Origin: Lachnospiraceae bacterium
Lineage (GTDB): Bacteria > Bacillota > Clostridia > Lachnospirales > Lachnospiraceae
Length of the DNA stretch: 64,000 nucleotides
Direction of reading: 5' to 3'
Assembly (NCBI GenBank): GCA_030536685.1
Contig: JAUNPP010000002.1
Location: 1-64,000, forward strand
Shown here: one piece after another, positions 1 through 64,000 of the stretch
How positions within the stretch are numbered: the first letter of the stretch is position 1
Layout: each line of letters starts with the position of its first letter
The notes under the pieces: model-generated
The model's database searches: none
Seen by the model: the letters and a program-made list of their open reading frames with translations, nothing else
What the model was told of the DNA's origin: nothing
Made by a program: the position numbers and the translations under genes

Positions 1-62
1 ACTATGTAAGTCTTTTTTTTGTGTCTGTACCACGTTTTCGGCTTATTTTTCTCTCTTTCACA

Positions 63-755
63 CTACTTCTTTCTAAAAAAATCGGTTCCAAATATACGAT
101 GTAGTGGTTTTGTCAAAACACTTCTTATAACAGTCCCTCTGCTTTGCCAACTCTTTGCAAACCAATGAATAGAATATGTATCCTCTGTTAAATACAGTTT
201 CCCGGTTGGATCATCATATGGGTTAAAATAAGAAATGGGATATATCATTGCACCTCCAACCATTTGTTTCTGTCCGTTTTGTATCAGTCCCATCTTCACA
301 AGTGCCTTAGTATTAAGTTGTGGACATCCAATAGTTCCAGACCTTCCATCCAATAACAAATCATATTCTTTAAGCAATGCATTTACAACAAAATGATTTT
401 TTATTGCTCCAAACCCCACTCCAGTGTTTATATATTCATTTGTTTCAAATCCAAAAAACGCATCATGTATTAACAAATTATCGAAGAGCTTAATCACTTC
501 CACATCAACATCAAAATAAATTCCACCTTCTTGATAAACGATTTGAAGCCTTGCATAATCACTTAGAAACGCATATTTTTTATTCTCATAGCAATACTTC
601 GTATATGCATTCTGATTTACATTATAATTTTCTTCATTCCATTCAATTATCTCATATTCTGGACACATCTTTTTCCAACTACTGATACATTTTTTTGCTT
701 TTGAGGTAAGTGGATTTCCACCAAACCAGCAATAATGTATTTTTTTTGGTATCAT
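63..755 (-). CDS. GT32-family polysaccharide glycosyltransferase
   Basis: This 230-residue protein looks like a complete glycosyltransferase of the DXD sugar-binding (GT32, Gly_transf_sug) family, which transfers a sugar from a nucleotide-sugar donor during capsule or exopolysaccharide repeat-unit synthesis at the cytoplasmic face of the membrane. It opens with IPKKIHYCWFGG, the typical first strand of the family. Further on it has FLSDYARLQIVYQEGG and then YFDVDVEV, which holds the metal-binding DVD. A GGGAGAG ribosome site lies 5 bases before the ATG. It is the most distal of four same-strand sugar genes in the window. The donor and acceptor sugars cannot be told from sequence. Confidence 0.85.
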   Translation of the reverse strand: MIPKKIHYCWFGGNPLTSKAKKCISSWKKMCPEYEIIEWNEENYNVNQNAYTKYCYENKKYAFLSDYARLQIVYQEGGIYFDVDVEVIKLFDNLLIHDAFFGFETNEYINTGVGFGAIKNHFVVNALLKEYDLLLDGRSGTIGCPQLNTKALVKMGLIQNGQKQMVGGAMIYPISYFNPYDDPTGKLYLTEDTYSIHWFAKSWQSRGTVIRSVLTKPLHRIFGTDFFRKK

Positions 756-832
756 ATATACTCTCCCTACATTCTTGTGGCATCACAAAGAAACACTATC
801 TTCCTATCGCATATCTAAGTTTACCTTCAATA

Positions 833-1717
833 CTACATTTTTGCCACTTTGTTGTTTACATATTTCGTTAAAGCATACCCTAGTGGTACACACAATAGTG
901 TCAATAATTTTTTTGGTGATTTTTTAATGTAATGTTTATCTTTTGCAATTTGACTACTAGAGCAATAATGAATACAATCTATAATCAATCTCTTCTTGCT
1001 TACTGGATATTGCATGCAGATTTTACGCCAAAAAGCAAAACCTTTGGGATATAACAAATATTGTTTCCACATTGTCCCACTTGAACCATCTGCTTGATAC
1101 TCGACATTGCATAGCACTTCATTCAATACAGCCAATTTATAATCTTGATCTATTAGCCTATATTTATAGGCTAATGCCACATATCGTTCACCTTCAAAAA
1201 CTGGGTAAGGTGGATATTGTTTAATAACATCAGTTCGATAAACCAATTTTTTATCTCCTGATCCGCCCGAAGCATAATATCCCATTAAAGTAGTTTCTTT
1301 TAATTTCTCATCAAATCCATTACCAATAATATTTCCTTCGAAGTCTGCATCAAGTCCGATTAATCCGGCATAACCCTGTTCTTTGACTTCTTTCCAGATG
1401 TCCAGAATTTTTTTAACAGCCTCATCTGCCATACAGTCATCTGAATCAATACAAACATTCAATTCCGTATCTATCTTTTCATATGCCACATTATGGGCTG
1501 TATGCATACCGCCATTTTTCTTATACACATAGCGGATTTCAAATCCGTTTTTTTGCTTCTGCCATTTTTTCACCAGTTCAGCAGTGTTATCCTGCGAACC
1601 ATCGTCAACAATCAGCCAGACAAAATCCTTACAAGACTGTCTTTTCAGGCTTTCATAAGTTCTGGATAATGTATGTGCCCGGTTATATGCCGGAGTAAAA
1701 ACTGTAAGTGTTGCCAT
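833..1717 (-). CDS. GT2-family glycosyltransferase
   Basis: This is a 294-residue inverting glycosyltransferase with a GT-A fold. The N-terminus reads LTVFTPAYNRAHTL, followed by the nucleotide-binding VDDGSQDNT near residue 40 and the metal-binding CIDSDDCM near residue 90. It has no obvious membrane segment. It should add one sugar to the growing lipid-linked repeat unit of the exopolysaccharide. A GGAG ribosome site lies inside the last codons of the upstream GT4 gene, 3 bases away, so translation of the two is probably coupled. The sugar it transfers is unknown. Confidence 0.88.
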   Translation of the reverse strand: MATLTVFTPAYNRAHTLSRTYESLKRQSCKDFVWLIVDDGSQDNTAELVKKWQKQKNGFEIRYVYKKNGGMHTAHNVAYEKIDTELNVCIDSDDCMADEAVKKILDIWKEVKEQGYAGLIGLDADFEGNIIGNGFDEKLKETTLMGYYASGGSGDKKLVYRTDVIKQYPPYPVFEGERYVALAYKYRLIDQDYKLAVLNEVLCNVEYQADGSSGTMWKQYLLYPKGFAFWRKICMQYPVSKKRLIIDCIHYCSSSQIAKDKHYIKKSPKKLLTLLCVPLGYALTKYVNNKVAKM

Positions 1718-1720
1718 TTA

Positions 1721-2830
1721 TTATTCTCCACTATGTGTTGTATAATAACATTCTAGCCACTTTGCGGCTTCTGTTATATCATAACCACTATCTTTTATTT
1801 CATTATAGTATGCCTCTCGTCCCCGGGATTGCCATTGTTTTTCTGTTTCTGACAGAATATGTTCTGCCCAGTTTTCCGGTGTATCTTCCAATTTCTGAAT
1901 TGTAACCAATCCATTTGTAATCACACATTCCTGCGGTACATGATCAGAAACAATACAAGGAAGTCCCGCTGCTTGTGCTTCTACCATAGTAACTGGAAGT
2001 CCTTCATACAATGATGGAAATACAAAAACATCCATAGCCTGCATCAATTCGTTGACGTCTGTTCGAATTCCTGTAAAGATAACATTATCTTGAATCCCCA
2101 TTGTCACAACCTTTTCTTGAATCTCCGTTCTTCCATCGCCATCCCCGACTAAAAGGAGCTTTGCATTAGGAACTTTTTTTACTATTTTCGAAAATACGTC
2201 TATGAGGAATCTATGATTTTTCGGAGGATTAAACCGCCCTACATGTCCGATTACAAGTTCATTTTCTAAATCAAATTCTTTTCTTACCCTGCCTCCAGTC
2301 ACAGGATTATAGCGATACTGCCTTGTATCAATTGCATTTCTAATAATCTGATATTCATGCCCACCAAACATCCAGTCTCCTGCACTCTTCCCACAAGTAA
2401 AAAGTTCCGTAGCATATAACGGTATTTTCTTTTTATAGTACATTTTAATCGGATATTTGATATTTTTATCTGCACTGCTACTATGACAATGTGCGATTCT
2501 AACCGGAATCCCACACTCCTTTGCCACTTTCAAAGCCACTGAACTCAAACAATCCTGATGTACATGAACTATCTTATACTCCGGATGTTCTCTGAAAAAT
2601 TTCCTCAATTCTTTTTTATAAGAATTACTCCACGGAACCAGCCTAGAAACCCGAAAAATTTTCCCCCCCATTTTTAATATTTCCACATCATAATCCGCCT
2701 CAAAATCTCTATGAACTAAAAAATCGAATTGAACTTTGTTTTTATCAATGTGTCGATAATAATTCATTAGCATTGTTTCTAAACCACCACGTCCCATATA
2801 AGTGACTATATGTAAAACTCTTATCGCCAT
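1721..2830 (-). CDS. GT4-family (GT-B) glycosyltransferase
   Basis: This is a retaining glycosyltransferase of the GT4 family, about 369 residues from the chosen start MAIRVLHIV. That ATG has a strong AAAGGAG site 6 bases upstream, whereas the ATG six codons earlier does not. The N-terminal Rossmann domain has the GRGGLETML loop. The C-terminal domain carries GHVGRFNPPKNH, then VFVFPSLYEGLPVTMVEAQAAGLP, which holds the donor-binding E-x7-E motif. It presumably builds part of the exopolysaccharide repeat unit. The start lies 10 bases from the stop of the upstream polymerase gene, which supports one operon. Confidence 0.88.
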   Translation of the reverse strand: MAIRVLHIVTYMGRGGLETMLMNYYRHIDKNKVQFDFLVHRDFEADYDVEILKMGGKIFRVSRLVPWSNSYKKELRKFFREHPEYKIVHVHQDCLSSVALKVAKECGIPVRIAHCHSSSADKNIKYPIKMYYKKKIPLYATELFTCGKSAGDWMFGGHEYQIIRNAIDTRQYRYNPVTGGRVRKEFDLENELVIGHVGRFNPPKNHRFLIDVFSKIVKKVPNAKLLLVGDGDGRTEIQEKVVTMGIQDNVIFTGIRTDVNELMQAMDVFVFPSLYEGLPVTMVEAQAAGLPCIVSDHVPQECVITNGLVTIQKLEDTPENWAEHILSETEKQWQSRGREAYYNEIKDSGYDITEAAKWLECYYTTHSGE

Positions 2831-2840
2831 TTTTTCTCCT

Positions 2841-3944
2841 TTACACAATTGCCCATGTAATATGCATCTGATAATAGAAAAATGCTAAATATCCTATTAC
2901 CATCGCAATCTTGACCAATCTTGCAGATTCCTTTGTAAAAATATTATCTATCAACCATGGCATACATAAATTTCCATAAAGGGAGATAAATATCGGAAGA
3001 CGCCCAACGTAAATTCCTGAAGAAAATGCTGCTGCTAAATACCAGAATGCCGTTAAAACTGAGGCATTTACACACAAATTGATAACAGGATTATCTGCTG
3101 ATTTTACATATTCTCTTCCTATTACAGCCATAATTGCTGGAACAGAATATACTAAAACTCGCATTATATTGGTTCCATCATCATTTAACCAAATTTCATT
3201 TGTCATCAGATCACTATACTGTGTATCTGCTAGCAAATTATTCATAATTGGCGTCAGTCTATCAAGCAAGAAAAGTGCTGTGACAATTACCACAATAAAC
3301 ATCATTGTCTTTTTATTAAACGCTTTTCCACGGATAATAAATACCACTGGTAACATAATCAATGCTGAACCATGGATTGTTGATGCCAGTAAAATCAAAA
3401 AGACAAGAGCTATATATTTCTTCTCTAATAGCAAACTAAAACCAGCGAAAATAATTGTTACTGCTATAAACTGACGCATACCATTCTGCATCCAAGATAA
3501 ATAGTCTGTTGAAGCAATAAATATAAACATACTTATCCAAAAATTAGTGGAATATTTTCGAAATACAGTTACAATACAGAACATCTGGAAAGCAGCTATA
3601 GCAAAGAAAAACCGCACTCTTGAATCTCCAAATATAGACTTAAAAACAATCATCAATACAGAGAATCCCTTATCTTTCGTATGTTCTGATAAATACATCG
3701 GAATATCACTAATTACAGATGGCACTTCTTTAAAAATCTTTGCATATGCTATGGAATCACCAAAATCTGTCCTTGTTGCAGCCCAAATTACATAGGGCAA
3801 TGCTACAATAATCACTGCCGGCCAACTCCATCTATATTCTTGTTTTCCGTAAATCATTTCTTTTTGTTTTGGCATACTAATTGCCATTGTTCCACCCACG
3901 GCAAATATCCATATCAGTAGCCACCAGTAATTTGTTAGCACCAT
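2841..3944 (-). CDS. EpsG-type exopolysaccharide polymerase (complete copy)
   Basis: This 367-residue polytopic membrane protein has about ten hydrophobic segments and matches the EpsG family of Wzy-like polymerases, which join repeat units outside the membrane. Family-like features are the early ATRTDFGDSIAYAKIF loop, the SWMQNGMRQFIAVTI segment and the late GRLPIFISLYG segment. A GAGAGGG site precedes the ATG. A clear paralogue, truncated after the matching FSLY, lies about 23 kb away at 26639-27664, so this copy is the intact one. It is followed on the same strand by the three glycosyltransferases. Confidence 0.82.
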   Translation of the reverse strand: MVLTNYWWLLIWIFAVGGTMAISMPKQKEMIYGKQEYRWSWPAVIIVALPYVIWAATRTDFGDSIAYAKIFKEVPSVISDIPMYLSEHTKDKGFSVLMIVFKSIFGDSRVRFFFAIAAFQMFCIVTVFRKYSTNFWISMFIFIASTDYLSWMQNGMRQFIAVTIIFAGFSLLLEKKYIALVFLILLASTIHGSALIMLPVVFIIRGKAFNKKTMMFIVVIVTALFLLDRLTPIMNNLLADTQYSDLMTNEIWLNDDGTNIMRVLVYSVPAIMAVIGREYVKSADNPVINLCVNASVLTAFWYLAAAFSSGIYVGRLPIFISLYGNLCMPWLIDNIFTKESARLVKIAMVIGYLAFFYYQMHITWAIV

Positions 3945-4624
3945 ATCGAACCCTCTCTATCCCTTATAATCAAATGATTTTATCTTTTACTCCTTGTAAA
4001 CCGTCTCTGTTATTCTCTACAACATGTTATTTTTCAGAACATTTTAATTTATTTATATCTGCGAATTGATACTATCTTCCCATTACGCCTTTTAGCATAA
4101 ACAACCACTCAAAGAAATAGGCTAAAACCTCTGCAGAAGTCGCATAGAATACTGCCAACACAGGAAGATCAGATAGCTTTTACCTGTATCGTGAATCATA
4201 TACTCTCAACTATAAAACTTGGTCATGAACCTTTCTCAATTCACTATAATACCACAGAAATCGCCCATTTTAAAGTAAGCAGCAGCATTTTCTCTACTGT
4301 AATCCAGCATTTATTTTGTACACAATCCTTCCATCTTAAAATATATCTAGTTTACCATGAAAAATCTGTTGTATATCCAGCAACATCTCCATATGCTGCC
4401 TTTCAGTTTTCCAGTTATTGTAAATTCTTTTGCGAAATTCGCACAGAGCGCCATTTAAAATTTTAACACAATCTACCAAATTTTGTACTGCCATTTATGA
4501 CAGTAAGCCTGCTATTTATACAAAGAGAGGGTCGGTGTCTTCGCTGCTTTTCTTGCAGCAACATTTAATTGCAAATTTTTTTCACTTTTTTATCTCATGG
4601 TATGAGTGTTTCCACCATGGACGC
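3945..4624. other. 680-bp AT-rich gene-free stretch
   Basis: I see no convincing gene here; the short open frames lack ribosome sites and known motifs. One imperfect palindrome lies at about 4486-4505 (TACTG...CAGTA around CCATTTATGA). The stretch separates the polysaccharide genes from the mobile element and should contain the element's left end, but I found no direct repeat that would define an attachment site. Confidence 0.5.
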
Positions 4625-4653
4625 TTAAAATGATATCCCATGGTATGTATAAT
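4625..4653 (+). promoter_or_regulatory. Promoter of the Xre regulator with a repeated CATGGTATG
   Basis: A TATAAT -10 at 4648-4653 lies 17 bases after a weak -35 (TTAAAA). The 9-mer CATGGTATG abuts the -10 at 4639-4647 and also occurs at 4596-4604, so it could be the autorepression operator of the downstream regulator. Confidence 0.5.
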
Positions 4654-4674
4654 AACAATATAGGAGGACTACAG

Positions 4675-4992
4675 ATGGAGGACATACTAAAGACAATGGG
4701 TCAGCGAATCGTCTGCCTCCGCAAAGAGCAGAACTGGACGCAGGAATATCTCTCTCAGATAAGCGGAGTCAGCAGCCAGACAATCTCAAATGCAGAGCGT
4801 GGCGTGAAAGCACTGCGCCCGGAAAACATAGTTAAACTCAGTCAGGCTTTTCAGGTATCTACGGACTACATTCTGACTGGACACAGGAACTCGGCAGACT
4901 ATTTATTTATGGAAGTTAAGCTGTCAACACTCACTCAAAAGCAAAGCGATCGTATGATGCGTGCTATTAAATTTCTTCTGGAAGAAGACTAA
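4675..4992 (+). CDS. Xre-family helix-turn-helix regulator
   Basis: This 105-residue protein has a Cro/C1-type HTH over about residues 8-65: RIVCLRKEQNWTQEYLSQISG, then VSSQTISNAERGVKALRPENI. A short acidic tail follows. The ATG was chosen because it lies 7 bases after AGGAGG; upstream in-frame ATGs would overlap the promoter. Small Xre proteins at the edge of mobile elements usually repress transfer or excision genes, and that role is inferred here. It converges on the relaxase gene, with a shared terminator between them. Confidence 0.85.
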   Translation: MEDILKTMGQRIVCLRKEQNWTQEYLSQISGVSSQTISNAERGVKALRPENIVKLSQAFQVSTDYILTGHRNSADYLFMEVKLSTLTQKQSDRMMRAIKFLLEED

Positions 4993-5035
4993 CAGCCTGT
5001 TACAGAGTATCCGATCTCTGCATCAGGCTGTTTTA
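4991..5035 (+). terminator. Rho-independent terminator between regulator and relaxase
   Basis: A 9-bp stem (AACAGCCTG with CAGGCTGTT) encloses a second stem (CAGAG/CTCTG) and is followed by TTTT on the plus strand. It starts in the last codons of the regulator gene. Confidence 0.75.
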
Positions 5036-5038
5036 TCA

Positions 5039-6625
5039 TTAGTCAATACCTGTGGGATGTTTTTCTTCCTTTTGTGATTGTGTTTCATGCGTTATGAAAC
5101 TGTTCCTGTTTTGGATGAGTTTTTGAAGCTCCGCCCTCTGGCTGCGCAGACTGCAGTATTCCTGATATTGTTTATCTTTCAGCGCAGACAATCTGGTTTT
5201 TTCCTCTTTCAGGGATGTCACCGACGGCAGCTTTTGTTCACCGAACAGTTCTCGCAGTTCTTTGGACGCTGCTTCATGCAGACTGATTTCTGAACGGTGT
5301 TCTTCATAGAAATCTGTTTGCTTTTTACCATTCAGCCAGATACGGTAAACCTGTTTGGTACTGTAATACTGACCAATAAGCCGGAGCGTCCGGTTCACTG
5401 ATCGGAGCTGCTCTTCCGTTGCCTTTAGTTCTGACTTGCTGCGCCTGTATGCGGCTGTAAGAAGTGCGGTTCCTTCATCCAGTTTATCGCTCTCCAGCAA
5501 GCCCCTTTCCACAAGAAAGTTAAAGGTTTTTGCCTGTTCCTGAAGATTGTGGATTTTAGCCCAGCGTTCATATCCTTTACTGGATTGTACCTTTTGATTA
5601 TGCGCGATATCAACCATCCGACCAATGGATTGGCTGCCTTCCAAAACACTGACAGACGGGAACGACGGCATCTGATTTTCGTTTGCTTCAGACATTTCCA
5701 ACTTTTGCTCATCGTGAGCAAAAGTGATACTGCCTGTTCCAAAAATAGTTGCTGCGACAGCCTCTTTTATAAAAGCGTCTCCCAGCTTTTTTCCGGAAAT
5801 TGCTTTCTTTCTTCCGGGTGGCAGATAACTGTAGCGCCCGCGGCTTTCCTTTACCTGTATGCCATAAACGTCCAGAAGTTTTTGTTTGAATTCTTCCAGA
5901 TTGACGCTCTGTTTCATAGTAGATGCAATCGCCTGACGGATTTTTTCTTTTTCCGTTTGAAACCTTGTACCTTCTGCATCGGCTTTGCGCTGTCCTCGCT
6001 GGGCAGCATGATACTCTGCATCGGTCACACGTTTCAGAGAACCGGTCATATCTACCTGATGAAGACCATGTTCCCGGCAAAGATTCATGACCTCATTTTG
6101 CAGATAAGCCAGCAATGCTTTTGTACAGTTATGCTTATATCCTGCTTTTGTATCACAGGAACGCATTTCGTAAGGAAGTGGTCCTGTATCCAGCATCCTG
6201 AGACTGTTCAGCACGATATGCACATGAATATTCCCGGAGCCGTTGTGCCCATCTTCGTGGGTACAGACAAGCATCTGATGCCCAGGGAAATGAGCCTTTG
6301 CGAACTCCATACCGAGCATCTGCGCTTTCTGTACTGTCAGCCCCAGTTCCTGATCTCTGGGGTCGAAGCTTAGGATATAATGATGCGTTTTAATATCATT
6401 TTTGTTTTTGTTTTTCCCATACGTCCGATTGAGTTTATGACACTCTCTTGCAAACGTATGTGGATTGCAGTTGATGCCCTCCAACAGATAGTTTTCCCGC
6501 TGGATCAGGTATCCTTCCTCATCCAGTATCGGTTTCCCGGTTTCTTCATCATGTTGGAAGACAAGGTATCGTTCTGCGACGGTGTAATCAGCATTTTTAC
6601 TGGCGATATGTTTGAGGATTGCCAT
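5039..6625 (-). CDS. Relaxase (MobA/VirD2-type mobilization nuclease)
   Basis: This 528-residue relaxase would nick oriT and lead the transferred strand into the recipient. The N-terminal domain has THHYILSFDPRD near residue 85 and the three-histidine metal site GNIHVHIVLNS near residue 135, preceded by THEDGHNGSG. The C-terminal half is helical and charged, as is usual for DNA-contacting or coupling tails. The start overlaps the mobC stop as TAATG, so the two are translationally coupled. A perfect-armed palindrome sits inside the coding sequence at 5699-5725, and the same palindrome recurs just after the recombinase array. Confidence 0.9.
   Translation of the reverse strand: MAILKHIASKNADYTVAERYLVFQHDEETGKPILDEEGYLIQRENYLLEGINCNPHTFARECHKLNRTYGKNKNKNDIKTHHYILSFDPRDQELGLTVQKAQMLGMEFAKAHFPGHQMLVCTHEDGHNGSGNIHVHIVLNSLRMLDTGPLPYEMRSCDTKAGYKHNCTKALLAYLQNEVMNLCREHGLHQVDMTGSLKRVTDAEYHAAQRGQRKADAEGTRFQTEKEKIRQAIASTMKQSVNLEEFKQKLLDVYGIQVKESRGRYSYLPPGRKKAISGKKLGDAFIKEAVAATIFGTGSITFAHDEQKLEMSEANENQMPSFPSVSVLEGSQSIGRMVDIAHNQKVQSSKGYERWAKIHNLQEQAKTFNFLVERGLLESDKLDEGTALLTAAYRRSKSELKATEEQLRSVNRTLRLIGQYYSTKQVYRIWLNGKKQTDFYEEHRSEISLHEAASKELRELFGEQKLPSVTSLKEEKTRLSALKDKQYQEYCSLRSQRAELQKLIQNRNSFITHETQSQKEEKHPTGID
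5699..5725. repeat. Palindrome inside the relaxase gene, copy 1
   Basis: The arms ACTTTTGCTCA and TGAGCAAAAGT pair perfectly around the spacer TCG. The same arms occur at 22213-22241 around CAA. In the relaxase frame the palindrome encodes ITFAHDEQKL, so it is tolerated within coding sequence. Confidence 0.85.
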
Positions 6626-6990
6626 TACATATCACCAGCCAGATTTTCTAATTTTTGTTTTAAACCGGAAAGATCTGCAAGGCAATGATTGATGTCTTTC
6701 ATCAACCTGGCTGTCAGCGGATTCCCGGCATTTAAGTGATGTGCGATCTGGTTAAGGTTGCTCCCGATTTTCCCATACTGAGCTGCGATCTCATCCAGCA
6801 CTTCACTATTATAAATGGGCTGCACAGTGACTTTTACCTGTGCCGTCAAAATTGCCTGTCGGATAAAATCCGACTGCGATACTCCAAGCTTTTCAAGCTG
6901 GGAGAGGAACTGCTCCCACTCTGCATCATTCATTCTGGCATGTGCGATGTGGGTACGGCGTTCCGGTTGATAGGTGGCTTTTCGTTTCAT
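6625..6990 (-). CDS. MobC-type mobilization accessory protein
   Basis: This 121-residue protein resembles the MobC/relaxosome accessory family, which binds oriT and helps the relaxase nick. Residues about 15-50 look like a ribbon-helix-helix region (HARMNDAEWEQFLSQLEKLG, then VSQSDFIRQAIL). The C-terminal part has the family signature KIGSNLNQIAHHLNAGN. The start follows AAAGGAG by 8 bases and reads directly away from the hairpin-rich leader proposed as oriT. The relaxase gene follows at once. Confidence 0.88.
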   Translation of the reverse strand: MKRKATYQPERRTHIAHARMNDAEWEQFLSQLEKLGVSQSDFIRQAILTAQVKVTVQPIYNSEVLDEIAAQYGKIGSNLNQIAHHLNAGNPLTARLMKDINHCLADLSGLKQKLENLAGDM

Positions 6991-7046
6991 TGAAAAGGCT
7001 CCTTTCTGTCATTGATTTTTCCTGCAGTGCATGAAAAGGAAATGAC

Positions 7047-7184
7047 ATTTTCACCCGCTCATGGCGGTGAAAATCACACGAGGGTCTGGGGAAACGTAAT
7101 CCCCAGCAAGATTGGCGCAGGAGCAGAAAATGTGTGTGCTACACATTCGTGTGCTACGCATTTGTGCTACAAGCCGAATCTTGC
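7047..7184. other. Candidate origin of transfer (oriT)
   Basis: Upstream of mobC lie a 9-bp hairpin (ATTTTCACC/GGTGAAAAT, 7047-7074), a 7-bp hairpin (CTGGGGA/TCCCCAG, 7086-7106), three direct copies of TGTGCTAC (7135, 7150, 7163), and a longer-range GCAAGATT/AATCTTGC pair (7106-7113 with 7177-7184). Hairpins plus iterated repeats beside mobC are the usual make-up of a relaxosome site. No nic site was assigned. Confidence 0.5.
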
Positions 7185-7188
7185 TCTT

Positions 7189-7321
7189 GGTTTCCTGTCT
7201 CGTCAAAACCCTTTCAAACCAAATCGTTCTCTGCTGATTTCTTCGGTACCCATGTGGAAAAGTGACAGCAGAACAGCCTGATCTGTACGGTTTGAAAGAG
7301 TCTGGTGAGTAAAAGGAAACC
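7189..7321. repeat. Imperfect 32-bp inverted repeat upstream of the SARP-like gene
   Basis: The arms 7189-7220 and 7289-7321 match at both ends: GGTTTCCT with AGGAAACC, and CTTTCAAACC with GGTTTGAAAG. The middle is diverged. The enclosed segment is about 68 bp. It could be an operator pair or part of a recombination site. Confidence 0.6.
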
Positions 7322-7359
7322 GTAACTGTGTAGTTTTTATTGAGGAGGAAAGAAGAAGA

Positions 7360-8682
7360 ATGAAAATTACAGAAGAAGAGAAAAAACAGCACCCACAATA
7401 CAGAGAGTATGTGGAACGATATGAATCTGCTTTGACAGGTCTTGAAGCCGGACTCCGGGGCGCTGGGGATCCGGCTCTAATTGTCGAAAAATGTCTAAAC
7501 ATGGCTCGTTCGTTTTACGATGCTGACAGTGCCGCTTTGGTCGAAACCAATCTGGAACTGGGTTATGGCGTCTGCATCATGGACGATTCCATTGACGGAC
7601 TTCCTAACTTTAAAGGAAAGATCATTAACATCACACCGGAAGAAACACCTTTTTTATATGCACGTGTCATGAGAAATGAAGTCTTTGAGATTGATGACCT
7701 GGAAAAATTAAAAGAAGTCTCTCCGGCTGAGGCTTTCCTGTTAAACAAAATGGATACTCATATTCTGGCAGTTGCTCCGTATTACAAACGTTCTTCCGGC
7801 TACCTTTATATCCGAAATCCCAAACGATTCGTAGGCTTGTACGGGATGCTGCAGGCTCTTTCCTATATCTTTGCTGCAGAGAGAAATGAGTTTCAACTGA
7901 TGGACAGCCTGAATATCGCCGTCAGCTCCAAAGGCTGCCGGTCTAACAAAGATGTTTTCATAAAAGTATTTGGTGGATTATCCATCACTACCAAGTTTGG
8001 TACACTCTCAGAAAGTGAAATCACTTCATCCCTTGCCATTCGTTTAGTTGCTTATCTTCTGCTTAATGACACCAGAAAAGTGTCCCAGCGCGAACTGACA
8101 GAAGCCCTGTGGCCGGATGCAGAAGTTGATTCGCCTGCCAAGCAGGTGAGAAACGTTGTCCACCGCACCAGAAATATTTTAAATCCTATTTTCCCTGACA
8201 GTCTTGTTGTGAATGACAAGATGGGAAATTATTATATCAACCCCAATGTAAACATTGTAACCGATGCCAGTGTGTTTGAAAGCTACATACGGAATGGTCA
8301 GCGTCCTTCCGCAACACAGAAAGAGAAAATCCACTACCTTAAACAGGCTGTGGAAATATATCAGCATGAATTTCTCCCGAACATGACCGGTGATTCCTGG
8401 CTGGACAATCAACGGACTTTTTACCATCTGACCTACCTGCAGGCAGTGATCGCACTCCTTCCTCTTTTGTACAAAGAAGAAGCCTATTCCGATATGTATG
8501 CGCTGTCCAGTGCGGCGCTTTTATATGAGCCGGAAAATGGGGATATCCTGTTCTGGCATATCCGGGCAATGATTGAACTTGGGGGTCTTGAAATTGCGCA
8601 GCGCAATCTCACGCAGCATAGTCAAAGCCTCAATGAAGACCAGAAAGATATTTTATCCGGTATTTTAAACACGCTCCATTAA
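7360..8682 (+). CDS. SARP/BTAD-like transcriptional regulator
   Basis: This 440-residue protein has three parts. Residues about 1-190 look like a GAF-type sensor fold. Residues about 200-310 are an OmpR-type winged helix (KVFGGLSITTKFGTLSES, then LTEALWPDAEVDSPAKQVRNVVHRTR). Residues about 320-440 are a helical BTAD-like region (YLKQAVEIYQHEFLPNMTGDSW). That order resembles the SARP/AfsR activators known best in actinomycetes. The start follows GAGGAGGAAAGAAGA. It heads the plus-strand half of the element and is a candidate activator of the recombinase operon; neither target nor ligand is visible. Confidence 0.72.
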   Translation: MKITEEEKKQHPQYREYVERYESALTGLEAGLRGAGDPALIVEKCLNMARSFYDADSAALVETNLELGYGVCIMDDSIDGLPNFKGKIINITPEETPFLYARVMRNEVFEIDDLEKLKEVSPAEAFLLNKMDTHILAVAPYYKRSSGYLYIRNPKRFVGLYGMLQALSYIFAAERNEFQLMDSLNIAVSSKGCRSNKDVFIKVFGGLSITTKFGTLSESEITSSLAIRLVAYLLLNDTRKVSQRELTEALWPDAEVDSPAKQVRNVVHRTRNILNPIFPDSLVVNDKMGNYYINPNVNIVTDASVFESYIRNGQRPSATQKEKIHYLKQAVEIYQHEFLPNMTGDSWLDNQRTFYHLTYLQAVIALLPLLYKEEAYSDMYALSSAALLYEPENGDILFWHIRAMIELGGLEIAQRNLTQHSQSLNEDQKDILSGILNTLH

Positions 8683-8799
8683 ACACAGATTAAACATCAA
8701 AAAAGACATCTATGTAACAGTCCGTGAGTCTGTAACGTAACCTGCCTATGATATTTTGTTGCTTGCATCAAGAAAATAGATAAGGAAGTGTAACAAATC

Positions 8800-9399
8800 A
8801 TGCGAGTAACAACAAAGGCTATGCAGTATATTGACATGCAGATTCAGAACTGTGAACTGGATAAAAAGCACCTGTTCCAACAGACCAAGTCACTCCTGTC
8901 CCTTTACCGAAGTGTTGTATGGGCGGTAAAAGGAAGAGCTGTACATCTTAAGAATCGAATTTCAGGAACATATGGGATGCAGTTAAACACTGCGCTCCTG
9001 TTTTTATCCGATTTTGCACCGACAGAAACAAGAGTTGATTTTGAAATGCAAGTATCCAGTCTTTTCAAGTCCCGCTGGCTGATTGAGCTGATCGATATTG
9101 CCTCTGCATATGTACGGGAATACCCCATCTATGGAACCCTTTATGCCGACCTCCTCCGGCTCCGGTTCATGGATGAGATCCCAAGAAATGACGCTTCTGT
9201 CTGCGAAGCATTGGGACTGGAACGCAGCACGTACTACCAGAGAAAAAAAGAAGCAATCCTTCTTCTGGGAATATCCTTATGGGAATATGTTCTTCCCATC
9301 ACGATACAGACCTACCATAGAGTCTTAAAATTAGATGTTACGGAAGAAATCTTTTTCCAGAAGGTTGCAAAAGAGAATCAACTGCATTACCGTTTGTAA
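8800..9399 (+). CDS. Putative HTH regulator, family not recognised
   Basis: This is a 199-residue soluble, mostly helical protein. Residues about 138-165 (NDASVCEALGLERSTYYQRK) read like the helix-turn-helix of sigma region 4 or of ArpU-type phage late regulators. The rest gives no family I can name. The start follows AAGGAAGTG by about 9 bases. A leader with repeated TGTAAC precedes it, and two strong terminators separate it from the next gene. Its place between regulators suggests control of element genes, which is inference only. Confidence 0.65.
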   Translation: MRVTTKAMQYIDMQIQNCELDKKHLFQQTKSLLSLYRSVVWAVKGRAVHLKNRISGTYGMQLNTALLFLSDFAPTETRVDFEMQVSSLFKSRWLIELIDIASAYVREYPIYGTLYADLLRLRFMDEIPRNDASVCEALGLERSTYYQRKKEAILLLGISLWEYVLPITIQTYHRVLKLDVTEEIFFQKVAKENQLHYRL

Positions 9400-9540
9400 A
9401 AAAAGATTTTTATTCCCCGACTTTTTTCCGATGATTCTTCCGACTTTTACAAGCAAATCTACAACCGCTCCGCTACTGACATCCGACTGTCAATCCTCTA
9501 CAATACTTATGCTGGCGATCTTACGGTTCCCGCTTCTGTA

Positions 9541-9574
9541 AGCCTTGTCCTTACCCAAAGGGCAGGGCTTTTTT
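9541..9574 (+). terminator. Rho-independent terminator 1 of a tandem pair
   Basis: A hairpin of about 12 bp (AGCCTTGTCCTT with AAGGGCAGGGCT, including G-U pairs) is followed by six T residues. Confidence 0.75.
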
Positions 9575-9607
9575 GCTGCCGTTTTGCCAGACAATGATAT
9601 GGCTGCC

Positions 9608-9643
9608 GCCAGGAAACGATTCCTTTGTTTCCTGGCTTTTTTT
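9608..9643 (+). terminator. Rho-independent terminator 2, possible attenuator
   Basis: A perfect 10-bp stem (GCCAGGAAAC/GTTTCCTGGC) is followed by seven T residues. It ends only 23 bases before the next start codon, so it may act as an attenuator for that gene and what follows. Confidence 0.85.
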
Positions 9644-9666
9644 GTGCAGCAGACAGGAGGCATACC

Positions 9667-10542
9667 ATGCATAAGGACAAGGAAACAAAAAACCAGGGAC
9701 AGCTCCCGCTTCTGATCCATAAAACAAAATATTTGATAGATCCGGAAACAGCAGAGCTTCTGAAAAAAGGAATCGTCCCGGAACCACTGCTAAAGCAGAT
9801 CACCCAGACGCAGGGAGATGAGTTCTGCTTTGAATTTCGCCGTAAGATACGCCTGATCAAACGCATCTGTGATCAGATCGATGCAGGAGAACAACCGGAT
9901 TCAATCCGTCCCTTAGTGGAAAGCGGGGAAGTCCCTGCTGATATTCTATATAAGATTTGCCACCATAAGCTTCTCGGAAAATCAGAACGTCTTTTGAAAG
10001 CCGGACTGCTGACATCCGATATCGTAGAAGTTGTACGAAAACACTTGCTGACAAAAGAAATCATTCCGGCACTCTCCCATGCTTTTCTCATGGATATGGC
10101 CAGATATCTGTATGAGCATAAGGAAATCAATCTCGCAACTTTAAAAGGAGCAGAAAACGGAACGATTGATCCTGTCTACATCCAGATCATCCGGCGGCAC
10201 TACCGGCACATGACCCATATGGAGGAAATTCAGGATAAACACTCTGCCTTTAAAACAGACGGAGTGACAGAACCTGCCGCTGAAGATAAAGGTCTGGACA
10301 GCAGGCTTCTGCAGGAGAGTAATCTTTCAGCACTTAAAGAAGCGATGTACTGGTTAAGCGCCGAAGAGACGCACCTTATTTGCCGCATCTATATGGATGA
10401 GATTCCAATCACCCGGATAGCTTTGGAATATGGAGTTGCCGAAAGCACGATCCGTTACCGCCGGGACCGTATTTTAAAAAAATTACGCTTTATTTTTGAA
10501 AATGTCCTTCACTGTGAAAAAGTAAATTTATTTGAATCATGA
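9667..10542 (+). CDS. Regulator with C-terminal sigma region-4-like HTH
   Basis: This protein has 291 residues from MHKDKETK, a start set by ACAGGAGG seven bases upstream. The last 60 residues (LSAEETHLICRIYMDEIP, then ITRIALEYGVAESTIRYRRDRIL) form a sigma-70 region-4-type HTH that would contact DNA. The first 220 are charged and helical and match no family I know; sigma region 2 is not evident, so it is unlikely to be a complete sigma factor. It is preceded by two back-to-back terminators and followed by a small conserved gene and the recombinase operon. Confidence 0.7.
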   Translation: MHKDKETKNQGQLPLLIHKTKYLIDPETAELLKKGIVPEPLLKQITQTQGDEFCFEFRRKIRLIKRICDQIDAGEQPDSIRPLVESGEVPADILYKICHHKLLGKSERLLKAGLLTSDIVEVVRKHLLTKEIIPALSHAFLMDMARYLYEHKEINLATLKGAENGTIDPVYIQIIRRHYRHMTHMEEIQDKHSAFKTDGVTEPAAEDKGLDSRLLQESNLSALKEAMYWLSAEETHLICRIYMDEIPITRIALEYGVAESTIRYRRDRILKKLRFIFENVLHCEKVNLFES

Positions 10543-10565
10543 TAGAGATCAGGAGATGAATACGC

Positions 10566-10817
10566 ATGAAACCAATCACACCATTGTCAAAATCCGAACG
10601 GGACAAGCTGGTAGATATTTCTACAGTGGAAATTGACCGTTCCCTGCCGCCAGAGGAACGGCTGGCAAATTACCTGGAACAGATCAGGAATCCTTACTGC
10701 TATCTCTGCAATGGCATTGTTGTACATATTGCCTACGCTGATACAGAACAGACCATCGAAGATAAACTGGAACACTTTATCCGGCACAGGCAGGATGCAG
10801 AATATAAAAAAATATAG
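10566..10817 (+). CDS. Small conserved mobile-element protein (DUF6870-like)
   Basis: This is an 83-residue soluble protein with LVDISTVEIDRSLPPEERLANYLEQIRNPYCY, then CNGIVVHIAYADTEQTIEDKLEHF, here quoted in parts. It resembles small proteins that I recall next to recombinases in Firmicutes conjugative elements, listed as DUF6870. Two cysteines (YCYLC) could bind metal. The start lies 23 bases after the upstream regulator's stop, with AGGAGATG before it. Function is unknown. Confidence 0.6.
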   Translation: MKPITPLSKSERDKLVDISTVEIDRSLPPEERLANYLEQIRNPYCYLCNGIVVHIAYADTEQTIEDKLEHFIRHRQDAEYKKI

Positions 10818-10915
10818 AAGCCAAAATCCAACACCAAAAACGCAAAACCCAAACTATACAATAAAATTTTTCTATGCTATCATTTGACTAAGGGTAAATG
10901 AATAAGAATCTTTTG

Positions 10916-10967
10916 AAGCCTTTGGTCTTTTGATGGCACCACTATGTTGTCAGGAGGCCAGAGGCTT
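10916..10967 (+). promoter_or_regulatory. Leader hairpin covering the ribosome site of the first recombinase
   Basis: Twelve bases at 10916-10927 (AAGCCTTTGGTC) pair with 10956-10967 (GGCCAGAGGCTT) with two G-U pairs. The right arm overlaps the end of the AGGAGG at 10952-10957 and stops one base before the ATG at 10969. Folding would limit translation of the coupled seven-gene operon. Confidence 0.5.
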
Positions 10968-10968
10968 T

Positions 10969-12681
10969 ATGTATTTATCAGAACAATCAAAAGAATCTAT
11001 GGACAAAGAATACCTGTGCGCCTCGTATGTTCGTTTATCACAGGATGATGGAGACAAAGAGGAAAGCAACAGCATCATCAATCAAAAAACACTGATACGG
11101 GATTATATCAAGAACCACTCCGATCTCACACTGATAGAGGAATATGCAGATGATGGTTATTCCGGAGTAAATTTTGAAAGACCGGACTTTCAACGGATGA
11201 TGAACGATGTTAAGGCAAAAAAGATTGACTGTATCGTTGTCAAAGACCTCTCCCGTTTCGGTCGAAATTATATTGAGGTCGGAAGATACCTGCAACAGGT
11301 TTTCCCCTTTATGGGAATCCGTTTCATTGCCATCAATGATAGTGTTGACAGTGGCAAAAAACAGACGGATGCAGAACAGTTCGTACTGCCATTTAAGAAC
11401 CTGTTCAATGACAGCTATTGTAAAGATATTTCCATCAAAGTACGTTCCCAGCTTGCGATCAAGCGTAAAAACGGAGATTTTGTCGGGAGCTTTGCCTGTT
11501 ATGGTTATCTAAAGAATCCGGCTGACCATAACCAGCTCATGATCGATGAAGAGGTTGCCGATATCATCCGCTCCATCTTTCTCTGGAAAATCATGGGACT
11601 CTCCGCTGATCGGATTGCTGAGAAGCTCAATTCGCAGGGCATCCCCTGTCCTATGGAATATAAAAGAAGCCTTGGATTGAAAGTCTCTACGAACTTCCGA
11701 ACCAACGGTACCGCCAAATGGTCACACATGACGGTTCTTCGCATCTTAAAAAATGATATCTATATCGGAAATATGACACAGGGGAAACAGACTACGCCGA
11801 ACTATAAAGTCAAACGGCTGATTGATAAACCGGAGGAAGAATGGGATCGTGTGGAAGGTACACATGAAGCAATCATATCCGAAGATGTCTTTGAGACCGT
11901 ACAGGCGCTCATGCTGCAGGACACCCGTATTTCTCCATGGGAAACAAAAGTTTATCTTTTTTCCGGATATTTATTCTGCGGTGATTGCAAGATGAGCATG
12001 TCCCGCCGTACAAGAAAGAATAAAAGCAGTACCCGCTCTTACTATTTCTGCTCCGGGTACAAACGTAAAAACGGCTGCACCTCTCACAATATCAGTGAGG
12101 AGCGGCTCTATCATGCGACACTCTCGGCAATCCAGCAGCAATGCCGGATGATAACGGATATAGAGCGTGTCCTTCGTTATGCAAAAGACCTCCCGGATGA
12201 CCCGAACAGTCTGAAACGCTATGACATCCAACTGGCAAAATTGGATGAAGAAATTGATAAAAATCAGACCATGAAACTGCGGTTGATTGAAAACCTGAAT
12301 GACGGCATTCTTTCCAGCCAGGAATACCTGGATCTTGTAAAGATATACGATACCCGCATTCTGGAGGGAAGAAAAGCCAAACAGGTAGTAGCTGCGGAAC
12401 GTGCCGGTCTTCAGGATCTTCCACTTGAATCGGACTGGCTGACAGCATTTAAAAAATATCAGGAGATCACAGCCCTTGACCGGATTGTTCTGGCTGAACT
12501 GGTGGAACGGATTGAGGTGTATGCAGACAAAGAAATCGTTATCCGTTTTAAATTTTCTGATCAGATCAAAAGAGTACAGGAATATCTGGCTGAGCGGCAT
12601 CTGTTACCGGAGGCTTGTCCAGTTCAGCCGGATATAAAGGAGACACCATGGCAAGAAAAAGCAGAATTGCTGCGCAGTTAA
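10969..12681 (+). CDS. Large serine recombinase 1 (type X)
   Basis: This 570-residue large serine recombinase cuts and rejoins DNA through a serine nucleophile. The catalytic domain is intact: YVRLS (Arg22, Ser24), then VKDLSRFGRNY. A recombinase domain (GYLKNPADHNQLMIDEEVAD, near residue 190), a zinc ribbon (FCGDCKMSM...YFCSGYKRKNGC, near residues 340-375) and a coiled-coil tail follow. I start it at MYLSEQSKES because AGGAGG and a leader hairpin sit just upstream. It shares the ESNSIxNQ motif with recombinases 3 and 7 but has its own inter-motif sequence, so I class it apart. The next gene overlaps it by 34 bases. Confidence 0.93.
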   Translation: MYLSEQSKESMDKEYLCASYVRLSQDDGDKEESNSIINQKTLIRDYIKNHSDLTLIEEYADDGYSGVNFERPDFQRMMNDVKAKKIDCIVVKDLSRFGRNYIEVGRYLQQVFPFMGIRFIAINDSVDSGKKQTDAEQFVLPFKNLFNDSYCKDISIKVRSQLAIKRKNGDFVGSFACYGYLKNPADHNQLMIDEEVADIIRSIFLWKIMGLSADRIAEKLNSQGIPCPMEYKRSLGLKVSTNFRTNGTAKWSHMTVLRILKNDIYIGNMTQGKQTTPNYKVKRLIDKPEEEWDRVEGTHEAIISEDVFETVQALMLQDTRISPWETKVYLFSGYLFCGDCKMSMSRRTRKNKSSTRSYYFCSGYKRKNGCTSHNISEERLYHATLSAIQQQCRMITDIERVLRYAKDLPDDPNSLKRYDIQLAKLDEEIDKNQTMKLRLIENLNDGILSSQEYLDLVKIYDTRILEGRKAKQVVAAERAGLQDLPLESDWLTAFKKYQEITALDRIVLAELVERIEVYADKEIVIRFKFSDQIKRVQEYLAERHLLPEACPVQPDIKETPWQEKAELLRS

Positions 12682-14372
12682 GTCTGTCCGGAAATGCTTC
12701 TGTCACCCCGCCTGAACCAGGACCAGCAAAACTAAAAACAGGGATTTATGCACGGTTATCCATCAAAGACTTAGGGATTGAAGACGGTGACACAATGGAA
12801 ACACAGATTGCCCTGCTCCGGGACTATGTAACCCAGCAGGAAGACATGGAATTAAGAGAAATCTATGTTGATAACGGATGGTCTGGAACGAATTTTCAAA
12901 GACCGGAATTTAACCATCTGCTGGAAGATGTCAAAGAAGGAAAAATCAACTGCATCGTTGTCAAAGATTTATCCCGCTTTGGCAGAAACTATCTTGAAGC
13001 CGGTTACTATCTGCAGAATGTGTTTCCTTCTTACGGAGTACGCTTTATCGCTATCTATGACAGTTATGACAGCCAGACTTCTGACCCTGATTCTCTGATG
13101 GTCGTTATGAAGAATATCGTGAATGATTATTACAGTAAGGATATCTCAAGAAAAATATCCGCCACGATTGATCTGAAACGGTCACAGGGGCCTCTTTACA
13201 TGGGGTCTCCGCCATACGGCTATAAAATGAATCGTTCCGAACCCAGGCGTTACCTGAAAGATAAGAAGGCGGCAGCTTATGTGCACCTCATCTTCCACTG
13301 GGCATTAGAAGGTTTGTCCCCGTACAGGATTGCCTGCAATCTGAATGATCTGCAGGTTCCTTCCCCGCAGGCACACTATTACCAGAATCACGCAAACAGG
13401 AAATCCGGGAAATCATCTGCAGGAAATACCTGGATTGCAACCACTATTTCCGGTATTCTCTCAAACCCTGTTTATACTGGTAATTACTATTGCAATAAAA
13501 GTTACTTTCGAAAATATGACCCAGGTAATGCAGGAAATATTCCGGAAGAAGAATGGATCTGCTATCCCAATGTCCATGAAGCCTATATCAGCACCGAAGA
13601 TTTTGAGAAATTAAAAAAGAAACGGGAGGATGAAGAACAGCTCCGCCAGGATGCCAGAAAGAAGCACAGACTCCTCCCCTCCTCCCTGAATCTTTTCAAA
13701 GAACTTGTTTACTGTGGAGAATGTGGAAGAAAACTTCTTTTTCAGATCAACAGGGAGAATTTTAAATTCAGTACCTTTCATTGCACCGGTAAAGCATCCA
13801 GGATGTTAAGCGGTCATCCAAGGCTCTCCATTACCTATGCTGCAATAGAGAGTATTGTACTTTATAACCTGCAGACGCAGTTCCGGCTGGCTATTGAAGC
13901 AGATTCTTTCCTGAAGCGGTTATCAATGGAAGATGCCCGTAAGAGATTAAAGTCTCGAAGGCAGGCAGAACTTCAGGTACTGCATTCAAAACTGGCAGCT
14001 ATTGTATGTAAAAAGCAAAAAGCATTTGAGGATATGACAACCGGTCTTTTAGAACCGGCAATCTATAAAATGCAGATAGAGAAGCTGAATCAGGAAACTA
14101 TGTGGCTGGAAGAAGATCAAAAAAATGCACAGAAACGTCTGGAAGAAGTTGATACCTACTTTACTCCGGATAATGAATGGCTTCGGGCTTTCCTGGCAGC
14201 AAACATCTCAGAGGAACTGAATACACCTGCTGTTCGGATTCTCATCAAACGGATTGATATATGGAATGACCGCCAGATATGCATCACCTTTCAATTTGCT
14301 GACTGGATGGAAAAGCTCAATTCCTGTATCGCCGAATGGAAACTATTAGAAATGGAGGATTCAAATGAATAA
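12648..14372 (+). CDS. Large serine recombinase 2 (type A)
   Basis: This recombinase has 574 residues from MARKSR, with ATAAAGGAG just before the ATG inside the previous gene. Catalytic residues are present (YARLS with Ser38; VKDLSRFGRNYLEAGYY). The recombinase domain begins at SPPYGYKMN. The zinc ribbon (YCGECGRKL...FHCTGK) has three clear cysteines and ends differently from its neighbours. The tail is coiled coil. It is a close paralogue of recombinase 6: both begin MARKSR, place the serine at residue 38 and share KINCIVVKDLSRFGRNY. It overlaps the next gene by 8 bases. Confidence 0.92.
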   Translation: MARKSRIAAQLSLSGNASVTPPEPGPAKLKTGIYARLSIKDLGIEDGDTMETQIALLRDYVTQQEDMELREIYVDNGWSGTNFQRPEFNHLLEDVKEGKINCIVVKDLSRFGRNYLEAGYYLQNVFPSYGVRFIAIYDSYDSQTSDPDSLMVVMKNIVNDYYSKDISRKISATIDLKRSQGPLYMGSPPYGYKMNRSEPRRYLKDKKAAAYVHLIFHWALEGLSPYRIACNLNDLQVPSPQAHYYQNHANRKSGKSSAGNTWIATTISGILSNPVYTGNYYCNKSYFRKYDPGNAGNIPEEEWICYPNVHEAYISTEDFEKLKKKREDEEQLRQDARKKHRLLPSSLNLFKELVYCGECGRKLLFQINRENFKFSTFHCTGKASRMLSGHPRLSITYAAIESIVLYNLQTQFRLAIEADSFLKRLSMEDARKRLKSRRQAELQVLHSKLAAIVCKKQKAFEDMTTGLLEPAIYKMQIEKLNQETMWLEEDQKNAQKRLEEVDTYFTPDNEWLRAFLAANISEELNTPAVRILIKRIDIWNDRQICITFQFADWMEKLNSCIAEWKLLEMEDSNE

Positions 14373-15999
14373 TAACCTTGCCTGTTATATCAGGCTTTCC
14401 CTTGCGGATGGCGATCTGGGAGCCGGCAAGGATGAAAGCAACAGTATCAAAAACCAGAGAGAGCTTCTCCTGAATTATATCAGGAGTCATCCAGAGTTTC
14501 AGGGATGGAACATTCATGAATTTGTAGATGATGGCTATACCGGAACAAATGATGACCGTCCGAATTTCCAGCGGATGATTGAGCTGGCAAAAGACGGACA
14601 GCTCCAATGTATCATCGTCAAAGATTTATCCCGTTTTGCAAGAAATTATGTGCTGTGCGGTGATTATCTGGAACAGATTTTCCCATTCCTCGGTGTACGT
14701 TTTATCGCAGTCAATGACCGTTATGACAGTGCCAAAACCACCAGCGTCGATGACAATATGAGTATGGTGCTGAAATCTGTCCTGAACGCTTATTACAGTA
14801 AGGATATTTCACGCAAAATATTTTCTTCTTTTACCCAGAGGATGAAAAAAGGAATTTATCTTGGCAATACACCATACGGATACCTTCCGGATCACGAACA
14901 TCTTCGGTATGCCATTGATCCGGAGGCGTCACAAGTCGTCCGTAAGATCTTTAACCTGGCATTATCCGGAAAGAGTAAACTGCAGATTGCCGCAGCCTTA
15001 AATTCAGAAGGCATACTTCCACCCGGAGAATACAACCGTTTAAATGGAAAGATTCACAAAAATACCCGTGGCATTGCCGCATCCCCTATCTGGGAACCGA
15101 ATAAGATTATCTCTATTTTAAGAAATCAGGCTTATATGGGTGATCGTATCATGCGGAAACAAGTCCCTGTGATTCCCGGTTCAAAAATCCGGAGAAAAGC
15201 AAATGCGTCGGAACAGATTATTCACAGAGATGCCCATGAGGCGATCGTGACCCGGAAGGAATTTGAACGTGTGCAGGAACTGTTTCCTTACCGCCCCAAT
15301 ACAAAGCGCAGTTCAACCCTTGAATATACCCTGAAAGGCGTTGTGCGCTGCGGTACCTGCCGCCGGGCAATGGCACGTTCCCAGAGCAATAAGCATTATT
15401 CCTGTCCACATGCCCGGATGATCGATTCACCCTGCCCGAAAAAGAATTATGAAGTTTCTGAAATTGAAGCGATAATCTTTGAATCACTAAAACCGATGCT
15501 TACCATGGCAGTCGCTGCCGATAACCGCAGGAATAAGCGAAAGCAGTCTGCCGACTGGCTGACACAATGCCAAAAGGAAATCGGTACTGCGGAATTTACA
15601 GAAAAACGTATACAGCAGAAGAAACTGGATGCTTACGAGGACTATTCCAACCAGCGTATTTCCCTCAAAGAATACCAGAAACGAAAAGATTCCCTGAACC
15701 AGCAGGCTTCGGAAAATCAGAAAAAACTGGAAACCTTGAAAGAACAGGAACTTGCTTTTACAAGCGGATTGATTCCACATGAAATTCAGGCTGTCACAGA
15801 TTCTTCCCGAAAATATCTGCACAGCAGCTCACTCACCCGTGATATGGTCACAACCTTTGTCGATAGTATTTATGTCTATGAAGACCACTATGAAATCGTA
15901 TGGAAGTTCCGTGATGTATGGAAACAACTGGAAGAACGTGAAAATACCCCATCAACTCATTCATTACAAGAAAGGATGAACCCAAATGACACGCAATAG
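14365..15999 (+). CDS. Large serine recombinase 3 (type B)
   Basis: This is a 544-residue recombinase with a very short N-terminus (CYIRLS, Ser12). It has KDESNSIKNQ, then IIVKDLSRFARNYVLCGDYLEQIFP, given here in part. The catalytic set is complete, the recombinase domain starts at NTPYGYLPD, and a zinc ribbon (RCGTCRRAMA...YSCPH) and coiled coil follow. It pairs with recombinase 7, which has the same Ser12 position, the same RFAR variant and a similar tail. Its stop overlaps the start of the catalytic-domain-less recombinase 4 by 14 bases. Confidence 0.92.
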   Translation: MNNNLACYIRLSLADGDLGAGKDESNSIKNQRELLLNYIRSHPEFQGWNIHEFVDDGYTGTNDDRPNFQRMIELAKDGQLQCIIVKDLSRFARNYVLCGDYLEQIFPFLGVRFIAVNDRYDSAKTTSVDDNMSMVLKSVLNAYYSKDISRKIFSSFTQRMKKGIYLGNTPYGYLPDHEHLRYAIDPEASQVVRKIFNLALSGKSKLQIAAALNSEGILPPGEYNRLNGKIHKNTRGIAASPIWEPNKIISILRNQAYMGDRIMRKQVPVIPGSKIRRKANASEQIIHRDAHEAIVTRKEFERVQELFPYRPNTKRSSTLEYTLKGVVRCGTCRRAMARSQSNKHYSCPHARMIDSPCPKKNYEVSEIEAIIFESLKPMLTMAVAADNRRNKRKQSADWLTQCQKEIGTAEFTEKRIQQKKLDAYEDYSNQRISLKEYQKRKDSLNQQASENQKKLETLKEQELAFTSGLIPHEIQAVTDSSRKYLHSSSLTRDMVTTFVDSIYVYEDHYEIVWKFRDVWKQLEERENTPSTHSLQERMNPNDTQ

Positions 16000-17242
16000 A
16001 ACATACCCCCTGCCATCGAATGGCGAAAAAACTGCAAGATGGATTCCATATGGTTATCTGTATGATCCAGATGCGCCTGCTTTGATTGCAATCGATCCTG
16101 AAGCATCCAATACCGTCCGATATATTTTTGAGGAATATTTAAAAGGCATCTCGCTTTCTGAAATCTGCAGGATGCTGACAGAGAAAGGCGTTCCCACCCC
16201 TTCGGACCGAAGGGCACAGCTCGGTGCTGCTCCTGCTGAAAAATCCAACACATATTGGAAGGCTACTGCTCTAAATCAAATGTTATTCCATCCTGTATAT
16301 GCGGGAGATTGGATTTTGGAAGGAAGAGTCTGGGACTGCTGTTATTACTATAGCGGTATCCCATATCCGAATGGGATTACAGCGCCTGTCATCGAAAAAG
16401 ACCACCATGAAGCACTGGTGCCAAGAGATTATCTGGTAAAAGCCGCTCAGATGTTCCTTGAACAGCGGAAAGAAAGGAATACCATCCAGCAGAAGCCGTT
16501 TACGGATACGCCAGAGCTATCTCCTTTTTCCATCCTAAACCTTTTGCGCTGTGGAATATGCGGACGATTTCTTACTCCCGCCGAAATTTCCCTTCAAAAT
16601 GGAAAAGGGTTTACAGCATATTTCTGTTCCAGCATCAACCAGAAGAAACCGGGAGACTGCAGTAATTATGTGTACCGCCTGGATACGCTACTCTCACTTG
16701 TTCACGAAATACTCTCTGAAGAACGAAAAAATGCCCTTCGCTTCAGCCAGACTTCTTCCAAAAGGTCACAGGACAAAACCTACACGGTACTTGAAGCGGA
16801 ATTTCAGGAGCAGATTGATCAAACGATAGATGAAGTACGAAGCCTGATAGAAGAACAAAATAAACTGGAACGAAGCTATAAAACACACGGTATCTCTCAG
16901 GAAGAATATGACAGGCTTTCCGCTGATCTGGCAAAACGGATTTCACACGGCGAGCATAAAGTCATGGTTGCCTTAACAAAAATCCGTGATTTCCGAAAAT
17001 TATGCGGCGAAAAAAATGCCTGGGTATCCTTGTTTGCAAATCTTCCGGAAGATTTTACAGATAGCAGTATCGAATACAAGAGATATATCCAGAAAATCAA
17101 TGTTTTCCCTGACCAGCCGCCTGTGATCTTTCTGAAAAGAATGGATGCGAAAAAACAGCTCATGGAAACATTGAACCTTCCCTATAACGACCCGGAAACA
17201 GATACTTTTGACGATATAAATAAAGCCACGGAGGAAAATTAA
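15986..17242 (+). CDS. Recombinase 4 (type C): DNA-binding part only, no catalytic domain
   Basis: This 418-residue protein begins almost directly at the recombinase domain (WIPYGYLYDPDAPALIAIDPEA, quoted in part) and lacks the roughly 145-residue resolvase domain, so it cannot cut DNA. The rest is complete: recombinase domain, zinc ribbon (LRCGICGRFL...YFCSS...GDC), long coiled coil and the tail INVFPDQPPVI. It is not an obvious accident: the ATG has AAAGGA nine bases upstream, the frame is open for 1.25 kb, and it overlaps the previous gene. It is homologous to recombinase 5. A role as DNA-binding partner of the active recombinases is inferred. Confidence 0.88.
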   Translation: MTRNRTYPLPSNGEKTARWIPYGYLYDPDAPALIAIDPEASNTVRYIFEEYLKGISLSEICRMLTEKGVPTPSDRRAQLGAAPAEKSNTYWKATALNQMLFHPVYAGDWILEGRVWDCCYYYSGIPYPNGITAPVIEKDHHEALVPRDYLVKAAQMFLEQRKERNTIQQKPFTDTPELSPFSILNLLRCGICGRFLTPAEISLQNGKGFTAYFCSSINQKKPGDCSNYVYRLDTLLSLVHEILSEERKNALRFSQTSSKRSQDKTYTVLEAEFQEQIDQTIDEVRSLIEEQNKLERSYKTHGISQEEYDRLSADLAKRISHGEHKVMVALTKIRDFRKLCGEKNAWVSLFANLPEDFTDSSIEYKRYIQKINVFPDQPPVIFLKRMDAKKQLMETLNLPYNDPETDTFDDINKATEEN

Positions 17243-18931
17243 ATGGAACCCGAAAATAACACAAAATGCTATCATGCAGCCCTTTATGCAAGAAGAAAAT
17301 TTACGGATACAATCACCAAAGATGAACCGGATCCTACAGCAGCATCACAGATTAAAGAAATGAAAAATTATCTGCAGGATTACCCGGAGATAAAAGTGGA
17401 CGGTATTTACATGGACAACCATAAAATCAAACAGGAAAGTCCACGCCCTGAATTTTACCGTCTGGCAAAGGATTTAAAAAATGGTCTGTATAACTGCCTT
17501 GTCATGACCAGTCTCGACCTTTTTGCCAAAGATCATATGGAAACCAAATACTATCTGCTTAACCTGTTTGCAGTTATGGGAATCCGGATACTGTCCATTC
17601 AGGATAATTATGACAGCCTGTATTCAGAAAAAGCTGCCGGCTCTCATGACCGCTTAGAGGAACTTGTATGCCAGATGGATGCTCTCAGCCGTTCCCGGAT
17701 TCTTTCAAGAAGCTCTCTGCAAAAGAAGAATGACACATTCCTGGAATTTACTTTTACGCCTTTTGGTTACCTTTATAATCCGGATATCCCTTCCAATCTG
17801 GAAATCGACGAAGAAACCGTGGATGCTGTCCGCATGATATTCAAGGAATACCTTTCCGGAACTAATATGAATCAAATTGCGCAAAAGCTGACGGATATGA
17901 GAATACCCAGCCCCTCCCTGCGGAAGGAACAGCTCGGAATGGAATACCGGCATCCCTCTTCCAAAGATTACTGGACATCCGGCGGCGTTCATGCGATCCT
18001 GAAAAACCCACTATATACCGGTGATCTGGTCATTGGCAAACAGCGTTCGGCTCAGTATGTGTTCCGGGATTACAAACGGCATCCGGATCTGGATGGAAAC
18101 GTCATTCCCAACCATCACGTAGCGATCATATCACATGCCGATTTTGAACGGGCCAGATTGATGATGGATATTCTGCATCGAAAGCGCCAGGAAATCATAG
18201 CCAAACGTCCGCAGCCTGCTCTCCCGCCGACACCTTTTGTCAATTCGGTTTATTGCGGCATCTGCCATCGTTCCATGTATCATGTACGCTATAATGCCAC
18301 AAGCAGGAATCCATATTCTATCTATGTCTGTTCCAGTCATCGTCAGAAACTGGAAAATGCCTGCCCGCTCCACCATTTCAGAGTTGATGAAATCATCCCT
18401 GCAGTAAAGGACTACATTATGGAAGAACACAGACTGGCACTTACGATCATTGCGCAAATGCAGGATGGGGAAAACAGTGACTTATATCAGAAAATTGATT
18501 CTCACTTTCAGCAAAGGATTGCAAAAGTCATGGAAAAGGTACAGCAAAATGTACTTGCCCTGACTGCTCTTCCAGATGAAGAGGAAGAAAAACGGGAAAA
18601 GCTGAATACAGAATCCACGCTTCTACGATCAGAACTTGTCGAGATCCTGGATGAAAAGAAAAAGTTCAGTAAAGAATTTACACTGAAAAACAAGTGGCTG
18701 CAGACATATGGCAATATACCGGAAAATTTTGAACTGACAAGGCAATATGGACGTACTCTGGTCGAACGGATTGAGCTGACCCCGGATCAGCCGCTCGTCT
18801 ACACGCCAAAGCATCTCAAAGAGAAAGAATTGCTGCTCCACTATATCACATTGAGCAAGGAGGTTCCTGATGGCACGAAAAAGCAGAGAACAGATACAGT
18901 ATGCGAAAGCGACCGGACAGACATTTCTTGA
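17243..18931 (+). CDS. Recombinase 5 (type C): full length, catalytic residues lost
   Basis: This 562-residue protein has the full large-serine-recombinase layout, but its active site is gone. The Y-A-R-L-S motif reads YARRK, putting Lys19 in place of the serine. The DLSRFGR motif reads SLDLFAK (residues 90-96), replacing both arginines with Leu93 and Lys96. The recombinase domain (TPFGYLYNPD), the zinc ribbon (YCGICHRSM...YVCSSHRQK...ACP) and the coiled coil are intact. The start directly follows the stop of gene 4 (TAAATG). The next gene overlaps it by 62 bases. Intact DNA-binding modules argue for a retained non-catalytic role. Confidence 0.92.
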   Translation: MEPENNTKCYHAALYARRKFTDTITKDEPDPTAASQIKEMKNYLQDYPEIKVDGIYMDNHKIKQESPRPEFYRLAKDLKNGLYNCLVMTSLDLFAKDHMETKYYLLNLFAVMGIRILSIQDNYDSLYSEKAAGSHDRLEELVCQMDALSRSRILSRSSLQKKNDTFLEFTFTPFGYLYNPDIPSNLEIDEETVDAVRMIFKEYLSGTNMNQIAQKLTDMRIPSPSLRKEQLGMEYRHPSSKDYWTSGGVHAILKNPLYTGDLVIGKQRSAQYVFRDYKRHPDLDGNVIPNHHVAIISHADFERARLMMDILHRKRQEIIAKRPQPALPPTPFVNSVYCGICHRSMYHVRYNATSRNPYSIYVCSSHRQKLENACPLHHFRVDEIIPAVKDYIMEEHRLALTIIAQMQDGENSDLYQKIDSHFQQRIAKVMEKVQQNVLALTALPDEEEEKREKLNTESTLLRSELVEILDEKKKFSKEFTLKNKWLQTYGNIPENFELTRQYGRTLVERIELTPDQPLVYTPKHLKEKELLLHYITLSKEVPDGTKKQRTDTVCESDRTDIS

Positions 18932-20600
18932 TCCGGCTTCAGTCAAACCTGCAGTACGGACAGCAATCTATGCCCGTCTCTCATTATATGATATGAACTG
19001 GTCATGCAGGGACAGTATGCAAAACCAGATACATTTGCTGGAATCCTATATGGCTGAACACCCTGAATTAAATCTCACAGACAGGTACATTGACAATGGC
19101 TGGAGCGGTATGGATTTTAACCGCCCAGCCTTTAAACGGCTTTTAACAGACATCCATTCCGGAAAAATCAATTGTATTGTAGTTAAAGATCTCTCCCGTT
19201 TCGGCAGAAACTATGTAGAAACCGGATACTATCTTGAAAATGTATTTCCTTCTCTTGGCATCCGGTTCATTGCAATCAACGATCATTTTGACAACCAGAC
19301 GGCGAGACCGGATGATCTTGGAATCATCCTGAAAAATATCCTGAATGAATTTTTCAGCCGTGACCTTTCACGCCGATACTGCGCCAGTATAGATATCCGC
19401 CGCCAAAAAGGTGTCTTCCGTCACGGTACCCCATATGGCTATATGCATGATCCTGAAAGACCAGATTATCTTACGTTTGACCCTTCTGTATCCCACTACG
19501 TTCATCTTATCTTTCAATGGGCACTGGAAGGTACCCCTACAAGTAAAATCGCACATCGGCTCCGGCAGATGAATGTACCAACTAAGGAACGAATGGAATA
19601 TTTGAGAAATAAAGAAAAAACCAGGCATAAGGGAAGTACCCGCTGGGATGTAAATAGTGTCCGGGAAATGCTGATGAACCCGGTTTACGCAGGAGATTTT
19701 GTATACGGCAAAATACGCAAACGAAAATGTGACCCTTATAACAACCGTGTGATTCCGAAAGAAGAATGGACGGTTATTTCTGATGCTTTCCCCGCCTATA
19801 TCAGCCATGAACAATTTGACCAGATTCAGGAGCGCATGGAAAAAAACACGCAAACATTCTATCAGCAGATAGAAAACAAAAAATCCATCCATGAAGAAGT
19901 ACCGAATTATTTCAAGGATCTGCTTTACTGCGCCATCTGTGGGAAAAAAGTACACTCTTCCCTGGATGCCCGCGAAAAATCACAATCTTATCTGGTTTAT
20001 TTCTGTTTTCAGTATGGAAATGCCAGACATGAACCGCATCCGAGAGTCAATATACATAAAAAACTTCTGGATACCATCGTCCTGGATGAAATACAAAATC
20101 AATTTCGGTTAGCAGAACAGTTTTCTCAATGGCTTCATTCTCCTACCTGTCAGGCTCAGGCAAAGCAATGGCTTCGAAAGCAACAGCAGCTACTTGAATC
20201 ATTAAATCAAGAAGCCGCACAAAATAAATCTGAACTGGCACAGACTTTTGAAAATTTTGCTTCAGCATGTATTACAGAAGAGATGTTTCTCCAACGGAAA
20301 ACACAACTGAAACAGCAGGAAAAGGCGCTTACCGCATCACTGGAAAAACAGGCAAAGCACATGCAGGAAATCCAGCGGGCACTTTCCAAAGCCAATCCCT
20401 GGCTGAATCTGCTCAATCAATTTGCCTACCCGCATTGCTTAACGGAGTCGCTTACCCATACGCTCATCGACAGGATCATTCTGGGACTTGGAGGCGAATT
20501 GCAGATTATCTTCCGGGAGGAGCATTGGCACCATCTGTTTACCCAATATTGTGAGGAAATTCAACATAGTGACATTCAAAAGGAGGCAAATTCTGAATGA
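18870..20600 (+). CDS. Large serine recombinase 6 (type A)
   Basis: This is a 576-residue recombinase starting MARKSREQIQ, with GGAGG six bases upstream, deep inside gene 5. It has the complete active site (YARLS with Ser38; VKDLSRFGRNYVETGYY), recombinase domain (TPYGYMHDPERPDYLTFDPS), zinc ribbon (YCAICGKKV...YFCFQYG) and a glutamine-rich coiled coil. It is the second type A member, the paralogue of recombinase 2. ATGA overlap joins it to recombinase 7. Confidence 0.93.
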   Translation: MARKSREQIQYAKATGQTFLDPASVKPAVRTAIYARLSLYDMNWSCRDSMQNQIHLLESYMAEHPELNLTDRYIDNGWSGMDFNRPAFKRLLTDIHSGKINCIVVKDLSRFGRNYVETGYYLENVFPSLGIRFIAINDHFDNQTARPDDLGIILKNILNEFFSRDLSRRYCASIDIRRQKGVFRHGTPYGYMHDPERPDYLTFDPSVSHYVHLIFQWALEGTPTSKIAHRLRQMNVPTKERMEYLRNKEKTRHKGSTRWDVNSVREMLMNPVYAGDFVYGKIRKRKCDPYNNRVIPKEEWTVISDAFPAYISHEQFDQIQERMEKNTQTFYQQIENKKSIHEEVPNYFKDLLYCAICGKKVHSSLDAREKSQSYLVYFCFQYGNARHEPHPRVNIHKKLLDTIVLDEIQNQFRLAEQFSQWLHSPTCQAQAKQWLRKQQQLLESLNQEAAQNKSELAQTFENFASACITEEMFLQRKTQLKQQEKALTASLEKQAKHMQEIQRALSKANPWLNLLNQFAYPHCLTESLTHTLIDRIILGLGGELQIIFREEHWHHLFTQYCEEIQHSDIQKEANSE

Positions 20601-22198
20601 AGAAAATAATCGCTGCTTATCTTCGGCTTTCTAACGCTGATCATGATCTGTCCGAAAAGGACGAAAGCAACAGTATCACCAATCAAAGACAATTGATAAA
20701 ATATCACATCCAGACCCATGAAGACCTGAAATCCTACCAGTATGAAGAATTTGTAGATGATGGTTACAGCGGAATGAATACAAACCGCCCTTCTTTCCAG
20801 AATATGCTTCGTCTGATCAAAAAGGATAAAATACACTGCGTCATCGTCAAGGATCTCTCCCGTTTTGCAAGAGACTATCTCGTTCTTGGAGATTATGTGG
20901 AACAGATCTTTCCTCTGCTCGGTGTGCGTTTTATTGCTATAAACGACGAATATGACAGCCGTATCAGTGTCACTGCAATGGAAACCGTAAGTATCTCCAT
21001 CAAATCTCTTGTCTATGATTACTACAGCCGTGACCTCGCCCGAAAAATGCGTACCGGTATTATGGAACGTTACAAACACGGAACTATCATCCACGCAGCT
21101 CCCTACGGCTATGTAACCAATTATAAAAAGCATCGCTTTGAGATTGATGAAGAAGCGGCTGCAAATGTCAAACTGATATTCAAACTGACCATTGAGGGAC
21201 AATCCCCCAGCGATATCGCCCGGTATCTGAATAATTCCGGTGTTCCTACACCGGCAGTGTACAACCGACTCCATCCGGAACTTAAAAAAACAGGATACAA
21301 AATATGTAAAAATCCAGTTTGGACAAACAGCAGTATCCGCACTATCATCAGTAATAGAACTTATACCGGTGTGCGTATCGGTCATAAAACCTCCACTGAA
21401 AACTCTCCGCATGTTTCAGAAAAAGTAGATCCTGCGGACTGGTTCATCTACGAGAATGCTCATACGCCTATCATAAGTGAGGAAGATTACGAACTTGCAC
21501 TTTCCAAATTGAAACGGTTTACTCCCCGGGATCCCAACCGCACGAAACAATATGTCAACAACTGTGTCCTTCAAACAAAACTTCGCTGCGGTCATTGCGG
21601 TCGTGCTGTTGAATACCGCACTTCCGGCAGGCTTGCCATTTGTCCACAGGCCCGATTTCTGCCAAATGCCGATTCATCTGCAACCCATCCGACACTGAAC
21701 ATTACCGTATATGTGTATGAGTCGCTAATGCCTATACTAAAGGCGCTTCTTATAGAAAAAGAACGCTTACAAAATGAAATCAATGAAGGAAAAGCAATCC
21801 TCAAAAGATGCAAGGAAACCCTCTCAAGAATCGAAGAAAACAAACGCCAGCTTTCCGAAAAAAAGCGTATCCTGTATGAGGCTTATGTCACAAAAGAAAT
21901 GAATCGGGAAACATACTTACAGAAAAAAGCGGAACTTGATAAACAGGAACAGGATTTAAAACAGGAATACCAGCAGCAAAAGCAACAGGAAATGTATTAT
22001 ACAACCCTTGCTATTCCTGACGAAATCAATATGCTTTCTGCCTCTGCCAGTTCTGATATTGATAAAGAATTTCTAACAAAAGATATGGTAAAAACCTATG
22101 TCCGTACAGTCTACATTGATGGCCCGGAAGATTATAGAATCGAATGGAATTATGATAATCTGTTTCGTCAGCTCGCCGGGAATGAAAATGTGGACTGA
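20597..22198 (+). CDS. Large serine recombinase 7 (type B)
   Basis: This 533-residue recombinase is the last of the array. It has YLRLS (Ser12), KDESNSITNQ, VKDLSRFARDY, the recombinase domain (APYGYVTNYKKHRFEIDEEA), a zinc ribbon (RCGHCGRAVEY...AICPQ) and a long charged coiled coil. All catalytic residues are present. It is the paralogue of recombinase 3. It starts in an ATGA overlap with gene 6. The second copy of the relaxase palindrome begins 14 bases after its stop. Confidence 0.93.
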   Translation: MKKIIAAYLRLSNADHDLSEKDESNSITNQRQLIKYHIQTHEDLKSYQYEEFVDDGYSGMNTNRPSFQNMLRLIKKDKIHCVIVKDLSRFARDYLVLGDYVEQIFPLLGVRFIAINDEYDSRISVTAMETVSISIKSLVYDYYSRDLARKMRTGIMERYKHGTIIHAAPYGYVTNYKKHRFEIDEEAAANVKLIFKLTIEGQSPSDIARYLNNSGVPTPAVYNRLHPELKKTGYKICKNPVWTNSSIRTIISNRTYTGVRIGHKTSTENSPHVSEKVDPADWFIYENAHTPIISEEDYELALSKLKRFTPRDPNRTKQYVNNCVLQTKLRCGHCGRAVEYRTSGRLAICPQARFLPNADSSATHPTLNITVYVYESLMPILKALLIEKERLQNEINEGKAILKRCKETLSRIEENKRQLSEKKRILYEAYVTKEMNRETYLQKKAELDKQEQDLKQEYQQQKQQEMYYTTLAIPDEINMLSASASSDIDKEFLTKDMVKTYVRTVYIDGPEDYRIEWNYDNLFRQLAGNENVD

Positions 22199-22212
22199 CC
22201 CGCCGGGTGCAT

Positions 22213-22241
22213 CAACTTTTGCTCACAATGAGCAAAAGTTG
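22213..22241. repeat. Palindrome after the recombinase array, copy 2
   Basis: The arms CAACTTTTGCTCA and TGAGCAAAAGTTG pair perfectly over 13 bp around CAA, with an outer CGGGTG/CACCCG pair. The inner 11-bp arms are identical to those inside the relaxase at 5699-5725. No T tract follows, so it is not a standard terminator. Confidence 0.88.
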
Positions 22242-22396
22242 TAAACACCCGCATAAGATATCACATCCCCTCTACGCTCTCTCTTATATGATATTCTCAT
22301 TCCATTATCCACAAACTCCTGCGAATTTTTCTTCGATAACGATATGAAGTGAGGGGTTCTTCCACAGCCCCATCACGAATACCCGGAGGAATTCCC

Positions 22397-23284
22397 ATGA
22401 GCTTTCTTTTGAAAAAAATGATACAAAAACAACGTGCCGATTTCGCCGCTCTTTCCGAAAAGCGAGATGCTACACTATTATTCCCGGATGATGTCACTGT
22501 GATAGAAAATATCTCCTATCGCCCTGATGCAGCTACTGCACACCGCATGGACGTGTTTCGCCCCAGTGCAACAGAACGTACACTTCCCATTATTATCAAT
22601 GTACATGGTGGCGGATTGATGATGGGTACAAAAGAGTTTAATCGTTTCTTCTGTGCTCAGCTATGTAAACTTGGATTTGTTGTCTTCAGTATTGAATATC
22701 GTTTGATTCCGGAAGTAACCGTTTTTGACCAGTTAGGAGATATTACTGCAGCAATGGATTTCGTAAAATATCACAGCCTGATCTATGGCGGTGATCCGCT
22801 GCATATCTATATGGTTGGTGACAGCGCCGGCGCATATTTGATCACTTACGCAGTGGCAATCAGTAATAACCCTGTACTGGCTAATGCCTCTGGCGTCACT
22901 CCTTCTGGTCTTCACGTCAATGCGCTCGGACTGATCAGCGGCATGTTTTATACAAGACGAATGGATGAAATCGGTCTGTTTCTTCCCAAATTGCTATACG
23001 GAAAAAGCTACCGACATAGCCCATTCTTTCCCTACACCAATCCGGAACATCCTGAAATCATAAAACACCTGCCGCCTTGCTTTCTCGTAACAAGCCATGA
23101 TGATCACCTTCATCATTACACAGCCGATTTCGCCGCTGCGCTTAAACGCATCGACAAACGTCATAGGCTGATAGATTATGATAAAGATAATCGCCTGACT
23201 CATGCATTCAGCGTGTTTGAACCAACCATGGATAAGAGTCTGGAAGTGCTCGAAAAAATGACCGGTTTTCTCCTGCGAAATTAA
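22397..23284 (+). CDS. Alpha/beta hydrolase (esterase/lipase family)
   Basis: This is a 295-residue serine hydrolase of the hormone-sensitive-lipase/acetyl-esterase type. It has the oxyanion loop NVHGGGLMMG, the nucleophile elbow GDSAGAYL, and late Asp (SHDDHLHHY) and His (LTHAFSVF) candidates for the catalytic triad. No signal peptide is visible, so it should be cytosolic. The start is set by CGGAGG seven bases upstream. It sits between the recombinase array and the defence operon and ends at a strong terminator. It may be cargo; the substrate is unknown. Confidence 0.85.
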   Translation: MSFLLKKMIQKQRADFAALSEKRDATLLFPDDVTVIENISYRPDAATAHRMDVFRPSATERTLPIIINVHGGGLMMGTKEFNRFFCAQLCKLGFVVFSIEYRLIPEVTVFDQLGDITAAMDFVKYHSLIYGGDPLHIYMVGDSAGAYLITYAVAISNNPVLANASGVTPSGLHVNALGLISGMFYTRRMDEIGLFLPKLLYGKSYRHSPFFPYTNPEHPEIIKHLPPCFLVTSHDDHLHHYTADFAAALKRIDKRHRLIDYDKDNRLTHAFSVFEPTMDKSLEVLEKMTGFLLRN

Positions 23285-23330
23285 CTCAACATTTATAACT
23301 ATTTGATAGTTTTTCTTTTCATTCTCTTTT

Positions 23331-23366
23331 CGGGCAGAAAGCATTTCACTTTCTGCCCGAATTCTT
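23331..23366 (+). terminator. Terminator of the hydrolase gene
   Basis: A perfect 11-bp stem (CGGGCAGAAAG/CTTTCTGCCCG) with a 7-base loop is followed by a T-rich tail. Confidence 0.8.
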
Positions 23367-23375
23367 TTCATAATT

Positions 23376-23410
23376 AAAAAAAAGAGCAATAGTTCTATTT
23401 CCTATTGCCC
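23376..23410 (-). terminator. Terminator of the CBASS operon
   Basis: On the minus strand a 9-bp stem (GGGCAATAG with CTATTGCTC, one G-U pair) is followed by eight T residues, 14 bases after the CD-NTase stop codon. Confidence 0.85.
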
Positions 23411-23423
23411 TTAACCACAATTT

Positions 23424-24809
23424 TTAAATATATAATTTCTGATCACCAATCGGAACATTAACCATAGTCATTGCTACACACTCACCATTTTTGATAATAT
23501 AGCATTCTACAAAATGTGGACCTCCGAATTCTGATTCCTCTCTTTTCGACTTACCACACTTTTTCTCAATTTGGCCTCGAATTTGATTTTTCTTTTCTGC
23601 TATTGATCCAACATTTCGAACTTTCCACCAGACTTCATAAGGATAAGGAACATCTGTTTCAGCTTCAAAATCTATTGTTAATCCGTGTGGCATCAACTTA
23701 TGAAACCGTGGAAATTTTTCCAGGAATTTATATAACGGCTGCTGATGAATTCCATTTGCCTGTACTTTACATGATACCCACACATTATAGCAGTCATTTA
23801 TCGGTACCATATCTTCAATAAATTCCTCTGTGTCACTATACTGTGACTTTTTCAAAGAAGCTGCCTCAAACATACCTTTTTCTTTATCTGACAAATCAGA
23901 CCAATAATCATGATTAAAAAATTTATTCCATGCTTCGAGTGCCTGTTTATAAGTACATTTTTCATCTAAAAGCACATTCAATGAATCTATTTTGCTACTT
24001 AATCTTAAGAGCCAATTATCCATTTTATCATAATGATTCTGTGCTGTAAGAAGTGATAACTCTGTATCTACCGGATTAGAAACTTCAGTACTTTCTTCAA
24101 GACGATTTTTCACTGCAACCATTGTATTGTAGAATATTTCGTCAATTCTTTCATGTTCTGAATCAAATACTTCATCACATATCACTGACTGAATTAGTCC
24201 TCCTGGCATATTAACCCATCCAGCTCTCGATTTACAGAACATCTTTGACAAACGTACTACTTTTCTTAGCCCAGTCCCTTTTGATTTTACTTCATCCAAA
24301 AACCACTTGGTAATTGCTGCCGGATTACGTGTTTTCCATTCCGTACCTGCATGTTCGTAAGTATACTCCGTTTTACCTTCTTCTCTAAATCTCCTGTAAA
24401 CAGCAAAATCCACATGATAACCATCTGCATACTGAACTCTTACACAATTCGTTTTGCATTCAGGAGACGTATTAAATTGTCCACACTTCTTTTCGAGTGC
24501 TTTGCACACAACTCTTCTTGCTTGTAACGGACTCAAATCTCCCAAATTGCTCTTATCAAAAACAATTGCTACGTCAATATCATAATCGTTATTATCATTT
24601 TGTACAACGGTAGACATTGCCATACTCCCTTGAACACGCTTTTCAGCTATAGAATAGTTTGTTTTTTTATCCTCATTGTAAAGTTTCAGACCTTCTTCCA
24701 GACGTTTTACGTTTAAATTTTTCTTTTCACGCAAATTTTGTTGTTTGTCATTGCTTAAAACAACATAGTCTTTATAGAATCGTTCAAATTCTTTTGAAGC
24801 ATCGTACAT
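23424..24809 (-). CDS. CBASS CD-NTase (cGAS/DncV-like nucleotidyltransferase) with AGS-C-like domain
   Basis: This 461-residue enzyme should make a cyclic oligonucleotide alarm signal on phage infection. The polymerase-beta-type active site is complete: GS at residues 61-62, the metal-binding DID at 77-79 and the third aspartate at 134 (HVDFAV). The C-terminal 80 residues (YEVWWKVRNVGSIAEKK, GGPHFVECYIIKNGECVA) match the AGS-C sensor domain often linked to such enzymes. The start is 10 bases after the SAVED gene's stop, with AAAGGGGTG upstream. No Cap2 or Cap3 gene is present, so this is a minimal type I layout. The nucleotide product cannot be read from sequence. Confidence 0.87.
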   Translation of the reverse strand: MYDASKEFERFYKDYVVLSNDKQQNLREKKNLNVKRLEEGLKLYNEDKKTNYSIAEKRVQGSMAMSTVVQNDNNDYDIDVAIVFDKSNLGDLSPLQARRVVCKALEKKCGQFNTSPECKTNCVRVQYADGYHVDFAVYRRFREEGKTEYTYEHAGTEWKTRNPAAITKWFLDEVKSKGTGLRKVVRLSKMFCKSRAGWVNMPGGLIQSVICDEVFDSEHERIDEIFYNTMVAVKNRLEESTEVSNPVDTELSLLTAQNHYDKMDNWLLRLSSKIDSLNVLLDEKCTYKQALEAWNKFFNHDYWSDLSDKEKGMFEAASLKKSQYSDTEEFIEDMVPINDCYNVWVSCKVQANGIHQQPLYKFLEKFPRFHKLMPHGLTIDFEAETDVPYPYEVWWKVRNVGSIAEKKNQIRGQIEKKCGKSKREESEFGGPHFVECYIIKNGECVAMTMVNVPIGDQKLYI

Positions 24810-24818
24810 CTATAAACA

Positions 24819-25919
24819 TCACCCCTTTACTAATTTTCCACGATTTGAAGACGTTTTATCAGTAATCACTATGCCAAAAGAATATTTTGGTGTTTCTGTA
24901 TGTACATAATGATAAGAAATAATCTGTGGTAAACGATTATTATTATGAGCAAACAATTTTCCTAACTCTAAAGATACGCAGCTAGGTATTGATGCCACAA
25001 AATGCACTTTCTGCAAATATGGATATTTTTGCTTCAAGTCTTCAATCTGATTAAGAACATACATCGCATATTTATCCAACTGTTTCATTGTTGTAATGAT
25101 ATTGTCATCAGGATTTGGTAAATCAATTCTCACAACGTCCATTCCTGCAAACTGTATTAAATCTCCCGAATTTACTTTTCGAGTTATGGAAAGTGCCACA
25201 ACTACATCCGTCGCATTGTTATCAAGTGCACTTGGATATTGAGTATCAAGTGCATCGTATGTTTTTCTTTTTTTTCCTGTTTTTAATTCATAAAATTTAT
25301 TCTCAGCTCTTTTATACTCAAAATATCTTCTTACATTTCCTGATCCCAAATACGTTCCTGCCAAAATTGTATACGGAATAGGTGCCATGCCGGTAAAACA
25401 TGATTTAAAATCCTTACTTCGATTAACAAATGCAGTACACTGTTTTTCTATTTTCCTGACAATAATATCGTTTATCTTCTCTGTCATTTTTATATCAAAA
25501 ATGTCTACAAAGTCTACGATAACTTCTTTTACTTTAAAATCTTCCAGCTTCAAATCTGATACATTTTTTGTATCACTAATTTCATGCTGTGCGAACAAAC
25601 CTAACATATTCAAAACAAAAATTCTGTCTTTTATGTTCTGTCTGTAATAGATTCCCACAACTATAAGCAGTGCTCCACATACTATTGCAACATAATCCAC
25701 GCCCGTGGATAACTCCATATTAAACTGAGAACCTATTATTGATAACACCATTTCTTTAGTTCCCGGAAAAGCAGAACACACCAATGAAATTCCTGCTGTA
25801 ACCATACTCACAGACAAGTCTGTTGCTGAGTTTGCTTTCATAAGGTACCTTCTAATTATTACCACAGATACGCAAAGTACAATAATTATTCCTATAACAG
25901 CTACATAATACTTAATCAC
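24819..25919 (-). CDS. TM-SAVED CBASS effector (Cap14-like)
   Basis: This effector has about 366 residues from a GTG start. A hydrophobic helix at residues 4-23 and further membrane-like segments near 33-50 and 78-97 precede a cytosolic SAVED domain (GMAPIPYTILAGTYLG; VVVALSITRKV; VHFVASIPSCVSLELGKL; YSFGIVIT). SAVED domains bind cyclic oligonucleotides, so binding would activate the membrane part and damage the infected cell. The GTG is preferred because AGAGGAG lies 8 bases upstream; the more upstream ATG at 26030 would lie within the promoter. It is the first gene of the CBASS pair, and this layout fits the Cap14 group. Confidence 0.85.
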   Translation of the reverse strand: MIKYYVAVIGIIIVLCVSVVIIRRYLMKANSATDLSVSMVTAGISLVCSAFPGTKEMVLSIIGSQFNMELSTGVDYVAIVCGALLIVVGIYYRQNIKDRIFVLNMLGLFAQHEISDTKNVSDLKLEDFKVKEVIVDFVDIFDIKMTEKINDIIVRKIEKQCTAFVNRSKDFKSCFTGMAPIPYTILAGTYLGSGNVRRYFEYKRAENKFYELKTGKKRKTYDALDTQYPSALDNNATDVVVALSITRKVNSGDLIQFAGMDVVRIDLPNPDDNIITTMKQLDKYAMYVLNQIEDLKQKYPYLQKVHFVASIPSCVSLELGKLFAHNNNRLPQIISYHYVHTETPKYSFGIVITDKTSSNRGKLVKG

Positions 25920-25952
25920 ACTTTCATTTCTCCTCTCTAAATTTCTATTTTC

Positions 25953-26002
25953 GAGTGCTAACATCTGCGTTATTGTTAGCACTCCACTGTATCGAGTGCT
26001 GA
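25953..26002 (-). promoter_or_regulatory. CIRCE-type (HrcA) operator of the CBASS operon
   Basis: TTAGCACTC-N9-GAGTGCTGA at 25976-26002 matches the CIRCE consensus TTAGCACTC-N9-GAGTGCTAA at 17 of 18 positions with the exact 9-base spacer. A third perfect half site, GAGTGCTAA, lies at 25953-25961. The main element covers the expected transcription start, the classic CIRCE position. CIRCE is known as the HrcA repressor site of groESL and dnaK operons. Confidence 0.85.
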
Positions 26003-26006
26003 CAAT

Positions 26007-26035
26007 AATATACCATACTCTCACTTCCATGGCAA
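26007..26035 (-). promoter_or_regulatory. Sigma-A promoter of the CBASS operon
   Basis: On the minus strand TTGCCA (26030-26035) and TATATT (26007-26012) are separated by exactly 17 bases. The predicted start, near 26000, falls inside the CIRCE element. Confidence 0.8.
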
Positions 26036-26099
26036 TCGAATTTTTACCATTTTTGTAACATAATATCCTATGTTTTTTTTGCGAATTCTATCACTGAAA

Positions 26100-26520
26100 A
26101 CGATATGTTATATAAGGGTAGCTCTACCCTTTCACCGTACTTTGACAGTTAAATATTCAATACTTCAAAACATCATTTACACGGAGCCTGAAAACTATCG
26201 CCGTGACCGGGAAAGGAGGAACGTTTTATACGCAGCGACATAAAATAGGGGATCTAAGGGAACAAGGCACGTTCCTGAGCTGAGATGTGCAAATGGGATA
26301 ATGATACTTCCGCAAGCATGAGAGCGGCGGCGTTGCGAGCCGAACCAACTGGTTATGACACCTTTTGCCAAAGGACTTTGAAGTATGCCCTTCTTCTTGA
26401 TTCAGGGCAAGAGAAAAATAGAATTGAAAACTTGAAATACAACCGTAAACAAACTCAATCAGTTCCAGCTGATTTGAATGCCTCACGGTATAATAGAGAC
26501 ACTTTTGATTAAAAAACGGG
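26100..26520. other. Unexplained GC-richer, gene-free segment; possible structured RNA or element remnant
   Basis: This part differs from its AT-rich surroundings and has no convincing reading frame. It shows pairing segments, for example GGAACGT at 26218-26224 with ACGTTCC at 26269-26275, and ACGG/CCGT around 26181-26204. A TATAAT-like box lies near 26488. I compared it by eye with riboswitches, tmRNA, RNase P RNA and group II intron domain V and saw no match. Confidence 0.35.
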
Positions 26521-26638
26521 AATTTTGAAGGAATTTCTACTTGATAAGGCTACTTTTTCTTATGAAAGAGCCTCTTGAACATAGCAAACGGGATGAAACT
26601 GTTGAAATTTCTCAAAAAAAGCCCCAAAAATAAAAGAA

Positions 26639-27664
26639 TTACCCAAAAACGAGAGGGTAAATTTGTACAATATTTTTTTGTGTTTCTTCTTGACCGTGAG
26701 GGTATAAAGAAAAATAAATGGGAAGTCGTCCAATAAAAACTCCGCTGGTAAACATGGAAACCACATAAAATCCCGTTGCTATAATGGACATATTTGTACT
26801 CATATTAATAATCGGATTGTCTGCCTTTTTAATATATTTCAATCCAATCAATGAAAGAATTGCCGGAATTGAATAAACTAAGACTCTCAAAAAGTTTGTT
26901 CCATCATCCTGCCATTCTTTCCAATCACTTACTACATTTTGATACTGTGTCTCTTGCAACATAGTATCCAGAATAGTGGTAAACTGACCAATAGAGAAAA
27001 CTATAGCAATTGTTGCAAAAATAAAAAGAATTGTCTTTTTATTCCATGCACCACCCTGAACAATAAACATAAATGGCAGCACCAGTAATGCTGTTCCATG
27101 TACCGTTGATGCAAGCAAAACCATCAGAATAGCAGGCGCGTATTTTTTCTTTAATATAAATGGGCAGGCTGCAAAAGTAATAGTAACCGCTAAAAACTGA
27201 CGGATTCCGTTAAACATCCATGAAATGTAATCTGTAGATATTAGAAAAAGAAAAATACTAAGCACATATCGTGTAGAATATTTCCGATAAATCTTTACTA
27301 AAAGAATTCCCTGAAGCGCTGCAATTATCAAAAAATATAATTCTACCTCATTTCCGATAATTGTTTTAATCAAGGCTGAAAATGCATAAAATCCCCTATC
27401 CTTTTTTACTCCATCCATATATGGAAAAAATCCGCTTATCGATTCCGGCATTTCATTAAACGCTCTTGTGTACGCTGCCGTATCACCTATGTATTGTCTC
27501 ACAGAACAGAGATATAAAAGCGGGATGATGGCAAGAATAGCCCACCACCAGGTATATCTATAAACTTTTTCTCCACATACAGTTTCCGATTGTTCAGCTC
27601 TCACCATATTTGATAATATAGCAAATACGGCAATCCAAATTATAATCCAATAGTACTCTGACAT
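26639..27664 (-). pseudogene. EpsG-type polymerase, 3'-truncated copy
   Basis: This protein is a paralogue of the polymerase at 2841-3944 through most of its length: SVRQYIGDTAAYTRAF, DYISWMFNGIRQFLAVTI, QDDGTNFLRVLVYSIPAI, GRLPIYFSLY. After FSLY (about base 26702) the homology stops, and 23 unrelated residues (PHGQEETQKNIVQ...) lead to a stop. The intact copy continues for about 45 residues with two more hydrophobic segments. The 3' end was therefore replaced by foreign sequence. The 5' end is normal, with a GAGGATGGAG ribosome site. Whether the shortened protein still works is unknown. Confidence 0.75.
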
Positions 27665-28230
27665 ACTCCATCCTCTTTTTTATTTTAATATACGTCAATT
27701 TAATGCTACTCTGACTCAGTATTCTATCATGTTTTTAGAATTTTTTCCAGTATCATTTCCATTCTTAAATCTTATAAAATTTATACGTTATAACAGTTTT
27801 TTAAATAATTTTTGAACAATTTCATTGTATTTACAACATAAAAGCACATTCCAAAAAAACAATATTCTTTGCTTTTTAACTTTTTAATCTTTTCCCGTTT
27901 ATTTCAATGTGCATTTCCTACAAATTCCGACTTGCAATTTTGTTATTTTTCCCTATATTTCAAAAAGTGTCCGTTCTCATTGCCGATGCTTTTTAGAGTT
28001 GACGAGAACGGCACTTGAATTAGAAATATATTATTTAGTTCATAGTTCCATTCTATGTCACGATCAAATCCAAACATACGAGCTGCATCTTCCTGAACAG
28101 ATAAAATTCTCTGACAATCTAAGAAAAACGATATAGAAGTTCATTCCATACAAAACGGATTTTTTACTCATGAAATTTCTTTTATTATATAGAATATTAT
28201 ATTTTTAGTCAATATCTTTTTTTCAAAACA
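27665..28230. other. AT-rich gene-free stretch
   Basis: No supported gene is visible. An 8-bp inverted repeat (CCGTTCTC at 27971-27978, GAGAACGG at 28004-28011) with flanking partial pairing is the only clear structure. The region is probably the leader of the truncated polymerase gene plus decayed sequence. Confidence 0.45.
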
Positions 28231-28275
28231 CAAACACCGCCAAACTGCAGGTTTCCCTGCGCATTCAGCGGTATT
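28231..28275 (-). terminator. Terminator of the sigma/anti-sigma operon
   Basis: On the minus strand an outer ACCGC/GCGGT stem encloses GCAGG/CCTGC and is followed by GTTTGTGTTTT, just after the secreted-protein gene. Confidence 0.65.
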
Positions 28276-28290
28276 TTAAACAGTACTATA

Positions 28291-28818
28291 TTACCTGAAG
28301 GTTAATCCTTCTGTTATATTATTTCTTGTTTCAGTATAACTATCATTTTTGATATAATGTGTCGCAGACATACGATAAGTTCTGCCAAATACGCCATCAC
28401 ATGTAAAAGCGCCCATATAACCACTATCATTAGTTGTATATTTGTCACCTACAGTAATTATTGTATACCATATCTTAAGAGCTCCCTGATACTGCAATTT
28501 AATATTTTTTACTCCAATCCGATCAACTACTTTTGTGTATGTAGTCGAATAATTTCCAACCAGTTTTCCGCCAGCCTGAGATAAATTAATTACACCTGTC
28601 ATACTAGCACGTGCTTTCCCATCCACATTATAAATTCCATCTACAGATTGAATGGAATCCTCAACAGATATAGATGAGTTTTCATTGACAACCAGTGAAT
28701 CTACTTCTTTACTGCCTGATTCCACATCATTTGCTGCATATGCTGTAGAATTCAACCCTACTACTAATACCAGTACCAAAAATAATATTTTTCTTCCGTT
28801 TTTCATTTTATTTTTCAT
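28291..28818 (-). CDS. Small secreted protein of unknown function
   Basis: This 175-residue protein has a clear signal peptide: basic MKNKMKNGRK, a hydrophobic run ending in NSTAYA and a likely cleavage before AND. The mature part is a possible beta-rich domain (GKLVGNYSTTYTKVVDRIGV; LKIWYTIITVGDKYTTND; GAFTCDGVFGRTYRMS). It faintly resembles small secreted Lachnospiraceae proteins (DUF6147-type), but I am not sure. Its start overlaps the DUF4367 gene by 11 bases, so it is the third gene of the sigma/anti-sigma operon and may be its output. Confidence 0.7.
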   Translation of the reverse strand: MKNKMKNGRKILFLVLVLVVGLNSTAYAANDVESGSKEVDSLVVNENSSISVEDSIQSVDGIYNVDGKARASMTGVINLSQAGGKLVGNYSTTYTKVVDRIGVKNIKLQYQGALKIWYTIITVGDKYTTNDSGYMGAFTCDGVFGRTYRMSATHYIKNDSYTETRNNITEGLTFR

Positions 28819-29641
28819 ATTTTACCAATCCTTTCAATATAGTCTTTGTAACCGCTTCATTTAAATTCACATCAAGTATATACCACCAATCATGATATTC
28901 AAATCCAGCTACACAGCCATCATTGTTTACACATACAGTAGCAATAACACCATCAATACATTGAACCTTTTGTCCCTCACTTAACTCTGTGCCAGTTAGT
29001 CCTGCAATATTATTATGGGTTCTCTCATAAATTCTAAGATTAATGCTATCTTCTTTATTCTTTCTACTTCGATATCTCCATAAATAAGCCTTAGATGCAT
29101 TTACATTCACAGAAGATATCTTCTCCAACTCCATCCCCTCCGGCACCCAGGAGCACACCAGAAAGTCCTCCCCAAACGCCTTCGCAAAGTCTTCCTCATC
29201 AGTGAACACCATTGAGTCGCAGCTCTGATAACTGCTGCTTTCATCGTTTGATTCGTCCACCCCTGGCCGGATTGTGAACTGATTCGTCCATCGGCTTATC
29301 ATATGGAAGATGCTTTCATCAGCTACTGCGTGAGATGTAAAATTGACTGCCATAATGAAAATCAGCATAACAGCTGCTGTCTGTGCCAGATGCCGGCAGC
29401 ATCTCTTTTTCTGTTGTTGTTTATGTTTTCTGCTTTTCGCCTCCAATCTTTGATTAAACTTTGCATGTTCTTCTTCAAGCCTTTTTTCATCACACTGCTT
29501 TTCCAGCTCCAGCATTTTTACCAGAGTTTCCACCTTCTCCTGCGAAAAATCGTTTATTCTCCGATCGAAGGTTTCTTCCTGCAGCCGATGCTTTAAAACT
29601 TCAAGAAATTCATCGTCATGCCTGTTTGGTATTTTACTCAT
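28808..29641 (-). CDS. DUF4367 membrane protein, probable anti-sigma factor
   Basis: This is a 277-residue protein. The first 100 residues are charged and cytosolic (EVLKHRLQEETFDRRI, with lysine/arginine runs). One membrane helix follows near residues 88-105 (TAAVMLIFIMAVNFTSHAVA). The extracytoplasmic part has the DUF4367 pattern (WVPEGMELEKISSVNV; INLRIYERT; WWYILDVNLNEAVTKTILKGL). Proteins of this design sit next to ECF-like sigma factors and hold them at the membrane. Here the gene overlaps the sigma gene by 4 bases (ATGA). Confidence 0.78.
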   Translation of the reverse strand: MSKIPNRHDDEFLEVLKHRLQEETFDRRINDFSQEKVETLVKMLELEKQCDEKRLEEEHAKFNQRLEAKSRKHKQQQKKRCCRHLAQTAAVMLIFIMAVNFTSHAVADESIFHMISRWTNQFTIRPGVDESNDESSSYQSCDSMVFTDEEDFAKAFGEDFLVCSWVPEGMELEKISSVNVNASKAYLWRYRSRKNKEDSINLRIYERTHNNIAGLTGTELSEGQKVQCIDGVIATVCVNNDGCVAGFEYHDWWYILDVNLNEAVTKTILKGLVKYEK

Positions 29642-29967
29642 TCATTTTCCTCATACTGTTCGATAATGCTTTTCATTGCAGAGGGATCAACGATATCCGG
29701 CAGATCATACTTTTCATGGATATCTTCACCCCGTTCCCAGCTGCTGTAGACCTCTTTCAGAATCAGGTATCTTGCAGTACGTATCATCCAGTTTCCTGTT
29801 TCAGGTTCACCTTTCAGTTTATCAGAACGTTCATATGCCCGAAGCAGAGTCTCTTTTGTAATCTCTTCTGCCAGGGATGAACTTGAGGTTATCTGATAAA
29901 CATATACGTACAGCAATCTGTAATATTGATTACTCCACTTTTTCATTAATCTGGATCTTATTCTCAC
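29638..29967 (-). CDS. ECF sigma-like protein with region 2 only
   Basis: This protein of about 109 residues matches sigma region 2: NQYYRLLYVYVYQI, SSLAEEITKETLLRAYER and GNWMIRTARYLILKEVY. It ends after EQYEENE where the linker to region 4 would begin, so the -35-binding HTH is absent. The GTG start is favoured by GAGGTG 6 bases upstream; a GTG three codons earlier is also possible. The tight overlap with the anti-sigma gene suggests that the short form is normal here rather than a recent break. Confidence 0.7.
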   Translation of the reverse strand: MRIRSRLMKKWSNQYYRLLYVYVYQITSSSSLAEEITKETLLRAYERSDKLKGEPETGNWMIRTARYLILKEVYSSWERGEDIHEKYDLPDIVDPSAMKSIIEQYEENE

Positions 29968-30183
29968 GTAACACACCTCATATTCATTCTATCACACTTA
30001 CCAATCATCTATTCTGTGATTCTATTCTGTGTTTCCATTATCTGTTCTATTATCTGTTTCCATTATCCATTTCCATTTGGTAAAACAATTGTACCACTTT
30101 CAGCGCCAATTTTCCACAACATTTCTAATCCAATCAAAGTAAACGCATGATTTTCTATCTTCCGTCAGAAGAAAAAAACCACA

Positions 30184-30324
30184 GTTTCTAAAACATATGC
30201 CATTTACAGTATCGAAGGGCTTGGAGCCAATGTAAATGTAATGCGTCATATCAGCGTCAATCTGTTAAAACAGGAAAAAGCTGTAAGATGGGAATTTTTT
30301 TGTAAAAAACAGCAAAACAGATAA
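30184..30324 (+). pseudogene. Transposase C-terminal remnant (ISAs1/IS4-like)
   Basis: The open frame reads KTYAIYSIEGLGANVNVMRH, then ISVNLLKQEKAVR, ending at TAA. The xNVxRHISxNLLKQEK pattern resembles the C-terminus of ISAs1/IS4-type transposases. No upstream part, start codon or terminal repeats are visible, so only a decayed fragment remains. The flanks (29977-30183 and 30325-30580) show no other gene. Confidence 0.5.
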
Positions 30325-30580
30325 AAGAAAAAACTGCGGCGGCGGAATTACAGTACGATCCTGTGAAAGGAACCATAGGGAGCGCGTCCCCGAACAGGAT
30401 TGTACTGTAATGGAGCCTTCACACGTTTATTCAATAAAACGCAATTAAAATCATGCATTTACCGTTCTAATCCAATTGCTTTCATGACAGTAGAAAGCTT
30501 CAAAACCCAGGAGAGGCATCTTCCGCAACAGATACCTCTCCTGGGTTTCGCCCTCGTACACCTGGTATGCACAGAGAATT

Positions 30581-30766
30581 TTAAAGTGTCTGCTCCTGAT
30601 CGCCGAAGTTTTCTTCGACAATTCGCCGGAGCTTTTCTGCCTCCTGCTTATCAGGCAGATCCTGCATGGTCGTAAAAGTACGAAGTGCTTTCTTTAAAGC
30701 GTCTTTTTCGCGTTCCACGCCCTTTGTTGTACTTCTTTTTTTCTGTTTGTCTGATATAGTTTTCAT
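30581..30766 (-). CDS. Small charged hypothetical protein
   Basis: This 61-residue protein is highly charged and probably helical (KGVEREKDALKKALRTFTTM; KQEAEKLRRIVEENFGDQEQ). It has no membrane segment and no motif I recognise. GAGAGGTG precedes the ATG closely. It lies between the transposase remnant and a secreted-protein gene. It could be a chance frame. Confidence 0.4.
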   Translation of the reverse strand: MKTISDKQKKRSTTKGVEREKDALKKALRTFTTMQDLPDKQEAEKLRRIVEENFGDQEQTL

Positions 30767-30825
30767 TTCACCTCTCGCCGGCTCCTTACATATGGATTTT
30801 CTGTCTGATTGTTTACAAACAGCAT

Positions 30826-30859
30826 TTTAATGATACATTTTATTTAATGATACATTTTA
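30826..30859. repeat. Tandem 17-bp direct repeat
   Basis: TTAATGATACATTTTAT occurs twice in a row next to the stop codon of the secreted-protein gene. Confidence 0.7.
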
Positions 30860-31318
30860 TCTGGAACAGAACACGGTACCTTTAAATGTGATAATACTCA
30901 TCCCGGGATTGATGAAAAATACCCGGTAATATCCATTACTCGGAACCCTCAGTGCAACAGAAAATGTGCCTGTACGGGTCACGCCGTATTTTCTACCGTC
31001 TGAATTTCTCTCGATTCCAAGCTTCATTGTTCCTTTACCGCTTACAGCGAACTGAACAATATCATTCTTTTTCATATAAATCAGAGTAGACGAAATACGG
31101 CTGCTGGGCAGCATGGAAATTCCTCCTGTAAAATACAGCTTCTTATACACAGTAGATGCCTGTGCTTCCATACTTCCGATCTGGCCTCCCGTAAGCTCCG
31201 CAAACGGCATAAGCGGGGAGTTCAGCATCACAAGTACCATAAGAAACAACATACATTTTTTTAACTTTCCATTTTTTCTTTTCGTAGCCATACAATTCAT
31301 CAGAATACCTCTTTTCAA
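30857..31318 (-). CDS. Secreted protein of unknown function behind a G-tract promoter
   Basis: This protein of up to 153 residues has a signal-peptide-like N-terminus: basic MATKRKNGKLKK, hydrophobic CMLFLMVLVMLNSPLMPFA, and a possible cut near MEAQAS. The start may be any of the first three methionines. The mature part, about 100 residues, reads like a small beta domain (KLYFTGGISMLPSS; YMKKNDIVQFAVSGKGTMKL; GYYRVFFINPG). I do not recognise the family. The promoter upstream contains nine consecutive G residues in its spacer and overlaps a 34-base palindrome, so expression may switch by tract-length change. Confidence 0.65.
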   Translation of the reverse strand: MKRGILMNCMATKRKNGKLKKCMLFLMVLVMLNSPLMPFAELTGGQIGSMEAQASTVYKKLYFTGGISMLPSSRISSTLIYMKKNDIVQFAVSGKGTMKLGIERNSDGRKYGVTRTGTFSVALRVPSNGYYRVFFINPGMSIITFKGTVFCSR

Positions 31319-31347
31319 AATTTTATATCCCGATGTCCACGGCCTCC

Positions 31348-31376
31348 ATTATACCCCCCCCCGGGTATTTTGTCTA
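31348..31376 (-). promoter_or_regulatory. Promoter with a G9 homopolymer in its spacer
   Basis: On the minus strand TAGACA (31371-31376) and TATAAT (31348-31353) are separated by exactly 17 bases, nine of which are a run of G (C on the plus strand, 31354-31362). A change in run length would move the spacing away from optimum. Confidence 0.65.
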
Positions 31377-31397
31377 TAAATATATAGACAAAATACC
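31364..31397. repeat. Perfect 34-base palindrome overlapping the -35
   Basis: Fifteen-base arms (GGTATTTTGTCTATA and its complement) pair perfectly around a 4-base loop. The -35 of the G9 promoter lies within the left arm, so it could be an operator or an upstream terminator-like hairpin. Confidence 0.85.
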
Positions 31398-31517
31398 TTG
31401 TAAAATCCAAAAAGGGCCTGGTATTTGTAATATAATTTCTCCGGGAAACCTTTTTTGTTTCCTGAAAGACTTATACCACAAACCCAGGCGCCAGCCGGAT
31501 ATGATTTTCCGTCTTAT

Positions 31518-33428
31518 TTAGTTTCCTGAACCGTTATCTACCACATAGGTATCTACCAGTTCTTTTACCTTTTCTTTGATTCCGTCTCCGTCCTCATAAG
31601 CTGCCGCCAGCAGTTTTTCAAGGCTCGGAAAGAAAGTTTCTTCATCCAGCTCAATTGGATGACCAATATGTATCATCTGATTCGGTGTATCCTGCATTCC
31701 TTCTTCTTTCATAAGAAGCTCCTCATACAGCTTTTCACCGGGTCTTAAACCGGTAATTTTAATATCGATATCTTCTCCCAGTTTCAGGCCGGCCAGGCGA
31801 ATCAGATTCTTCGCCAGATCATAGATTTTTACCGGGTCGCCCATATCCAGTACAAATATTTCTCCGCCCTTTGCATAGGCTCCGGCCTGCAGCACCAATG
31901 ATACGGCTTCCGGTATCAGCATAAAATAGCGGATGATATCCGGGTGCGTTACCGTGACAGGGCCGCCTTCCTGAATCTGCTTTTTAAACAGAGGAATGAC
32001 GCTGCCGTTGCTACCAAGCACGTTGCCGAAGCGGACGGCTACATATTCCGTCTCAGAATGGCGGTTATAGGTCTGAATGATCATTTCACATAAACGTTTT
32101 GTAGCGCCCATGATGTTGGTCGGATTCACTGCCTTGTCCGTTGAGATCAGGACAAAACGCTTTACCTTCCATTTATCCGCCAGACGTACCATATTGTAGG
32201 TACCTCCTACGTTATTCTTGATTGCCTCATTCGGGCTGTCTTCCATCAGCGGCACATGCTTGTGTGCTGCGGCATGATAGATGATATCAGGGCGATACTG
32301 CTCAAATAACTCATTCATGCGGTGATAATCCCGCACAGATGCAATCCGCACCTGCAGATCCAGCTCAGGATATTTTTTCTTTAATTCCTGCTGGATATCA
32401 TAGGCATTATTCTCATAGATATCCACAATCACCAGACGCCTGATCGGATGCGATGCCAGCTGTCTGCACAATTCACTTCCGATCGAGCCGCCTCCTCCGG
32501 TGACCATCACGGTTTTATCGTTAACATAGTCAATGATCGATTCAATGTCCAGTTCAATCGGATCTCTGCCCAGCAAATCTTCAATCTCGACCCTTCTTAA
32601 CTGGGACATGCTGACCTCGCCCTTGATGATCTGATAAAGTCCGGGAACCGTCAGAAGCTCGCAGTCTGTCTGCTTGCAGATTTCCAGAACACGGCTGATC
32701 TCGGAGCGCTTTGTAGAAGGCATGGCAACAATAATCTGGTCGATTTTGTACTTTTTTGCCATCTCACAGATCCTGGTTCGGTTTCCTACGATCCGCACAT
32801 CCTGCACATAGCGTCCAAGCTTTCCGGGATCGTCATCGATTACACAGCAGACCTGACGATTCAGATAATTACTGTTGCGGATTTCTTTGATCAGCATAAT
32901 ACAGGCCTGACCGCCGCCAACGATCATAATATTCTTCTTTTTCATCAGAGCAGGATCATTCTTCATCTCCTCTTCCATTTCCTCAGGAATCCGCTTTTTA
33001 GCGTACAGACGAAGCATGCGGTATCCCAGGCGGGAAGCGGTTGTAAGTCCCGCAAGAATAACATTGTTAAGCAGATAATAACTGCGCGGAACCGGCATCT
33101 TCAGCAGGTGCATACCCACAAACTGAATCACCATAGCACAGCAACAGGATACTGCAATATTCATACATTCCCTGTAGCCTGCATATTCCCACAAACTATG
33201 GTAGATTCGAAACACATAGTACAGCAGTAAAACAACAACAATATGAAACGGCATATACCTCAGATAAGATGTCAAAAACTCCGGCTCAATCTTCTGTGAT
33301 ATCATATCAAAACGCAAAGCCAGTGCAGCATAACCAGAAAAGGCCACGCAAATAACATCCAACAGCATCAAAAGAACCATACGGCTTTGTTTTACAGGAT
33401 TCTCATAAATTTTCTTAATAACGTCCAT
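31518..33428 (-). CDS. Membrane-bound nucleotide-sugar 4,6-dehydratase (CapD/PglF type)
   Basis: This protein has 636 residues from MDVIKKIYEN; GGGGGAG lies 6 bases upstream of that ATG. Four membrane helices at about residues 10-130 precede a first Rossmann-type domain (NIMIVGGGQACIML) and the catalytic SDR domain (VMVTGGGGSIGSEL). The active-site region STDKAVNPTNIMGATKR has methionine where ordinary SDR enzymes have tyrosine, as in PglF/WbpM. It should convert UDP-GlcNAc to the 4-keto-6-deoxy sugar that starts bacillosamine- or QuiNAc-type sugars of the polysaccharide. It follows the kinase genes on the same strand after a repeat-rich gap. Confidence 0.9.
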   Translation of the reverse strand: MDVIKKIYENPVKQSRMVLLMLLDVICVAFSGYAALALRFDMISQKIEPEFLTSYLRYMPFHIVVVLLLYYVFRIYHSLWEYAGYRECMNIAVSCCCAMVIQFVGMHLLKMPVPRSYYLLNNVILAGLTTASRLGYRMLRLYAKKRIPEEMEEEMKNDPALMKKKNIMIVGGGQACIMLIKEIRNSNYLNRQVCCVIDDDPGKLGRYVQDVRIVGNRTRICEMAKKYKIDQIIVAMPSTKRSEISRVLEICKQTDCELLTVPGLYQIIKGEVSMSQLRRVEIEDLLGRDPIELDIESIIDYVNDKTVMVTGGGGSIGSELCRQLASHPIRRLVIVDIYENNAYDIQQELKKKYPELDLQVRIASVRDYHRMNELFEQYRPDIIYHAAAHKHVPLMEDSPNEAIKNNVGGTYNMVRLADKWKVKRFVLISTDKAVNPTNIMGATKRLCEMIIQTYNRHSETEYVAVRFGNVLGSNGSVIPLFKKQIQEGGPVTVTHPDIIRYFMLIPEAVSLVLQAGAYAKGGEIFVLDMGDPVKIYDLAKNLIRLAGLKLGEDIDIKITGLRPGEKLYEELLMKEEGMQDTPNQMIHIGHPIELDEETFFPSLEKLLAAAYEDGDGIKEKVKELVDTYVVDNGSGN

Positions 33429-33637
33429 ATCAGTCTCCCCCAGAGACCATCTCACTCCCTCCATTAACAGGACTTTCCCTGCACCTTATGCATTTCCCCC
33501 GAAAATTATGTTAATATTTCGCAGTAATTGCACTATTTTGTCTATTTATCTAAAATCACCTTTTCCACTATAACACACCACCTTCGCCAAATCAAGTCCA
33601 AAACACACCCACAGAAATATTTTTCCCCATCCCCCCA

Positions 33638-33790
33638 CATTGTCCAGCAATTCCATAACAATAAAACACAACACAAAAACACCAAAAAAACTTCCAAAAA
33701 ACTCATTATTCAGCAATTCCACGACAGTAAAACACAAAAAAACACCCCTAAAAACTCATTGTTCAGCAATTCCACGACAGTAAAACACCA
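33638..33790. repeat. Three direct repeats of about 32 bp
   Basis: Copies start at 33638, 33704 and 33757 with the shared core CAGCAATTCCACGACAGTAA in two of them and a slightly diverged first copy. Spacing is 66 and 53 bases. They lead into the large inverted repeat that follows. Confidence 0.75.
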
Positions 33791-33799
33791 AAAAAAACA

Positions 33800-33891
33800 G
33801 CAAGCTGGCTATGATACAAGTCTGCAAGGGGCGTATTGGTGCTGAAAGCACCCCCTAGCCCCGGTCAGACTTCGTATCATAGCCAGCTTGC
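33800..33891. repeat. Dispersed inverted-repeat element, copy 1
   Basis: The arms 33800-33824 and 33866-33891 pair perfectly over 18 bases (GCAAGCTGGCTATGATAC) and again over CAAGTCTG-type inner bases. The 41-base loop has its own GGTGCT/AGCACC hairpin. A diverged second copy lies at 39132-39225. Confidence 0.88.
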
Positions 33892-33941
33892 GTCCCTTGG
33901 ACACTCACTCTGTCCAGGAATTCCTGAACAAACACCCCCCT

Positions 33942-35525
33942 TTATTTTCCATACCTGCTATACTGTCCATATTTTCCATAGCCTGCATATTTTCCATAGG
34001 CGCCATATTTGCCATATTTGCCGTAACGTCCGTATCTGCCTCCATATCCGATACTTCCGCCCTGGTCATCATTTAATATCGTGCCAAGCATATGACAGCC
34101 GCTTTCTGCGATCTGGGCAAATCCGTTCATGACCAGATGACGTCTTGCCTGCTCTCTGCGCACTACATAGATGCAGCCGTCAGCATATTTACCGATTGCC
34201 ATGGAATCTCCCAGCAGCAGAACCGGAGGCGTGTCTATGATAATATACTCTGCATAGCCATAGACCTGTTTTAAAAGCCTGCTCATTGCCTCTGAAGATA
34301 TCAGATCCGTGGACCTGCTGGTGGCTTTTCCTGCGGGGAGTACGAAAAGTCCGGATTCCGGCAGTGAAGTTATTACGTCTTTAAGCTCTGCCTTACCGGA
34401 AAGAAGCTCTGAAAGTCCTTGCTGACTGCTGTCAAGCTGCAGAATTCCGGCTGCAGAGGGATTTCGCATGTCTCCGTCGATAAACAGTACCTTTTTTCCT
34501 TTCTGGGCAAGCGACAGAGCCAGGTTGACTGCAACCGTAGTTTTTCCTTCGCCCGGGATCGTACTGGTTACCAGAACCGTGCGGCAGTTATCGCTTTCCG
34601 CCTGACGCTCAAACCGGGTTCGGATAACTCTGAGAGATTCCCCAAAGCCGTAGGGAACCTGGGAGTTATCAATCGTAAGCTGGTTTTTCTGGCTGTTGCT
34701 GCGTTTTTTAAATTGTACCGACGGCAGAGACCCCAGATTTGCGGCATTGAGATACTGTTTGATTTCTTCCCGGTTGGAAATAGTTCGGATGCTTAATCCA
34801 TACAGGGCAGCTAAAATCACGCCCAGCAGAAATACCTTGACTGCGCTCTTAACCGCGTCTTTTATAAACAGCAGCTGAGAGGGCTTTTCGTTGTAAGGTT
34901 CGGAGGGAATCCCCATATCCTTAAACAGGGTAAATTCCGTGGGGCCGACGATATAATTGAGCGTATCGGGAAATACCTTGATGACCGCTTCCAGAAGCTG
35001 ATGGACTTCTTTCGGGTCGCTTCCTTCGGTCACAAAGGTCAGGAGATTGGTATTCGGGCTGACCGTTACACTGATCGTACCCGGAACCGCATCCACCTTC
35101 ATCTCCTTTTCGATGGCATCGCTTAAAACGCCGTTGTTCAGCAGATACGGAAAAACCGTTGCCATCTGTTCGGCGCTAAGTACATTCTGATAGGAGCCGT
35201 TTTCACCGGAAGCCATATTGACATATACGGTTCCTGATGTCTGATAGAAGGGCGTATAGCTGCGGTTGGCAGTTGCATAGCTCCAGACAGCTGCTGCCAG
35301 AGCAGCTATCAAAAGGATCCACCAGACTGCCCTGATTCCCTTTGCCATATCTCCCATGATCCGGAATAAATCGATCTTCCCATCATCCTCATGGAGATGT
35401 TCTAAGTTGTTTTCAGACGCTTTTTCGCTTTGAAGCGGCATTCTGTCAGAATCTCTCTCCACCTGTCCTTTTTTCAGTTCACTCTGAAGCGGCATTTTGC
35501 CAGATGTTCTTTCCTCTGTACTCAT
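33942..35525 (-). CDS. Wzz-BY-kinase fusion with tyrosine-rich tail
   Basis: This 527-residue protein joins a polysaccharide co-polymerase and a bacterial tyrosine kinase. Residues about 55-270 form the Wzz part between two membrane helices (VWWILLIAALAAAVWSY; VFLLGVILAALYGLSI). The kinase follows with Walker A STIPGEGKTT, A' LFIDGDMRNP and B IIIDTPP. The last 35 residues repeat Y-G-K/R-Y with about eleven tyrosines, the autophosphorylation cluster. It should set chain length and export, with the CpsB phosphatase as antagonist. The ATG overlaps the preceding kinase gene's stop. Confidence 0.9.
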   Translation of the reverse strand: MSTEERTSGKMPLQSELKKGQVERDSDRMPLQSEKASENNLEHLHEDDGKIDLFRIMGDMAKGIRAVWWILLIAALAAAVWSYATANRSYTPFYQTSGTVYVNMASGENGSYQNVLSAEQMATVFPYLLNNGVLSDAIEKEMKVDAVPGTISVTVSPNTNLLTFVTEGSDPKEVHQLLEAVIKVFPDTLNYIVGPTEFTLFKDMGIPSEPYNEKPSQLLFIKDAVKSAVKVFLLGVILAALYGLSIRTISNREEIKQYLNAANLGSLPSVQFKKRSNSQKNQLTIDNSQVPYGFGESLRVIRTRFERQAESDNCRTVLVTSTIPGEGKTTVAVNLALSLAQKGKKVLFIDGDMRNPSAAGILQLDSSQQGLSELLSGKAELKDVITSLPESGLFVLPAGKATSRSTDLISSEAMSRLLKQVYGYAEYIIIDTPPVLLLGDSMAIGKYADGCIYVVRREQARRHLVMNGFAQIAESGCHMLGTILNDDQGGSIGYGGRYGRYGKYGKYGAYGKYAGYGKYGQYSRYGK

Positions 35526-37153
35526 GACTGTCCCTCCTTTCCTGCATCTGTTTTATCACGCTCTATCTGTGCAAGCGGTATGAAAAACTCCTCTGCGGAA
35601 GCCGTTTCCCGCACATTTACCGAACGGGATTTTCTCTTTTTCCGGGTTTCATCCGCTGCTTTTCCATAGCCTTCTTTTTTCCCGTAGCCGTAGCCATAGC
35701 TGTAACTGCTGTTATATGCTCCGTATTTTTTGCTGCTGACAGAAACAGAGGGATGAAAGCCGGTAGCCTGCTGTACCAGAAGCGAAACAGTATAAATATT
35801 GTTCAAAATACAGCCGAGAAGTGTGGCTCTGCAGTCATATAACTGATCGATGCAGTCATTCACTGCTTTGGTAGGAGCATTGTCCGGGCTGATTACAAGC
35901 AGAGAATAATCCGCCAGACTGGCGATTGTTTCCGCGTCTGCTACCATATCCATAGGCGGCGTGTCGACAACGACATAATCTGCTTTTTCCCTAAGCTGCT
36001 CTATCAGCTCCTTCATCCGTTCGTTTCCGATGACCTCGCTGGAATCCATATTGCTTCTTTTATCATACATCATATAAATTCCGGTTTCTTCATCCCGCAC
36101 CAGGCATTCCTTCAGCGGTTCTACCCCGGCGAGATATCCGCTCAGACTTCCCTGATTGGAATCTCTGTGCTCGAAGATCTTGTGCTGAGCCGGTTTTCGC
36201 AGATCCGCATCCAGCAGTACGACACGTTCCGATACGGCAGCCAGACCAAGCGCCAGATTGGCTGCAACCGTAGATTTTCCTTCATTTTCAAGCATACTGG
36301 TAACCATAATAACTTTTTTGCCGCTCCGTTTGCAGCGGATTACGATTTTTTCACGAAGGCGTTTATACGTTTCCACAAATCCGAAGCTGGCTACAGGAGA
36401 GCTGATCAACAGAGCTTCTTTTTTCCCCTTCTTCCGTTTGAGCAGCATACGAAGCGTTTTATACTTTCGCTCATGGTAAATAGCCGCGTACAGCTCTGTG
36501 TCCAGTTTCTTTTCTACATCCTTTTCATTTTTCACACTGTCAAAAAAGAAAGAAAACAGAGCGATTACAAGTACCATGGCGATCATGGAAAGAATTACGG
36601 CTTTGCGGCTTAATTCTTTTACACTGTAGATATTGTCCGGGCTTGAAGGATACTGAGCCGGCGCCAGTTCATCCAGAATATAGCCCGGGTACATCATTTC
36701 GGAAATATCCTGGTAATGCTCCAGCAGGCCCTTCAGCACGCGGTACGAGGTGGTCGGCTTGTTTGAGCGTACTGACAGATCAAGCAGATTGGTTTCTGCG
36801 ATGATTTCTGCTTTCACTTCTACATCCAGCTTTTTAAGACCCATATCCTCTGCTACCTCCTGAAGAATATACTCATCCGTCAGTATGGATACAAAGCTTT
36901 CTGCATTGCTTGAGTAGGTGCTGAAGCTGTCGCCGTTGCGGGCGGTTCCGGTTACGATCAGCGTTGATTCAGCCGTGTACATAGGCTTATAGCCGATATA
37001 AGGCAGAAGATTTACAAGCAGCATAGCCGTCAGACCGGTAAGCAGGATTACCCACCAGTTTTTTGCCACATCTTTTAATATCGTAAAATAATCCAGTTCA
37101 TGCAGAAGGCTGCTGCTTCCTTCTTCACTGGCCTGTTTCATTCTCTCGTTCAA
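35522..37153 (-). CDS. Second Wzz-BY-kinase fusion
   Basis: This is a 543-residue protein with the same plan as its neighbour: a Wzz domain between helices near residues 33-52 and 188-206, then the kinase (A' VVLLDADLRKP; B YVVVDTPP). Its Walker A reads SMLENEGKST, with EN in place of the usual PG, so ATP binding may differ. The tail has a tyrosine cluster (YNSSYSYGYGYGKKEGYG) followed by a basic stretch. The start is TTG, 8 bases after AGGAGG; an ATG lies four codons later. Two full fusions side by side suggest two co-polymerases or a regulatory pair. Confidence 0.87.
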   Translation of the reverse strand: MNERMKQASEEGSSSLLHELDYFTILKDVAKNWWVILLTGLTAMLLVNLLPYIGYKPMYTAESTLIVTGTARNGDSFSTYSSNAESFVSILTDEYILQEVAEDMGLKKLDVEVKAEIIAETNLLDLSVRSNKPTTSYRVLKGLLEHYQDISEMMYPGYILDELAPAQYPSSPDNIYSVKELSRKAVILSMIAMVLVIALFSFFFDSVKNEKDVEKKLDTELYAAIYHERKYKTLRMLLKRKKGKKEALLISSPVASFGFVETYKRLREKIVIRCKRSGKKVIMVTSMLENEGKSTVAANLALGLAAVSERVVLLDADLRKPAQHKIFEHRDSNQGSLSGYLAGVEPLKECLVRDEETGIYMMYDKRSNMDSSEVIGNERMKELIEQLREKADYVVVDTPPMDMVADAETIASLADYSLLVISPDNAPTKAVNDCIDQLYDCRATLLGCILNNIYTVSLLVQQATGFHPSVSVSSKKYGAYNSSYSYGYGYGKKEGYGKAADETRKKRKSRSVNVRETASAEEFFIPLAQIERDKTDAGKEGQS

Positions 37154-37165
37154 AGCTGCTTCCTC

Positions 37166-38104
37166 CTATTCATAGACAATAACGGATAAGCCGGTGCTTC
37201 CCGTATATCCATCTTCCGTAACAACTGTGTAGGTTACCGTATAAGTGCCTGCTTTCTTTCGGTCTACCTGGTTATCTACATAGATATCATTATAGTATAC
37301 ATTTTCAATGATCTTGTCCTCTGCTGATTTATTAGCCAGGTCGCCGAACATGCCTTTTACCCTGGTTCCTTCTTCGGCGGAAACCTCCTCCGATGAGGTC
37401 TGGATGCTGAAGGTTCTGTTTCCGATGCTGATATCCTTGATATACTGATAGGGGTTAAAGGATTTTCCTTTTTTCAGATAGACCACATAATCATCCAGAT
37501 TGACCGTGGGCGTACAGTTTTCATCCTCCGGCTCATAGATATCAACCACCAGATCTATATTCGCCACGTCTCCGGCGGAATTGGCTACCTGATATCCCAG
37601 CTTGTATTTTCCCACGCTGGGGCTGCTGTACAGATATCCGTATGTATCCTTGATCTGACCTGTTATGTTGCCGTCGAGCACATCCTCAGCACTTAAATAC
37701 TGCAGAATATCAAGCTTTTCGCCCGCCGGGAAGCGCAGCTGCTGGCTGATGGCAAAGTGAGGCGGCTCATAATCCTTATAAGTCAAAGTTCTGGTCTTCC
37801 GGGCTGTGTTGTTGGCATCATCACAGACCGCATAGGTAATCTCACGGCTCATATCGGACAGAAACGGGCCGATATTTTCCACTACGACATCTTTCGTAAT
37901 ATCCCCGTCCTTGTTGTCCGAGGCGGTTACGCCCTTTAACAGAGCTTCCATATCATCCTTTACGCTAACCTTGATACTGTCTTTTTTACAGGTAATAACC
38001 GGCGCTTCCGTGTCGGAAGTAATCTCATTGTAAACCCTCAGCGCAGTATAACTGCCAAGTGAAAGTACAAACAGGATTACCATACAGATTCTTATATATT
38101 TCAT
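37166..38104 (-). CDS. Membrane-anchored Ig-like domain protein of the polysaccharide locus
   Basis: This 312-residue protein has one N-terminal membrane helix or uncleaved signal (ICMVILFVLSLGSYTALRV). Extracellular repeats resembling DUF5011-type Ig-like folds follow: DTEAPVITCKKDSIKVSVKD with TASDNKDGDIT; YEPPHFAIS with SAEDVLDGNIT; and a C-terminal GTYTVTYTVVTEDGYTGS. Such domains mediate surface binding. It lies between the phosphatase and the co-polymerase genes, so a role in anchoring or exporting the polymer is likely but not shown. AAAGGAG precedes the ATG. Confidence 0.75.
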   Translation of the reverse strand: MKYIRICMVILFVLSLGSYTALRVYNEITSDTEAPVITCKKDSIKVSVKDDMEALLKGVTASDNKDGDITKDVVVENIGPFLSDMSREITYAVCDDANNTARKTRTLTYKDYEPPHFAISQQLRFPAGEKLDILQYLSAEDVLDGNITGQIKDTYGYLYSSPSVGKYKLGYQVANSAGDVANIDLVVDIYEPEDENCTPTVNLDDYVVYLKKGKSFNPYQYIKDISIGNRTFSIQTSSEEVSAEEGTRVKGMFGDLANKSAEDKIIENVYYNDIYVDNQVDRKKAGTYTVTYTVVTEDGYTGSTGLSVIVYE

Positions 38105-38120
38105 TGTCTACTCCTTTCCT

Positions 38121-38870
38121 CTAGTCCACAGGCCACAGCAGATTCTTTCCCGCTAAAATCCTCTCCGGATTCAGCCGGGTCAGGAAATCTGTGTATTCTC
38201 TGCCAAAGCTGGTAATCAGATATTGTTCTATTTCATCCATATAAGTTGTTCGCCACTCAGAGTGGTGAGCGTCGCTTGCTACACAGCTGACCATGCCTTC
38301 TTCCAGCAGATAGTTGCTGCATTCCCAGGCGCCTCTTCCGAACCTGCCGAGGACGCTGCCCTTGTTCACCTGCATTCCGCAGCCCATGCGGATCCAGTAA
38401 TCGACAGTTTCCGGTTCTTCCTGCACATAGCGGTACCTCTCCGGGTGCGCGACGATTGGAATATAATCCAGCGCAAGGATTGCTTCTAATATAGAAGTAA
38501 CATACATCGAATCTCCTCCGAATGGAAATTCAATCAGCAGATAACGGGTGTCATTGATTGTCAGCAAACGCCCATCTCTCAGATGATCCGGTACCTCCGG
38601 CGTTCCGAAGACCTCCATTCCCGTATAGAGCGTCAACGGAATCTCCGCCTGCTCTACCTGTCTTTTAAAATCCTCCATCTGCTTTCGCAGTACATCGTCA
38701 TCATTATAGTTGTCAAACATCTCCGGTATGTTGCAGTGAGGAGTCATCACCAGACGATCCACGCCGCCGCGGACGGCCTGCTCTGCCATCTCCAGAGAAA
38801 TCTCCTGATACGGCGCTCCGTCATCCACTCCCGGCAAAATATGAACATGCAAATCAATCATATCCGTCAT
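38121..38870 (-). CDS. CpsB/YwqE-type PHP tyrosine-protein phosphatase
   Basis: This 249-residue metal-dependent phosphatase has the PHP signature: DLHVHILPGVDDGA at the N-terminus, MTPHCN near residue 42, IVAHPERYR near residue 136 and SDAHHSEWR near residue 196. It would dephosphorylate the tyrosine clusters of the two BY-kinases encoded downstream and so tune polymer length and output. AAAAGGAACA precedes the ATG. It is the first gene of the minus-strand series in the window. Confidence 0.92.
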   Translation of the reverse strand: MTDMIDLHVHILPGVDDGAPYQEISLEMAEQAVRGGVDRLVMTPHCNIPEMFDNYNDDDVLRKQMEDFKRQVEQAEIPLTLYTGMEVFGTPEVPDHLRDGRLLTINDTRYLLIEFPFGGDSMYVTSILEAILALDYIPIVAHPERYRYVQEEPETVDYWIRMGCGMQVNKGSVLGRFGRGAWECSNYLLEEGMVSCVASDAHHSEWRTTYMDEIEQYLITSFGREYTDFLTRLNPERILAGKNLLWPVD

Positions 38871-39131
38871 TGTTCCTTTTCAGTAAGTTCATGTGTAGCT
38901 TTAGAGTTGATTTATCTATTTTCCGCAATTTTTTCTCCGGTATTTTACCATGAATCCAGCGGATTTTCGAAATCAATTTACGATTATAACATAAAACTCT
39001 GCAAACATAAAGTATTCTGACCGATTTTCAAACTCTAATTTTGCATGGCAGTAAAAAATTGCAAAAACCAGCAAGCTGTCCACGCATCGCTGTTCAGCGC
39101 TTCATGACGCAGATTTCCAGATAAAAAAGCA

Positions 39132-39225
39132 ACGAGCCGGCCATGATGCAGATTCGTTAAAGGGCATATCGGATGCAAAATGCACCCTCCAACCCACGTC
39201 AGAATTTGTATCATAGCCAGCTCGT
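39132..39225. repeat. Dispersed inverted-repeat element, copy 2
   Basis: The arms 39132-39156 and 39200-39225 (ending TATCATAGCCAGCTCGT) resemble copy 1 at 33800-33891. Loop and right flank also align (AAAGGGCATAT, CACCC, CCCAGGA). It fills most of the gap between the phosphatase gene and accDA; the remainder of 38871-39275 shows a TATAAT-like box near 38985 and nothing else. Confidence 0.8.
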
Positions 39226-39275
39226 CTCCCCTGAACATGTGATTTCTGCCCAGGAGGTTTTAAATGGTAACTGTC

Positions 39276-41042
39276 TTACATATTTCGAAAACGCATATAT
39301 CTCTGCTCTGCAAGCTCTTCACCTGACATCGCGGTATACCGTTTCATAAATTTTAAAATCTGTTTTCTCATTTCATCGCAGATATCAGGAAGCGTTTCTT
39401 TTCCTGCTTCCTCTGCTTCGCTGATGATCCGGTCGATTATGCCCAGCTCCTTCAGCTCTGCGGCGGTGATCCGCATTACCTTTGCGGCTTCGTTGGCACG
39501 TTTGGAATCCTTCCACAGAATGGAAGCAAAGCCTTCGGGGGAAAGAATGGAGTAGATGGAGTTTTCCAGCATCCATACTTCATTTCCCACTGCCATAGCA
39601 AGCGCTCCGCCGCTGCCGCCTTCACCGATTACTATAGAAAGAACCGGTACCTTTAATGCAGACATTTCAAGAAGATTGCGGGCGATTGCTTCGCCCTGTC
39701 CACGTTCCTCTGCTTCCATTCCGCAGAATGCACCGGGAGTGTCTACGAAGCAGATAATGGGACGGCCGAATTTTTCCGCCTGCTTCATCAGACGAAGCGC
39801 CTTGCGGTAACCGTCGGGAGAGGGCATGCCGAAGTTCCGGAAAATGTTATCCTTTGTGCTGCGGCCCTTCTGCTGTGCGATTACCGTTACCGGTCTGCCG
39901 CCAAACCATGCAATACCGCCTACGATTGCTTTGTCGTCCTTATAGAAACGGTCTCCGTGGAATTCTATGAAATCCACAAACAGCCCTTCTATATAATCAA
40001 GGCCTGTAGGTCTTGAAGATTTTCTGGAAATCTGTACCCGCTCCCAGGGAGAAAGATTTTTGGCTTTCTTAGCAGAAGAAAGGTCTGAATACGCTTCTCT
40101 TCTGCCCTGCATCCTGATTTCTTCTTCGGCAAGCTCCAGAATGGCTTCCCGTTCCTTTGCTTCTTCTGTTTCGCTGCCTTTATGAGGGGCTGTGCCTGCA
40201 TGAAGCGCCAGAATCGCTGCCAGTGTGGAACGCATTTCCTTTCTGGGAACTACTTTATCTACAAAACCATGTTCCTGAAGAAATTCCGCGCGCTGGAAGC
40301 CGTCGGGAAGCTTCTGACCGATGGTCTGCTCGATTACTCTCGGGCCTGCAAAACCGATCAGAGCGCCGGGCTCTGCCAGGATCACGTCGCCAAGCATGGC
40401 AAAGCTGGCTGTTACGCCGCCTGTTGTCGGATCAGTCAGTACGGTAACATATAAAAGTCCTGCTTCGGAATGTTTTTTGATTGCTGCGGAGGTTTTTGCC
40501 ATCTGCATGAGGGAAACGATTCCTTCCTGCATCCGGGCGCCGCCGCTGCAGCAAAACAGGATGACGGGGAGTTTTTCTTTTGTGGCCCGTTCAAAGGCAC
40601 GGGTAATCTTCTCACCGACTGCCTGTCCCATACTTCCCATTAAGAAACGGGCATCCATGATTCCCAGAACGGTTTCGTAGCCGTCGATCCGGGCTTTTCC
40701 GGTAATGACCGCTTCCTCCAGATTGGTTTTCGCATGCATTCTGCTTAACTTTTCTTCATATCCGGGGAAGTTCAGAGGATTTTTGCCGCAAAGGCTGTCA
40801 TCCCATTCTTCAAAGGAATTTTCATCTGCTGTGATTTCCACACGGCGTCTGGCATGAACCCGGAAATATCCGCCGCATTTGGGACAGATATACTGGTTAT
40901 TGATTACATCATCCGTGTAAATCGGAGCAGAACATTTATTGCATTTTCTCCACATTCCGGTAGGAATTTCAGGGCTTGGCACAAGCTCCTGCGCCGAACT
41001 CGCTGCCCATCTGGGAGTCTTTTTAAACATATCTCTTAACAT
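39276..41042 (-). CDS. accDA: Acetyl-CoA carboxylase carboxyltransferase, fused beta-alpha (AccD-AccA)
   Basis: This 588-residue protein joins both carboxyltransferase subunits, which move the carboxyl group from biotin to acetyl-CoA to give malonyl-CoA. The N-terminal half is AccD: zinc finger CNKCSAP...YICPKCGGY at residues 34-60 and GGARMQEGI near 160. The C-terminal half is Acc[12 protein letters not shown], then [23 protein letters not shown] and [10 protein letters not shown], shown here in parts. It is last in the fatty-acid operon, 19 bases after accC. No accB lies anywhere in this operon. Confidence 0.93.
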
Positions 41043-41061
41043 AGTATGGTATCACTCTTTT

Positions 41062-42408
41062 CTACAGGTCTGGATAATAGGTTTCAATAAAATGCGTGTC
41101 AAAATTTCCTGAGGAAAATGCAGGATTATTCAGAAGCTCATACTGGAAATCCAGATTGGTTGTAACCCCCTGCAGCACCAGCTCGCCCAGTGCACTGCGC
41201 ATTTTGTTAATAGCAGAAGTACGATCCTCAGCGTGAACGATCAGCTTCAGGATCATGGAATCATAGAAAGGCGGAATCTTATAGCCATTGTATACGGCAG
41301 AGTCCACACGAACACCGTTTCCTCCGGGGAAATGCACGTTGGTAACCGTTCCGGGGCAGGGCATAAAGTGCTTTGCAGGATTTTCCGCATTGATCCGGCA
41401 TTCAATCGCATGTCCTTTGAGGCGCACATCCTCCTGTGTCATATCAAGAGGAAGTCCTGAGGCAATTCGAATCTGCTGCTGGATCAGGTCAATTCCGGTT
41501 ACCATCTCCGTTACCGGGTGTTCTACCTGGATTCTGGTATTCATTTCCATAAAATAGAAGCTGTTATCTGTATCCAGCAGAAATTCGATGGTTCCCGCGC
41601 TGGTATAGCCTGCTGCTTTTGCTGCGCGGACAGCAGTTTCACCCATTTTCGCCCGCAGTTCGGGGGAAATCGCTGCGCAGGGAGATTCTTCCACCATCTT
41701 CTGGTGTTTTCTCTGTACGGAGCAGTCTCTTTCGCCCAGATGGATCACGTTTCCGAACTGATCGGCCAGAATCTGGAATTCCACATGACGGGGGCGGGTA
41801 ATGAATTTTTCAACATACATGGCGTCATCATTGAAGCCGCGGACGGATTCTGTCTGTGCAGTCAGAAACTGCTGTTCAAAATCCTCCGGCTTGAAGACCT
41901 CACGCATTCCTTTTCCACCGCCGCCGCTGACTGCTTTGATGATAACCGGGTAACCGATTTCATCTGCCAGCGCTTTTCCGGTTTCCCAGTCATAGATTGG
42001 CTCTTTGCTGCCGGGTACAACGGGTACTCCTGCGTCTTCCATTGTATTTCTTGCCTGAGATTTATTGCCCATACGGCTGATAACCTCTGAGGAAGGACCG
42101 ATAAAATTAATATTGCAGCGCTCGCACAGCATGGCAAAACGGCTGTTTTCTGAGAGAAAACCGAATCCCGGGTGAATGGCGTCCGCATGACAGGCTTCTG
42201 TGGCGGCAATGATCCGCTCCATGTTCAGATAACTGTCGGTAGAGGAAGCCGGTCCAATACAAATAGCTTCATCAGCCAGCTGAGTGTGAAGGCTGTCCCG
42301 ATCCGCTTCGGAATAGACAGCTACGCTGGCAATTCCCATCTCACGGCAGGCACGAATAATACGAACCGCAATTTCACCGCGGTTGGCAATCAGTAATTTT
42401 CTAATCAT
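41062..42408 (-). CDS. accC: Biotin carboxylase (AccC)
   Basis: This 448-residue ATP-grasp enzyme carboxylates biotin on its carrier protein. It has the N-terminal LLIANRGEIAVRI, the glycine-rich ATP loop KAVSGGGGKGMR near residue 160, ERDCSVQRKHQK near 235 and FLEMNTRIQVEHPVTE-like FMEMNTRIQVEHPVTE near 285. AAAGGAAG precedes the ATG. Its usual partner AccB, the biotin carrier, is not encoded beside it. Confidence 0.96.
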   Translation of the reverse strand: MIRKLLIANRGEIAVRIIRACREMGIASVAVYSEADRDSLHTQLADEAICIGPASSTDSYLNMERIIAATEACHADAIHPGFGFLSENSRFAMLCERCNINFIGPSSEVISRMGNKSQARNTMEDAGVPVVPGSKEPIYDWETGKALADEIGYPVIIKAVSGGGGKGMREVFKPEDFEQQFLTAQTESVRGFNDDAMYVEKFITRPRHVEFQILADQFGNVIHLGERDCSVQRKHQKMVEESPCAAISPELRAKMGETAVRAAKAAGYTSAGTIEFLLDTDNSFYFMEMNTRIQVEHPVTEMVTGIDLIQQQIRIASGLPLDMTQEDVRLKGHAIECRINAENPAKHFMPCPGTVTNVHFPGGNGVRVDSAVYNGYKIPPFYDSMILKLIVHAEDRTSAINKMRSALGELVLQGVTTNLDFQYELLNNPAFSSGNFDTHFIETYYPDL

Positions 42409-42442
42409 CCTTTTACTTCCTTTGCTTTATGTTACGGTCTTT

Positions 42443-42865
42443 TTATCCGACCATAAAAGTCAGCTCAGCGGTTACAGCTACCTTTCCGTCAACTGTGGCA
42501 GTTGCTTTTCCGATTCCCACCGGGCCTTTTTTCTTAATAATCTCACATTCCAGACGCAGTTTGTCTCCGGGAATGACTTTTTTTCTGAATTTACAATTGT
42601 TGATACCGCCGAAATATGCGGTTTTTCCTTTATTTTCGTCCAGGCTTAAGATTGCAACGGCGCCTGCCTGTGCAAGTGCTTCTACGATCAGTACACCGGG
42701 CATTACCGGTTCTTCCGGGAAATGTCCTGCAAAAAATTCTTCCCGGTAGGAAACACATTTATATCCTACCGCACGGACTCCGGGTTCGTATTCTTCAATA
42801 CAATCTAACAGTAAGAACGGGTGTCTGTGAGGAATGATTTCCTGAATCTCTTTAATACCAAGCAT
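42443..42865 (-). CDS. fabZ: 3-hydroxyacyl-ACP dehydratase (FabZ)
   Basis: This is a 140-residue hot-dog-fold dehydratase of the elongation cycle. The active-site histidine is in [11 protein letters not shown], and the catalytic glutamate is in [20 protein letters not shown] start it at [10 protein letters not shown], which has AAAGGAA seven bases upstream; the ATG 15 codons earlier lacks a site. It lies 77 bases after fabF, where many clostridial operons carry accB. Confidence 0.95.
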
Positions 42866-42942
42866 TTTAGGTTCCTTTCCGACTTTACGGTCTGACTTTT
42901 GTTCTGTCACTCATTTTTCGTTTTGCGCTTCAAAACATTGCT

Positions 42943-44181
42943 CTATGCTTCAAATTTCTTTACAAGAATGGTTGCGTTGTGTCCTCCAAAGCCCAGTGAA
43001 TTGCTGATTGCCGCGCGGACTTCCATTTCCACACCGCTTCCCTTGCAGTAATCCAGATCACATTCTGCGTCGCATTCTTCCAGACCGGCTGTTACATGTA
43101 CATAGCCTTCTTCAATTGATTTTACACAGGTGATGAATTCCACGCCGCCTGCTGCACCTAACAGATGACCTACCATGGATTTGGTGGAGTTTACCTTCAG
43201 CTTCTTTGCTGCCTCTCCAAATGCGAGGTGGATTGCTCTTGTTTCAAACAGGTCGTTGTGGTGTGTGCTGGTTCCGTGAGCGTTTACATAATCGATATCT
43301 TCAGGAGTAAGTCCTGCGTCGTTCATAGCGTATTCCATTGCCTTTGCAGCGCCGGAGCCGTCTTCTGCAGGAGAAGTGATATGAAAAGCGTCACATGTTG
43401 CGCCATATCCGGCTACTTCTGCATAAATTCTTGCGCCGCGGGCCAGTGCATGTTCCAGTTCTTCCAGAACTACCACACCTGCGCCCTCGCCCATAACGAA
43501 GCCGCTTCTGTCTTTATCAAACGGAATGGATGCACGCATGGGGTCTGTTGACTGGGTCAGAGCAGTTAAAGAGGTAAATCCGGCTACGCCGATGGGAGTA
43601 ACTGCGCTTTCTGCGCCGCCTGCCAGCATAACTTCGGCATCTCCGTACTGAATGGTACGGAAAGCTTCGCCGATACTGTGTGTACCGGAAGCACAGGCTG
43701 TTACAACGTTAATGTTCTTGCCTTTCAGTCCCAGCTGAATTCCTACGTTGCCGGCTGCCATGTTGCTGATCATCTGAGGCACCAGCAGAGGGCCTACACG
43801 ACCGGGTCCTTTTTCAAGCAGCTTCTGGTGTTCGCGCTCTACTGCCTGCAGAGAACCGATACCGGAGGCTACGCTGACGCCTACGCGGAAGGGATCTTCT
43901 TTTTCCATATCAAGGCCGGAATCTTCCATTGCCATTTTTGCTGCTGCTACTGCCAGCTGAGAGAAGGGCTCCATACGGCGTGCGTCCTTGGGATTCATAT
44001 ATTTCTTTGCATCAAAATCTTTTACTTCTGCTGCAAGCTTTGCTTTGTATTCTGTCGTATCAAATCTGGTGATAGGGGCAATTCCCACTTTACCTGCCTT
44101 CAGGCCTTCCCAGAACTCTTCTACGCTATTACCAATGGGAGTCACGGCTCCCAGACCTGTTACAACTACACGTCTGCTCAT
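42943..44181 (-). CDS. fabF: 3-oxoacyl-ACP synthase II (FabF)
   Basis: This 412-residue condensing enzyme extends acyl-ACP chains. It has the nucleophile cysteine in VTACASGTHSIGEA near residue 163 and the two histidines in VNAHGTSTHHND (near 303) and STKSMVGHLLGAAG (near 340). Length and order match the family. A strong AGGAGG lies before the ATG. It follows fabG by 15 bases. Confidence 0.96.
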   Translation of the reverse strand: MSRRVVVTGLGAVTPIGNSVEEFWEGLKAGKVGIAPITRFDTTEYKAKLAAEVKDFDAKKYMNPKDARRMEPFSQLAVAAAKMAMEDSGLDMEKEDPFRVGVSVASGIGSLQAVEREHQKLLEKGPGRVGPLLVPQMISNMAAGNVGIQLGLKGKNINVVTACASGTHSIGEAFRTIQYGDAEVMLAGGAESAVTPIGVAGFTSLTALTQSTDPMRASIPFDKDRSGFVMGEGAGVVVLEELEHALARGARIYAEVAGYGATCDAFHITSPAEDGSGAAKAMEYAMNDAGLTPEDIDYVNAHGTSTHHNDLFETRAIHLAFGEAAKKLKVNSTKSMVGHLLGAAGGVEFITCVKSIEEGYVHVTAGLEECDAECDLDYCKGSGVEMEVRAAISNSLGFGGHNATILVKKFEA

Positions 44182-44196
44182 TCTTTTCCTCCTGGA

Positions 44197-44937
44197 TTAC
44201 ATTGCCATGCCGCCATCTACACTGATGACCTGGCCTGTGATATATGCTGCTTTTTCAGAAGCAAGAAATGCTGCCATATCGGCAATTTCCTGCGCTTCGC
44301 CAAAGCGTTTTAAAGGAATCTGTGCTGTTGCCGCTTCTTTTACGGAATCGGAAAGCACAGCCGTCATTTCCGTATTTACAAAACCGGGTGCGATGGCATT
44401 GACTGTGATGCCGCGGCTTGCCAGCTCTCTGGCAGCAGCCTTGGTCAGTCCGATCACGCCTGCCTTGGAAGCAGAGTAATTTGCCTGTCCTGCATTTCCC
44501 ATTACACCGGATACTGATGAAATGTTGATGATACGTCCGCTCTTCTGACGAAGCATCTGACGGGAAACATGCTTGATACAGTTAAATGCACCTTTTAAGT
44601 TGGTGTTTAATACTGCGTCAAAATCTTCCTCTGACATCTTCATCAGCAGGTTATCTCTTGTGATTCCGGCATTATTTACCAGAATATCTATTTTTTTATA
44701 TTTTTTGATTACGCCGTCAATAAATTCTTTGCAGCCATTGAAGTCAGACACATCACACTGAATTGCTTCTGCCTGTCCGCCTGCTTCCTGAATTGCGTTT
44801 ACGGTTTCCTGTGCTCTCTGCATTGAGCCATTGTAGTTTACAATTACAGCTGCGCCTTCTTTTGCCAGGGTCAGAGCGATCTGACGGCCGATTCCGCGGC
44901 TTGCGCCGGTTACGATTGCGATTTTATTCTCTAACAT
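44197..44937 (-). CDS. fabG: 3-oxoacyl-ACP reductase (FabG)
   Basis: This 246-residue short-chain dehydrogenase reduces 3-oxoacyl-ACP with NADPH. It has the [12 protein letters not shown] cofactor loop, NNAG, and the catalytic set Ser ([11 protein letters not shown]) and Tyr/Lys (YSASKAG). The start is MLENKIAIV: its ATG overlaps the fabD stop codon, and GGAG sits inside fabD eight bases upstream. Confidence 0.95.
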
Positions 44938-45842
44938 ACAAATTTCTCCATATCTGACCATGTTTCAATATTTACAAGGTTTGCTTTACGATTGATTTTC
45001 TTTACAAAAGAAGTAAGTGTCTTGCCGGGGCCGATTTCAATAAAGGTATCGACGCCGTCTGCCAGCATCGCCTCTACACTCTGCTGCCATCTGACAGAAG
45101 AGTAAACCTGACGCACCAGCAGATTTTTAATCTCTGCAGTATCATGGATATACTGTGCTGTTACATTGGTTACGTAAGGCATCTGCAGCAAAGAAAGCTC
45201 TACAGGGGCAAGAACCTCACCCAGCTTTTCTCCTGCTTCCTTTAAAAGAGGGGAATGGAAAGGGCCGCTTACATTCAGCGGAAGTACTCTTTTTGCGCCT
45301 GCTTCCTTCAGTTTCTCAGATGCTTCTTCTACAGCGCCCTTAAAACCGCTGATTACGATCTGTCCGGGGCAGTTATAATTGGCAATTTCAACACCTTCGA
45401 CAGGAGCGATCACTTCTTCGATCTTTTCAGGGGAAAGCATCAGCACTGCTGCCATCGAGCCTACGCCCGCCGGTACTGCCTGCTGCATCAGAATGCCTCT
45501 CTGGCGAACGATTTTAACGGCATCTTCCACACTCATGGCTCCTGCCGCTGCCAGTGCGCAGTATTCTCCCAGACTTAAGCCTGCTGCCACGTCTGCTTTT
45601 AATCCGCGTTCCTGTAAAACAGCAAGCATTGCCAGGCTGGTTGTAACCATCGCTGCCTGTGTATACTCTGTAATATCCAACTGATCATTCGGTTCAAAGC
45701 AAAGAGCTTTCATATCAAAACCCAGCCAATCGCCTGCCTGGTCAAAAATTCTTCTCGCTGTTTCGGAATTTTCATAAAAATCCTTGCCCATGCCAGCCTT
45801 CTGAGCGCCCTGGCCCGGAAAGATCAAAGCTGTTTTTCCCAT
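44931..45842 (-). CDS. fabD: Malonyl-CoA:ACP transacylase (FabD)
   Basis: This 303-residue transacylase loads malonyl groups onto ACP. It has the [13 protein letters not shown]-terminus, the nucleophile serine in [11 protein letters not shown] near residue 88 and the catalytic histidine in [10 protein letters not shown] near 198. The start MGKTALIF is set by GGAGGAG six bases upstream. It follows acpP after a 180-base gap that holds a hairpin and a palindrome but no fabK. Confidence 0.95.
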
Positions 45843-45878
45843 TCTGTTCTCCTCCATACTATCCTGTTTATACGTGTT

Positions 45879-45958
45879 GACTAATTTATTAGTCCTATAA
45901 AGCTATATAAATTTGCTGCTTCCGGCAAAAGCTTTTTTTCTGCTTCTGCCGGAAGCAG
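45879..45958 (-). promoter_or_regulatory. Palindrome and hairpin between acpP and fabD
   Basis: A 16-base palindrome with 7-bp arms (GACTAAT/ATTAGTC) at 45879-45894 looks like a dimer-bound operator. A perfect 12-bp hairpin (CTGCTTCCGGCA/TGCCGGAAGCAG) lies at 45916-45958. Together they could tune fabD-accDA expression separately from fabH-acpP. Confidence 0.5.
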
Positions 45959-46023
45959 ACCTGAATTTTTGAAATTTATTCGATTATCATTCGATTATGC
46001 ATAAATTATGGTTGATTCCTTAA

Positions 46024-46257
46024 TTATGCGTTGATTCCTTTTGCTTCCAGGTATTTGATCATGTCATTGATTGTTACAATGTTTTCCAGTTCTTCTGCGG
46101 GGATTTCAATGCCGTATTCATCTTCCAGTCCCATAACCATTTCAAACAGGTCAAGAGAGTCAGCGCCAAGGTCTTCTTTGAAAGAAGCTTCTCCCTTAAC
46201 ATCTGCTGCATCTACACCTAACTGTTCTACTAATAATTCTGTAATCTTTTCTAACAT
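46024..46257 (-). CDS. acpP: Acyl carrier protein
   Basis: This 77-residue acidic protein carries the growing acyl chain on a phosphopantetheine attached to the serine of GADSLDLFEM, near residue 37. It starts at MLEKITELL, which has GGAGAAAAATC upstream; the ATG 14 codons earlier is not supported. It lies after fabH, second in the fatty-acid operon. Its last codons are partly duplicated just after the stop. Confidence 0.95.
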   Translation of the reverse strand: MLEKITELLVEQLGVDAADVKGEASFKEDLGADSLDLFEMVMGLEDEYGIEIPAEELENIVTINDMIKYLEAKGINA

Positions 46258-46350
46258 GATTTTTCTCCTTTTAACTTGTTTTATCTTTTTTATTATCAAA
46301 CTATCAAATGAAAGTTTCCCGGCAGTTTGTTCTCTGAAAAACGCCGTTTT

Positions 46351-47277
46351 CTACCATTTCATCAGAATGGCTCCCCAGGTAAGACCTGCACCAAATCCGG
46401 AAAGTACAAGGGTCTGCCCTCTTAAAAGCTTTCCGCTGCGATTCAGTTCATCCAGAAGAATCGGGATGCTGGCTCCTGAAGTATTGCCGCAGGAATCAAG
46501 ATTCATGGGGAACTTTTCCTCCGGCTGTTTTAATCTTCTTGATACGGAATCAATAATCCGCTTATTGGCCTGATGCAGGATGTAGAAATCCACATCTTCT
46601 GCACTCATCTGATTTTTCTCCAGCAGGGCATTAACAATCTCCGGTACCTTCGATACCGCAAATTTGAAAACCTCCTGTCCATTCATGCTGATTGTTGAAC
46701 CTGTGTCACAATTCAGAACCGGTCCTTTTTTTCCATCGGAACCGGACAACTGATCGATCACACCATCTTCCTCTGCAGTTACCACTGCCGCGCCGGCGCC
46801 GTCTCCAAACAGGATACAGGTGCCTCTGTCCTTCCAGTCGACCAGAGTGGAAAGCGCTTCCGCACCGATTACCAGAATGTTCTGATAAACTCCGGCCTGA
46901 ATATAAGCTGCTGCCGTACTCAGTGCAAACAGAAAGCCGGAACAGGCTGCGTTGAGATCAAAGCAAACTGCTTTGTCTGCGCCGATCTTTGCCTGTACCT
47001 GACAGGCCGTATTCGGCATCGCCTTGTTAGGACTTACCGTAGCTACCAGGATCATATCAAGCTCTTCTGCCTGCATCCCGCTAAAGCTAAGCGCCCTTCT
47101 GGCTGCTTCTGCTGCCATATCGGCAGTTGTTTCACCTTTTGCGATATGTCTGGAACAGATACCGGTTCGTGTTCTGATCCATTCATCGCTGGTATCGACA
47201 ATCTGTGACAGATCGTCATTGGTAACTGTATGATCCGGCAAATAAGAGCCGGTACCTAAAATTCTAGCTGTCGCCAT
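46351..47277 (-). CDS. fabH: 3-oxoacyl-ACP synthase III (FabH)
   Basis: This 308-residue enzyme starts fatty-acid synthesis by condensing acyl-CoA with malonyl-ACP. The active-site Cys is in LNAACSGFLFAL near residue 110. His is in FYILHQANKRII near 232, and Asn is in LDSCGNTSGASIP near 263. GGAGGCAAT precedes the ATG. It is first in the operon, under a perfect-consensus promoter. Confidence 0.95.
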   Translation of the reverse strand: MATARILGTGSYLPDHTVTNDDLSQIVDTSDEWIRTRTGICSRHIAKGETTADMAAEAARRALSFSGMQAEELDMILVATVSPNKAMPNTACQVQAKIGADKAVCFDLNAACSGFLFALSTAAAYIQAGVYQNILVIGAEALSTLVDWKDRGTCILFGDGAGAAVVTAEEDGVIDQLSGSDGKKGPVLNCDTGSTISMNGQEVFKFAVSKVPEIVNALLEKNQMSAEDVDFYILHQANKRIIDSVSRRLKQPEEKFPMNLDSCGNTSGASIPILLDELNRSGKLLRGQTLVLSGFGAGLTWGAILMKW

Positions 47278-47303
47278 ATTGCCTCCATGAGTTTGTTCAT
47301 GGT

Positions 47304-47358
47304 AATAGTTTGGGAGTCAAATATTTTGATTGTCGAATATTTTGAATCTCAAACTATT
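47304..47358 (-). promoter_or_regulatory. Candidate lipid-regulator operator of the fab operon
   Basis: AATAGTTTG and CAAACTATT form a 9-bp inverted repeat across the 5' leader. A central TTTGA-TTG-TCGAA resembles the TTTGAnnnTCAAA site of FabT-type MarR repressors with one mismatch. It lies just downstream of the predicted start of transcription. No MarR gene is in the window. Confidence 0.55.
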
Positions 47359-47369
47359 ATCTGGGCTTG

Positions 47370-47398
47370 ATTATAAACCAGAATAATTAGCTTGTCAA
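47370..47398 (-). promoter_or_regulatory. Perfect-consensus sigma-A promoter of the fab operon
   Basis: TTGACA (47393-47398) and TATAAT (47370-47375) are both exact and are separated by exactly 17 bases on the minus strand. Confidence 0.9.
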
Positions 47399-47404
47399 CC
47401 CTGA

Positions 47405-47875
47405 TTATTTCACAATTTCGCATGCGCTCGCCTGCAAAAATTCTATTAATTGATCAGGATTCACACAGATTTGTACCCCTCTGGCGCCTCCGCTTAAGTA
47501 AATTTTATCAAAAAGCAGGGCTGTTTCCTCAAAGTAAGTTGGATATTTCTTCTTCATACCCACTGGTGAGCAGCCTCCGCGGATATATCCGGTCAGATTC
47601 AATAATTCTTTCACATGAACCATTTCCAGCTTTTTATCCTTGGCCACAGCAGCCGCCTTCTTTAAATCCAGCTCCTCATTCACCGGAATGCAGAAAACCA
47701 TAATGCCTTTCTTCTCTCCCCGAACCACCAGTGTCTTAAAACACGTATCCGGATCAAGTCCAAGCTGTGCCACTACATGGTCACCTCCCAGGTGTTCCTC
47801 ATCAAACTCGTATTCCTGCGGCTGATAAGGAATTCCCGCCTGCTCCAGAATACGCATTGCATTTGTTTTTACCAT
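47405..47875 (-). CDS. YbaK/EbsC-type Cys-tRNA(Pro) deacylase
   Basis: This 156-residue protein is an aminoacyl-tRNA editing enzyme that hydrolyses mischarged Cys-tRNA(Pro). It has KTNAMRILEQAGIPYQPQEY at the N-terminus, LGLDPDTCFKTLVV, the lysine of VAKDKKLEMV, and GYIRGGCSPVGMKKKYPTY, which is typical of the family. The start MVKTNAM was chosen because AAAGGGG lies upstream. It stands alone just beyond the fab promoter. Confidence 0.9.
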   Translation of the reverse strand: MVKTNAMRILEQAGIPYQPQEYEFDEEHLGGDHVVAQLGLDPDTCFKTLVVRGEKKGIMVFCIPVNEELDLKKAAAVAKDKKLEMVHVKELLNLTGYIRGGCSPVGMKKKYPTYFEETALLFDKIYLSGGARGVQICVNPDQLIEFLQASACEIVK

Positions 47876-48006
47876 AATAAAAAGGCCCCTTTCATTTGAT
47901 GCGTCCATTGTAACAAATACAAATGGCAGTGTCAAACAAAGAGAGGCCTAAGTGCCCGCACGAATATGAGAAACCTAAGTGTCGGCACGAATATGAACTG
48001 CAGAAT

Positions 48007-50148
48007 TTACTTCTTCAGCTTTTTCAAAAATTTCGGAATCTTTCCTTTTTGGATCACAAATTGCATAATGGACTCTTCTCCTGTTTCCGGATCGAGCAGA
48101 TAGCCTGTAACCGAATAATCCGGATCTACCTCCTTCAGTGTCAGGTTCATGGAGTAATTATCGCAGGATATCAGCCATGGCTTTAGCTGTTCCAGCTCTT
48201 TTTTGCTGGTTGTCCAGTATATATGGGAGCCTTCGGATGCAGTGCTGACGCTTTCCACCAGTGTCTCCCTTTCGATTCCTGAGCCCTGTACCTCCCCTTC
48301 TGAAAATTCAGCTTCCTGAACCGGGTTATAGGCCACCTGAACCTTATAGATCTGTTCTGAAACAGGCTTGAATTCATATCCATAGCCCTTCAGCAGAGTC
48401 AGAGTATGTTTAAAGGAAGGATATACCGGATATGCATTAAAATAATCATCCTGGCTTACGGTAAATTCGAGATTCAAAAGAGGTTCCTCTGTACACAGTG
48501 TCTCCAGATGCAGATCTTTCAGCTCGCGCTTGTAGGTACGGAGCAGACTGGTATACTGTACATCCGTCAGATCAAGCTTTTTCTGTTCTCCATAATAATT
48601 GCCGATCCTGCTGATCCAGACAGAAGAGTCGTCTTCTCCACGTGTCAGAATCGGATATAGCAGCCCCTTATATCCTTCTGTGTCAAAGATATCACTGACC
48701 GACTCCTTTTCCTTCAGCACACTGGTATAGTAGGAACGGTAAACGCACGTTCCGTTCTTCAGGCGGTAACAGACTGTCATGTTTCCTTTATAAGGTTTCC
48801 ACGTCTTATCTTTTATTGATCTGGAGACAATCTCCAGCACAGGGCCTACATTGGAAATATTCATATCCTTTAGCACTCTGTACTTATCTGACTCTTCTCC
48901 GTATACAATGCTGTAGACCCGGTCCGGTTTAAACCGTGCTTCATACGCCTCTTTCGTATATTCCTTTACATGGGAACGGTAATACTCCAGTTCATCAAAG
49001 CTGACTCCCACGGAACTAAGCTGATCTGCCTTCGGCAGAAAGCTGTCAAAGCCAAGCAGATCAAACCGGAAGATGGAAATAACAAGCAGCGCAGCTGCAG
49101 TGCCTGAAAGCAGCAGCAGCTTATGTCCGAAAAAGGCTCTGAAGTTCATATTCAGGATCATCTGCGTGATCACATGCATCACCACACAGCCGATCACAAC
49201 ACCGCAGTACAGCCAGAAATCCGAATTGTTAAAGGAAAGTTCTGCCAGAAAAAGGCCTGCCGTCATACCAACTCCGGCTACCATCAGAAAACCGATAAAC
49301 GGACCCACGATTGGAAACGCCAGCCCATAACCGGACTTTTCTGCAGGCCGCTTCCAGAAAAGCATATATGCCGCCACAGGGATCAAAACGGCAGTAACGA
49401 TCAGAATCCCGATGGAACGTGAAAAGAAAAAGCCCATATCAGAAAACTCTGCCAGAACCTTGTGACAAATCGTAATAATACTTCCCTGACCAAAAAGCAG
49501 CGGCTTTCCGGTATCGACAAAGGTTCTGAAATAGGTTGACTGGCACGAATTCAATATAAAGCACAGGAAAGGACCTGCAAAATGAATGATCACGATTAGC
49601 ACAATGCCGGAAAGAAAGCTTCCCGCAAACTGTATCGCCATTACGCTGACAGAATAGATTACCCAGTAAAACAGCAGATACATAACCGCCATAACCGCAA
49701 GCTCCCTGACATAGCCCTCGATCAGCGCTCCATGGGCAATCGCCACCAGAATGGAAATTCCGTACATAATCAGATAGGGAATGGCAAACAGCAGAAATCC
49801 TGTTAAAAACCGATAAAAAAACTGCATGCTTCTTCCAATGGGCAGTGAAAAATAAAAATCCACCTTATCTCTGCGGAAAAGATAGGAAAATTCCACTATC
49901 GCCATGAAAACTCCGCTTACAAATATGAGAACCATAAGGACCTCGTTCTGTACAATGAAATTGAGCATCACAGAATCCGGCATCTCCGAATAATCCTTTG
50001 CATATCTGCCCAGCTCCAGAGCAACCCTCATCGGCAGTGCAAAGATCAGCAGGATGGCCATCACTCCCGCCGCCCAGACCTTCCGAAAGCACTCCGCCTT
50101 CATCAAACGCCCGAACAGCTTCTTAGCCGATAATTTTTTTGATATCAT
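48007..50148 (-). CDS. ABC-2-type transporter permease with large extracellular domain
   Basis: This 713-residue protein has about 10 hydrophobic segments in residues 25-370 (VWAAGVMAILLIFAL; VLMVLIFVSGVFMAIV; FLLFAIPYLIMYGISILVAI). A hydrophilic C-terminal half of about 340 residues is probably outside the cell. It overlaps the ATPase gene by 26 bases, and the two should form one exporter. The layout resembles peptide- or antibiotic-responsive ABC systems of Firmicutes (YtrB-type ATPase partner), but the substrate is unknown. Confidence 0.8.
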   Translation of the reverse strand: MISKKLSAKKLFGRLMKAECFRKVWAAGVMAILLIFALPMRVALELGRYAKDYSEMPDSVMLNFIVQNEVLMVLIFVSGVFMAIVEFSYLFRRDKVDFYFSLPIGRSMQFFYRFLTGFLLFAIPYLIMYGISILVAIAHGALIEGYVRELAVMAVMYLLFYWVIYSVSVMAIQFAGSFLSGIVLIVIIHFAGPFLCFILNSCQSTYFRTFVDTGKPLLFGQGSIITICHKVLAEFSDMGFFFSRSIGILIVTAVLIPVAAYMLFWKRPAEKSGYGLAFPIVGPFIGFLMVAGVGMTAGLFLAELSFNNSDFWLYCGVVIGCVVMHVITQMILNMNFRAFFGHKLLLLSGTAAALLVISIFRFDLLGFDSFLPKADQLSSVGVSFDELEYYRSHVKEYTKEAYEARFKPDRVYSIVYGEESDKYRVLKDMNISNVGPVLEIVSRSIKDKTWKPYKGNMTVCYRLKNGTCVYRSYYTSVLKEKESVSDIFDTEGYKGLLYPILTRGEDDSSVWISRIGNYYGEQKKLDLTDVQYTSLLRTYKRELKDLHLETLCTEEPLLNLEFTVSQDDYFNAYPVYPSFKHTLTLLKGYGYEFKPVSEQIYKVQVAYNPVQEAEFSEGEVQGSGIERETLVESVSTASEGSHIYWTTSKKELEQLKPWLISCDNYSMNLTLKEVDPDYSVTGYLLDPETGEESIMQFVIQKGKIPKFLKKLKK

Positions 50149-51025
50149 ATCCTGCTACCTCCGTTTCACTGATAAAGATCTCCTCCAGACTCAGCGGCAG
50201 AATCTCATAAAACAGTGGATTCTGTGCAGTGATTGCTGATTCCAGATGCTCCTTATGTCCTCTTACTGTAACTGTATACAGAGAACCTCTGTTCTCTCTG
50301 CTGATCAGATCAAGCCCTTCAAAGGCCTTATCCGCATCTCCTTCCTCACGGAACACGCACTGCGCCTTATGAATATGAAGCTTCATATCCTGTACGTCCT
50401 TTGAAAGCAGCATTCCTCCCTTATATAAAAGTCCCACGTGATCGCAGATATCTTCCAGCTCCCGCATGTTATGTGAGGCAATCACCGGGACAAACTCCCG
50501 GTGCGTCAGCTCATAAGACATCAGGTTCTTCACCATCTGCCGCATCACCGGATCGAGTCCATCGAAGGTTTCATCGCAAAACAGATACTTGGTCCCTGAA
50601 CAGATGCCGCAGATCATACTCAGCTGCTTGCGCATCCCTTTGGAATAGGTGTGGATCTTCTGCTGCGGGTTCAGCTCAACGTCCTGAATCATACGGTCAA
50701 ATCTTCCCAGATCAAAATCTTCATATATGGTTTTGTAAAAATTACTGATATCAGTCAATGTGGCATTCTCAAAAAAATACTGCTCGTCCGATATGTAAAA
50801 AATCTTCTTTTTCACTGATACGTTGTCAAAAATCTGTTGGTCATCTACGAGGATCACGCCTTCATCTGCGCGATAGATTCCGCTCATCAGACGCAGAAGT
50901 GAGCTTTTCCCGGCGCCGTTCATCCCGATCAGGCCAAAAACAGCCCCTTCTCTGATCTGAAAAGACACCTTATCCACCGCTGCGATATCGTTAAAATACT
51001 TACTGACATTCCTGACATCAATCAT
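50123..51025 (-). CDS. ABC transporter ATP-binding protein
   Basis: This 300-residue ATPase drives the permease encoded next. It has Walker A GMNGAGKSS near residue 38, a Q-loop region, the signature YSKGMRKQLSM near 130 and Walker B YLFCDETFDGLD near 150. The start MIDVRNVSKYF follows AGGAGG by 8 bases. The C-terminal 85 residues are an accessory domain. No GntR-type regulator is adjacent. Confidence 0.92.
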   Translation of the reverse strand: MIDVRNVSKYFNDIAAVDKVSFQIREGAVFGLIGMNGAGKSSLLRLMSGIYRADEGVILVDDQQIFDNVSVKKKIFYISDEQYFFENATLTDISNFYKTIYEDFDLGRFDRMIQDVELNPQQKIHTYSKGMRKQLSMICGICSGTKYLFCDETFDGLDPVMRQMVKNLMSYELTHREFVPVIASHNMRELEDICDHVGLLYKGGMLLSKDVQDMKLHIHKAQCVFREEGDADKAFEGLDLISRENRGSLYTVTVRGHKEHLESAITAQNPLFYEILPLSLEEIFISETEVAGYDIKKIIG

Positions 51026-51163
51026 CCGCCCGGCCTCCTGTTTATCCAATTTCTATGTTCTGCAATTATTCTAACACATGTTCGAAAAAATAGCCAATAA
51101 AATAAATATTAATTTCTTAACAAGTTCTTAACAATTGTCCAACGTTTTTTTCAATCTTTACTA

Positions 51164-51937
51164 TTATTTTAAAAACTCCAGTACCTTGCGGTATTCCATC
51201 TTCCCGCCAAACAAATCAAGCGCGCTTCCAATTGTTACGTCTATTCGGTTCTGTCCCAGGCGCTTAAGCTGCTCAAGATCTTCAAAGCCTGATACGCCGC
51301 CGGCATATGTGACCGGGATCTTCCCCCAGCTGCCCAACATCTTTGCAACCCCGGCTTCAATTCCTGCAGCACTTCCCTCCACATCCACGGCATGAATCAG
51401 AAATTCACTGCAGCTTTCGGAAAGCTGGTCAAGCAGCTCCGGTGTCAGTTTGACTTCCGTAAATTTCTGCCAGCGGTCTGTTACAATATAATACTCTCCG
51501 TCACGCTTTCTGCAGCTTAAATCCAGCACCAGATGTTCTTTTCCCGTTTCCCGGCGGATCTTTTCCAGATTTTCGTAATAAATCTGACCGTCTTTGAAAA
51601 CATAGCTGGTTACGATCACATGAGACGCGCCTGCATCGAGATATTGTGCAGCGTTTGCAGCCGTAATCCCGCCTCCGATCTGCATCATGCCCGGGCAGAC
51701 GGACAGCGCCTGAAGCGCCTGCGCTCTGGTTGCTTCAAAAAATGGAGAAGATGCCGGGTTCAGCATAATAATGTGTCCTCCATAAAGCTGGTCTTTTGCG
51801 TAAAATCCGGCAAACCAGGCAGCATCCTTTTCCGAAACAAAATTGTCCACTGCAAAGTCCCCGCTGTCCTTCAGGCTCTGGCCCACGATCTGTTTTACCT
51901 TTCCGTTATGAATATCAATACATGGTCTGAATTTCAT
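51164..51937 (-). CDS. HIS6-type phosphoribosylformimino-AICAR-ribotide isomerase (HisA)
   Basis: This is a 257-residue TIM-barrel isomerase of histidine biosynthesis. The start FRPCIDIHNGKVKQIVGQSL, then GGHIIMLNP, QIGGGIT, HAVDVEGSAAG and TYAGGVSG fit the HIS6 form known from fungi and plants better than the usual bacterial HisA. The start MKFRPCID was chosen because it matches family N-termini. No other histidine gene is nearby, so it may complement an operon elsewhere. Transfer or an ancient paralogue is possible. Confidence 0.85.
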   Translation of the reverse strand: MKFRPCIDIHNGKVKQIVGQSLKDSGDFAVDNFVSEKDAAWFAGFYAKDQLYGGHIIMLNPASSPFFEATRAQALQALSVCPGMMQIGGGITAANAAQYLDAGASHVIVTSYVFKDGQIYYENLEKIRRETGKEHLVLDLSCRKRDGEYYIVTDRWQKFTEVKLTPELLDQLSESCSEFLIHAVDVEGSAAGIEAGVAKMLGSWGKIPVTYAGGVSGFEDLEQLKRLGQNRIDVTIGSALDLFGGKMEYRKVLEFLK

Positions 51938-52018
51938 ACTGTTTTCCACTCCTCTGTTTCTCATTATAAAAAACCAGCAGGGCAGCCTCTCCTTAGAAAA
52001 GCTGCCCTGTCCTGCAAA

Positions 52019-53038
52019 TTAATTAAATCCGTATATTTTCTGAGCAGCCGCATAACCCAGACTTGCAATCTTTCGTCCGGTTCTGCCCGGCAGATTCATC
52101 ACAATTCCCAGCAGGCTGAAACGAATCCTGCGCCATGTTTTGGGATTCTTCTCCTTCAGATACGCCCAGATCTCTGCTTTTTTCTGCAGGTTCTCAGGAG
52201 TATTGGATCGGATTGCCAGGATGGAGCTGACGCAGGTAATAATGGTCAGATAGCTGCGCATATATTTTTTCAGCTTTTTACTGGAAATCTGTTCTTTGGT
52301 GTAGGAGTCGATCATAATGCGGTTCACTCTCAGCTGCTGATCAATTCGGGAAATCATAATCTTTTCATTCACCGACTGATCTTCTCTGCCTATGTAGTAC
52401 CAGTAGAAGTTTTCATTGACATAATACATGGTCCTGACCGAAGCAAAGGGCTGGAAGGCAAAAATATTGTCTACATAGAAGGTGTGTCTGGGAAGCTCCA
52501 GACCGCAGTCTCTCAAAATCTGAGTCCGATAGATAATTGAATGCATCAGCAGATACTGGCCCGGCTTGAAAGAGCCGATCTCATCCCAGGTAAATACCCG
52601 GTCCTTCGGAAGGATTCTTCCGTAGCGCATCACCATTTTGTGCTTTACATCTACTTTATCGTATACAAAATTGGAAAGAACCATATCGACCGGATTCTCT
52701 GCTGCTGCCATATCCCGCAGCACGGAAAGAATCTTCATGTAGGGGCCGGCGCTTACACGGTCATCACTGTCCACTACCTTAAAATACAGACCTGTGGCAT
52801 TTGCAAGGCCGGTATTCACGGCGCCTCCGTGACCGGCATTTTCCTGATGGATAGCTTTTACAATAGAAGGATATTTCGCTGCATACCGATCGGCAATTTC
52901 TGCCGTGTTGTCCTTTACTGATCCGTCATCTACAATAAGAATTTCTACCTCTTCTCCGCCTTTCAGCAAAGATTTAATGCATTTGTCCATGTATTCTGCC
53001 GAATTGTAACAGGGGACTGCAATTGATAATAATTTCAT
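52019..53038 (-). CDS. GT2-family glycosyltransferase
   Basis: This is a 339-residue glycosyltransferase with SIAVPCYNSAEYMDKCI, ILIVDDGSVKDNT and FKVVDSDDRVS, the GT-A nucleotide- and metal-binding motifs. A charged, helical C-terminal part has KKAEIWAYLKEKNP. GAGGTTTATAAG precedes the ATG. It stands apart from the main polysaccharide locus, between hisA and pyrF, so it may act on another surface glycan. Confidence 0.87.
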   Translation of the reverse strand: MKLLSIAVPCYNSAEYMDKCIKSLLKGGEEVEILIVDDGSVKDNTAEIADRYAAKYPSIVKAIHQENAGHGGAVNTGLANATGLYFKVVDSDDRVSAGPYMKILSVLRDMAAAENPVDMVLSNFVYDKVDVKHKMVMRYGRILPKDRVFTWDEIGSFKPGQYLLMHSIIYRTQILRDCGLELPRHTFYVDNIFAFQPFASVRTMYYVNENFYWYYIGREDQSVNEKIMISRIDQQLRVNRIMIDSYTKEQISSKKLKKYMRSYLTIITCVSSILAIRSNTPENLQKKAEIWAYLKEKNPKTWRRIRFSLLGIVMNLPGRTGRKIASLGYAAAQKIYGFN

Positions 53039-53084
53039 CTTATAAACCTCATTCCTATCAGTTTCGTTATCGCAGGCACATCAA

Positions 53085-54017
53085 TCAGTTTAATCTGATA
53101 TCTCCGATTGCTCCCAGAATATCTTCTCTCATGCGGATGGCTTCTTCTCTTGCTGCCTTTGCGTAATCCTGTTCTGCAGCTCCTGACTTCTTCCATGCGC
53201 ACATAATGCCTCTGGAGGAATTGATGACAGCGCCAAGTCCGTTTTTGTCAAATGCATAGCTTACATCCTTTGCTCCGCCGCCCTGCGCGCCGTATCCGGG
53301 AACCAGGAAGAAGGTATGGGGCATCTTTTCACGAAGCTCCTGCAGCTGTGAAGGGTAGGTTGCACCTACAACTGCGCCGACTGCAGAGTAGCCGTATTTG
53401 CCGGGAACCTCTGCTCCCCATTTCTCACACATCTCACCCATCACTTCGTAGATCGTTCTGTCACCGATCTTCTGATCCTGCAGCTCGCCGGAAGAAGGAT
53501 TGGAAGTTTTTACCAGCACATAGATTCCCTTGTCATATTCTTTACACATCTTTAACAGCGGAACGATTCCATCGCTTCCCAGATAGCCGTTTACAGTCAG
53601 ACAGTCTCCGCCAAAAGCAGTTACCATCTCGCCGTTGATCGCTGTCTTGCCGATATGAGCAGCTGCATAGGCTTCCATCGTTGTACCGATATCATTGCGC
53701 TTGCCGTCAGTGATTACGTACATACCTTTTTCATGAGCATAGGCAATTGTGCGGGCCAGCGCGCGCACGCCCTGCCATCCATACATCTCATAGTAAGCTG
53801 CCTGAGGCTTTACTGCGGGAACGATATCACATAATGCATCGATCAGACCTTTATTGAACTGATATAAAGCATTGGCAGATGCTTCGAGCACATCGTCTGT
53901 TGCCTCAAAAGCTTCCTTCAAAATATATCCGGGAATATAATCCAGCTTCGGATCAAGTCCTGCTACTGTAGGGTTTTTCATCTGTGCAATTTTTTCAATT
54001 AATAAATCCATTGACAT
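53085..54017 (-). CDS. pyrF: Orotidine 5'-phosphate decarboxylase (PyrF)
   Basis: This 310-residue enzyme forms UMP in pyrimidine synthesis. It is of the longer type: PTVAGLDPKLDYIP, the catalytic ITDGKRNDIGTT near residue 100, VPGYGAQGG near 240 and NSSRGIMCAW near 265. The start MSMDLLIEKI is set by AAAGGAA nine bases upstream; longer frames run into a small upstream gene. No other pyr gene is adjacent. Confidence 0.93.
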   Translation of the reverse strand: MSMDLLIEKIAQMKNPTVAGLDPKLDYIPGYILKEAFEATDDVLEASANALYQFNKGLIDALCDIVPAVKPQAAYYEMYGWQGVRALARTIAYAHEKGMYVITDGKRNDIGTTMEAYAAAHIGKTAINGEMVTAFGGDCLTVNGYLGSDGIVPLLKMCKEYDKGIYVLVKTSNPSSGELQDQKIGDRTIYEVMGEMCEKWGAEVPGKYGYSAVGAVVGATYPSQLQELREKMPHTFFLVPGYGAQGGGAKDVSYAFDKNGLGAVINSSRGIMCAWKKSGAAEQDYAKAAREEAIRMREDILGAIGDIRLN

Positions 54018-54052
54018 AAACTTTAATTCCTTTCCTGTTCCAGGCGCTGCCG

Positions 54053-54217
54053 CTATTTTTTCCGGGCTGCTTTCCTGCGTTTTTTCTGATTTGTACGAAA
54101 TTCTCTTTTTACCGCTGCTGTCACGGCAAGGACGCATAAAATCAGCTGTAAGGCTGCGGTAATACGGACTTCCTGCGCTGCAAGCAGTTGCCTGATCTTA
54201 TTTTTTACACCATCCAT
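54053..54217 (-). CDS. Small single-span membrane protein upstream of pyrF
   Basis: A 54-residue frame opens with MDGVKNKIRQLLAAQ. It has one hydrophobic helix (ITAALQLILCVLAVTAAV) and ends in a very basic tail (KREFRTNQKKRRKAARKK). GGAGGCAGGTT lies just before the ATG, which makes it credible despite its size. The stop is 35 bases before pyrF. Function unknown. Confidence 0.6.
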   Translation of the reverse strand: MDGVKNKIRQLLAAQEVRITAALQLILCVLAVTAAVKREFRTNQKKRRKAARKK

Positions 54218-54360
54218 AACCTGCCTCCATTTCTCAGTGCATGTAATTCAGGAATGCCATCGACATTCCTGCTGCGAGCGGCTCGTCAGCTGCGCTGACA
54301 TAATACATCTCCATTCTGCACACTACATCTACTATATAAGGAAACCTCAGATTTGTAAAG

Positions 54361-54445
54361 AAAAATGTATAAAAACAGATTTCCTTATGAAAAATATGTA
54401 AAAACAAATTTCCTTATGAAAAATGTATAAAAAACAGATTTTCCG
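54361..54445. repeat. Three tandem copies of a 29-bp AT-rich repeat
   Basis: The unit AAAAATGTATAAAAACAG plus ATTTCCTTATG is repeated three times with few changes. It lies in the gap 54218-54491, which holds no gene. Confidence 0.8.
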
Positions 54446-54491
54446 TTTCCGTCATGCCAAAAAAGACCTGCAGGATTGTGCAGGTCTGAAG

Positions 54492-54563
54492 CAGGGGTAC
54501 AAGGATTCGAACCTTGAGATGACGGAGTCAGAGTCCGGTGCCTTACCGTTTGGCGATACCCCT
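54492..54563 (-). tRNA. tRNA-Gln (CTG anticodon), copy 1
   Basis: On the minus strand the 7-bp acceptor AGGGGTA pairs with TACCCCT. The D arm, the anticodon loop CTCTGAC (anticodon CTG) and GGTTCGAATCC in the T arm are typical of tRNA-Gln. CCA is not encoded. The outermost base pair of the anticodon stem appears mismatched. Confidence 0.93.
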
Positions 54564-54618
54564 ATAAGCAAATATAAAATTGAAGTCCGGCAAACCGGCT
54601 GAAACTGTAAGTTTCAAG

Positions 54619-54690
54619 CAGGGGTACAAGGATTCGAACCTTGAGATGACGGAGTCAGAGTCCGGTGCCTTACCGTTTGGCGATACCCCT
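54619..54690 (-). tRNA. tRNA-Gln (CTG anticodon), copy 2
   Basis: This copy is identical in sequence to copy 1 and lies 55 bases from it, in the same orientation. Confidence 0.93.
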
Positions 54691-54945
54691 GTATTCTTTT
54701 TTCTCTCTGTCTGACCGCTTTCGCTGTCGACTCAGATAATATAACATACTTCCAAAAATTATGCAAGTACTTTTTTTATTTTTTTTAAATATTTTTTTCG
54801 AATTGTTTTTTTAATATATTTAATAGACTCAACTGTAGTATCCGGCAGAATCCAGCGGAATTCAGCAGAATTCTGCAATCTGGTTTACCTTTAAATCCAC
54901 CTATGTTAAAATACAAACAGATTACCAAAAGGAGGTACCCCGTAT

Positions 54946-55488
54946 ATGAATCTTAATCCAACAGAGCGAATTGATAACTTTATTGCCGATTTTCCGGTTT
55001 GCGAATATGTCCATCTCAACAGAAGCGACCTTGTCTTTTCTGAAAAAGTACGTTTTATCTGCGAAACAGAATGCAGCCGCTATGGACATTCCTGGGCCTG
55101 TCCGCCTGTTATCGGAACAATCACAGAATGCATGGAGCGCTGCAAACGTTTTTCACATGCACTTTTATTTACCACCGCAGCCGACGTACCGGATATTGCA
55201 GACTTCCAGGGCTGTCTCAACGCCCGCAGAGACCATGAACAGGTCTCCCTGGAACTGACCCGGCGGATGCAGGAGGAATTCGGCGAAACACTGACGCTCA
55301 CCACTGGCTGTATGACCTGTGACACCTGCGCCTATCCCGATTCGCCCTGCCGCCATCCCGAGCAGCGCTTTGCCACCATTGAGAGCCACGGAATCCTGAT
55401 CATGCAGACCGCAGCTGAAGCCGGTCTGAGCTACAACTTTGACGGACATACCGTTATCTACTTCTCTCTGATTTTTTATAACGCATAG
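54946..55488 (+). CDS. DUF2284 cysteine-rich metal-binding protein
   Basis: This 180-residue protein matches DUF2284. It has CETECSRYGHSWACPPVIGT, with the typical C-x3-C...ACPP, and a later GCMTCDTCAYPDSPCRHPEQR, given in part, which looks like an iron-sulfur or zinc site. The rest is soluble. AAAAGGAGGT precedes the ATG. It stands alone, opposite the helicase gene. Its role is unknown; a redox or corrinoid-metal function is a guess. Confidence 0.85.
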   Translation: MNLNPTERIDNFIADFPVCEYVHLNRSDLVFSEKVRFICETECSRYGHSWACPPVIGTITECMERCKRFSHALLFTTAADVPDIADFQGCLNARRDHEQVSLELTRRMQEEFGETLTLTTGCMTCDTCAYPDSPCRHPEQRFATIESHGILIMQTAAEAGLSYNFDGHTVIYFSLIFYNA

Positions 55489-55511
55489 GACATCATTGCA
55501 TGACACGTTCA

Positions 55512-55548
55512 GGAACAGAGAAGCACATCTTTTACGATTCTCTGTTCC
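55512..55548. terminator. Hairpin between the convergent DUF2284 and helicase genes
   Basis: A perfect 11-bp stem (GGAACAGAGAA/TTCTCTGTTCC) with a 15-base loop overlaps the last codons of the helicase gene. The T tract is weak, so termination is likely but not certain. Confidence 0.5.
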
Positions 55549-58114
55549 AGAACGCCTCTGTCAGTTTTCCGATCGTATTCTGACGGACTGCCTGATAATT
55601 ATCCCAGTCCATCGGAAACAATTTTACATGATTTTCCAAAAGCATCCGGTTATCCAGCAAAATGACGACGCCTTCATCCTCCGCGGTGCGAATCACGCGG
55701 CCGGCCGCCTGAAAAACCTTGTTGATTCCGGGAAAGCGATATGCATAATCATAGCCCGGGCGTCCGTTTTTTTCAAAATACCCCCGCAGCAATTCTCCTT
55801 CCGTACTGATCTGGGCCAGACCGGTTCCGACTACAAGTACGCCAATCAGCCGTTCTCCTGTCAGGTCAATTCCTTCTGAAAAAATACCTCCGATCACGCA
55901 GAATCCGACAAGCGAAAGCTCTTTTCCTTGTGCGTCTGTCGTTTCCTGTGAAAATTTCTCTAAAAAAGCGTCTCTTCCGGCCTCGTTCATTCCCTGCTCC
56001 TGCAAAAGTAAAAGAAACGGCCTCCGCGCTTCATCCTTGCCATACATTTCCTCATAAACAGCTGTTACTTCCATCATATACTGATAGGATGGAAAAAACA
56101 CCATATAATTTCCGGTGCGGGCAGCGGTTACCTGTGTGATGTAGTCGAGGATCCGATGGTACTGAATCGGATTGCGCATCGTATAGCGGCTGGTTACATC
56201 CTCCGCTACCGCTAACAGTCGTCTGTTTTTGTCAAAAGGCGAATCCACATAAATCGCAAAGGCATTTTTCTCGGTTGTCAGCAATTCACGATAATAATGC
56301 ATCGGCAGCATTGTTGCCGAGAAAAATACCGTGCTGACGGCCCTTCCGATACAGTTATGCACATTCACAGCGGGATTTGCACAAAGCAGCTTCACCTGAA
56401 ACAGTCCTTTTTCCACACTGCAGTAAGGAACATAGCTGGAATCCAGGATTTCACAGATTGCATTAAAATGACGCAGTGCAAAAAAGAAATCGAGAAGCTC
56501 TTGTGCCGCGTTATTGGTGGTTTCCTCCAGAAAACTGCTGATTGCTTCCTGCGCGCGCAGCGTCAGGTCGTACAAATCTTCTATTTCTTCCAGAAGCATT
56601 ACTTTTTCTGTTTCTTTTTTCAAAGAAAGCAGCTTTTTGTTCAAAGCCCGCAGCGCCCGAATCGATCGCCCTGCTGCCCGAACGGCTTCTGCCGAATCCA
56701 TGATAAATAAATCGGTTGTTTCCTTCATGAGCTTTTCTGTTTTCAGAACATCTTCTTTGACCAGCGCAGCAGAATACATTTCCCTTGCCCGATCCGGCAG
56801 ATTATGCGCCTCATCCACCAGAAAGAGATACTTTCCCTGAACGGAATCTCCGAAAAACCGTCTCAGATAGACGTTCGGGTCAAATACATAATTGTAATCG
56901 CAGATGATTCCCTGTGACCACAACGTCAGATCCAGATTCAGTTCAAACGGACAGACATGGTGTTTTTTTGCATATTCCAGGATATTTTCCCGCTCCATGC
57001 ACTCCTCATGAGAAATCATATCAAAAACTGCTTCATTCACCCGGTCAAAATGCCCCTTGGCGTAAGGACAGCCTTCCGGGTTGCAGCTACAGACCTCCTG
57101 AGGGCAGATTTTATCTCTGGCAGTGATCGTTACGGAATGAATCTTCAGTCCCTGCCGGCGCAGAATATCAAACGCCTCCTGTGCTACTGTCCTGGTAATA
57201 GTTTTTGCTGTCAGATAAAATACTCGCTCTGCAAATTCCTCCCCCATCGCCTTCAGCGCAGGGAAAAGCACTGACATGGTCTTTCCGATCCCGGTAGGAG
57301 CCTGAATAAACAGCTCCCCTTTTTGCTCAATGCTGCGGTAGACGGACACCGCAAGCTTGCGCTGCCCGGGGCGGTATGGAAATGGAAATTCCATCCCCTG
57401 CAGACTTTCACACATCTCCCGGTGCTGCCTGATTTCCAGCTGTGCCCATCGTTCATATTCACAAATCAGAGCTTCAAACCACTTTTCCAGCTCCTCAAAG
57501 GTATAAACCTCATAAAAACGACGGATTTCTTCCGTTTCCAGATGGCTGTAGGTCATCTGAACCCCCATCAGCTGCTGTCCGTTCTGAAGCGCATAGATAT
57601 AAGCGTAACATAAGGCCTGTGCCTTATGAACCAAAACCGCCTCCTTCAGCTTTCTCGGATCGCGATAAATCCCTTTGATCTCATCAACAACAAAGATCTT
57701 TTTTGGAAACTTCTGCTGTGCTTCCTCTGTTTCAGTAATAGAAAAACTTTCCTGTATTTCCTCTATTTCAGCGGAAAAAGCCTCGGATTTTTCATCCGGG
57801 GCTTTTTTCTTTTTATTTTCAAAGGCAGCGGCCTTTTCCATGAATATTTTTGTTTTTTCACTGAAAATGCCGTCTGCCCGCCCTTCAATCAAAATTCCGA
57901 ACTGTGCTCTTTTTACCGTGTGCCTTAATGTTACTTCACTTTCATAAGAGCTGCCCATCTGCTTTTGGATCTTCCGATGCAGCCGGCTCCCGGCTTCCAT
58001 GGCCTGCTTTTCCTTTGCGCCACTGCGCCGGTTATCAATATCGCCGCTTCGAAAAATAAATTCCACCAGATTCCGTACAGAAATCCGAATTGTATCAGAG
58101 CTTTGTTTTGTCAT
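55532..58114 (-). CDS. PD-(D/E)XK nuclease fused to a Rad3/DinG-type helicase
   Basis: This is an 860-residue protein. Residues about 1-215 resemble a Cas4/RecB-type nuclease: GSRLHRKIQ, the acidic IEGRADGIF, VVDEIKG (E-x-K) and HKAQALCYAYIYA. A superfamily 2 helicase of the XPD/DinG type follows: Walker A APTGIGKTM, an iron-sulfur cysteine set (CPQEVCSCNPEGCPY...CPF), the DEAH box VDEAHNLPDRA, and late FQAAGRVIRTAEDEG. It should unwind damaged or branched DNA and may cut it. The start directly follows hemB. The family is common but little studied in Clostridia. Confidence 0.85.
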   Translation of the reverse strand: MTKQSSDTIRISVRNLVEFIFRSGDIDNRRSGAKEKQAMEAGSRLHRKIQKQMGSSYESEVTLRHTVKRAQFGILIEGRADGIFSEKTKIFMEKAAAFENKKKKAPDEKSEAFSAEIEEIQESFSITETEEAQQKFPKKIFVVDEIKGIYRDPRKLKEAVLVHKAQALCYAYIYALQNGQQLMGVQMTYSHLETEEIRRFYEVYTFEELEKWFEALICEYERWAQLEIRQHREMCESLQGMEFPFPYRPGQRKLAVSVYRSIEQKGELFIQAPTGIGKTMSVLFPALKAMGEEFAERVFYLTAKTITRTVAQEAFDILRRQGLKIHSVTITARDKICPQEVCSCNPEGCPYAKGHFDRVNEAVFDMISHEECMERENILEYAKKHHVCPFELNLDLTLWSQGIICDYNYVFDPNVYLRRFFGDSVQGKYLFLVDEAHNLPDRAREMYSAALVKEDVLKTEKLMKETTDLFIMDSAEAVRAAGRSIRALRALNKKLLSLKKETEKVMLLEEIEDLYDLTLRAQEAISSFLEETTNNAAQELLDFFFALRHFNAICEILDSSYVPYCSVEKGLFQVKLLCANPAVNVHNCIGRAVSTVFFSATMLPMHYYRELLTTEKNAFAIYVDSPFDKNRRLLAVAEDVTSRYTMRNPIQYHRILDYITQVTAARTGNYMVFFPSYQYMMEVTAVYEEMYGKDEARRPFLLLLQEQGMNEAGRDAFLEKFSQETTDAQGKELSLVGFCVIGGIFSEGIDLTGERLIGVLVVGTGLAQISTEGELLRGYFEKNGRPGYDYAYRFPGINKVFQAAGRVIRTAEDEGVVILLDNRMLLENHVKLFPMDWDNYQAVRQNTIGKLTEAFWNRES

Positions 58115-59095
58115 TTATCCGATAATTCCTTTATCAATACATTTTGCAATTTCTTCCGCAAAATAGGTCAGCAAAATATCGCTTCCTGCGCGGTACATGC
58201 TGATGGCAGTTTCACTGATAATACGTTCTTCATCTACATAACCAAGCTTTGCTGCTGCTTTAATCATGGAATATTCACCGCTCACACTGTATGCTGCAAT
58301 CGGAAGATCCGTCATATCTTTTACCTCACGGACGATATCCAGATAAGACAGTGCAGGTTTTACCATAATAATATCTGCGCCTTCTTCAATGTCCAGCATT
58401 GCTTCTTTTAATGCCTCTCTGCGGTTATGGAAATCCATCTGATAGGATTTGCGGTCGCCAAATGCAGGAGCAGAACCGGCGGCGTCACGGAAAGGACCGT
58501 AGAATGCGGATGCATATTTCACTGCATAAGACATGATCGGAGTTTCCTGGTAGTGATTTTCGTCGAGAGCTTCCCGAATTGCCAGCACACGGCCATCCAT
58601 CATATCGGAAGGAGCTACCATATCCGCACCGGCTGCCACATGGGAAACTGCGGTTTTTGCAAGCAGATCCAGTGTTTTGTCGTTGTCAACATAATGATCC
58701 GGTGTCAGAATTCCGCAGTGGCCATGATCGGTATATTCACACATACATACGTCTGTAATCAGATACATATCAGGATACTGTTTTCTTGCTTCCCGCAGTG
58801 CGCGCTGTACAATGCCGTTCTCATCATAAGCCTGGCTGCCGCAGCAATCCTTGTGATCGGGCAGACCGAAAAACATAACTGCATTCACACCGGCCTTCTG
58901 CAGCTGTTCCAGCTTGCTGCCCATAGTATCCACACTGTAGCGGAACTGACCGGGCATGGTAGCAATTTCTTCTGTAATCCCTTCTCCTTCTTTTACAAAC
59001 ATGGGATAGATCAGGGAAGCTTTATCTACACGTGTTTCTCTGACCATACGTCTTAAAGTATCGCCTTTTCTTAATCTTCTTGGTCTGATTAACAT
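58115..59095 (-). CDS. hemB: Delta-aminolevulinic acid dehydratase (HemB)
   Basis: This 326-residue enzyme condenses two aminolevulinates to porphobilinogen. It has IYPMFVKEGEG, the metal-site cysteines in DVCMCEYTDHGHCG near residue 118, the Schiff-base lysines in MSYAVKYASAFYGPFRDA and IMVKPALSYLD, and the C-terminal LTYFAEEIA. AGAGGTAACAGAT precedes the ATG. It is third in the tetrapyrrole series and abuts the helicase gene. Confidence 0.96.
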   Translation of the reverse strand: MLIRPRRLRKGDTLRRMVRETRVDKASLIYPMFVKEGEGITEEIATMPGQFRYSVDTMGSKLEQLQKAGVNAVMFFGLPDHKDCCGSQAYDENGIVQRALREARKQYPDMYLITDVCMCEYTDHGHCGILTPDHYVDNDKTLDLLAKTAVSHVAAGADMVAPSDMMDGRVLAIREALDENHYQETPIMSYAVKYASAFYGPFRDAAGSAPAFGDRKSYQMDFHNRREALKEAMLDIEEGADIIMVKPALSYLDIVREVKDMTDLPIAAYSVSGEYSMIKAAAKLGYVDEERIISETAISMYRAGSDILLTYFAEEIAKCIDKGIIG

Positions 59096-59104
59096 ATCTG
59101 TTAC

Positions 59105-59180
59105 CTCTTTTGCTTATCTTTTTACTTTACTTATTGCTTTGCTTGTTTTTTTACTTTACCTACTGTTTTGCTTATTCTTT
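59105..59180. repeat. Degenerate T-rich repeats between cobA-hemD and hemB
   Basis: Three imperfect copies of a unit like TTTGCTTATTTTTTTACTTT fill the gap. No terminator or promoter is evident. Confidence 0.5.
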
Positions 59181-59185
59181 ACTTA

Positions 59186-60706
59186 TTATAAGGATGCCTT
59201 TTTGGCGGCAAACAATTCTTCTGTGAGCTGCGCAACGGATGCGATTGATGCAATTTTGGAAATATGAACCTTCATGCCCAGTTTTTCTGCCTCTGCTGCG
59301 GTCTGTTTTCCGATGCAGACTGCCTCGACCGTACTGTAATCGAGTCCGGGAGTTGCCGCTTCAAAGCCACGCACCGTTGAAGCGCTGGTAAAGATTGCAT
59401 AATCCATATTGCCGGCTGCAAATTCTTTCTTTTCATCAATCAGGTGAGATTCTACCAGAACTGTATCATAGGTAGGAATTTCATCAATTTTCACTCCTTC
59501 GGCCTTTTCCAGCTCTTCAATCAGCTCATGGCTGCCGATTCTGGCTCTGGGAATCAAAATCTGATCACCCTTTTCGCAGACTCCTGCAAGCTCTCTGCCA
59601 AGAGATTCACCATCATATATCGAAGGCATCAGATCGACGAACATTCCGTGATTTTCTACCTCTGCCTTAGTTCCTTTTCCGATTGCAGCAATTTTCAGCC
59701 CATTCATTCTGCGCACATCAATCCGTGCGTTTTTAAGTGCTTCATAGAAAATACGAACGCCTATCTGGCTGGTAAATACGACCCACTGATATTTTTCAAT
59801 AGAGGCAATTGCTTCTTCCAGCTGCTTATTCGGTAAAATTGCTTCGGTCTGGATTGCAGGAAGCTCTACTACCTCCGCTCCTTTTTCTCTCAGCTGATCA
59901 GTCATACGGGAAGCCAGTTCCTTCGGTCTGGTCACCAGTACACGGCAACCCTGTAACGGAAGCTTTTCATACCATGTAAACTGTTCTGCTACTGTACACA
60001 CCTTACCCACCACGATAATAGCCGGTGTTTCAATCTTAGCAGCATCGGAAGCTGCTTTTAAAGTGCCAACGGTTGCTACCACCCGCTTCTGTCTTGCGGA
60101 GGTTCCTTTCTGCAGCACAGCCGCCGGCATATCCGGTGACATTCCACCTGCCATCAGGCCTTTGCAGATATCTTCCATCGCTGTAATTCCCATCAGGAAA
60201 ACAAGAGTTCCTTTTGTACGAACCAGAGCTTCAAAATCAATATCATATTCGCGGCCCTTTTTCTTATGTCCTGTAATAATATGCAGGGAAGAACAGAAAT
60301 CCCGGTGTGTGACAGGAATCCCGTTATATGCAGGAACAGAAATCGCAGAAGTTACGCCGGGAACGATTTCAAATGGAATATCATTCTCCGTTAAAAGCTC
60401 AAGCTCTTCTCCGCCGCGGCCAAAAAGAAAGGGATCGCCTCCTTTCAGACGTACCACACGTTTTCCTTCCATTGCTTTTTCAAGCAGAACCTGGTTGATC
60501 ATCTCCTGAGGCAGCGTGTGATTGCCTGCACGTTTACCTACATCTATTAATTCCGCACTTTTCGGTACCATCGCAAGAACACCGTGTCCTACAAGAGCGT
60601 CGTATACTACCACTTCCGCCTGCTCCAGCACCTGTTTTCCTTTCAGCGTAAATAATCCAACATCAGACGGACCGGCTCCCACCAGCCAGACTTTTCCTTT
60701 ACCCAT
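59186..60706 (-). CDS. Uroporphyrinogen-III methyltransferase/synthase fusion (CobA-HemD)
   Basis: This is a 506-residue bifunctional enzyme. Residues 1-245 are the SAM-dependent methyltransferase that makes precorrin-2: [18 protein letters not shown], then [16 protein letters not shown] and GITAMEDI. Residues about 252-500 are uroporphyrinogen-III synthase: [35 protein letters not shown] and [10 protein letters not shown]. It supplies siroheme and cobalamin routes. AAAGGAATCG precedes the ATG. It lies between hemC and hemB. Confidence 0.94.
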
Positions 60707-60803
60707 ATCTATCGATTCCTTTCATTTGAACATAATTTATTTATAGCATAGCGCATCTTTTATCATCCTGCGCACATCCATATTTGCCGAAACTTCACCT
60801 GTT

Positions 60804-61706
60804 TTAAAGCTTCTGCTGCGCCTGATACTGATTTCTCAGTTTTATAGCCAGTTCTTTTCCCAGCTTCTGTGCTGATTCTCTGTCTGCAGGACCTGTCAGA
60901 GTACCGATCAGATGTCCTCCATCCGCTTCATGATAATAAAGCCCTTTTAAATAAATTTCTCCGTTTTGGATCCGGGCATGAGCTGCTACAGGAGAAGTGC
61001 AGCCTCCATCCAGCTCCTTTACAAAGGCCCGCTCTGCCAGAGCAGCCATCTCACCTTCTGAATCATTATAGCCTTCAAGGAAGCTGTAATCCAGACCTTC
61101 GCGTCCCTGTACAGCCAGAATTCCCTGTCCGGCCGCCGGAATCATCTCATCCGGCTCAAAATAACGGCTGATCCGCGATTCCAGTCCGAGTCTTTTTACT
61201 CCTGCTGCTGCCAGAATCAGAGCAGAATATTTTCCGCTGTCCAGCTTTGCCAGACGGGTAATTACATTGCCGCGCACGCCCTCAAATGCAGCCTGCGGAT
61301 ATAATTTTTTAAATTGAAGCATCCGACGTAGGCTGGAACAGCCAACCGGCAGTGAAAAGTCGATTTCTGTTTTTCCTTCAGGCAAAATCAGAACATCTCG
61401 GGGGTCTTCTCTTTTGGAAAAGGCGATCAGAGGCAGTTCCCTGGAAACCTCCATGGGCATATCCTTCAGACTATGTACAGAAAGACTCGTTGTACCCGCC
61501 ATTAAAGCACGATCCAGTTCTTTTACAAACAATCCTTTCCCGCCCACTTTATCAAGACTCCGATCCAGAATAATATCACCGGTCGTCTTCATCGTCACCA
61601 GCTTGGCTTCTATATCATCATTGTGGCTGTTAATGTAATCACGTACCATTTCAGACTGAACAACCGCCAGTTTACTCTCGCGGCTGCCTATGTTTACTAT
61701 TTTCAT
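60804..61706 (-). CDS. hemC: Porphobilinogen deaminase (HemC)
   Basis: This is a 300-residue enzyme that links four porphobilinogens into hydroxymethylbilane. It has IGSRESKLAVVQSE, VHSLKDMPME, the substrate-binding GCSSLRRMLQF, and the cofactor-bearing cysteine in ELDGGCTSPVAAHA near residue 235. The start MKIVNIGS follows CGAGGAAAAATT. It heads the hemC, cobA-hemD, hemB series and diverges from cbiK. Confidence 0.95.
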   Translation of the reverse strand: MKIVNIGSRESKLAVVQSEMVRDYINSHNDDIEAKLVTMKTTGDIILDRSLDKVGGKGLFVKELDRALMAGTTSLSVHSLKDMPMEVSRELPLIAFSKREDPRDVLILPEGKTEIDFSLPVGCSSLRRMLQFKKLYPQAAFEGVRGNVITRLAKLDSGKYSALILAAAGVKRLGLESRISRYFEPDEMIPAAGQGILAVQGREGLDYSFLEGYNDSEGEMAALAERAFVKELDGGCTSPVAAHARIQNGEIYLKGLYYHEADGGHLIGTLTGPADRESAQKLGKELAIKLRNQYQAQQKL

Positions 61707-61745
61707 AATTTTTCCTCGTTCCATTATTTCTAAAATGCATAATAT

Positions 61746-61773
61746 ATTCTAACATAGAAAGCACTCCTGTCAA
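61746..61773 (-). promoter_or_regulatory. Promoter of hemC
   Basis: TTGACA (61768-61773) and TAGAAT (61746-61751) lie 16 bases apart on the minus strand. Confidence 0.7.
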
Positions 61774-61780
61774 ATAGTTT

Positions 61781-61809
61781 TTGACACTACTGCAAAAGAA
61801 TGCTACAAT
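61781..61809 (+). promoter_or_regulatory. Promoter of cbiK
   Basis: TTGACA (61781-61786) and TACAAT (61804-61809) are 17 bases apart. Its -35 is only 7 bases from the -35 of the divergent hemC promoter. Confidence 0.8.
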
Positions 61810-61882
61810 TTTATTAGTTTTTTTCCACCATATCATACAAATTGATGATATAAGCTGTGGAAACATCACAGGAGGAGTGTTC

Positions 61883-62671
61883 ATGACAGACAGAAAAAAA
61901 GCAATACTGGTTGTTAGTTTCGGAACCAGTATCAACGAAGCAAGAGAAAAGACCATTGATAAGATTGAAGATGATTTCCGCCGGGAATTTCCCGACCATT
62001 CCATATATCGGGCATGGACCAGCAAAATGATTATCCGCAAGATTTTAAAACGTGACGGAATCCGTATCATGACAGTTACAGATGCGGTAGAACAGATGAT
62101 TGCAGACGGAATCCAGGAGCTGGTTGTTCAGCCCACCCATATCTTGAATGGAATCGAGAATGATATTATGATTTCCGAAGTGAATTCCTTTGCAGAAAGC
62201 TTTGAATCCATTCGTTTCGGCAATCCGCTGTTATCTTCTACCAACGATAACCTCGCTGTTATTGCAGCTATCAAAAACGAATATCCGGAAATCCCCGACA
62301 ACGAAGCGCTTGTTTTCATGGGACATGGTACCGTACACTTTACCAACACCGTATATGCCGCCCTTGATTTTACATTGAAAGATTACTGGCACAGCAATAT
62401 CTTCATGGGAACAGTTGAAGCCTATCCTTCCCTCAGCACTATGGTCAAGCTGGTAAAAGCGCTGAATCCGACCAGAGTTCATCTCGCGCCGTTCATGATC
62501 GTAGCAGGCGATCACGCCATCAACGATATGGCAGGTGAAGAAGAAGACTCTTGGAAGAATGTCTTTCTTCACGAGGGCTACGATGTGGTGTGCCATCTGA
62601 AAGGCATCGGAGAATATCCTGCCATCCGCCGGATCTTTATCGATCACGCCAGAGAAGCTATGCAGGCATAA
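61883..62671 (+). CDS. cbiK: Sirohydrochlorin cobaltochelatase (CbiK)
   Basis: This 262-residue chelatase inserts cobalt into sirohydrochlorin in anaerobic cobalamin synthesis. The N-terminus reads AILVVSFGTSINEAREKTID. Metal-ligand histidines lie in FMGHGTVHFTNTVY near residue 145 and MIVAGDHAINDMAG near 210. The start is set by AGGAGGAG seven bases before the ATG; upstream frames run into the promoter. No signal peptide is visible, so it is cytosolic. Confidence 0.92.
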   Translation: MTDRKKAILVVSFGTSINEAREKTIDKIEDDFRREFPDHSIYRAWTSKMIIRKILKRDGIRIMTVTDAVEQMIADGIQELVVQPTHILNGIENDIMISEVNSFAESFESIRFGNPLLSSTNDNLAVIAAIKNEYPEIPDNEALVFMGHGTVHFTNTVYAALDFTLKDYWHSNIFMGTVEAYPSLSTMVKLVKALNPTRVHLAPFMIVAGDHAINDMAGEEEDSWKNVFLHEGYDVVCHLKGIGEYPAIRRIFIDHAREAMQA

Positions 62672-62699
62672 CCATACCGCTAATTATCGGTGTGGAGTG

Positions 62700-62812
62700 C
62701 TGAACCTGCCGATTATTCCAAATTCGCCGGGTTTTCTAAATCTGTTGGATTTGCTGAATCTGCCGATTATCCTGAATTCGCCAGGTTTGCTGAACCTGCC
62801 AATTATCCTGAA
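62700..62812. repeat. Degenerate tandem repeat of about 54 bp
   Basis: The phrase CTGAACCTGCCGATTAT plus CCTGAATTCGCC-GGTTT recurs about two and a half times with changes. No gene is supported on either strand. Confidence 0.65.
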
Positions 62813-62813
62813 A

Positions 62814-62865
62814 ATGTCCCTGCATACGGAGAAATCTACAGTATCTCTCCATATGACAGGGACAT
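62814..62865. terminator. Hairpin between convergent cbiK and the C_GCAxxG_C_C gene
   Basis: Nested stems (ATGTCCCTG/CAGGGACAT and GGAGA/TCTCC) form a long hairpin with a T-rich tail on the plus strand. Confidence 0.65.
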
Positions 62866-62900
62866 TCGTGTTATGTTTTTGTTCAGCATACGCAGTCTCA

Positions 62901-63362
62901 TCAGTCAATAAACTGTTTATTGATTATTCTTGCAGCGTCGGCAACATATTCCAGACAGGGTTTTTTCTTGTAGTAGCGGCCTCCCCGCTCCTGAACCTTT
63001 GTCATCACATCATCACCTTCCAGATAGGTTAACTCGCTGCAGTAAATACTGCCGTTTTCCTTTTTAAATTCATTATACAGATAACGAATCATCTCATAGT
63101 TTTCTCTTTTTGCTTCAATATTTTTCGGATCCGTATTTCCAGTTTCCAAACCTGCAATCATGGCCATTGCACATACTGCCCCGCATACTTCTTTCATTCT
63201 GCCCATTCCACCCCCAAATGAACATGAAAGTTTTAATGCCAGTTCCGGGTCAATTCCATACCTGTCACAATAGGAAAGAATAACTGCCTGACAACAATTA
63301 TAGCCTTCTCTAAAGTTATCCTTTGTCCTTTCAACATAATTCTCTTTTTTTAACATCAGCAC
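62901..63362 (-). CDS. C_GCAxxG_C_C family redox-type protein
   Basis: This 153-residue protein has the cysteine pattern of the family: GYNCCQAVILSYC, then SCSFGGGMGRMKEVCGAVCAM, with a late CSELTYLEG and CLEYVADAARI. The cysteines probably bind metal or act in redox chemistry; no function is established for the family. The start is most likely GTG, 7 bases after AAAGGA; an ATG two codons later is an alternative. Confidence 0.87.
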   Translation of the reverse strand: MLMLKKENYVERTKDNFREGYNCCQAVILSYCDRYGIDPELALKLSCSFGGGMGRMKEVCGAVCAMAMIAGLETGNTDPKNIEAKRENYEMIRYLYNEFKKENGSIYCSELTYLEGDDVMTKVQERGGRYYKKKPCLEYVADAARIINKQFID

Positions 63363-63593
63363 ATTTAAATCCTTTCAGCATAATACCAGTTATCTGGCCG
63401 GATAATTGAATTCTCCTACCGTATACTTCCTGATTTATTATATTTTACACTAAATCAAATAAAATATAAAGTATTTATTTGTAAAATAATTACGAAAAAG
63501 TAAAAAAGATGCAGAAGAAATCGGTTTCCCATATTTCTTCTGCATCAGCTATTGAATAACCGTGTTTCAAACGATATTCATAAAAGATTCAGA

Positions 63594-64000
63594 TTATTCT
63601 TCTACTGAGTAGAGTGCAACCAGTCTCTGCAGGTGAGCATACTTTTCAACTGCCAGTTCTTCAGACTTAGCAAACATCTTAGCTGCCTTATCAGGGTTCT
63701 TAAGAGCCAGTGAAGTATAACGAACTTCGCCCTTTAAGAAGTTCTGATACAGAGACATATCAGGTGTCTTGGAATCAAGGCTGAAAGGATTCTTGCCTTC
63801 TTCCTTCAGTGCAGGATTGTATCTGAATAAGTTCCAGTATCCTGATGCAACTGCTTCAGCTTCTTCGGTCATAGCCTTAGCCATACCCTTTCTGATACCA
63901 TGGTTGATACAAGGAGCGTATGCGATGATCAGTGAAGGTCCGGGATATGCTTCTGCTTCTGCGATAGCCTTAACAGTCTGATTGTAATCAGCACCCATAG
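63594..64000 (-). CDS. nifJ: Pyruvate:ferredoxin (flavodoxin) oxidoreductase, C-terminal part
   Basis: The last 134 or so residues of this large enzyme are present: GADYNQTVKAIAEAEAYPGP, then SLIIAYAPCINHGI, MTEEAEAVASGYWNLFRYNP and FLKGEVRYTSLALKNPDKA. This is the C-terminal thiamine-domain end of NifJ-type pyruvate oxidoreductase, which makes acetyl-CoA and reduced ferredoxin or flavodoxin in anaerobes. The gene runs off the right edge, so no start is assigned. It supports an anaerobic fermentative host. Confidence 0.9.
   Translation of the reverse strand, partial: MGADYNQTVKAIAEAEAYPGPSLIIAYAPCINHGIRKGMAKAMTEEAEAVASGYWNLFRYNPALKEEGKNPFSLDSKTPDMSLYQNFLKGEVRYTSLALKNPDKAAKMFAKSEELAVEKYAHLQRLVALYSVEE

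Follow-up and report, generated by a model that had tools for sequence, protein, structure and literature searches.

Single serine integrases have found wide use as genome tools; the direction of their reaction is set by a separate directionality factor. More than one large serine recombinase (LSR) may also lie side by side, as in the ccr system of the staphylococcal cassette (SCC), an element with cargo; to our knowledge, no non-catalytic ccr member has been described. In streptococcal ICEs, comparative genomics has identified serine-integrase triplets as integration modules; their members cluster by position, and several genes serve as insertion sites, with repeats of 2-8 bp (Ambroset et al. 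2016, PMC4701971). A report on S. suis gives the same triplet accessions at different insertion loci (PMC13089153). In the literature searched, we found no test of how the three integrases of a triplet share the work. The search, with subscription papers and preprints outside its scope, also returned no array of more than three serine recombinases and no conserved dead member.

Here, we report on an array of seven such genes, X-A-B-D-C-A2-B2, in a 64-kb stretch of DNA (the window, at the start of a 99.9 kb contig). It shares with the streptococcal triplets co-oriented serine integrases and a clustering of members by position. It differs by having seven members rather than exactly three, with a second A-B pair and two conserved non-catalytic members, and by its mobilizable backbone with BTAD and sigma-like regulators. 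Since our tree holds no streptococcal triplets, we only infer that X-A-B correspond to their E/M/I positions. The SPbeta and phiC31 integrases have the same domain layout as X, A, B, A2, B2 and C, which match their solved complexes in sequence and fold; however, those systems consist of one integrase and one small factor, whereas the present one has many paralogues, some of them catalytically dead. Triplets being already known, what is new here is the conserved expansion of a serine-integrase module, with two members that are non-catalytic. We lean with moderate confidence towards reading the array as an expanded triplet module for integration and excision, in which catalytic subunits work with recombinase-derived, non-catalytic ones.

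A system of the staphylococcal-cassette type (ccrA/ccrB/ccrC), whose extra recombinases would move defence cargo, is very improbable. Weak CcrB/CcrC matches do occur among genes 1-5 and the element carries CBASS genes, but even the best match (gene 1, CcrB, 91.7 bits against a cut-off of 900) falls, like all the others, far short of the NCBIfam cut-offs (700-900 bits), and the element has a relaxase and MobC.

Gene layout and catalytic residues

ORF analysis of the window places the seven co-oriented genes on the + strand, at 10969-22198 (Table 1). The overlaps announced by the original prediction between successive genes (34, 8, 14, 0, 62 and 4 bases) agree with the ORF coordinates, and a Shine-Dalgarno-like stretch precedes the start of all seven; judging from this layout, a single mRNA across the array is plausible. 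The motifs on which that prediction had based its pairing are likewise present in the sequence: a MARKSR start and Ser38 in genes 2 and 6, Ser12 with the RFAR variant in genes 3 and 7, and the tail motif PDQP-V in genes 4 and 5.

Its count of seven large serine recombinases needs correction, as only five are catalytically plausible. Six catalytic residues were checked, whose roles (nucleophile serine, catalytic arginines) are presumably those of the resolvase family, and all six are present in genes 1, 2, 3, 6 and 7. Gene 4 begins at the recombinase domain and has no match to the catalytic domain PF00239; no such domain was matched in the G276 or G370 copies of D either. In gene 5, the nucleophile serine and two arginines of the SRFGR motif are replaced by K, L and K, respectively. 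The six checked positions read RKQRLK, RKQRLK, RKQRSK, RKQLTK and RIQLQN in the five C orthologues, four of which share the serine-to-lysine change. Among 81 triplets, by comparison, 240 of the 243 members have all six residues, and one of the remaining three is cut at its start. As to the other domains, the recombinase domain PF07508 scores above cut-off in 7/7 genes, and the zinc ribbon PF13408 does so in genes 1, 3, 4 and 5, is below cut-off in genes 2 and 6 and has no match in gene 7.

Table 1. Features of the array and of its host element (window coordinates)
Feature	Coordinates	Strand	Evidence
Small helix-turn-helix (XRE-like, by eye), near element left end	4675..4992	+	sequence; longer ORF 4606-4992
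Relaxase	5039..6625	-	PF03432 E 4.7e-15; first 39 aa 85% identical to G175 contig edge
MobC/NikA-like mobilization protein	6625..6990	-	PF21983, PF19514, PF05713; 72% identical in G175
BTAD-type transcriptional regulator	7360..8682	+	PF03704; 63% in G175, 67% in G276
199-aa conserved element protein, weak ArpU-like match	8800..9399	+	59% G175, 56% G276; TIGR01637 E 4.5e-4, below cut-off
Sigma-70 region-4-like protein	9625..10542	+	PF04545 E 3.2e-4, TIGR02937 E 4.3e-7, both below cut-off; 49% in G175
DUF6870 protein, directly upstream of array	10566..10817	+	PF21757 E 4.1e-28
25-bp-stem hairpin with gene 1 Shine-Dalgarno	10914..10969	+	folding; comparable hairpins ahead of other first genes
Gene 1, X: catalytically plausible LSR, most conserved member	10969..12681	+	PF00239, PF07508, PF13408; RSQRRR
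Gene 2, A: catalytically plausible LSR	12648..14372	+	domains, residues, tree
Gene 3, B: catalytically plausible LSR	14365..15999	+	domains, residues, tree
Gene 4, D: limited to recombinase domain, zinc ribbon and coiled coil; catalytic domain absent	15986..17242	+	domain search, residues, alignment, model
Gene 5, C: full-length LSR, catalytic Ser to Lys, two catalytic Arg lost	17243..18931	+	domains, residues, alignment, model
Gene 6, A2: catalytically plausible LSR, paralogue of gene 2	18870..20600	+	domains, residues, tree
Gene 7, B2: catalytically plausible LSR, paralogue of gene 3	20597..22198	+	domains, residues, tree
Alpha/beta-hydrolase (esterase-like), conserved after array	22397..23284	+	PF07859/PF20434; 57% G175, 55% G276
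CBASS CD-NTase (cargo)	23424..24809	-	PF21654, PF18134; PADLOC cyclase E 2e-190
CBASS SAVED-TM effector (cargo)	24819..26030	-	PF18145; PADLOC SAVED_TM E 1.2e-78
Conserved non-coding right-end region	26095..26390	.	73% to G175:C14; strong match in 2/200 genomes (own, G175)
Approximate right junction with truncated epsG	26690..26700	.	EpsG paralogue alignment end; codon context; 143-nt similarity elsewhere in genome ends ~26705

Conservation of the two non-catalytic members

The reading frame of C is intact in five lineages (about 546-562 aa, 30-52% protein identity) and that of D in three (413-449 aa, 37-41% identity), and the cysteines of the zinc ribbon are invariant in the five C and three D. 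Differences at the first, second and third codon positions amount to 0.37/0.28/0.59 for C and 0.50/0.34/0.67 for D, the third being the highest in both. For the dead domain of C alone, comparison with G276 gives a dN of about 0.36 and a dS of about 2.0, dS being saturated in the two remaining pairs. At the level of sequence, D and C look to be under purifying selection and, as their frames are also open, we take them for conserved parts of the array and not debris. The contrary view, that both are decaying leftovers of a tandem duplication and that only X-A-B (perhaps also A2-B2) work, is quite unlikely in our judgement. In its favour are the truncated or dead extra members of certain other four- or five-gene arrays (L035, L045 and L143, for example) and the "D" of G175 (d), a piece of 251 aa with zinc ribbon and C-terminal part and no Pfam hit, whose shortness suggests that D may be disappearing in some lines. 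It accords poorly, however, with frames kept open in spite of the low protein identity, with the third-position excess and a dN well below dS, with the constant position in the array and the invariant cysteines, and with an identical serine-to-lysine change in all but one C.

The distribution of conservation along the proteins also differs between the two kinds of members. In the catalytic groups the N-terminal domain is the best conserved part (61-79%), whereas in C the domains are conserved at 50, 50 and 48%, the N-terminal one no better than the rest; for the catalytic domain, the 50% of C compares with 68% for A2 and 61% for B2. Such a weaker conservation is expected from a domain freed from catalysis, and the pattern fits a release from catalysis in C with fold and DNA binding still under selection. 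The predicted structures are of moderate confidence (pLDDT of 73.8 for C and 63.5 for D). The model of C matches whole serine integrases in the PDB and that of D matches the same proteins, all significant matches of the two models being serine integrases and recombinases.

How the members could act together may be pictured as follows. Starting from the known triplet X-A-B, the A-B pair would have been duplicated to give A2-B2, and two recombinase-derived subunits, D and C, would have been gained that lost catalysis and kept their DNA-binding parts. The catalytic subunits would form heteromeric complexes on att half-sites; C, with the fold of its catalytic domain preserved, would take the place of a subunit without cutting, and D would bind att DNA or the coiled coils of its partners. 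Together, they would choose which sites pair and the direction of the reaction, like the directionality factor of single-integrase systems. We put forward only tentatively that C and D are pseudo-recombinases, encoded within the integrase operon itself, which replace or supplement a small directionality factor and steer att synapsis and direction within a heteromeric complex of up to seven polypeptides. If so, such a capture would have taken place more than once, given the separate dead lineage that L044 and L121 carry between X and A and whose two members are 30% identical to each other. Besides, where two members out of seven are conserved but non-catalytic, an array offers a natural dissection of cutting from binding or steering subunits; such arrays predict heteromers, and C, D and the DUF6870 protein are the candidates for direction control.

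Recurrence and descent of the array

The original prediction had proposed looking for the seven-gene order in other genomes, and X-A-B-D-C-A2-B2 was indeed found again on the IMG/VR contig G276, with identities to the window of 67, 56, 58, 39, 51, 50 and 42% and an extra, eighth copy that has likewise lost the serine. Two further contigs end inside the array: G370 (6.9 kb) carries B-D-C-A2-B2 (genes 3-7) and G374 carries C-A2-B2 (genes 5-7). A rearranged version, X-A-B-d-B-C-A, is found in G175. As the same order occurs in unrelated contigs, both chance order and an assembly artefact are excluded; the paralogue pairs, moreover, are only ~25-35% identical. The conserved order and the retained non-catalytic members argue for the multi-subunit recombinase that had been suggested as one possibility, and which these sequence comparisons lead us to favour.

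The C type is rare. With three C sequences as queries and a threshold of E 1e-150 or better, strong matches were limited to 4 of 397 family genomes (the window's own, G175, G370 and G374); at E 1e-100, two of 392 genomes drawn from the order and one of 391 drawn from the class had a match, the draws overlapping. Gene 5 retrieved general relatives only among plasmids and phages (best listed identities <30%) and a single generic relative among genome contigs. In viral contigs, the C alignment and gene 3 retrieved nothing, gene 1 retrieved G276 and the X alignment 80 loci, mostly triplets.

Triplets of the X-A-B type are common among the relatives sampled. The window excluded, the census comprises 17 genes that stand alone, 12 pairs, 81 triplets, 7 arrays of four genes, 2 of five and 2 of seven; these are loci reached via X- or C-like matches, a biased and partly redundant sample (of 80 triplet loci, 49 remain non-redundant at a threshold of 85%). 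At least one member without catalytic residues or domain occurs in 9/11 arrays of four or more genes, two of the larger arrays being doubtful (L164 resembles a frame-shifted triplet and L131 is cut at a contig end).

A tree was built from 74 proteins, which comprise 14 ordinary triplets, the arrays described here and two other dead members (SH-aLRT support, quick search only). There is a single group for each of X (99), B (99) and C/D (97). The A2 proteins come together (100) within a group that also holds A (99), and the B2 proteins (98) within one that also holds B (100). Grouping by position is also seen for D (98) and for three of the C (98). Genes 1-3 fall with the X and B positions of the 14 other triplets (99 for each), whose A positions, with the root as drawn, do not come out as a single group. 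A tree by the same method with fewer orthologues gave identical pairings. Protein identities are highest within the pairs for genes 2, 6, 3, 7 and 4 (2/6 34%, 3/7 35%, 4/5 25%) yet little above other values (1/3 32%), so the pairing rests on the tree.

The tree bears out the pairs 2/6, 3/7 and 4/5 that had been recognised from motifs: the A, B and C/D members are orthologue groups that co-occur in the same order elsewhere. Gene 4, which had been typed as a C recombinase, is now D. The notion of a duplicated cassette holds for the A-B pair; it does not extend to X, which is single, or to genes 4 and 5, a separate C/D group standing between the two pairs. From the grouping of A with A2 and of B with B2, the A-B duplication took place within the lineage, before the elements of the window, G276, G370 and G374 split. 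In G175, the second A and B have A and B, not A2 and B2, as their nearer relatives, which indicates a separate history for that array.

Between the duplicates, identity is 55% (A vs A2) and 52% (B vs B2) in the catalytic domain, compared with 34 and 29% in the recombinase domain and 27 and 30% in the zinc domain. Such divergent DNA-binding domains fit a use of different sites, and with it the switchable specificities that had been suggested as a further possibility; the DNA-binding domains are also less alike than the catalytic ones among ordinary triplet members of different elements. This divergence, together with the stable orthologue groups of A2 and B2 and with the presence of C-A2-B2 without visible X-A-B at the contig edge of G374, might point to two recombination systems in one operon, where X-A-B would integrate the element and C/D-A2-B2 would perform a second reaction (cargo exchange, a second target or inversion). 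We hold this to be unlikely: the genes overlap as one unit, X is single, and on G374 a second A-like tail cuts the contig immediately ahead of C, so that X may simply be out of view. A single expanded module remains our preferred reading.

Host element, cargo and possible control region

The relaxase, MobC, regulators, array, esterase, CBASS genes and right end point to an integrative mobilizable element of ~22 kb. Both a relaxase and an accessory mobilization protein are recognised (PF03432 and MobC/NikA models), and no conjugation (T4SS) gene was seen between 4600 and 26700, where the single unassigned ORF of at least 100 aa encodes 115 aa. The array of G175 is flanked by the same backbone (MobC, BTAD, 199-aa and sigma-like proteins, esterase) and that of G276 by the regulators and the esterase. 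With CBASS on the same element, this unusual module is tied to the spread of defence against phages.

At the right junction, epsG lacks its last ~40 codons compared with an intact epsG at 2841-3944, the homology ending at ~26699. The right end of the G175 element also adjoins epsG, after ~67 codons, so both elements lie in exopolysaccharide loci. The missing C-terminal part of the interrupted gene was not found left of the element, in 3945-4700, and neither the left end (between 3944 and 4675) nor a direct repeat or attL was found; for this reason, the role of the array in integration is judged from its position and family. Searches for the empty site with the flanks in 61 relatives returned only the genome itself and gene-level matches. 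A palindrome that occurs at both 5701 and 22215 resembles a terminator and was therefore not retained as a possible att-like site. An Rfam search returned two tRNAs only.

Finally, two features lie just upstream of the array. A DUF6870 gene, a family not named in the literature searched, directly precedes the first recombinase in 74 of the 78 arrays of at least three genes with room to see it, before 7 of 12 pairs and before 2 of 15 single genes. In addition, a hairpin tends to enclose the ribosome site of the first recombinase. From the position of the former and the tendency of the latter, both are candidates for control elements of the module. The hairpin is supported by its energy relative to shuffles and to other genes; covariation in three sequences gave no excess (94.7% paired against 94.2% in shuffles, slid versions reaching 35-52%). 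Against mononucleotide shuffles, the only kind used, and among 49 non-redundant first genes of which 22 were evaluable, z fell below -2 for 18/22 X genes, compared with 6/43 A and 2/26 B.

Upstream region of the recombinase arrays

The first recombinase gene has its ribosome-binding site embedded in a long hairpin, and comparable structures are found 5' of the first gene in many triplets (three serine integrase genes in a row). A DUF6870 gene precedes the array in the window; across the window and 86 loci, it lies immediately 5' of the first recombinase in 74 of the 78 arrays of three or more genes. Its product is a candidate regulator or directionality factor of these arrays; a literature search for DUF6870 returned no publication.

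Coordinates of the features in the window and of the second 143-nt copy
Feature	Position	Location
Palindrome, 25 nt	5701-5725	within the relaxase gene
DUF6870 gene	10566-10817	
Hairpin	10914-10969	
Palindrome, 25 nt	22215-22239	shortly 3' of the array
CBASS	23424-26030	adjoining the array
143-nt sequence	26563-26705	right end of the element
143-nt sequence, second copy	G000:C222:2898-3038 (L189)	same genome

Further long arrays

Vescimonas fastidiosa pMM35_01 (NZ_AP023416.1; L181) carries an additional longer array, in which DUF6870 is followed by five annotated recombinase genes in a row; the fourth is just 396 nt long and is perhaps split. On the IMG/VR contig with the eight-gene array (G276; L066/L059), two copies of the sigma-like regulator flank the array on the left and right, and one more lone recombinase lies on the opposite strand.

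Cargo and repeated sequences

The cargo is a two-gene CBASS encoding a CD-NTase and a SAVED-TM effector; in the related element of G175, its position is occupied by a SEC-C-type protein (named by eye). The second copy of the right-end sequence (84%) adjoins RloA/RloB-like genes, also named by eye, on a 6.4 kb contig where no recombinase was found. The two palindrome copies differ by one mismatch, and the chance expectation for such a pair is zero.

Follow-up and report, generated by a model that had tools for sequence, protein, structure and literature searches.

A conserved gene for a large serine recombinase without a catalytic domain in the recombinase arrays of gut-bacterial mobile elements

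Why should an array of site-specific recombinases carry a recombinase that has no catalytic domain? The question is raised by a stretch of 64,000 nucleotides from a Lachnospiraceae bacterium (contig JAUNPP010000002.1, positions 1 to 64,000; hereafter the window), in which seven overlapping open reading frames for large serine recombinases (LSRs) lie on the plus strand between 10930 and 22198. Such seven-gene arrays belong to a family of gut-bacterial mobile elements. A first-pass annotation singled out the fourth frame, gene 4, as an inactive paralogue of a dead neighbour and suggested that their lineage works without catalysis. Of that interpretation the paralogy stands, but two separate losses of catalysis are not borne out.

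The array and the architecture of gene 4

The genes of the array are:

10999–12681, plus strand: gene 1 (R1), complete recombinase with a DUF4368 match; start codon uncertain (10930–10999)
12648–14372, plus strand: gene 2 (A2), complete type A recombinase
14365–15999, plus strand: gene 3 (B3), complete type B recombinase, in every locus directly upstream of C4
15986–17242, plus strand: gene 4 (C4), LSR without a catalytic domain, 418 amino acids
17243–18931, plus strand: gene 5 (C5), full-length dead paralogue of gene 4
18870–20600, plus strand: gene 6 (A6), complete type A recombinase, in every locus directly downstream of C5
20597–22198, plus strand: gene 7 (B7), complete type B recombinase

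Pfam detects the Resolvase domain (PF00239) in genes 1–3 and 5–7, strongly and together with a Recombinase domain in genes 1, 2, 3, 6 and 7 and weakly in gene 5 (1.3e-5). On the 5′ side of the array lie a relaxase, a MobC/NikA-like protein, a SARP-type regulator (BTAD), a sigma-like gene and a DUF6870 gene; on the 3′ side an alpha/beta hydrolase is followed by a CD-NTase and SAVED pair. The host element is most simply read as an integrative and mobilizable element. The pair at 23424–26030, a CD-NTase (SMODS/AGS_C) and a SAVED-domain membrane protein, constitutes a CBASS-like defence pair adjoining the element. Two similar multi-pass membrane proteins (2841–3944 and 26639–27664), named EpsG-like by eye, bracket the element and the defence genes, one on each side, within a polysaccharide locus. 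A perfect palindrome, ACTTTTGCTCA-NNN-TGAGCAAAAGT, occurs exactly twice in the entire genome and both times in the element: at 5701–5725, inside the relaxase gene in a part that is unconserved among related relaxases, and at 22213–22241, 14 nt 3′ of the last recombinase gene. It is suggestive as a candidate recombinase (att) site, or may instead be a hairpin terminator.

Gene 4 itself is described by the following features:

15970–15976, plus strand: ribosome-binding site GAAAGGA of gene 4; similar sites precede the other four orthologues
15977–15979, plus strand: in-frame TGA three codons 5′ of the ATG, which bars an in-frame N-terminal extension
16040–16492, plus strand: recombinase domain, residues about 19–169, opening with WIPYGY; Pfam core 38–156
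16544–16702, plus strand: first part of the zinc ribbon, residues about 187–239
16760–17011, plus strand: coiled coil of standard length with its tip, residues about 259–342

The ribosome-binding site, already proposed in the first-pass annotation, ends nine bases 5′ of the ATG at 15986, which is itself 14 nt inside the 3′ end of gene 3. Because of this overlap and the upstream TGA, there is no room for an in-frame catalytic domain before gene 4, and a hidden one can be ruled out. The annotation had put the start a few residues before the recombinase domain; the Pfam domain in fact begins 37 residues in, although the fold itself opens at residue 19 with the conserved WIPYGY. Family scans with Pfam and NCBIfam return matches to recombinase models only: Recombinase (PF07508) over residues 38–156 (1.8e-14, 54 bits, cut-off 21) and Zn_ribbon_recom (PF13408; 1.3e-5, 25.9 bits, cut-off 25.3). 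In the Pfam scan the Resolvase domain with its catalytic serine (PF00239) is absent, and by that measure gene 4 does not encode an active serine recombinase. All three hallmarks of the LSR family beyond it are nevertheless present, namely the recombinase domain, a four-cysteine zinc ribbon (Cys189, Cys192, Cys214 and Cys225, invariant in an alignment of four gene 4 orthologues) and a coiled coil inserted in the zinc domain.

In the predicted structure (mean pLDDT 88.7) the recombinase domain and zinc ribbon are joined by two long helices (264–300 and 305–340) that run antiparallel and form the coiled coil. Thus the architecture first read from the sequence, a zinc ribbon and coiled coil with no resolvase domain, is borne out by Pfam, the upstream TGA and the modelled helices. 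Foldseek and VIA-align match the model to the C-terminal parts of the SPbeta, Bxb1, A118/LI and phiC31 integrases, the best row of the structure search scoring Z 14.2. Residues 1–394 align with residues 136–460 of LI integrase (4kis) with Z 12.3 over 287 residues and an rmsd of 25 Å, a deviation that presumably reflects different domain placement. The N-terminal boundary of gene 4, aligning from LI residue 136, is nearly that of the construct crystallised with DNA, which spans LI residues 133–452 (PMC3783163).

Orthologues, ancestry and the loss of catalysis

Truncated gene 4 was found at five loci, the window, L036, L072, L077 and L079, the other four proteins being 36–41% identical to that of the window. 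One of the four (G369, 38% over the aligned part) turned up among 397 genomes searched within the family, and the remaining three came (L072, L077 and L079) from scans of genome and viral contigs; for the genome-contig scan alignment A3 was taken, alignment A1 being too divergent. All share the start P..G...TA.WIPYGY beside the 3′ end of a type B gene, which overlaps gene 4 in three loci (14, 11 and 44 nt) and leaves a gap in two (6 and 16 nt). The order B3-C4-C5-A6 holds at all five loci, with C5 dead in each, and the association with complete type A and B recombinases noted in the window is therefore general among them. The same architecture in four independent assemblies excludes chance or an annotation artefact as the source of the truncation, and its recurrence in independent loci likewise leads us to reject assembly error. 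Full-length close relatives, which the annotation had named as the sign of a merely recent deletion, were absent from more than 1000 distinct genomes and from viral contigs. Phage and plasmid records yielded no homologue of gene 4 at 1e-15, and for gene 5 ordinary distant LSRs only.

The array comparisons draw on seven loci, of which several are short metagenome-assembled contigs, and on uneven genome sampling, within which the C lineage is rare (4 of the 397 sampled family genomes). At L038, C5 is present and C4 absent. L037 has at the gene 4 position a still shorter gene of 251 amino acids with a zinc ribbon and coiled coil; a tree that groups it with gene 4 is unrejected (AU p 0.72), compatible with membership of the gene 4 group.

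Several observations lie beside this series. Among the first matches, the remaining LSR frames with a short N-terminus were mostly frame-shifted, cut at the C-terminus or situated at contig ends. Between the active A and B genes of another LSR array, a frame of 282 amino acids (L093:1663–2511) has a recombinase domain without a catalytic domain, and is a case separate from gene 4. As a mirror image of gene 4, L079 carries between type A and B genes a lone resolvase-type catalytic domain of 152 amino acids (624–1079) in which the catalytic serine is missing (AVYAMIDSDD). In L072 the type A gene that follows gene 5 (4087–5805) is interrupted by an in-frame stop near 4690. In L077 an eighth recombinase 3′ of gene 7 (12723–14324), C-like and dead (YIRIK, Arg71 lost), is followed by SARP and sigma-like genes and a hydrolase, a layout that is possibly a fusion of two elements. 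The SARP regulator, used as a marker for related elements, revealed no new array; its third match, G253, is a different element.

In a tree of 77 LSRs built on their shared C-terminal part, genes 4 and 5 fall in one C clade of 14 sequences (100/99), confirming the paralogy that had been proposed, and this clade is sister to the type A genes of the arrays (99/93). The five truncated gene 4 sequences form one clade (98/98), and the truncation therefore arose once and persisted. Within types A and B the tree separates A2 from A6 and B3 from B7, from which it follows that the duplicated array layout is old.

To score catalysis we used seven positions (Arg8, Ser10, Arg45, the Asp and the Ser before Arg68, Arg68 and Arg71), in gamma-delta resolvase numbering as assigned from the family motif. 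All seven are complete in every A, B and R1 array gene that reaches them. Eight full-length C proteins are available, seven of the C5 type and L077_C8, which is C-like but outside the gene 5 position. In all eight Ser10 is replaced by Lys, His or Ile and Arg71 is lost, and Arg68 is kept in L077_C8 alone; in window gene 5, Ser10 has become Lys (in YARRKF, 17297–17299), Arg68 Leu and Arg71 Lys. Since every full-length member, even the most divergent (L037_C5 and L077_C8), is without the catalytic serine, the C ancestor was most likely already dead. The order of events read from these sequences is probably a single loss of catalysis in the C ancestor, a duplication, and then a deletion along the C4 branch that removed the entire domain and most likely discarded a domain already unable to cut DNA. 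This departs from the first-pass view that genes 4 and 5 lost catalysis in different ways.

Between L072 and L077 the distances are 0.58 for B3, 0.56 for C4, 0.61 for C5 and 0.93 for A6, and in general C4 and C5 distances between loci are of the same order as those of the active A6, B3 and B7; for pairs that include the window, C4 distances are somewhat above B3 distances. Gene 4 pairs have pN 0.28–0.44 against pS 0.72–0.84, like the active neighbours, with synonymous sites so near saturation that pN/pS is given and dN/dS has no reliable value. By these measures the C genes are under purifying selection and change at roughly the rate of their active neighbours. The dead N-terminal domain of gene 5 is about as constrained as the rest of the protein, and its model still has the resolvase fold (matches to 3bvp, 4bqq and others). 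The coiled coil occupies 46 alignment columns in all five C4 proteins and in the array A, B and R1 genes that reach it (L079_A6, cut by a contig end, stands outside this comparison). Six of the eight full-length C proteins have 36, 31, 20, 36, 25 and 25 columns, window gene 5 being 10 columns short; the other two have 46, one with a degenerate tip. Descriptively, and as a pattern noticed post hoc, C4 thus has the interaction arm without the dimerising catalytic domain, whereas C5 has a dead dimerising domain with the arm usually shortened.

Comparison with known recombinase systems

The CcrA, CcrB and CcrC recombinases of SCC resemble the array in that one element carries more than one LSR, and the NCBIfam similarity is weak: the best neighbour scores 91 bits, where the Ccr equivalog cut-offs are 700–900 bits, and C4 gives no match. 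CcrA and CcrB both keep their catalytic domains. Closer in layout are the integrase triplets of streptococcal ICEs, where LSR genes likewise stand side by side in conjugative or mobilizable elements of Bacillota and cluster in trees by position (E, M, I) (Ambroset et al., PMC4701971). All integrases surveyed there carry the catalytic serine in a Resolvase domain (PMC4701971), whereas the array has seven genes, two of them non-catalytic, and is no such triplet. The gin element of Bacillus cereus carries three serine recombinases, GirA, GirB and GirC, of which excision needs only GirC together with the recombination directionality factor (RDF) GirX; the portion of that account available to us reports no member without a catalytic domain, unlike the array (PMC5595907).

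In domain content the nearest counterparts are the isolated C-terminal domains (CTDs) of the A118/LI and phiC31 integrases (PDB 4KIS), which like gene 4 consist of recombinase domain, zinc ribbon and coiled coil. Those, however, are laboratory pieces engineered from an active integrase, while gene 4 is a natural lone gene beside active paralogues. Our literature searches, partial in coverage so that reports may exist, found no natural dead or catalytic-domain-less LSR paralogues. The RDFs of serine integrases (gp3, gp44 and SPbeta YotN) offer a functional parallel to what we propose below, a change of coiled-coil contacts and with it of the reaction's direction, but those known are small unrelated proteins and C4 is homologous to the integrase itself.

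What gene 4 may do

On balance, we favour the view that gene 4 is a natural stand-alone LSR C-terminal domain that assists the element's own integration and excision module as an accessory protein without catalytic activity. It is probably no decaying copy but a recombinase turned into a dedicated regulator. The LI construct 133–452 alone contacts the entire 25-bp attP half-site (PMC3783163), the phiC31 CTD on its own both binds att sites and assembles into synaptic tetramers (PMC5814800), and coiled-coil contacts set whether sites synapse or are auto-inhibited (PMC3783163). Because these contacts decide between synapsis and auto-inhibition, a free CTD could change the direction of the reaction or block synapsis. 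C4 would use its recombinase domain and zinc ribbon to bind recombinase half-sites, its coiled coil would pair with those of the active A and B recombinases, and the synaptic complex that can form would be altered. It might compete with the inhibitory coiled-coil contact at attL and attR, much as a directionality factor does, or it might hold the sites in a non-productive complex; gene 5, with its dimerising fold kept and its coiled coil often clipped, could be the complementary, site-occupying partner. The site affinity of C4 might be low, since the dimerising catalytic domain and the linker helix are missing. This more specific picture, of a directionality or synapsis factor evolved from a recombinase, its coiled coil steering the active A and B proteins with dead C5 as partner, we put forward tentatively.

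The conservation of gene 4 would fit a transcriptional role equally well. C4, with C5, might act outside recombination complexes as a sequence-specific regulator on att-like operators, repressing or activating array or transfer genes, as retention of the DNA-binding domains after loss of catalysis and the position of C4 in an operon-like run downstream of the SARP-type regulator and sigma-like gene would allow. We consider this rather doubtful: a pure repressor would need no full-length coiled coil, yet C4 keeps one at all five loci, and the element already has dedicated regulators. By the established mechanism of serine recombinases, a subunit that lacks the nucleophile is unable to finish the four-strand reaction; C4 and C5 could accordingly occupy sites or form dead complexes as inhibitors of rival elements, keeping competitors from integrating or the resident from being lost, in hosts where LSR genes and triplets are common. 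The C genes are co-inherited with the element's B3 and A6, which points instead to partners within the element itself and makes inhibition of rivals unlikely.

It is harder still to regard C4 as a non-functional remnant persisting between overlapping essential genes. Translational coupling and the overlap with B3 could slow its removal, but across five lineages all its codons have stayed open while synonymous sites came close to saturation, and pN is far lower than pS. Zinc ligands, domain fold and the length of the coiled coil are retained, and L038 shows that C4 can be absent; we judge this reading very improbable. A recent local deletion from a full-length gene in the window genome, for which we found nothing in favour, is refuted by the same truncation in the four other loci, at 36–41% identity and in one clade, and by the empty search of more than 1000 genomes for a full-length version, and we give it next to no credence.

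That lineage C works without catalysis, as the first-pass annotation suggested, is inferred from its conservation. With a conserved natural C-terminal domain next to active paralogues, one can ask directly whether coiled-coil contacts suffice to steer the reaction, and integrase-based genome tools could gain a compact control element from gene 4.

Follow-up and report, generated by a model that had tools for sequence, protein, structure and literature searches.

The stretch of DNA analysed here (the window, 64,000 nucleotides from a Lachnospiraceae bacterium) carries seven tandem large serine recombinase genes, R1 to R7, at positions 10930-22198 of the plus strand (Table 1). The usual active-site residues are present in R1, R2, R3, R6 and R7, and the three tandem position-specific types that define a serine-integrase triplet occur in the order A, B and C. 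R5 is an unbroken frame of 562 aa starting at an ATG, in which a lysine (K19, in LYARRKFTD) occupies the nucleophile position, Y15 and R17 are retained, the R45 equivalent is retained in SPRPEF, and MTSLDLFAKDH places D92, L93 and K96 where the live copies have S, R and R. The alignment bore out the loss of the active site claimed in the first-pass annotation, including the residue numbers Lys19, Leu93 and Lys96. The Pfam scores of R5 are 7.6e-21 for Recombinase (PF07508) and 2.6e-9 for the Zn ribbon (PF13408), and only 1.3e-5 for Resolvase; a Resolvase-type head with a Ser nucleophile and catalytic arginines was not found in it. All four zinc-ribbon cysteines are present, as is a coiled-coil hairpin (helices 413-442 and 448-478 of the predicted model), so that the recombinase domain, zinc ribbon and coiled coil are retained as previously noted, except that the coiled coil is about 10 residues shorter than in the live copies. 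By homology, R5 is a large serine recombinase by descent and not a functioning member of the family. It does not lie between two active paralogues, as had been stated, because its upstream neighbour R4 (418 aa) is without the entire catalytic domain; R4 starts inside the end of R3, which leaves no space for one. Downstream, the ATG of R6 lies 62 nt ahead of the end of the R5 stop codon and is preceded by GGAGG.

Table 1. Genes of the recombinase array and of the adjoining element in the window.
Feature	Position	Strand	Basis
MobA/VirD2-type relaxase	5039..6625	-	First 39 aa 85% identical in G216
MobC/NikA-like mobilization protein	6625..6990	-	72% identical copy in G216
440-aa SARP/BTAD-like regulator	7360..8682	+	Common to G216 and G735
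199-aa regulator, weak ArpU-like match	8800..9399	+	Common to G216 and G735
Sigma-70 region-4-like regulator	9625..10542	+	Common to G216 and G735 arrays
DUF6870 small protein, immediately upstream of array	10566..10814	+	Relatives upstream of many triplet arrays
R1, live A-type recombinase	10930..12681	+	Pfam, typing
R2, live B-type recombinase, likely ATG 12648	12615..14372	+	Pfam, typing
R3, live C-type recombinase	14365..15999	+	Pfam, typing
R4, headless R5 paralogue (recombinase domain, zinc ribbon and coiled coil only)	15986..17242	+	ORF, Pfam, tree
R5, catalytically dead large serine recombinase, D1 class (K19, L93, K96)	17243..18931	+	ORF, Pfam, alignment, model
R6, live B-type recombinase directly after R5	18870..20600	+	Pfam, typing, spacing
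R7, live C-type recombinase	20597..22198	+	Pfam, typing
Alpha/beta hydrolase	22349..23284	+	Adjoins array in window and G216, near array in G735

An integrative and mobilizable element has a relaxase of its own with a recombination module, and no conjugation pore of its own; the relaxase and MobC genes beside the array indicate that the element carrying R1-R7 is probably mobilizable. The DUF6870 protein may be a directionality factor or regulator for serine-recombinase triplets. Integration of such triplets into a target gene goes with direct repeats of 2-8 bp; no convincing direct repeats were found at the candidate element ends in the window. On the right, an epsG-like gene breaks off near residue 323, where a 22-nt inverted repeat is located; since this repeat may stem from an unrelated insertion, no att site is claimed there. 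The epsG-like genes are cut on the element-facing side in both the window (26639-27664) and G216 (L049:17797-18018), and in three genera exopolysaccharide clusters contain or adjoin the element. On its far side, near exopolysaccharide genes, a conserved non-coding block is found in three genera (window 26095-26390; L049:17306-17606; L048:2925-3056); the window copy matched no Rfam family at gathering score, and among 61 relatives its core occurs in the window genome and in no other, which makes the block likely element-borne. A perfect 11-bp inverted repeat (ACTTTTGCTCA/TGAGCAAAAGT) occurs twice in the window, once within the relaxase gene (5701-5725) and once just past R7 (22215-22239), against a chance expectation of 0 and with no copy in the 271 loci fetched; the two copies are possible recombination or binding sites. 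A CBASS-type pair is encoded on the minus strand between the hydrolase gene and the conserved non-coding block (23424-26030), comprising a DncV-like cyclase with an AGS_C sensor (PADLOC cyclase, 2e-190) and a SAVED protein of the transmembrane effector type (1.2e-78); G216 carries a SEC-C protein at this place.

Some recombinase match at 1e-30 was obtained in 93 of 397 genomes of the window's family, and clear relatives of R5 beyond the window were identified in three of the 397, each representing another genus: G383 (50% identity), G387 (41%) and G216 (31%). A four-row profile search of 392 genomes of the order added no R5-type carrier, and searches of the relatives of the three carriers (1/61, 1/98 and 1/61) always returned the carrier itself. 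R5 alone as query retrieved one distant relative from genome contigs and none from viral contigs, and phage and plasmid records contained only relatives below 60% identity. With four carriers among the 735 genomes (G000-G734) searched with R5 or an R5 profile, the R5 type is rare and scattered, which fits the expectation for a mobile element. The nucleophile, R68 and R71 are lost in all four dead genes (window, G383, G387 and G216) and R45 is kept in two; R5 orthologues with the same losses are also found on three IMG/VR contigs. The R5 relatives of all four genera lie in arrays of one kind; G216 additionally shares the 440-, 199- and ~305-aa regulators, the DUF6870 protein, MobC, the hydrolase and the start of the relaxase, whose first 39 aa are 85% identical to the window protein before the G216 contig ends. 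The G216 counterpart of R4 (251 aa) retains only the zinc ribbon and coiled coil. The IMG/VR contig G735/L173 encodes eight recombinases (A-B-C-headless-dead-B-C-dead), after which the regulators and hydrolase recur in changed order. The dead gene was present in 7/7 array-type sequences that cover its place, a set largely found with R5-like queries; its absence from relatives that retain the array, which had been named as evidence against a selected role, was thus not observed. When an A-type (R1) or B-type query was used, the best hits (G216, L091/L173, L171 and L172) all carried the dead gene.

A wider set was assembled by scanning viral contigs with A- and B-type profiles, and 257 loci were inspected. 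Ser was found at the nucleophile position in 515 of the 539 distinct full-length recombinase ORFs at these loci and was absent from 24, a proportion that is not an unbiased rate because the ORFs were partly collected with R5-like queries. The 24 comprise two heads cut by contig ends, one distant recombinase and 21 dead-clade entries (among which L088 partly repeats L022), the last being R5-like proteins (D1), the eighth gene of L173, or members of a second, further diverged set designated D2. The D2 arrays have the form A-dead-B-C. Four of the 397 family genomes gave matches at 1e-50, with D2 in G021 and G310 and weaker matches to the D1 protein of G216 and to a recombinase of G152 that was not flagged as dead. 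Many triplet arrays are without a dead copy.

For all 24 dead genes with a visible neighbour (7 D1 and 17 D2, including the near-copies L119, L120, L121, L264 and L265, L262/L204, and L171/L172), the next gene is a live B, and this rule holds in two different array architectures. The B start, picked by its MARK-type motif, lies between -62 and +39 nt from the end of the dead-gene stop codon; the two genes overlap or are at most 11 nt apart in 22/24 cases, mostly with a GGAGG-like site. This fixed place points to production coupled with B. Two dead copies were not seen before B, namely L173:12681-14324 and L171:5646-7223; the former, the eighth gene of its array, is a dead recombinase at the array end, and the latter is cut by the contig end.

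To describe what the dead proteins retain, 16 dead heads (7 D1 and 9 D2) were aligned with 515 live heads, a set filtered on Ser10, R68 and R71, so that these three stand at 100% by construction. The dead heads keep Y6 (16/16), R8 (15/16), a Gln (16/16), a scaffold Asp (15/16) and a Phe (15/16). The nucleophile is kept in none of them, R71 in 1/16, R68 in 6/16 and R45 in 5/16 (4/7 of the D1 heads), and neither the Lys nor the Asp ahead of the active-site loop is kept in any of them, the Asp being Ser in all 16. The nucleophile position is occupied by Lys, Ile or Arg in D1 and by Leu, Ile, Val, Thr or Tyr in D2. Each of the 10 aligned D1/R4-type rows carries all four zinc cysteines, and 9/10 D2 rows have lost the zinc cysteines; the coiled-coil tip is lost in several D1 members. 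With a mean pLDDT of 86, the models of R5 and one D2 protein contain the usual strands followed by a long helix (136-163 in R5); they match solved serine integrases at E values of 1.9e-19 and 6.2e-18, and their heads match the TP901-1 catalytic domain with TM scores of 0.70 and 0.73 by target length. The dead head is therefore predicted to keep the recombinase fold, including the family's dimerization helix. As the retained parts differ among D1, D2, R4 and the 251-aa protein of G216, no single shared module accounts for all of them, and the differing losses may reflect several sub-roles.

A 316-sequence tree unites D1, D2 and the eighth gene of L173 in one clade (support 0.995 with heads and 0.992 without), to which R4 also belongs, and A, C, B1 and B2 each occupy one side of a branch in the tree without heads. 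A headless 55-row tree under a site-heterogeneous model recovered D1+D2 with an SH-aLRT of 99, and the grouping of D1+D2 with the live B genes of the seven-gene arrays in this tree has a support of 92. Constraining D2 to group with its own B partners was rejected (26.9 log units, AU p 0.012), as was the same constraint for D1 (13.9 log units, AU p 0.028). The trees and AU tests accordingly do not favour independent, repeated loss beside each B, at p values that are modest in the presence of long branches. Since the root was not inferred and long branches remain, a single loss of catalysis at the origin of the dead line is favoured by these trees, short of proof. The split between R4 and R5 is later than the branching of the G216 dead gene, which places the loss of catalysis before the loss of the R4 head.

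Synonymous sites are saturated in long-distance comparisons. In the pair G000/G383, the dead head has 60% identity and a pN/pS of 0.34, a ratio shared by the live R6 head at 67% identity. No other part of R5 is as well conserved in this pair, the recombinase domain standing at 58%, the zinc ribbon at 46% and the coiled coil at 34%; the earlier view that the DNA-binding modules are what is kept is therefore not supported in that form. Over longer distances dead heads drift faster than live ones, the R5 head being 45% identical to that of G387 and 33% to that of G216, compared with 55% for the R6 head and G387. For close pairs, the dN/dS of the dead gene is 0.209 overall in D1 (L171/L172; 20 synonymous and 14 nonsynonymous changes, with 0 and 3 in the head, which leaves the head ratio undefined), and in D2 it is 0.148 for L144/L204 (head 0.138) and 0.191 for L148/L191 (head 0.137); the pair L165/L221 was left out because its dead gene was saturated. 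The R4 tail gave 0.076 in a close pair, and the live neighbours gave 0.125, 0.120 and 0.079 (B) and 0.144 (C). These ratios show constraint on the dead genes, a little weaker than on the live ones. Relaxed, neutral evolution across the whole gene was not seen in the close pairs, and ratios well below 1, together with the presence of the gene in all seven covering arrays, support the selected, non-catalytic role that the first-pass annotation had suggested.

Serine recombinases need four cutting subunits, each of which cuts its own half-site in cis, and R5 should thus not be among the four strand-exchanging subunits. A head with the dimer helix, DNA-binding parts and coupling to B suggest instead a regulatory partner at or near the att sites. 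We consider, with moderate confidence, that selection has kept R5 as a non-catalytic partner of the live B protein and that R5 most likely modulates synapsis or direction. After duplication of a middle-type (B) recombinase, one copy would have lost the nucleophile and the catalytic arginines, most likely in a single event; the resulting dead line would have survived, travelled with mobile elements and undergone a further duplication, in which one of the copies, R4, lost its head. The dead protein would be made together with the live B, pair with it via the head and/or the C-terminal parts, enter the att-site complex as a regulatory and not a cutting subunit, and set the timing or direction (integration or excision) of A-B-C synapsis.

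The same losses, clade structure, selection and gene place are shared by a model of dominant inhibition, in which R5 would enter dead dimers or tetramers with live B and silence the array as long as this brake stays in place. One dead subunit should poison a cutting machine built of four, and the tight spacing before B would match the amounts of brake and enzyme. Nevertheless, R4 and the 251-aa G216 protein have no head with which to poison a tetramer, and a pure brake accompanying each B molecule would call for a release factor, and none was identified; inhibition is hence regarded as unlikely. Somewhat further from the evidence stands a DNA-binding role without pairing with B, as a specificity or architectural subunit or as a repressor of the array promoter, for which the recombinase domain kept in R4, R5 and D2 and the invariant zinc cysteines of the 10 D1/R4-type rows would speak. 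It leaves unexplained both the head as the best conserved part between G000 and G383 and the constant B as next gene, and the zinc cysteines are lost in most D2, so that we think it improbable. Continued activity via another nucleophile, to which the kept R8 and the R45 of 4/7 D1 heads could be referred, is very improbable given that no alternative nucleophile is common to D1 and D2 and that R71 is changed in 15/16 and R68 in 10/16 dead heads. Equally implausible is a decaying pseudogene between active paralogues: the three lost catalytic residues, shortened coiled coil and sporadic distribution (four R5-type carriers in 735 genomes) would suit it, but frames are intact in all carriers, dN/dS is 0.15-0.21 and the genes form one old clade at a constant place, and a neutral pseudogene was rejected on the intact orthologues, dN/dS and clade structure.

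Several known systems resemble this arrangement in part. SPbeta YokA, phiC31 and Bxb1 are the best structural and sequence matches of R5 and share the fold of its head, recombinase domain, zinc ribbon and coiled coil, whereas R5 is without the nucleophile and two catalytic arginines. CcrA and CcrB of SCC elements are two adjacent large serine recombinases that are encoded together and are both catalytic; R5 and its neighbours are likewise adjacent and co-encoded, but R5 is dead, and its matches to the CcrA/CcrB NCBIfam models were far under the cut-off. In the current understanding, a large serine recombinase works as a single protein aided by an unrelated directionality factor (RDF). The RDFs known so far are small proteins without relation to the integrase, in contrast to R4 and R5, which are paralogues of the recombinase itself. 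The proposed job of R5, a non-cutting protein acting on an integrase, is nonetheless like that of RDFs such as phiC31 gp3 (PMC5814800). In streptococcal ICEs, one study describes tandem serine-integrase triplets that cluster by position, and reports a conserved serine in the catalytic domain of all 42 serine integrases found (PMC4701971). The A, B and C types examined here cluster by position in the same way; unlike those triplets, the arrays here have a dead member before B (four-gene arrays) or are enlarged to seven or eight genes with headless and dead members.

Searches of the open full-text literature, a scope that takes in few subscription journals, listed no report of a dead serine-recombinase family. 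Encoded immediately ahead of one particular recombinase out of three live ones, a conserved dead paralogue points to heteromeric machines with genetically separable parts, makes dead paralogues natural candidates for the control of serine integrases, and renders testable why many mobile elements have three or more recombinases. As a tentative and rather doubtful extension, the recombinase-derived non-cutting proteins might be an ancient family that serves as a built-in directionality or assembly factor that is obligatory in hetero-oligomeric recombination; if true, recombination with obligatory dead subunits would differ from the scheme of a single protein plus RDF. In a different recombinase group, a headless recombinase was observed between two live ones (L079:11404-12366) and is possibly an independent case of the same theme.

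Follow-up and report, generated by a model that had tools for sequence, protein, structure and literature searches.

The adjacent regulators known for CBASS operons (CapW, CapH/CapP and CapK/CapS) sense DNA damage, and their genes lie beside the operon. CapW is a dimer that binds a palindrome and represses CBASS until infection induces it; the induction is dispensable for defence (PMC9122588). CapH with CapP and CapK with CapS also place immune operons under transcriptional control by a stress signal; they are linked to the operon and activated by DNA damage (PMC13373217). The HrcA/CIRCE regulon, which comprises the class I heat-shock genes in Bacillus subtilis, has chaperones and proteases as its known targets. 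In the published model, GroE aids repression by HrcA at CIRCE, and repression is relieved once unfolded protein engages GroE (PMC8533110). In Streptococcus thermophilus, type I restriction genes are reported to be heat-induced, and CIRCE was found only at the dnaK and groESL operons (PMC3192767). Our literature search found no link between CIRCE or HrcA and CBASS; the initial annotation of the DNA analysed here had likewise known of none.

The window (the whole stretch of 64,000 nucleotides that was analysed) contains a two-gene CBASS operon on the minus strand. The upstream gene (24819 to 25919) encodes an effector of 366 amino acids, which has a SAVED domain (Pfam PF18145, E=7.2e-26) and N-terminal transmembrane helices (SAVED-2TM). 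It was matched by the PADLOC models PDLC02003 (SAVED_TM, E=8.7e-79) and PDLC00676 (2TM effector), and its sequence relatives include the solved structures 9om7 and 9wq2. The second gene (23424 to 24809) follows after a gap of 9 bp and encodes a DncV-like nucleotide cyclase of 461 amino acids with an AGS_C domain (Pfam PF18134 and PF21654; PADLOC PDLC00778, E=2e-190). The residues of its GS and DxD motifs are invariant in the alignment. The ATG listed as the start codon of the effector (26030) precedes the point where transcription is predicted to begin, and a ribosome-binding site (AGAGGAG, 25930 to 25936, minus strand) stands 10 nt ahead of a GTG at 25919. The GTG is therefore likely the better start.

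The operon has as neighbours genes for an esterase and for serine recombinases, and a gene of the EpsG family. The large serine recombinase genes adjoin the operon on the plus strand (14365-22198, with 15986-17242 in the run), and those searched against Pfam, at 14365, 17243, 18870 and 20597, have Recombinase or Resolvase matches. This run suggests a mobile element or an integration hot spot.

We scored the CIRCE consensus operator, TTAGCACTC-N9-GAGTGCTAA, with up to three mismatches allowed. The only match in the window is TTAGCACTC-N9-GAGTGCTGA at 25976-26002, an unstranded feature predicted to bind an HrcA dimer. On the operon strand (minus) it reads TCAGCACTC-N9-GAGTGCTAA, with half sites at 26002-25994 and 25984-25976. 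The arms match the consensus at 17 of 18 positions and the 9-nt spacer is exact. One hundred dinucleotide-shuffled controls of the window gave no match. The site stands just after a sigma-A promoter that is directed into the CBASS operon, with a -35 box (TTGCCA, 26030 to 26035, minus strand), a spacer of 17 nt and a -10 box preceded by TG (TATATT, 26007 to 26012, minus strand). The operator begins 4 nt after the -10 box. The predicted transcription start, about 7 nt past the -10 box and near 26000, falls inside the first half site. The likely GTG start codon follows the operator at a distance of about 56 nt, which places CIRCE in the 5' leader. The promoter motif by itself is not significant (2 found, 2.1 expected in shuffles); its weight as evidence is its placement relative to CIRCE. 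We also considered an operator serving a divergent gene and rejected this, as an upstream neighbour of credible size is absent. The initial annotation had proposed the two-gene operon, the sigma-A promoter, the 17-of-18 operator with exact spacing, the start inside it and a third half site after it. The PADLOC matches bear out the operon, and each of the other features was recovered.

The genome (3.49 Mb, 97.8% complete) was searched with the same limit of three mismatches and has five CIRCE sites, where a reversed control pattern gave none. Three precede groES-groEL (C181:8686), hrcA (C181:43516) and htpG (C237:3791). A further one is at a contig end (C174:9944-9970), with its downstream gene off the contig; it overlaps a -35 box (TTGACA), as CIRCE does at hsp20 and clpB in relatives. 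The fifth is the CBASS site. The hrcA gene, which has a CIRCE of its own, is a full-length open frame (PF01628, E=3.7e-64). Both hrcA and additional CIRCE sites, which the initial annotation had suggested looking for, are thus present.

To place the operon among its relatives, we used an alignment scan with one genome per species, which gave 42 loci with related cyclases; the CIRCE scan took in 50 related loci (374 kb). One of the 50 has a true CIRCE. This locus (L016, Claveliimonas monacensis DSM 108991, also a member of Lachnospiraceae) is the closest relative, with 70% identity in the cyclase and 61% in the effector over aligned codons, and its operator is perfect (18 of 18 arm positions). 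The promoter TTGCAA-17-TACAAT is followed by 4 nt, the CIRCE, 20 nt and the ATG of the effector. The promoter spacer (17 nt) and the gap between the -10 box and CIRCE (4 nt) are the same in both operons, and the arms are identical at 17 of 18 positions. C. monacensis has hrcA and seven CIRCE sites, at hrcA, htpG, groES, two hsp20 genes, clpB and CBASS.

In the tree, the window operon and L016 are sisters in one clade (support 99/97). Fourfold-degenerate sites are only 36-44% identical between them, which is near saturation, and the 120 nt upstream of the -35 box align no better than shuffled DNA. The operator has therefore been retained through selection or been acquired twice; for the same reasons, a recent transfer bringing the operator along is unlikely. 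The simplest history would be a single gain of CIRCE on the branch that leads to the window operon and L016. The next relative in the tree, L045 (cyclase 65%), is without CIRCE, and no CIRCE was found at the CBASS loci of the other relatives with upstream sequence. Four genomes (G055, G398, G399 and G400) have a related CBASS without CIRCE, yet carry CIRCE elsewhere. In L018 (genome G401) the DNA upstream of the operon is missing. Conservation in related loci, a point raised by the initial annotation, thus holds for L016, with equal spacing, and does not extend to L045 and more distant relatives. As these lack the site, the link between CIRCE and CBASS appears to be specific to this lineage, a small CBASS clade within the collections searched.

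Relatives of the operon are rare. A single-protein scan of genome contigs gave no further ones, and searches of family, order and class genomes gave very few. Viral contigs had no relatives of the operon. Plasmids and phages had distant relatives only, and the fetched plasmid loci were without CIRCE. At one locus (L031:2845-2871), a palindrome with four mismatches, TAAGCTCTC-N9-GAGAGCTTA, stands at the corresponding place, ahead of a distantly related SAVED-2TM effector. It apparently trails the end of the upstream gene and may be a terminator or a diverged operator; it was excluded from the CIRCE count.

The locus shares with the HrcA regulon of B. subtilis the operator sequence, the 9-nt spacer, the position at the promoter and start, and the presence of hrcA in the genome. 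It differs in its target, which is an antiviral CBASS operon instead of chaperones or proteases. As in CapW/BrxR-controlled CBASS and BREX operons (PMC9122588), the promoter has a palindrome and a dimeric repressor, here a predicted one, would limit the operon before infection. CapW is encoded beside its operon and responds to single-stranded DNA, whereas the regulator here would be an unlinked HrcA, expected to act as a sensor of protein folding. No dedicated regulator gene of the CapW, CapH/CapP or CapK/CapS type was found in or next to the operon. The effector and cyclase families (PDLC02003/PDLC00676 and PDLC00778) are those of SAVED-2TM CBASS, most relatives of which lack CIRCE.

These comparisons make it likely, in our judgement, that the two-gene SAVED-2TM CBASS operon is under the trans control of the core-genome HrcA through CIRCE. 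Judging from the sequence, HrcA very probably represses the operon, which would be derepressed together with the chaperones. For HrcA at this operator, we infer binding, repression, stress induction and relevance to phage. We assume that HrcA of this organism follows the published GroE model (PMC8533110). In an unstressed cell, HrcA kept active by GroEL would occupy CIRCE and hold down the levels of the cyclase and the membrane effector, which are potentially lethal. Unfolded proteins, from heat, other proteotoxic stress or possibly phage infection, would occupy GroEL and leave HrcA inactive, and CBASS would then be transcribed alongside groESL, hrcA-grpE-dnaK and htpG. Production of the nucleotide signal would still depend on a separate activation of the cyclase; therefore HrcA would set the amount of CBASS and not act as its trigger. 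The operator at the predicted start and its presence in the closest relative suggest that protein-folding stress, and not DNA damage, turns this CBASS on.

Two readings of the site would remove HrcA from this scheme. A chance match has nothing of weight in its favour and its probability is negligible. The composition model predicts 0.003 sites with at most one mismatch per genome and 3e-7 in the 300 nt upstream of the operon, and the nearest relative has an independent, perfect CIRCE in the same place; together with the shuffles and the whole-genome control, this led us to reject it. The site could also be a CIRCE-like palindrome for another regulator or a hairpin in the leader RNA. The third half site (TTAGCACTC, 25961-25953, minus strand) follows CIRCE after 14 nt on the operon strand, and the distance to the first half site is 41 bp. 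As a 3' arm it could pair with 25974-25984, where the second half site lies, into a leader hairpin of 11 bp. The z-score of this hairpin is only -1.68, and the C. monacensis locus lacks the third half site. The arms and the spacing fit the HrcA consensus in both genomes, and the arms equal those ahead of groES, hrcA and htpG in the same genome. We consider this second reading very improbable. A leader RNA element was rejected, with no Rfam match in the window between 20000 and 34000 and an unremarkable hairpin. A hairpin formed by the second and third half sites (25953-25984) may affect the stability or translation of the mRNA.

If HrcA is the repressor, the question is what the repression serves. 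HrcA may be a handy, ever-present silencer, with CIRCE acquired by a mobile CBASS to stay low in any Firmicute host. A portable operator would be of use, given the serine recombinase run beside the operon and the sparse, scattered occurrence of its relatives. Without infection, CBASS under CapW is likewise repressed, and its CapW-dependent induction is not needed for defence (PMC9122588). Against this, many other operators would silence equally well, and CIRCE would make a suicide system respond to any heat shock, which is a cost unless induction is useful. We regard the silencer as possible, though doubtful; the same reserve applies to its corollary, in which induction by heat would be incidental and repression would persist throughout any phage infection. 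In the other reading, GroEL would be bound up or commandeered by proteins of the phage, HrcA would become inactive and the dose of CBASS would rise during infection, so that the chaperonin is a guarded target. The heat-shock response of E. coli uses sigma-32, and this species is not known to have HrcA. In E. coli, infection with phiX174 leads to strong activation of the heat-shock chaperones (PMC8125068), and the titration model of HrcA (PMC8533110) also favours a sensing of phage. Carrier-state phages of Campylobacter have a gene for a GroES substitute, and in these cultures the HrcA regulon is altered (PMC4534711), but it is reported as repressed, which is the opposite direction. Transcriptional induction is perhaps also too slow to count within one infection. 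By analogy with these systems, derepression of the operon by phage is plausible, while the full reading, with a guarded chaperonin, seems rather unlikely to us. Only tentatively, then, would we suggest that chaperonin load gates CBASS expression and that GroEL availability serves as a phage sensor.

Control of CBASS by the core heat-shock repressor, if true, would add protein-folding stress to the inputs of bacterial immunity. It would also connect abortive infection with chaperone control, on which many phages depend or with which they interfere. The promoter can be tested directly and the CIRCE arms are easy to mutate; C. monacensis DSM 108991, which has the perfect site, is a named cultured strain.

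CIRCE marks the heat-shock regulon specifically; sites at other genes form a small minority. Among 128 sites surveyed in Clostridia, 118 precede groES, hrcA, htpG, hsp20 or clpB and two precede lon-like genes. The family sample (about 17 genomes, 75 sites) has 72 sites at the former genes, two at lon-like genes and one at a defence-type ATPase; in the class sample (20 further genomes), heat-shock genes lie behind 46 of 53 sites and not behind the other 7. As around 6% of the CIRCE-like sites surveyed precede genes without an evident chaperone or protease role, a CIRCE match alone does not prove heat-shock control. CBASS stands out among the non-heat-shock targets by a repeated, near-perfect site. 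By eye, CIRCE-like sites in two family members (L143:1501 and L179:1501) lie before Lon-type protease-like genes. One-mismatch sites were also seen in other Clostridia families (L318:1501, L324:1501, L326:2152 and L340:1501). The genes near these, judged by eye, are nucleotidyltransferase, MarR-like and LysR-like genes, which are not obvious heat-shock genes.

One genome (G028, C67 near 97408) has an AAA ATPase gene (L186:5822-7372, minus strand) that adjoins a restriction-modification pair of the NgoBV type. The ATPase matches an AriA-type model of PADLOC (1.9e-85) and Pfam AAA_15. Its upstream DNA has TTGACA-17-TATAAT followed by ATAGCACTC-N9-GAGCGCTAA, with two mismatches, 36 nt before the start. 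We treat this gene as a possible second defence gene under HrcA and as a lead only, because two-mismatch matches arise by chance (one in 45 genomes in the control) and a relative of the ATPase with 69% identity (G157) is without CIRCE. The logic of chaperonin load may extend to other defence genes such as this one.

Exact CIRCE sites in viral contigs lie at phage groES/groEL, hsp20 and htpG genes, besides apparently chance sites; inspection of these contigs by eye recognised no defence genes. In phage-like contigs (L196, L208, L214, L218, L229, L237, L241, L252, L261, L263 and others), a small heat-shock gene (hsp20-like, by eye) begins about 28 nt after a perfect CIRCE. Phage chaperones have thus apparently been placed under the HrcA of the host.
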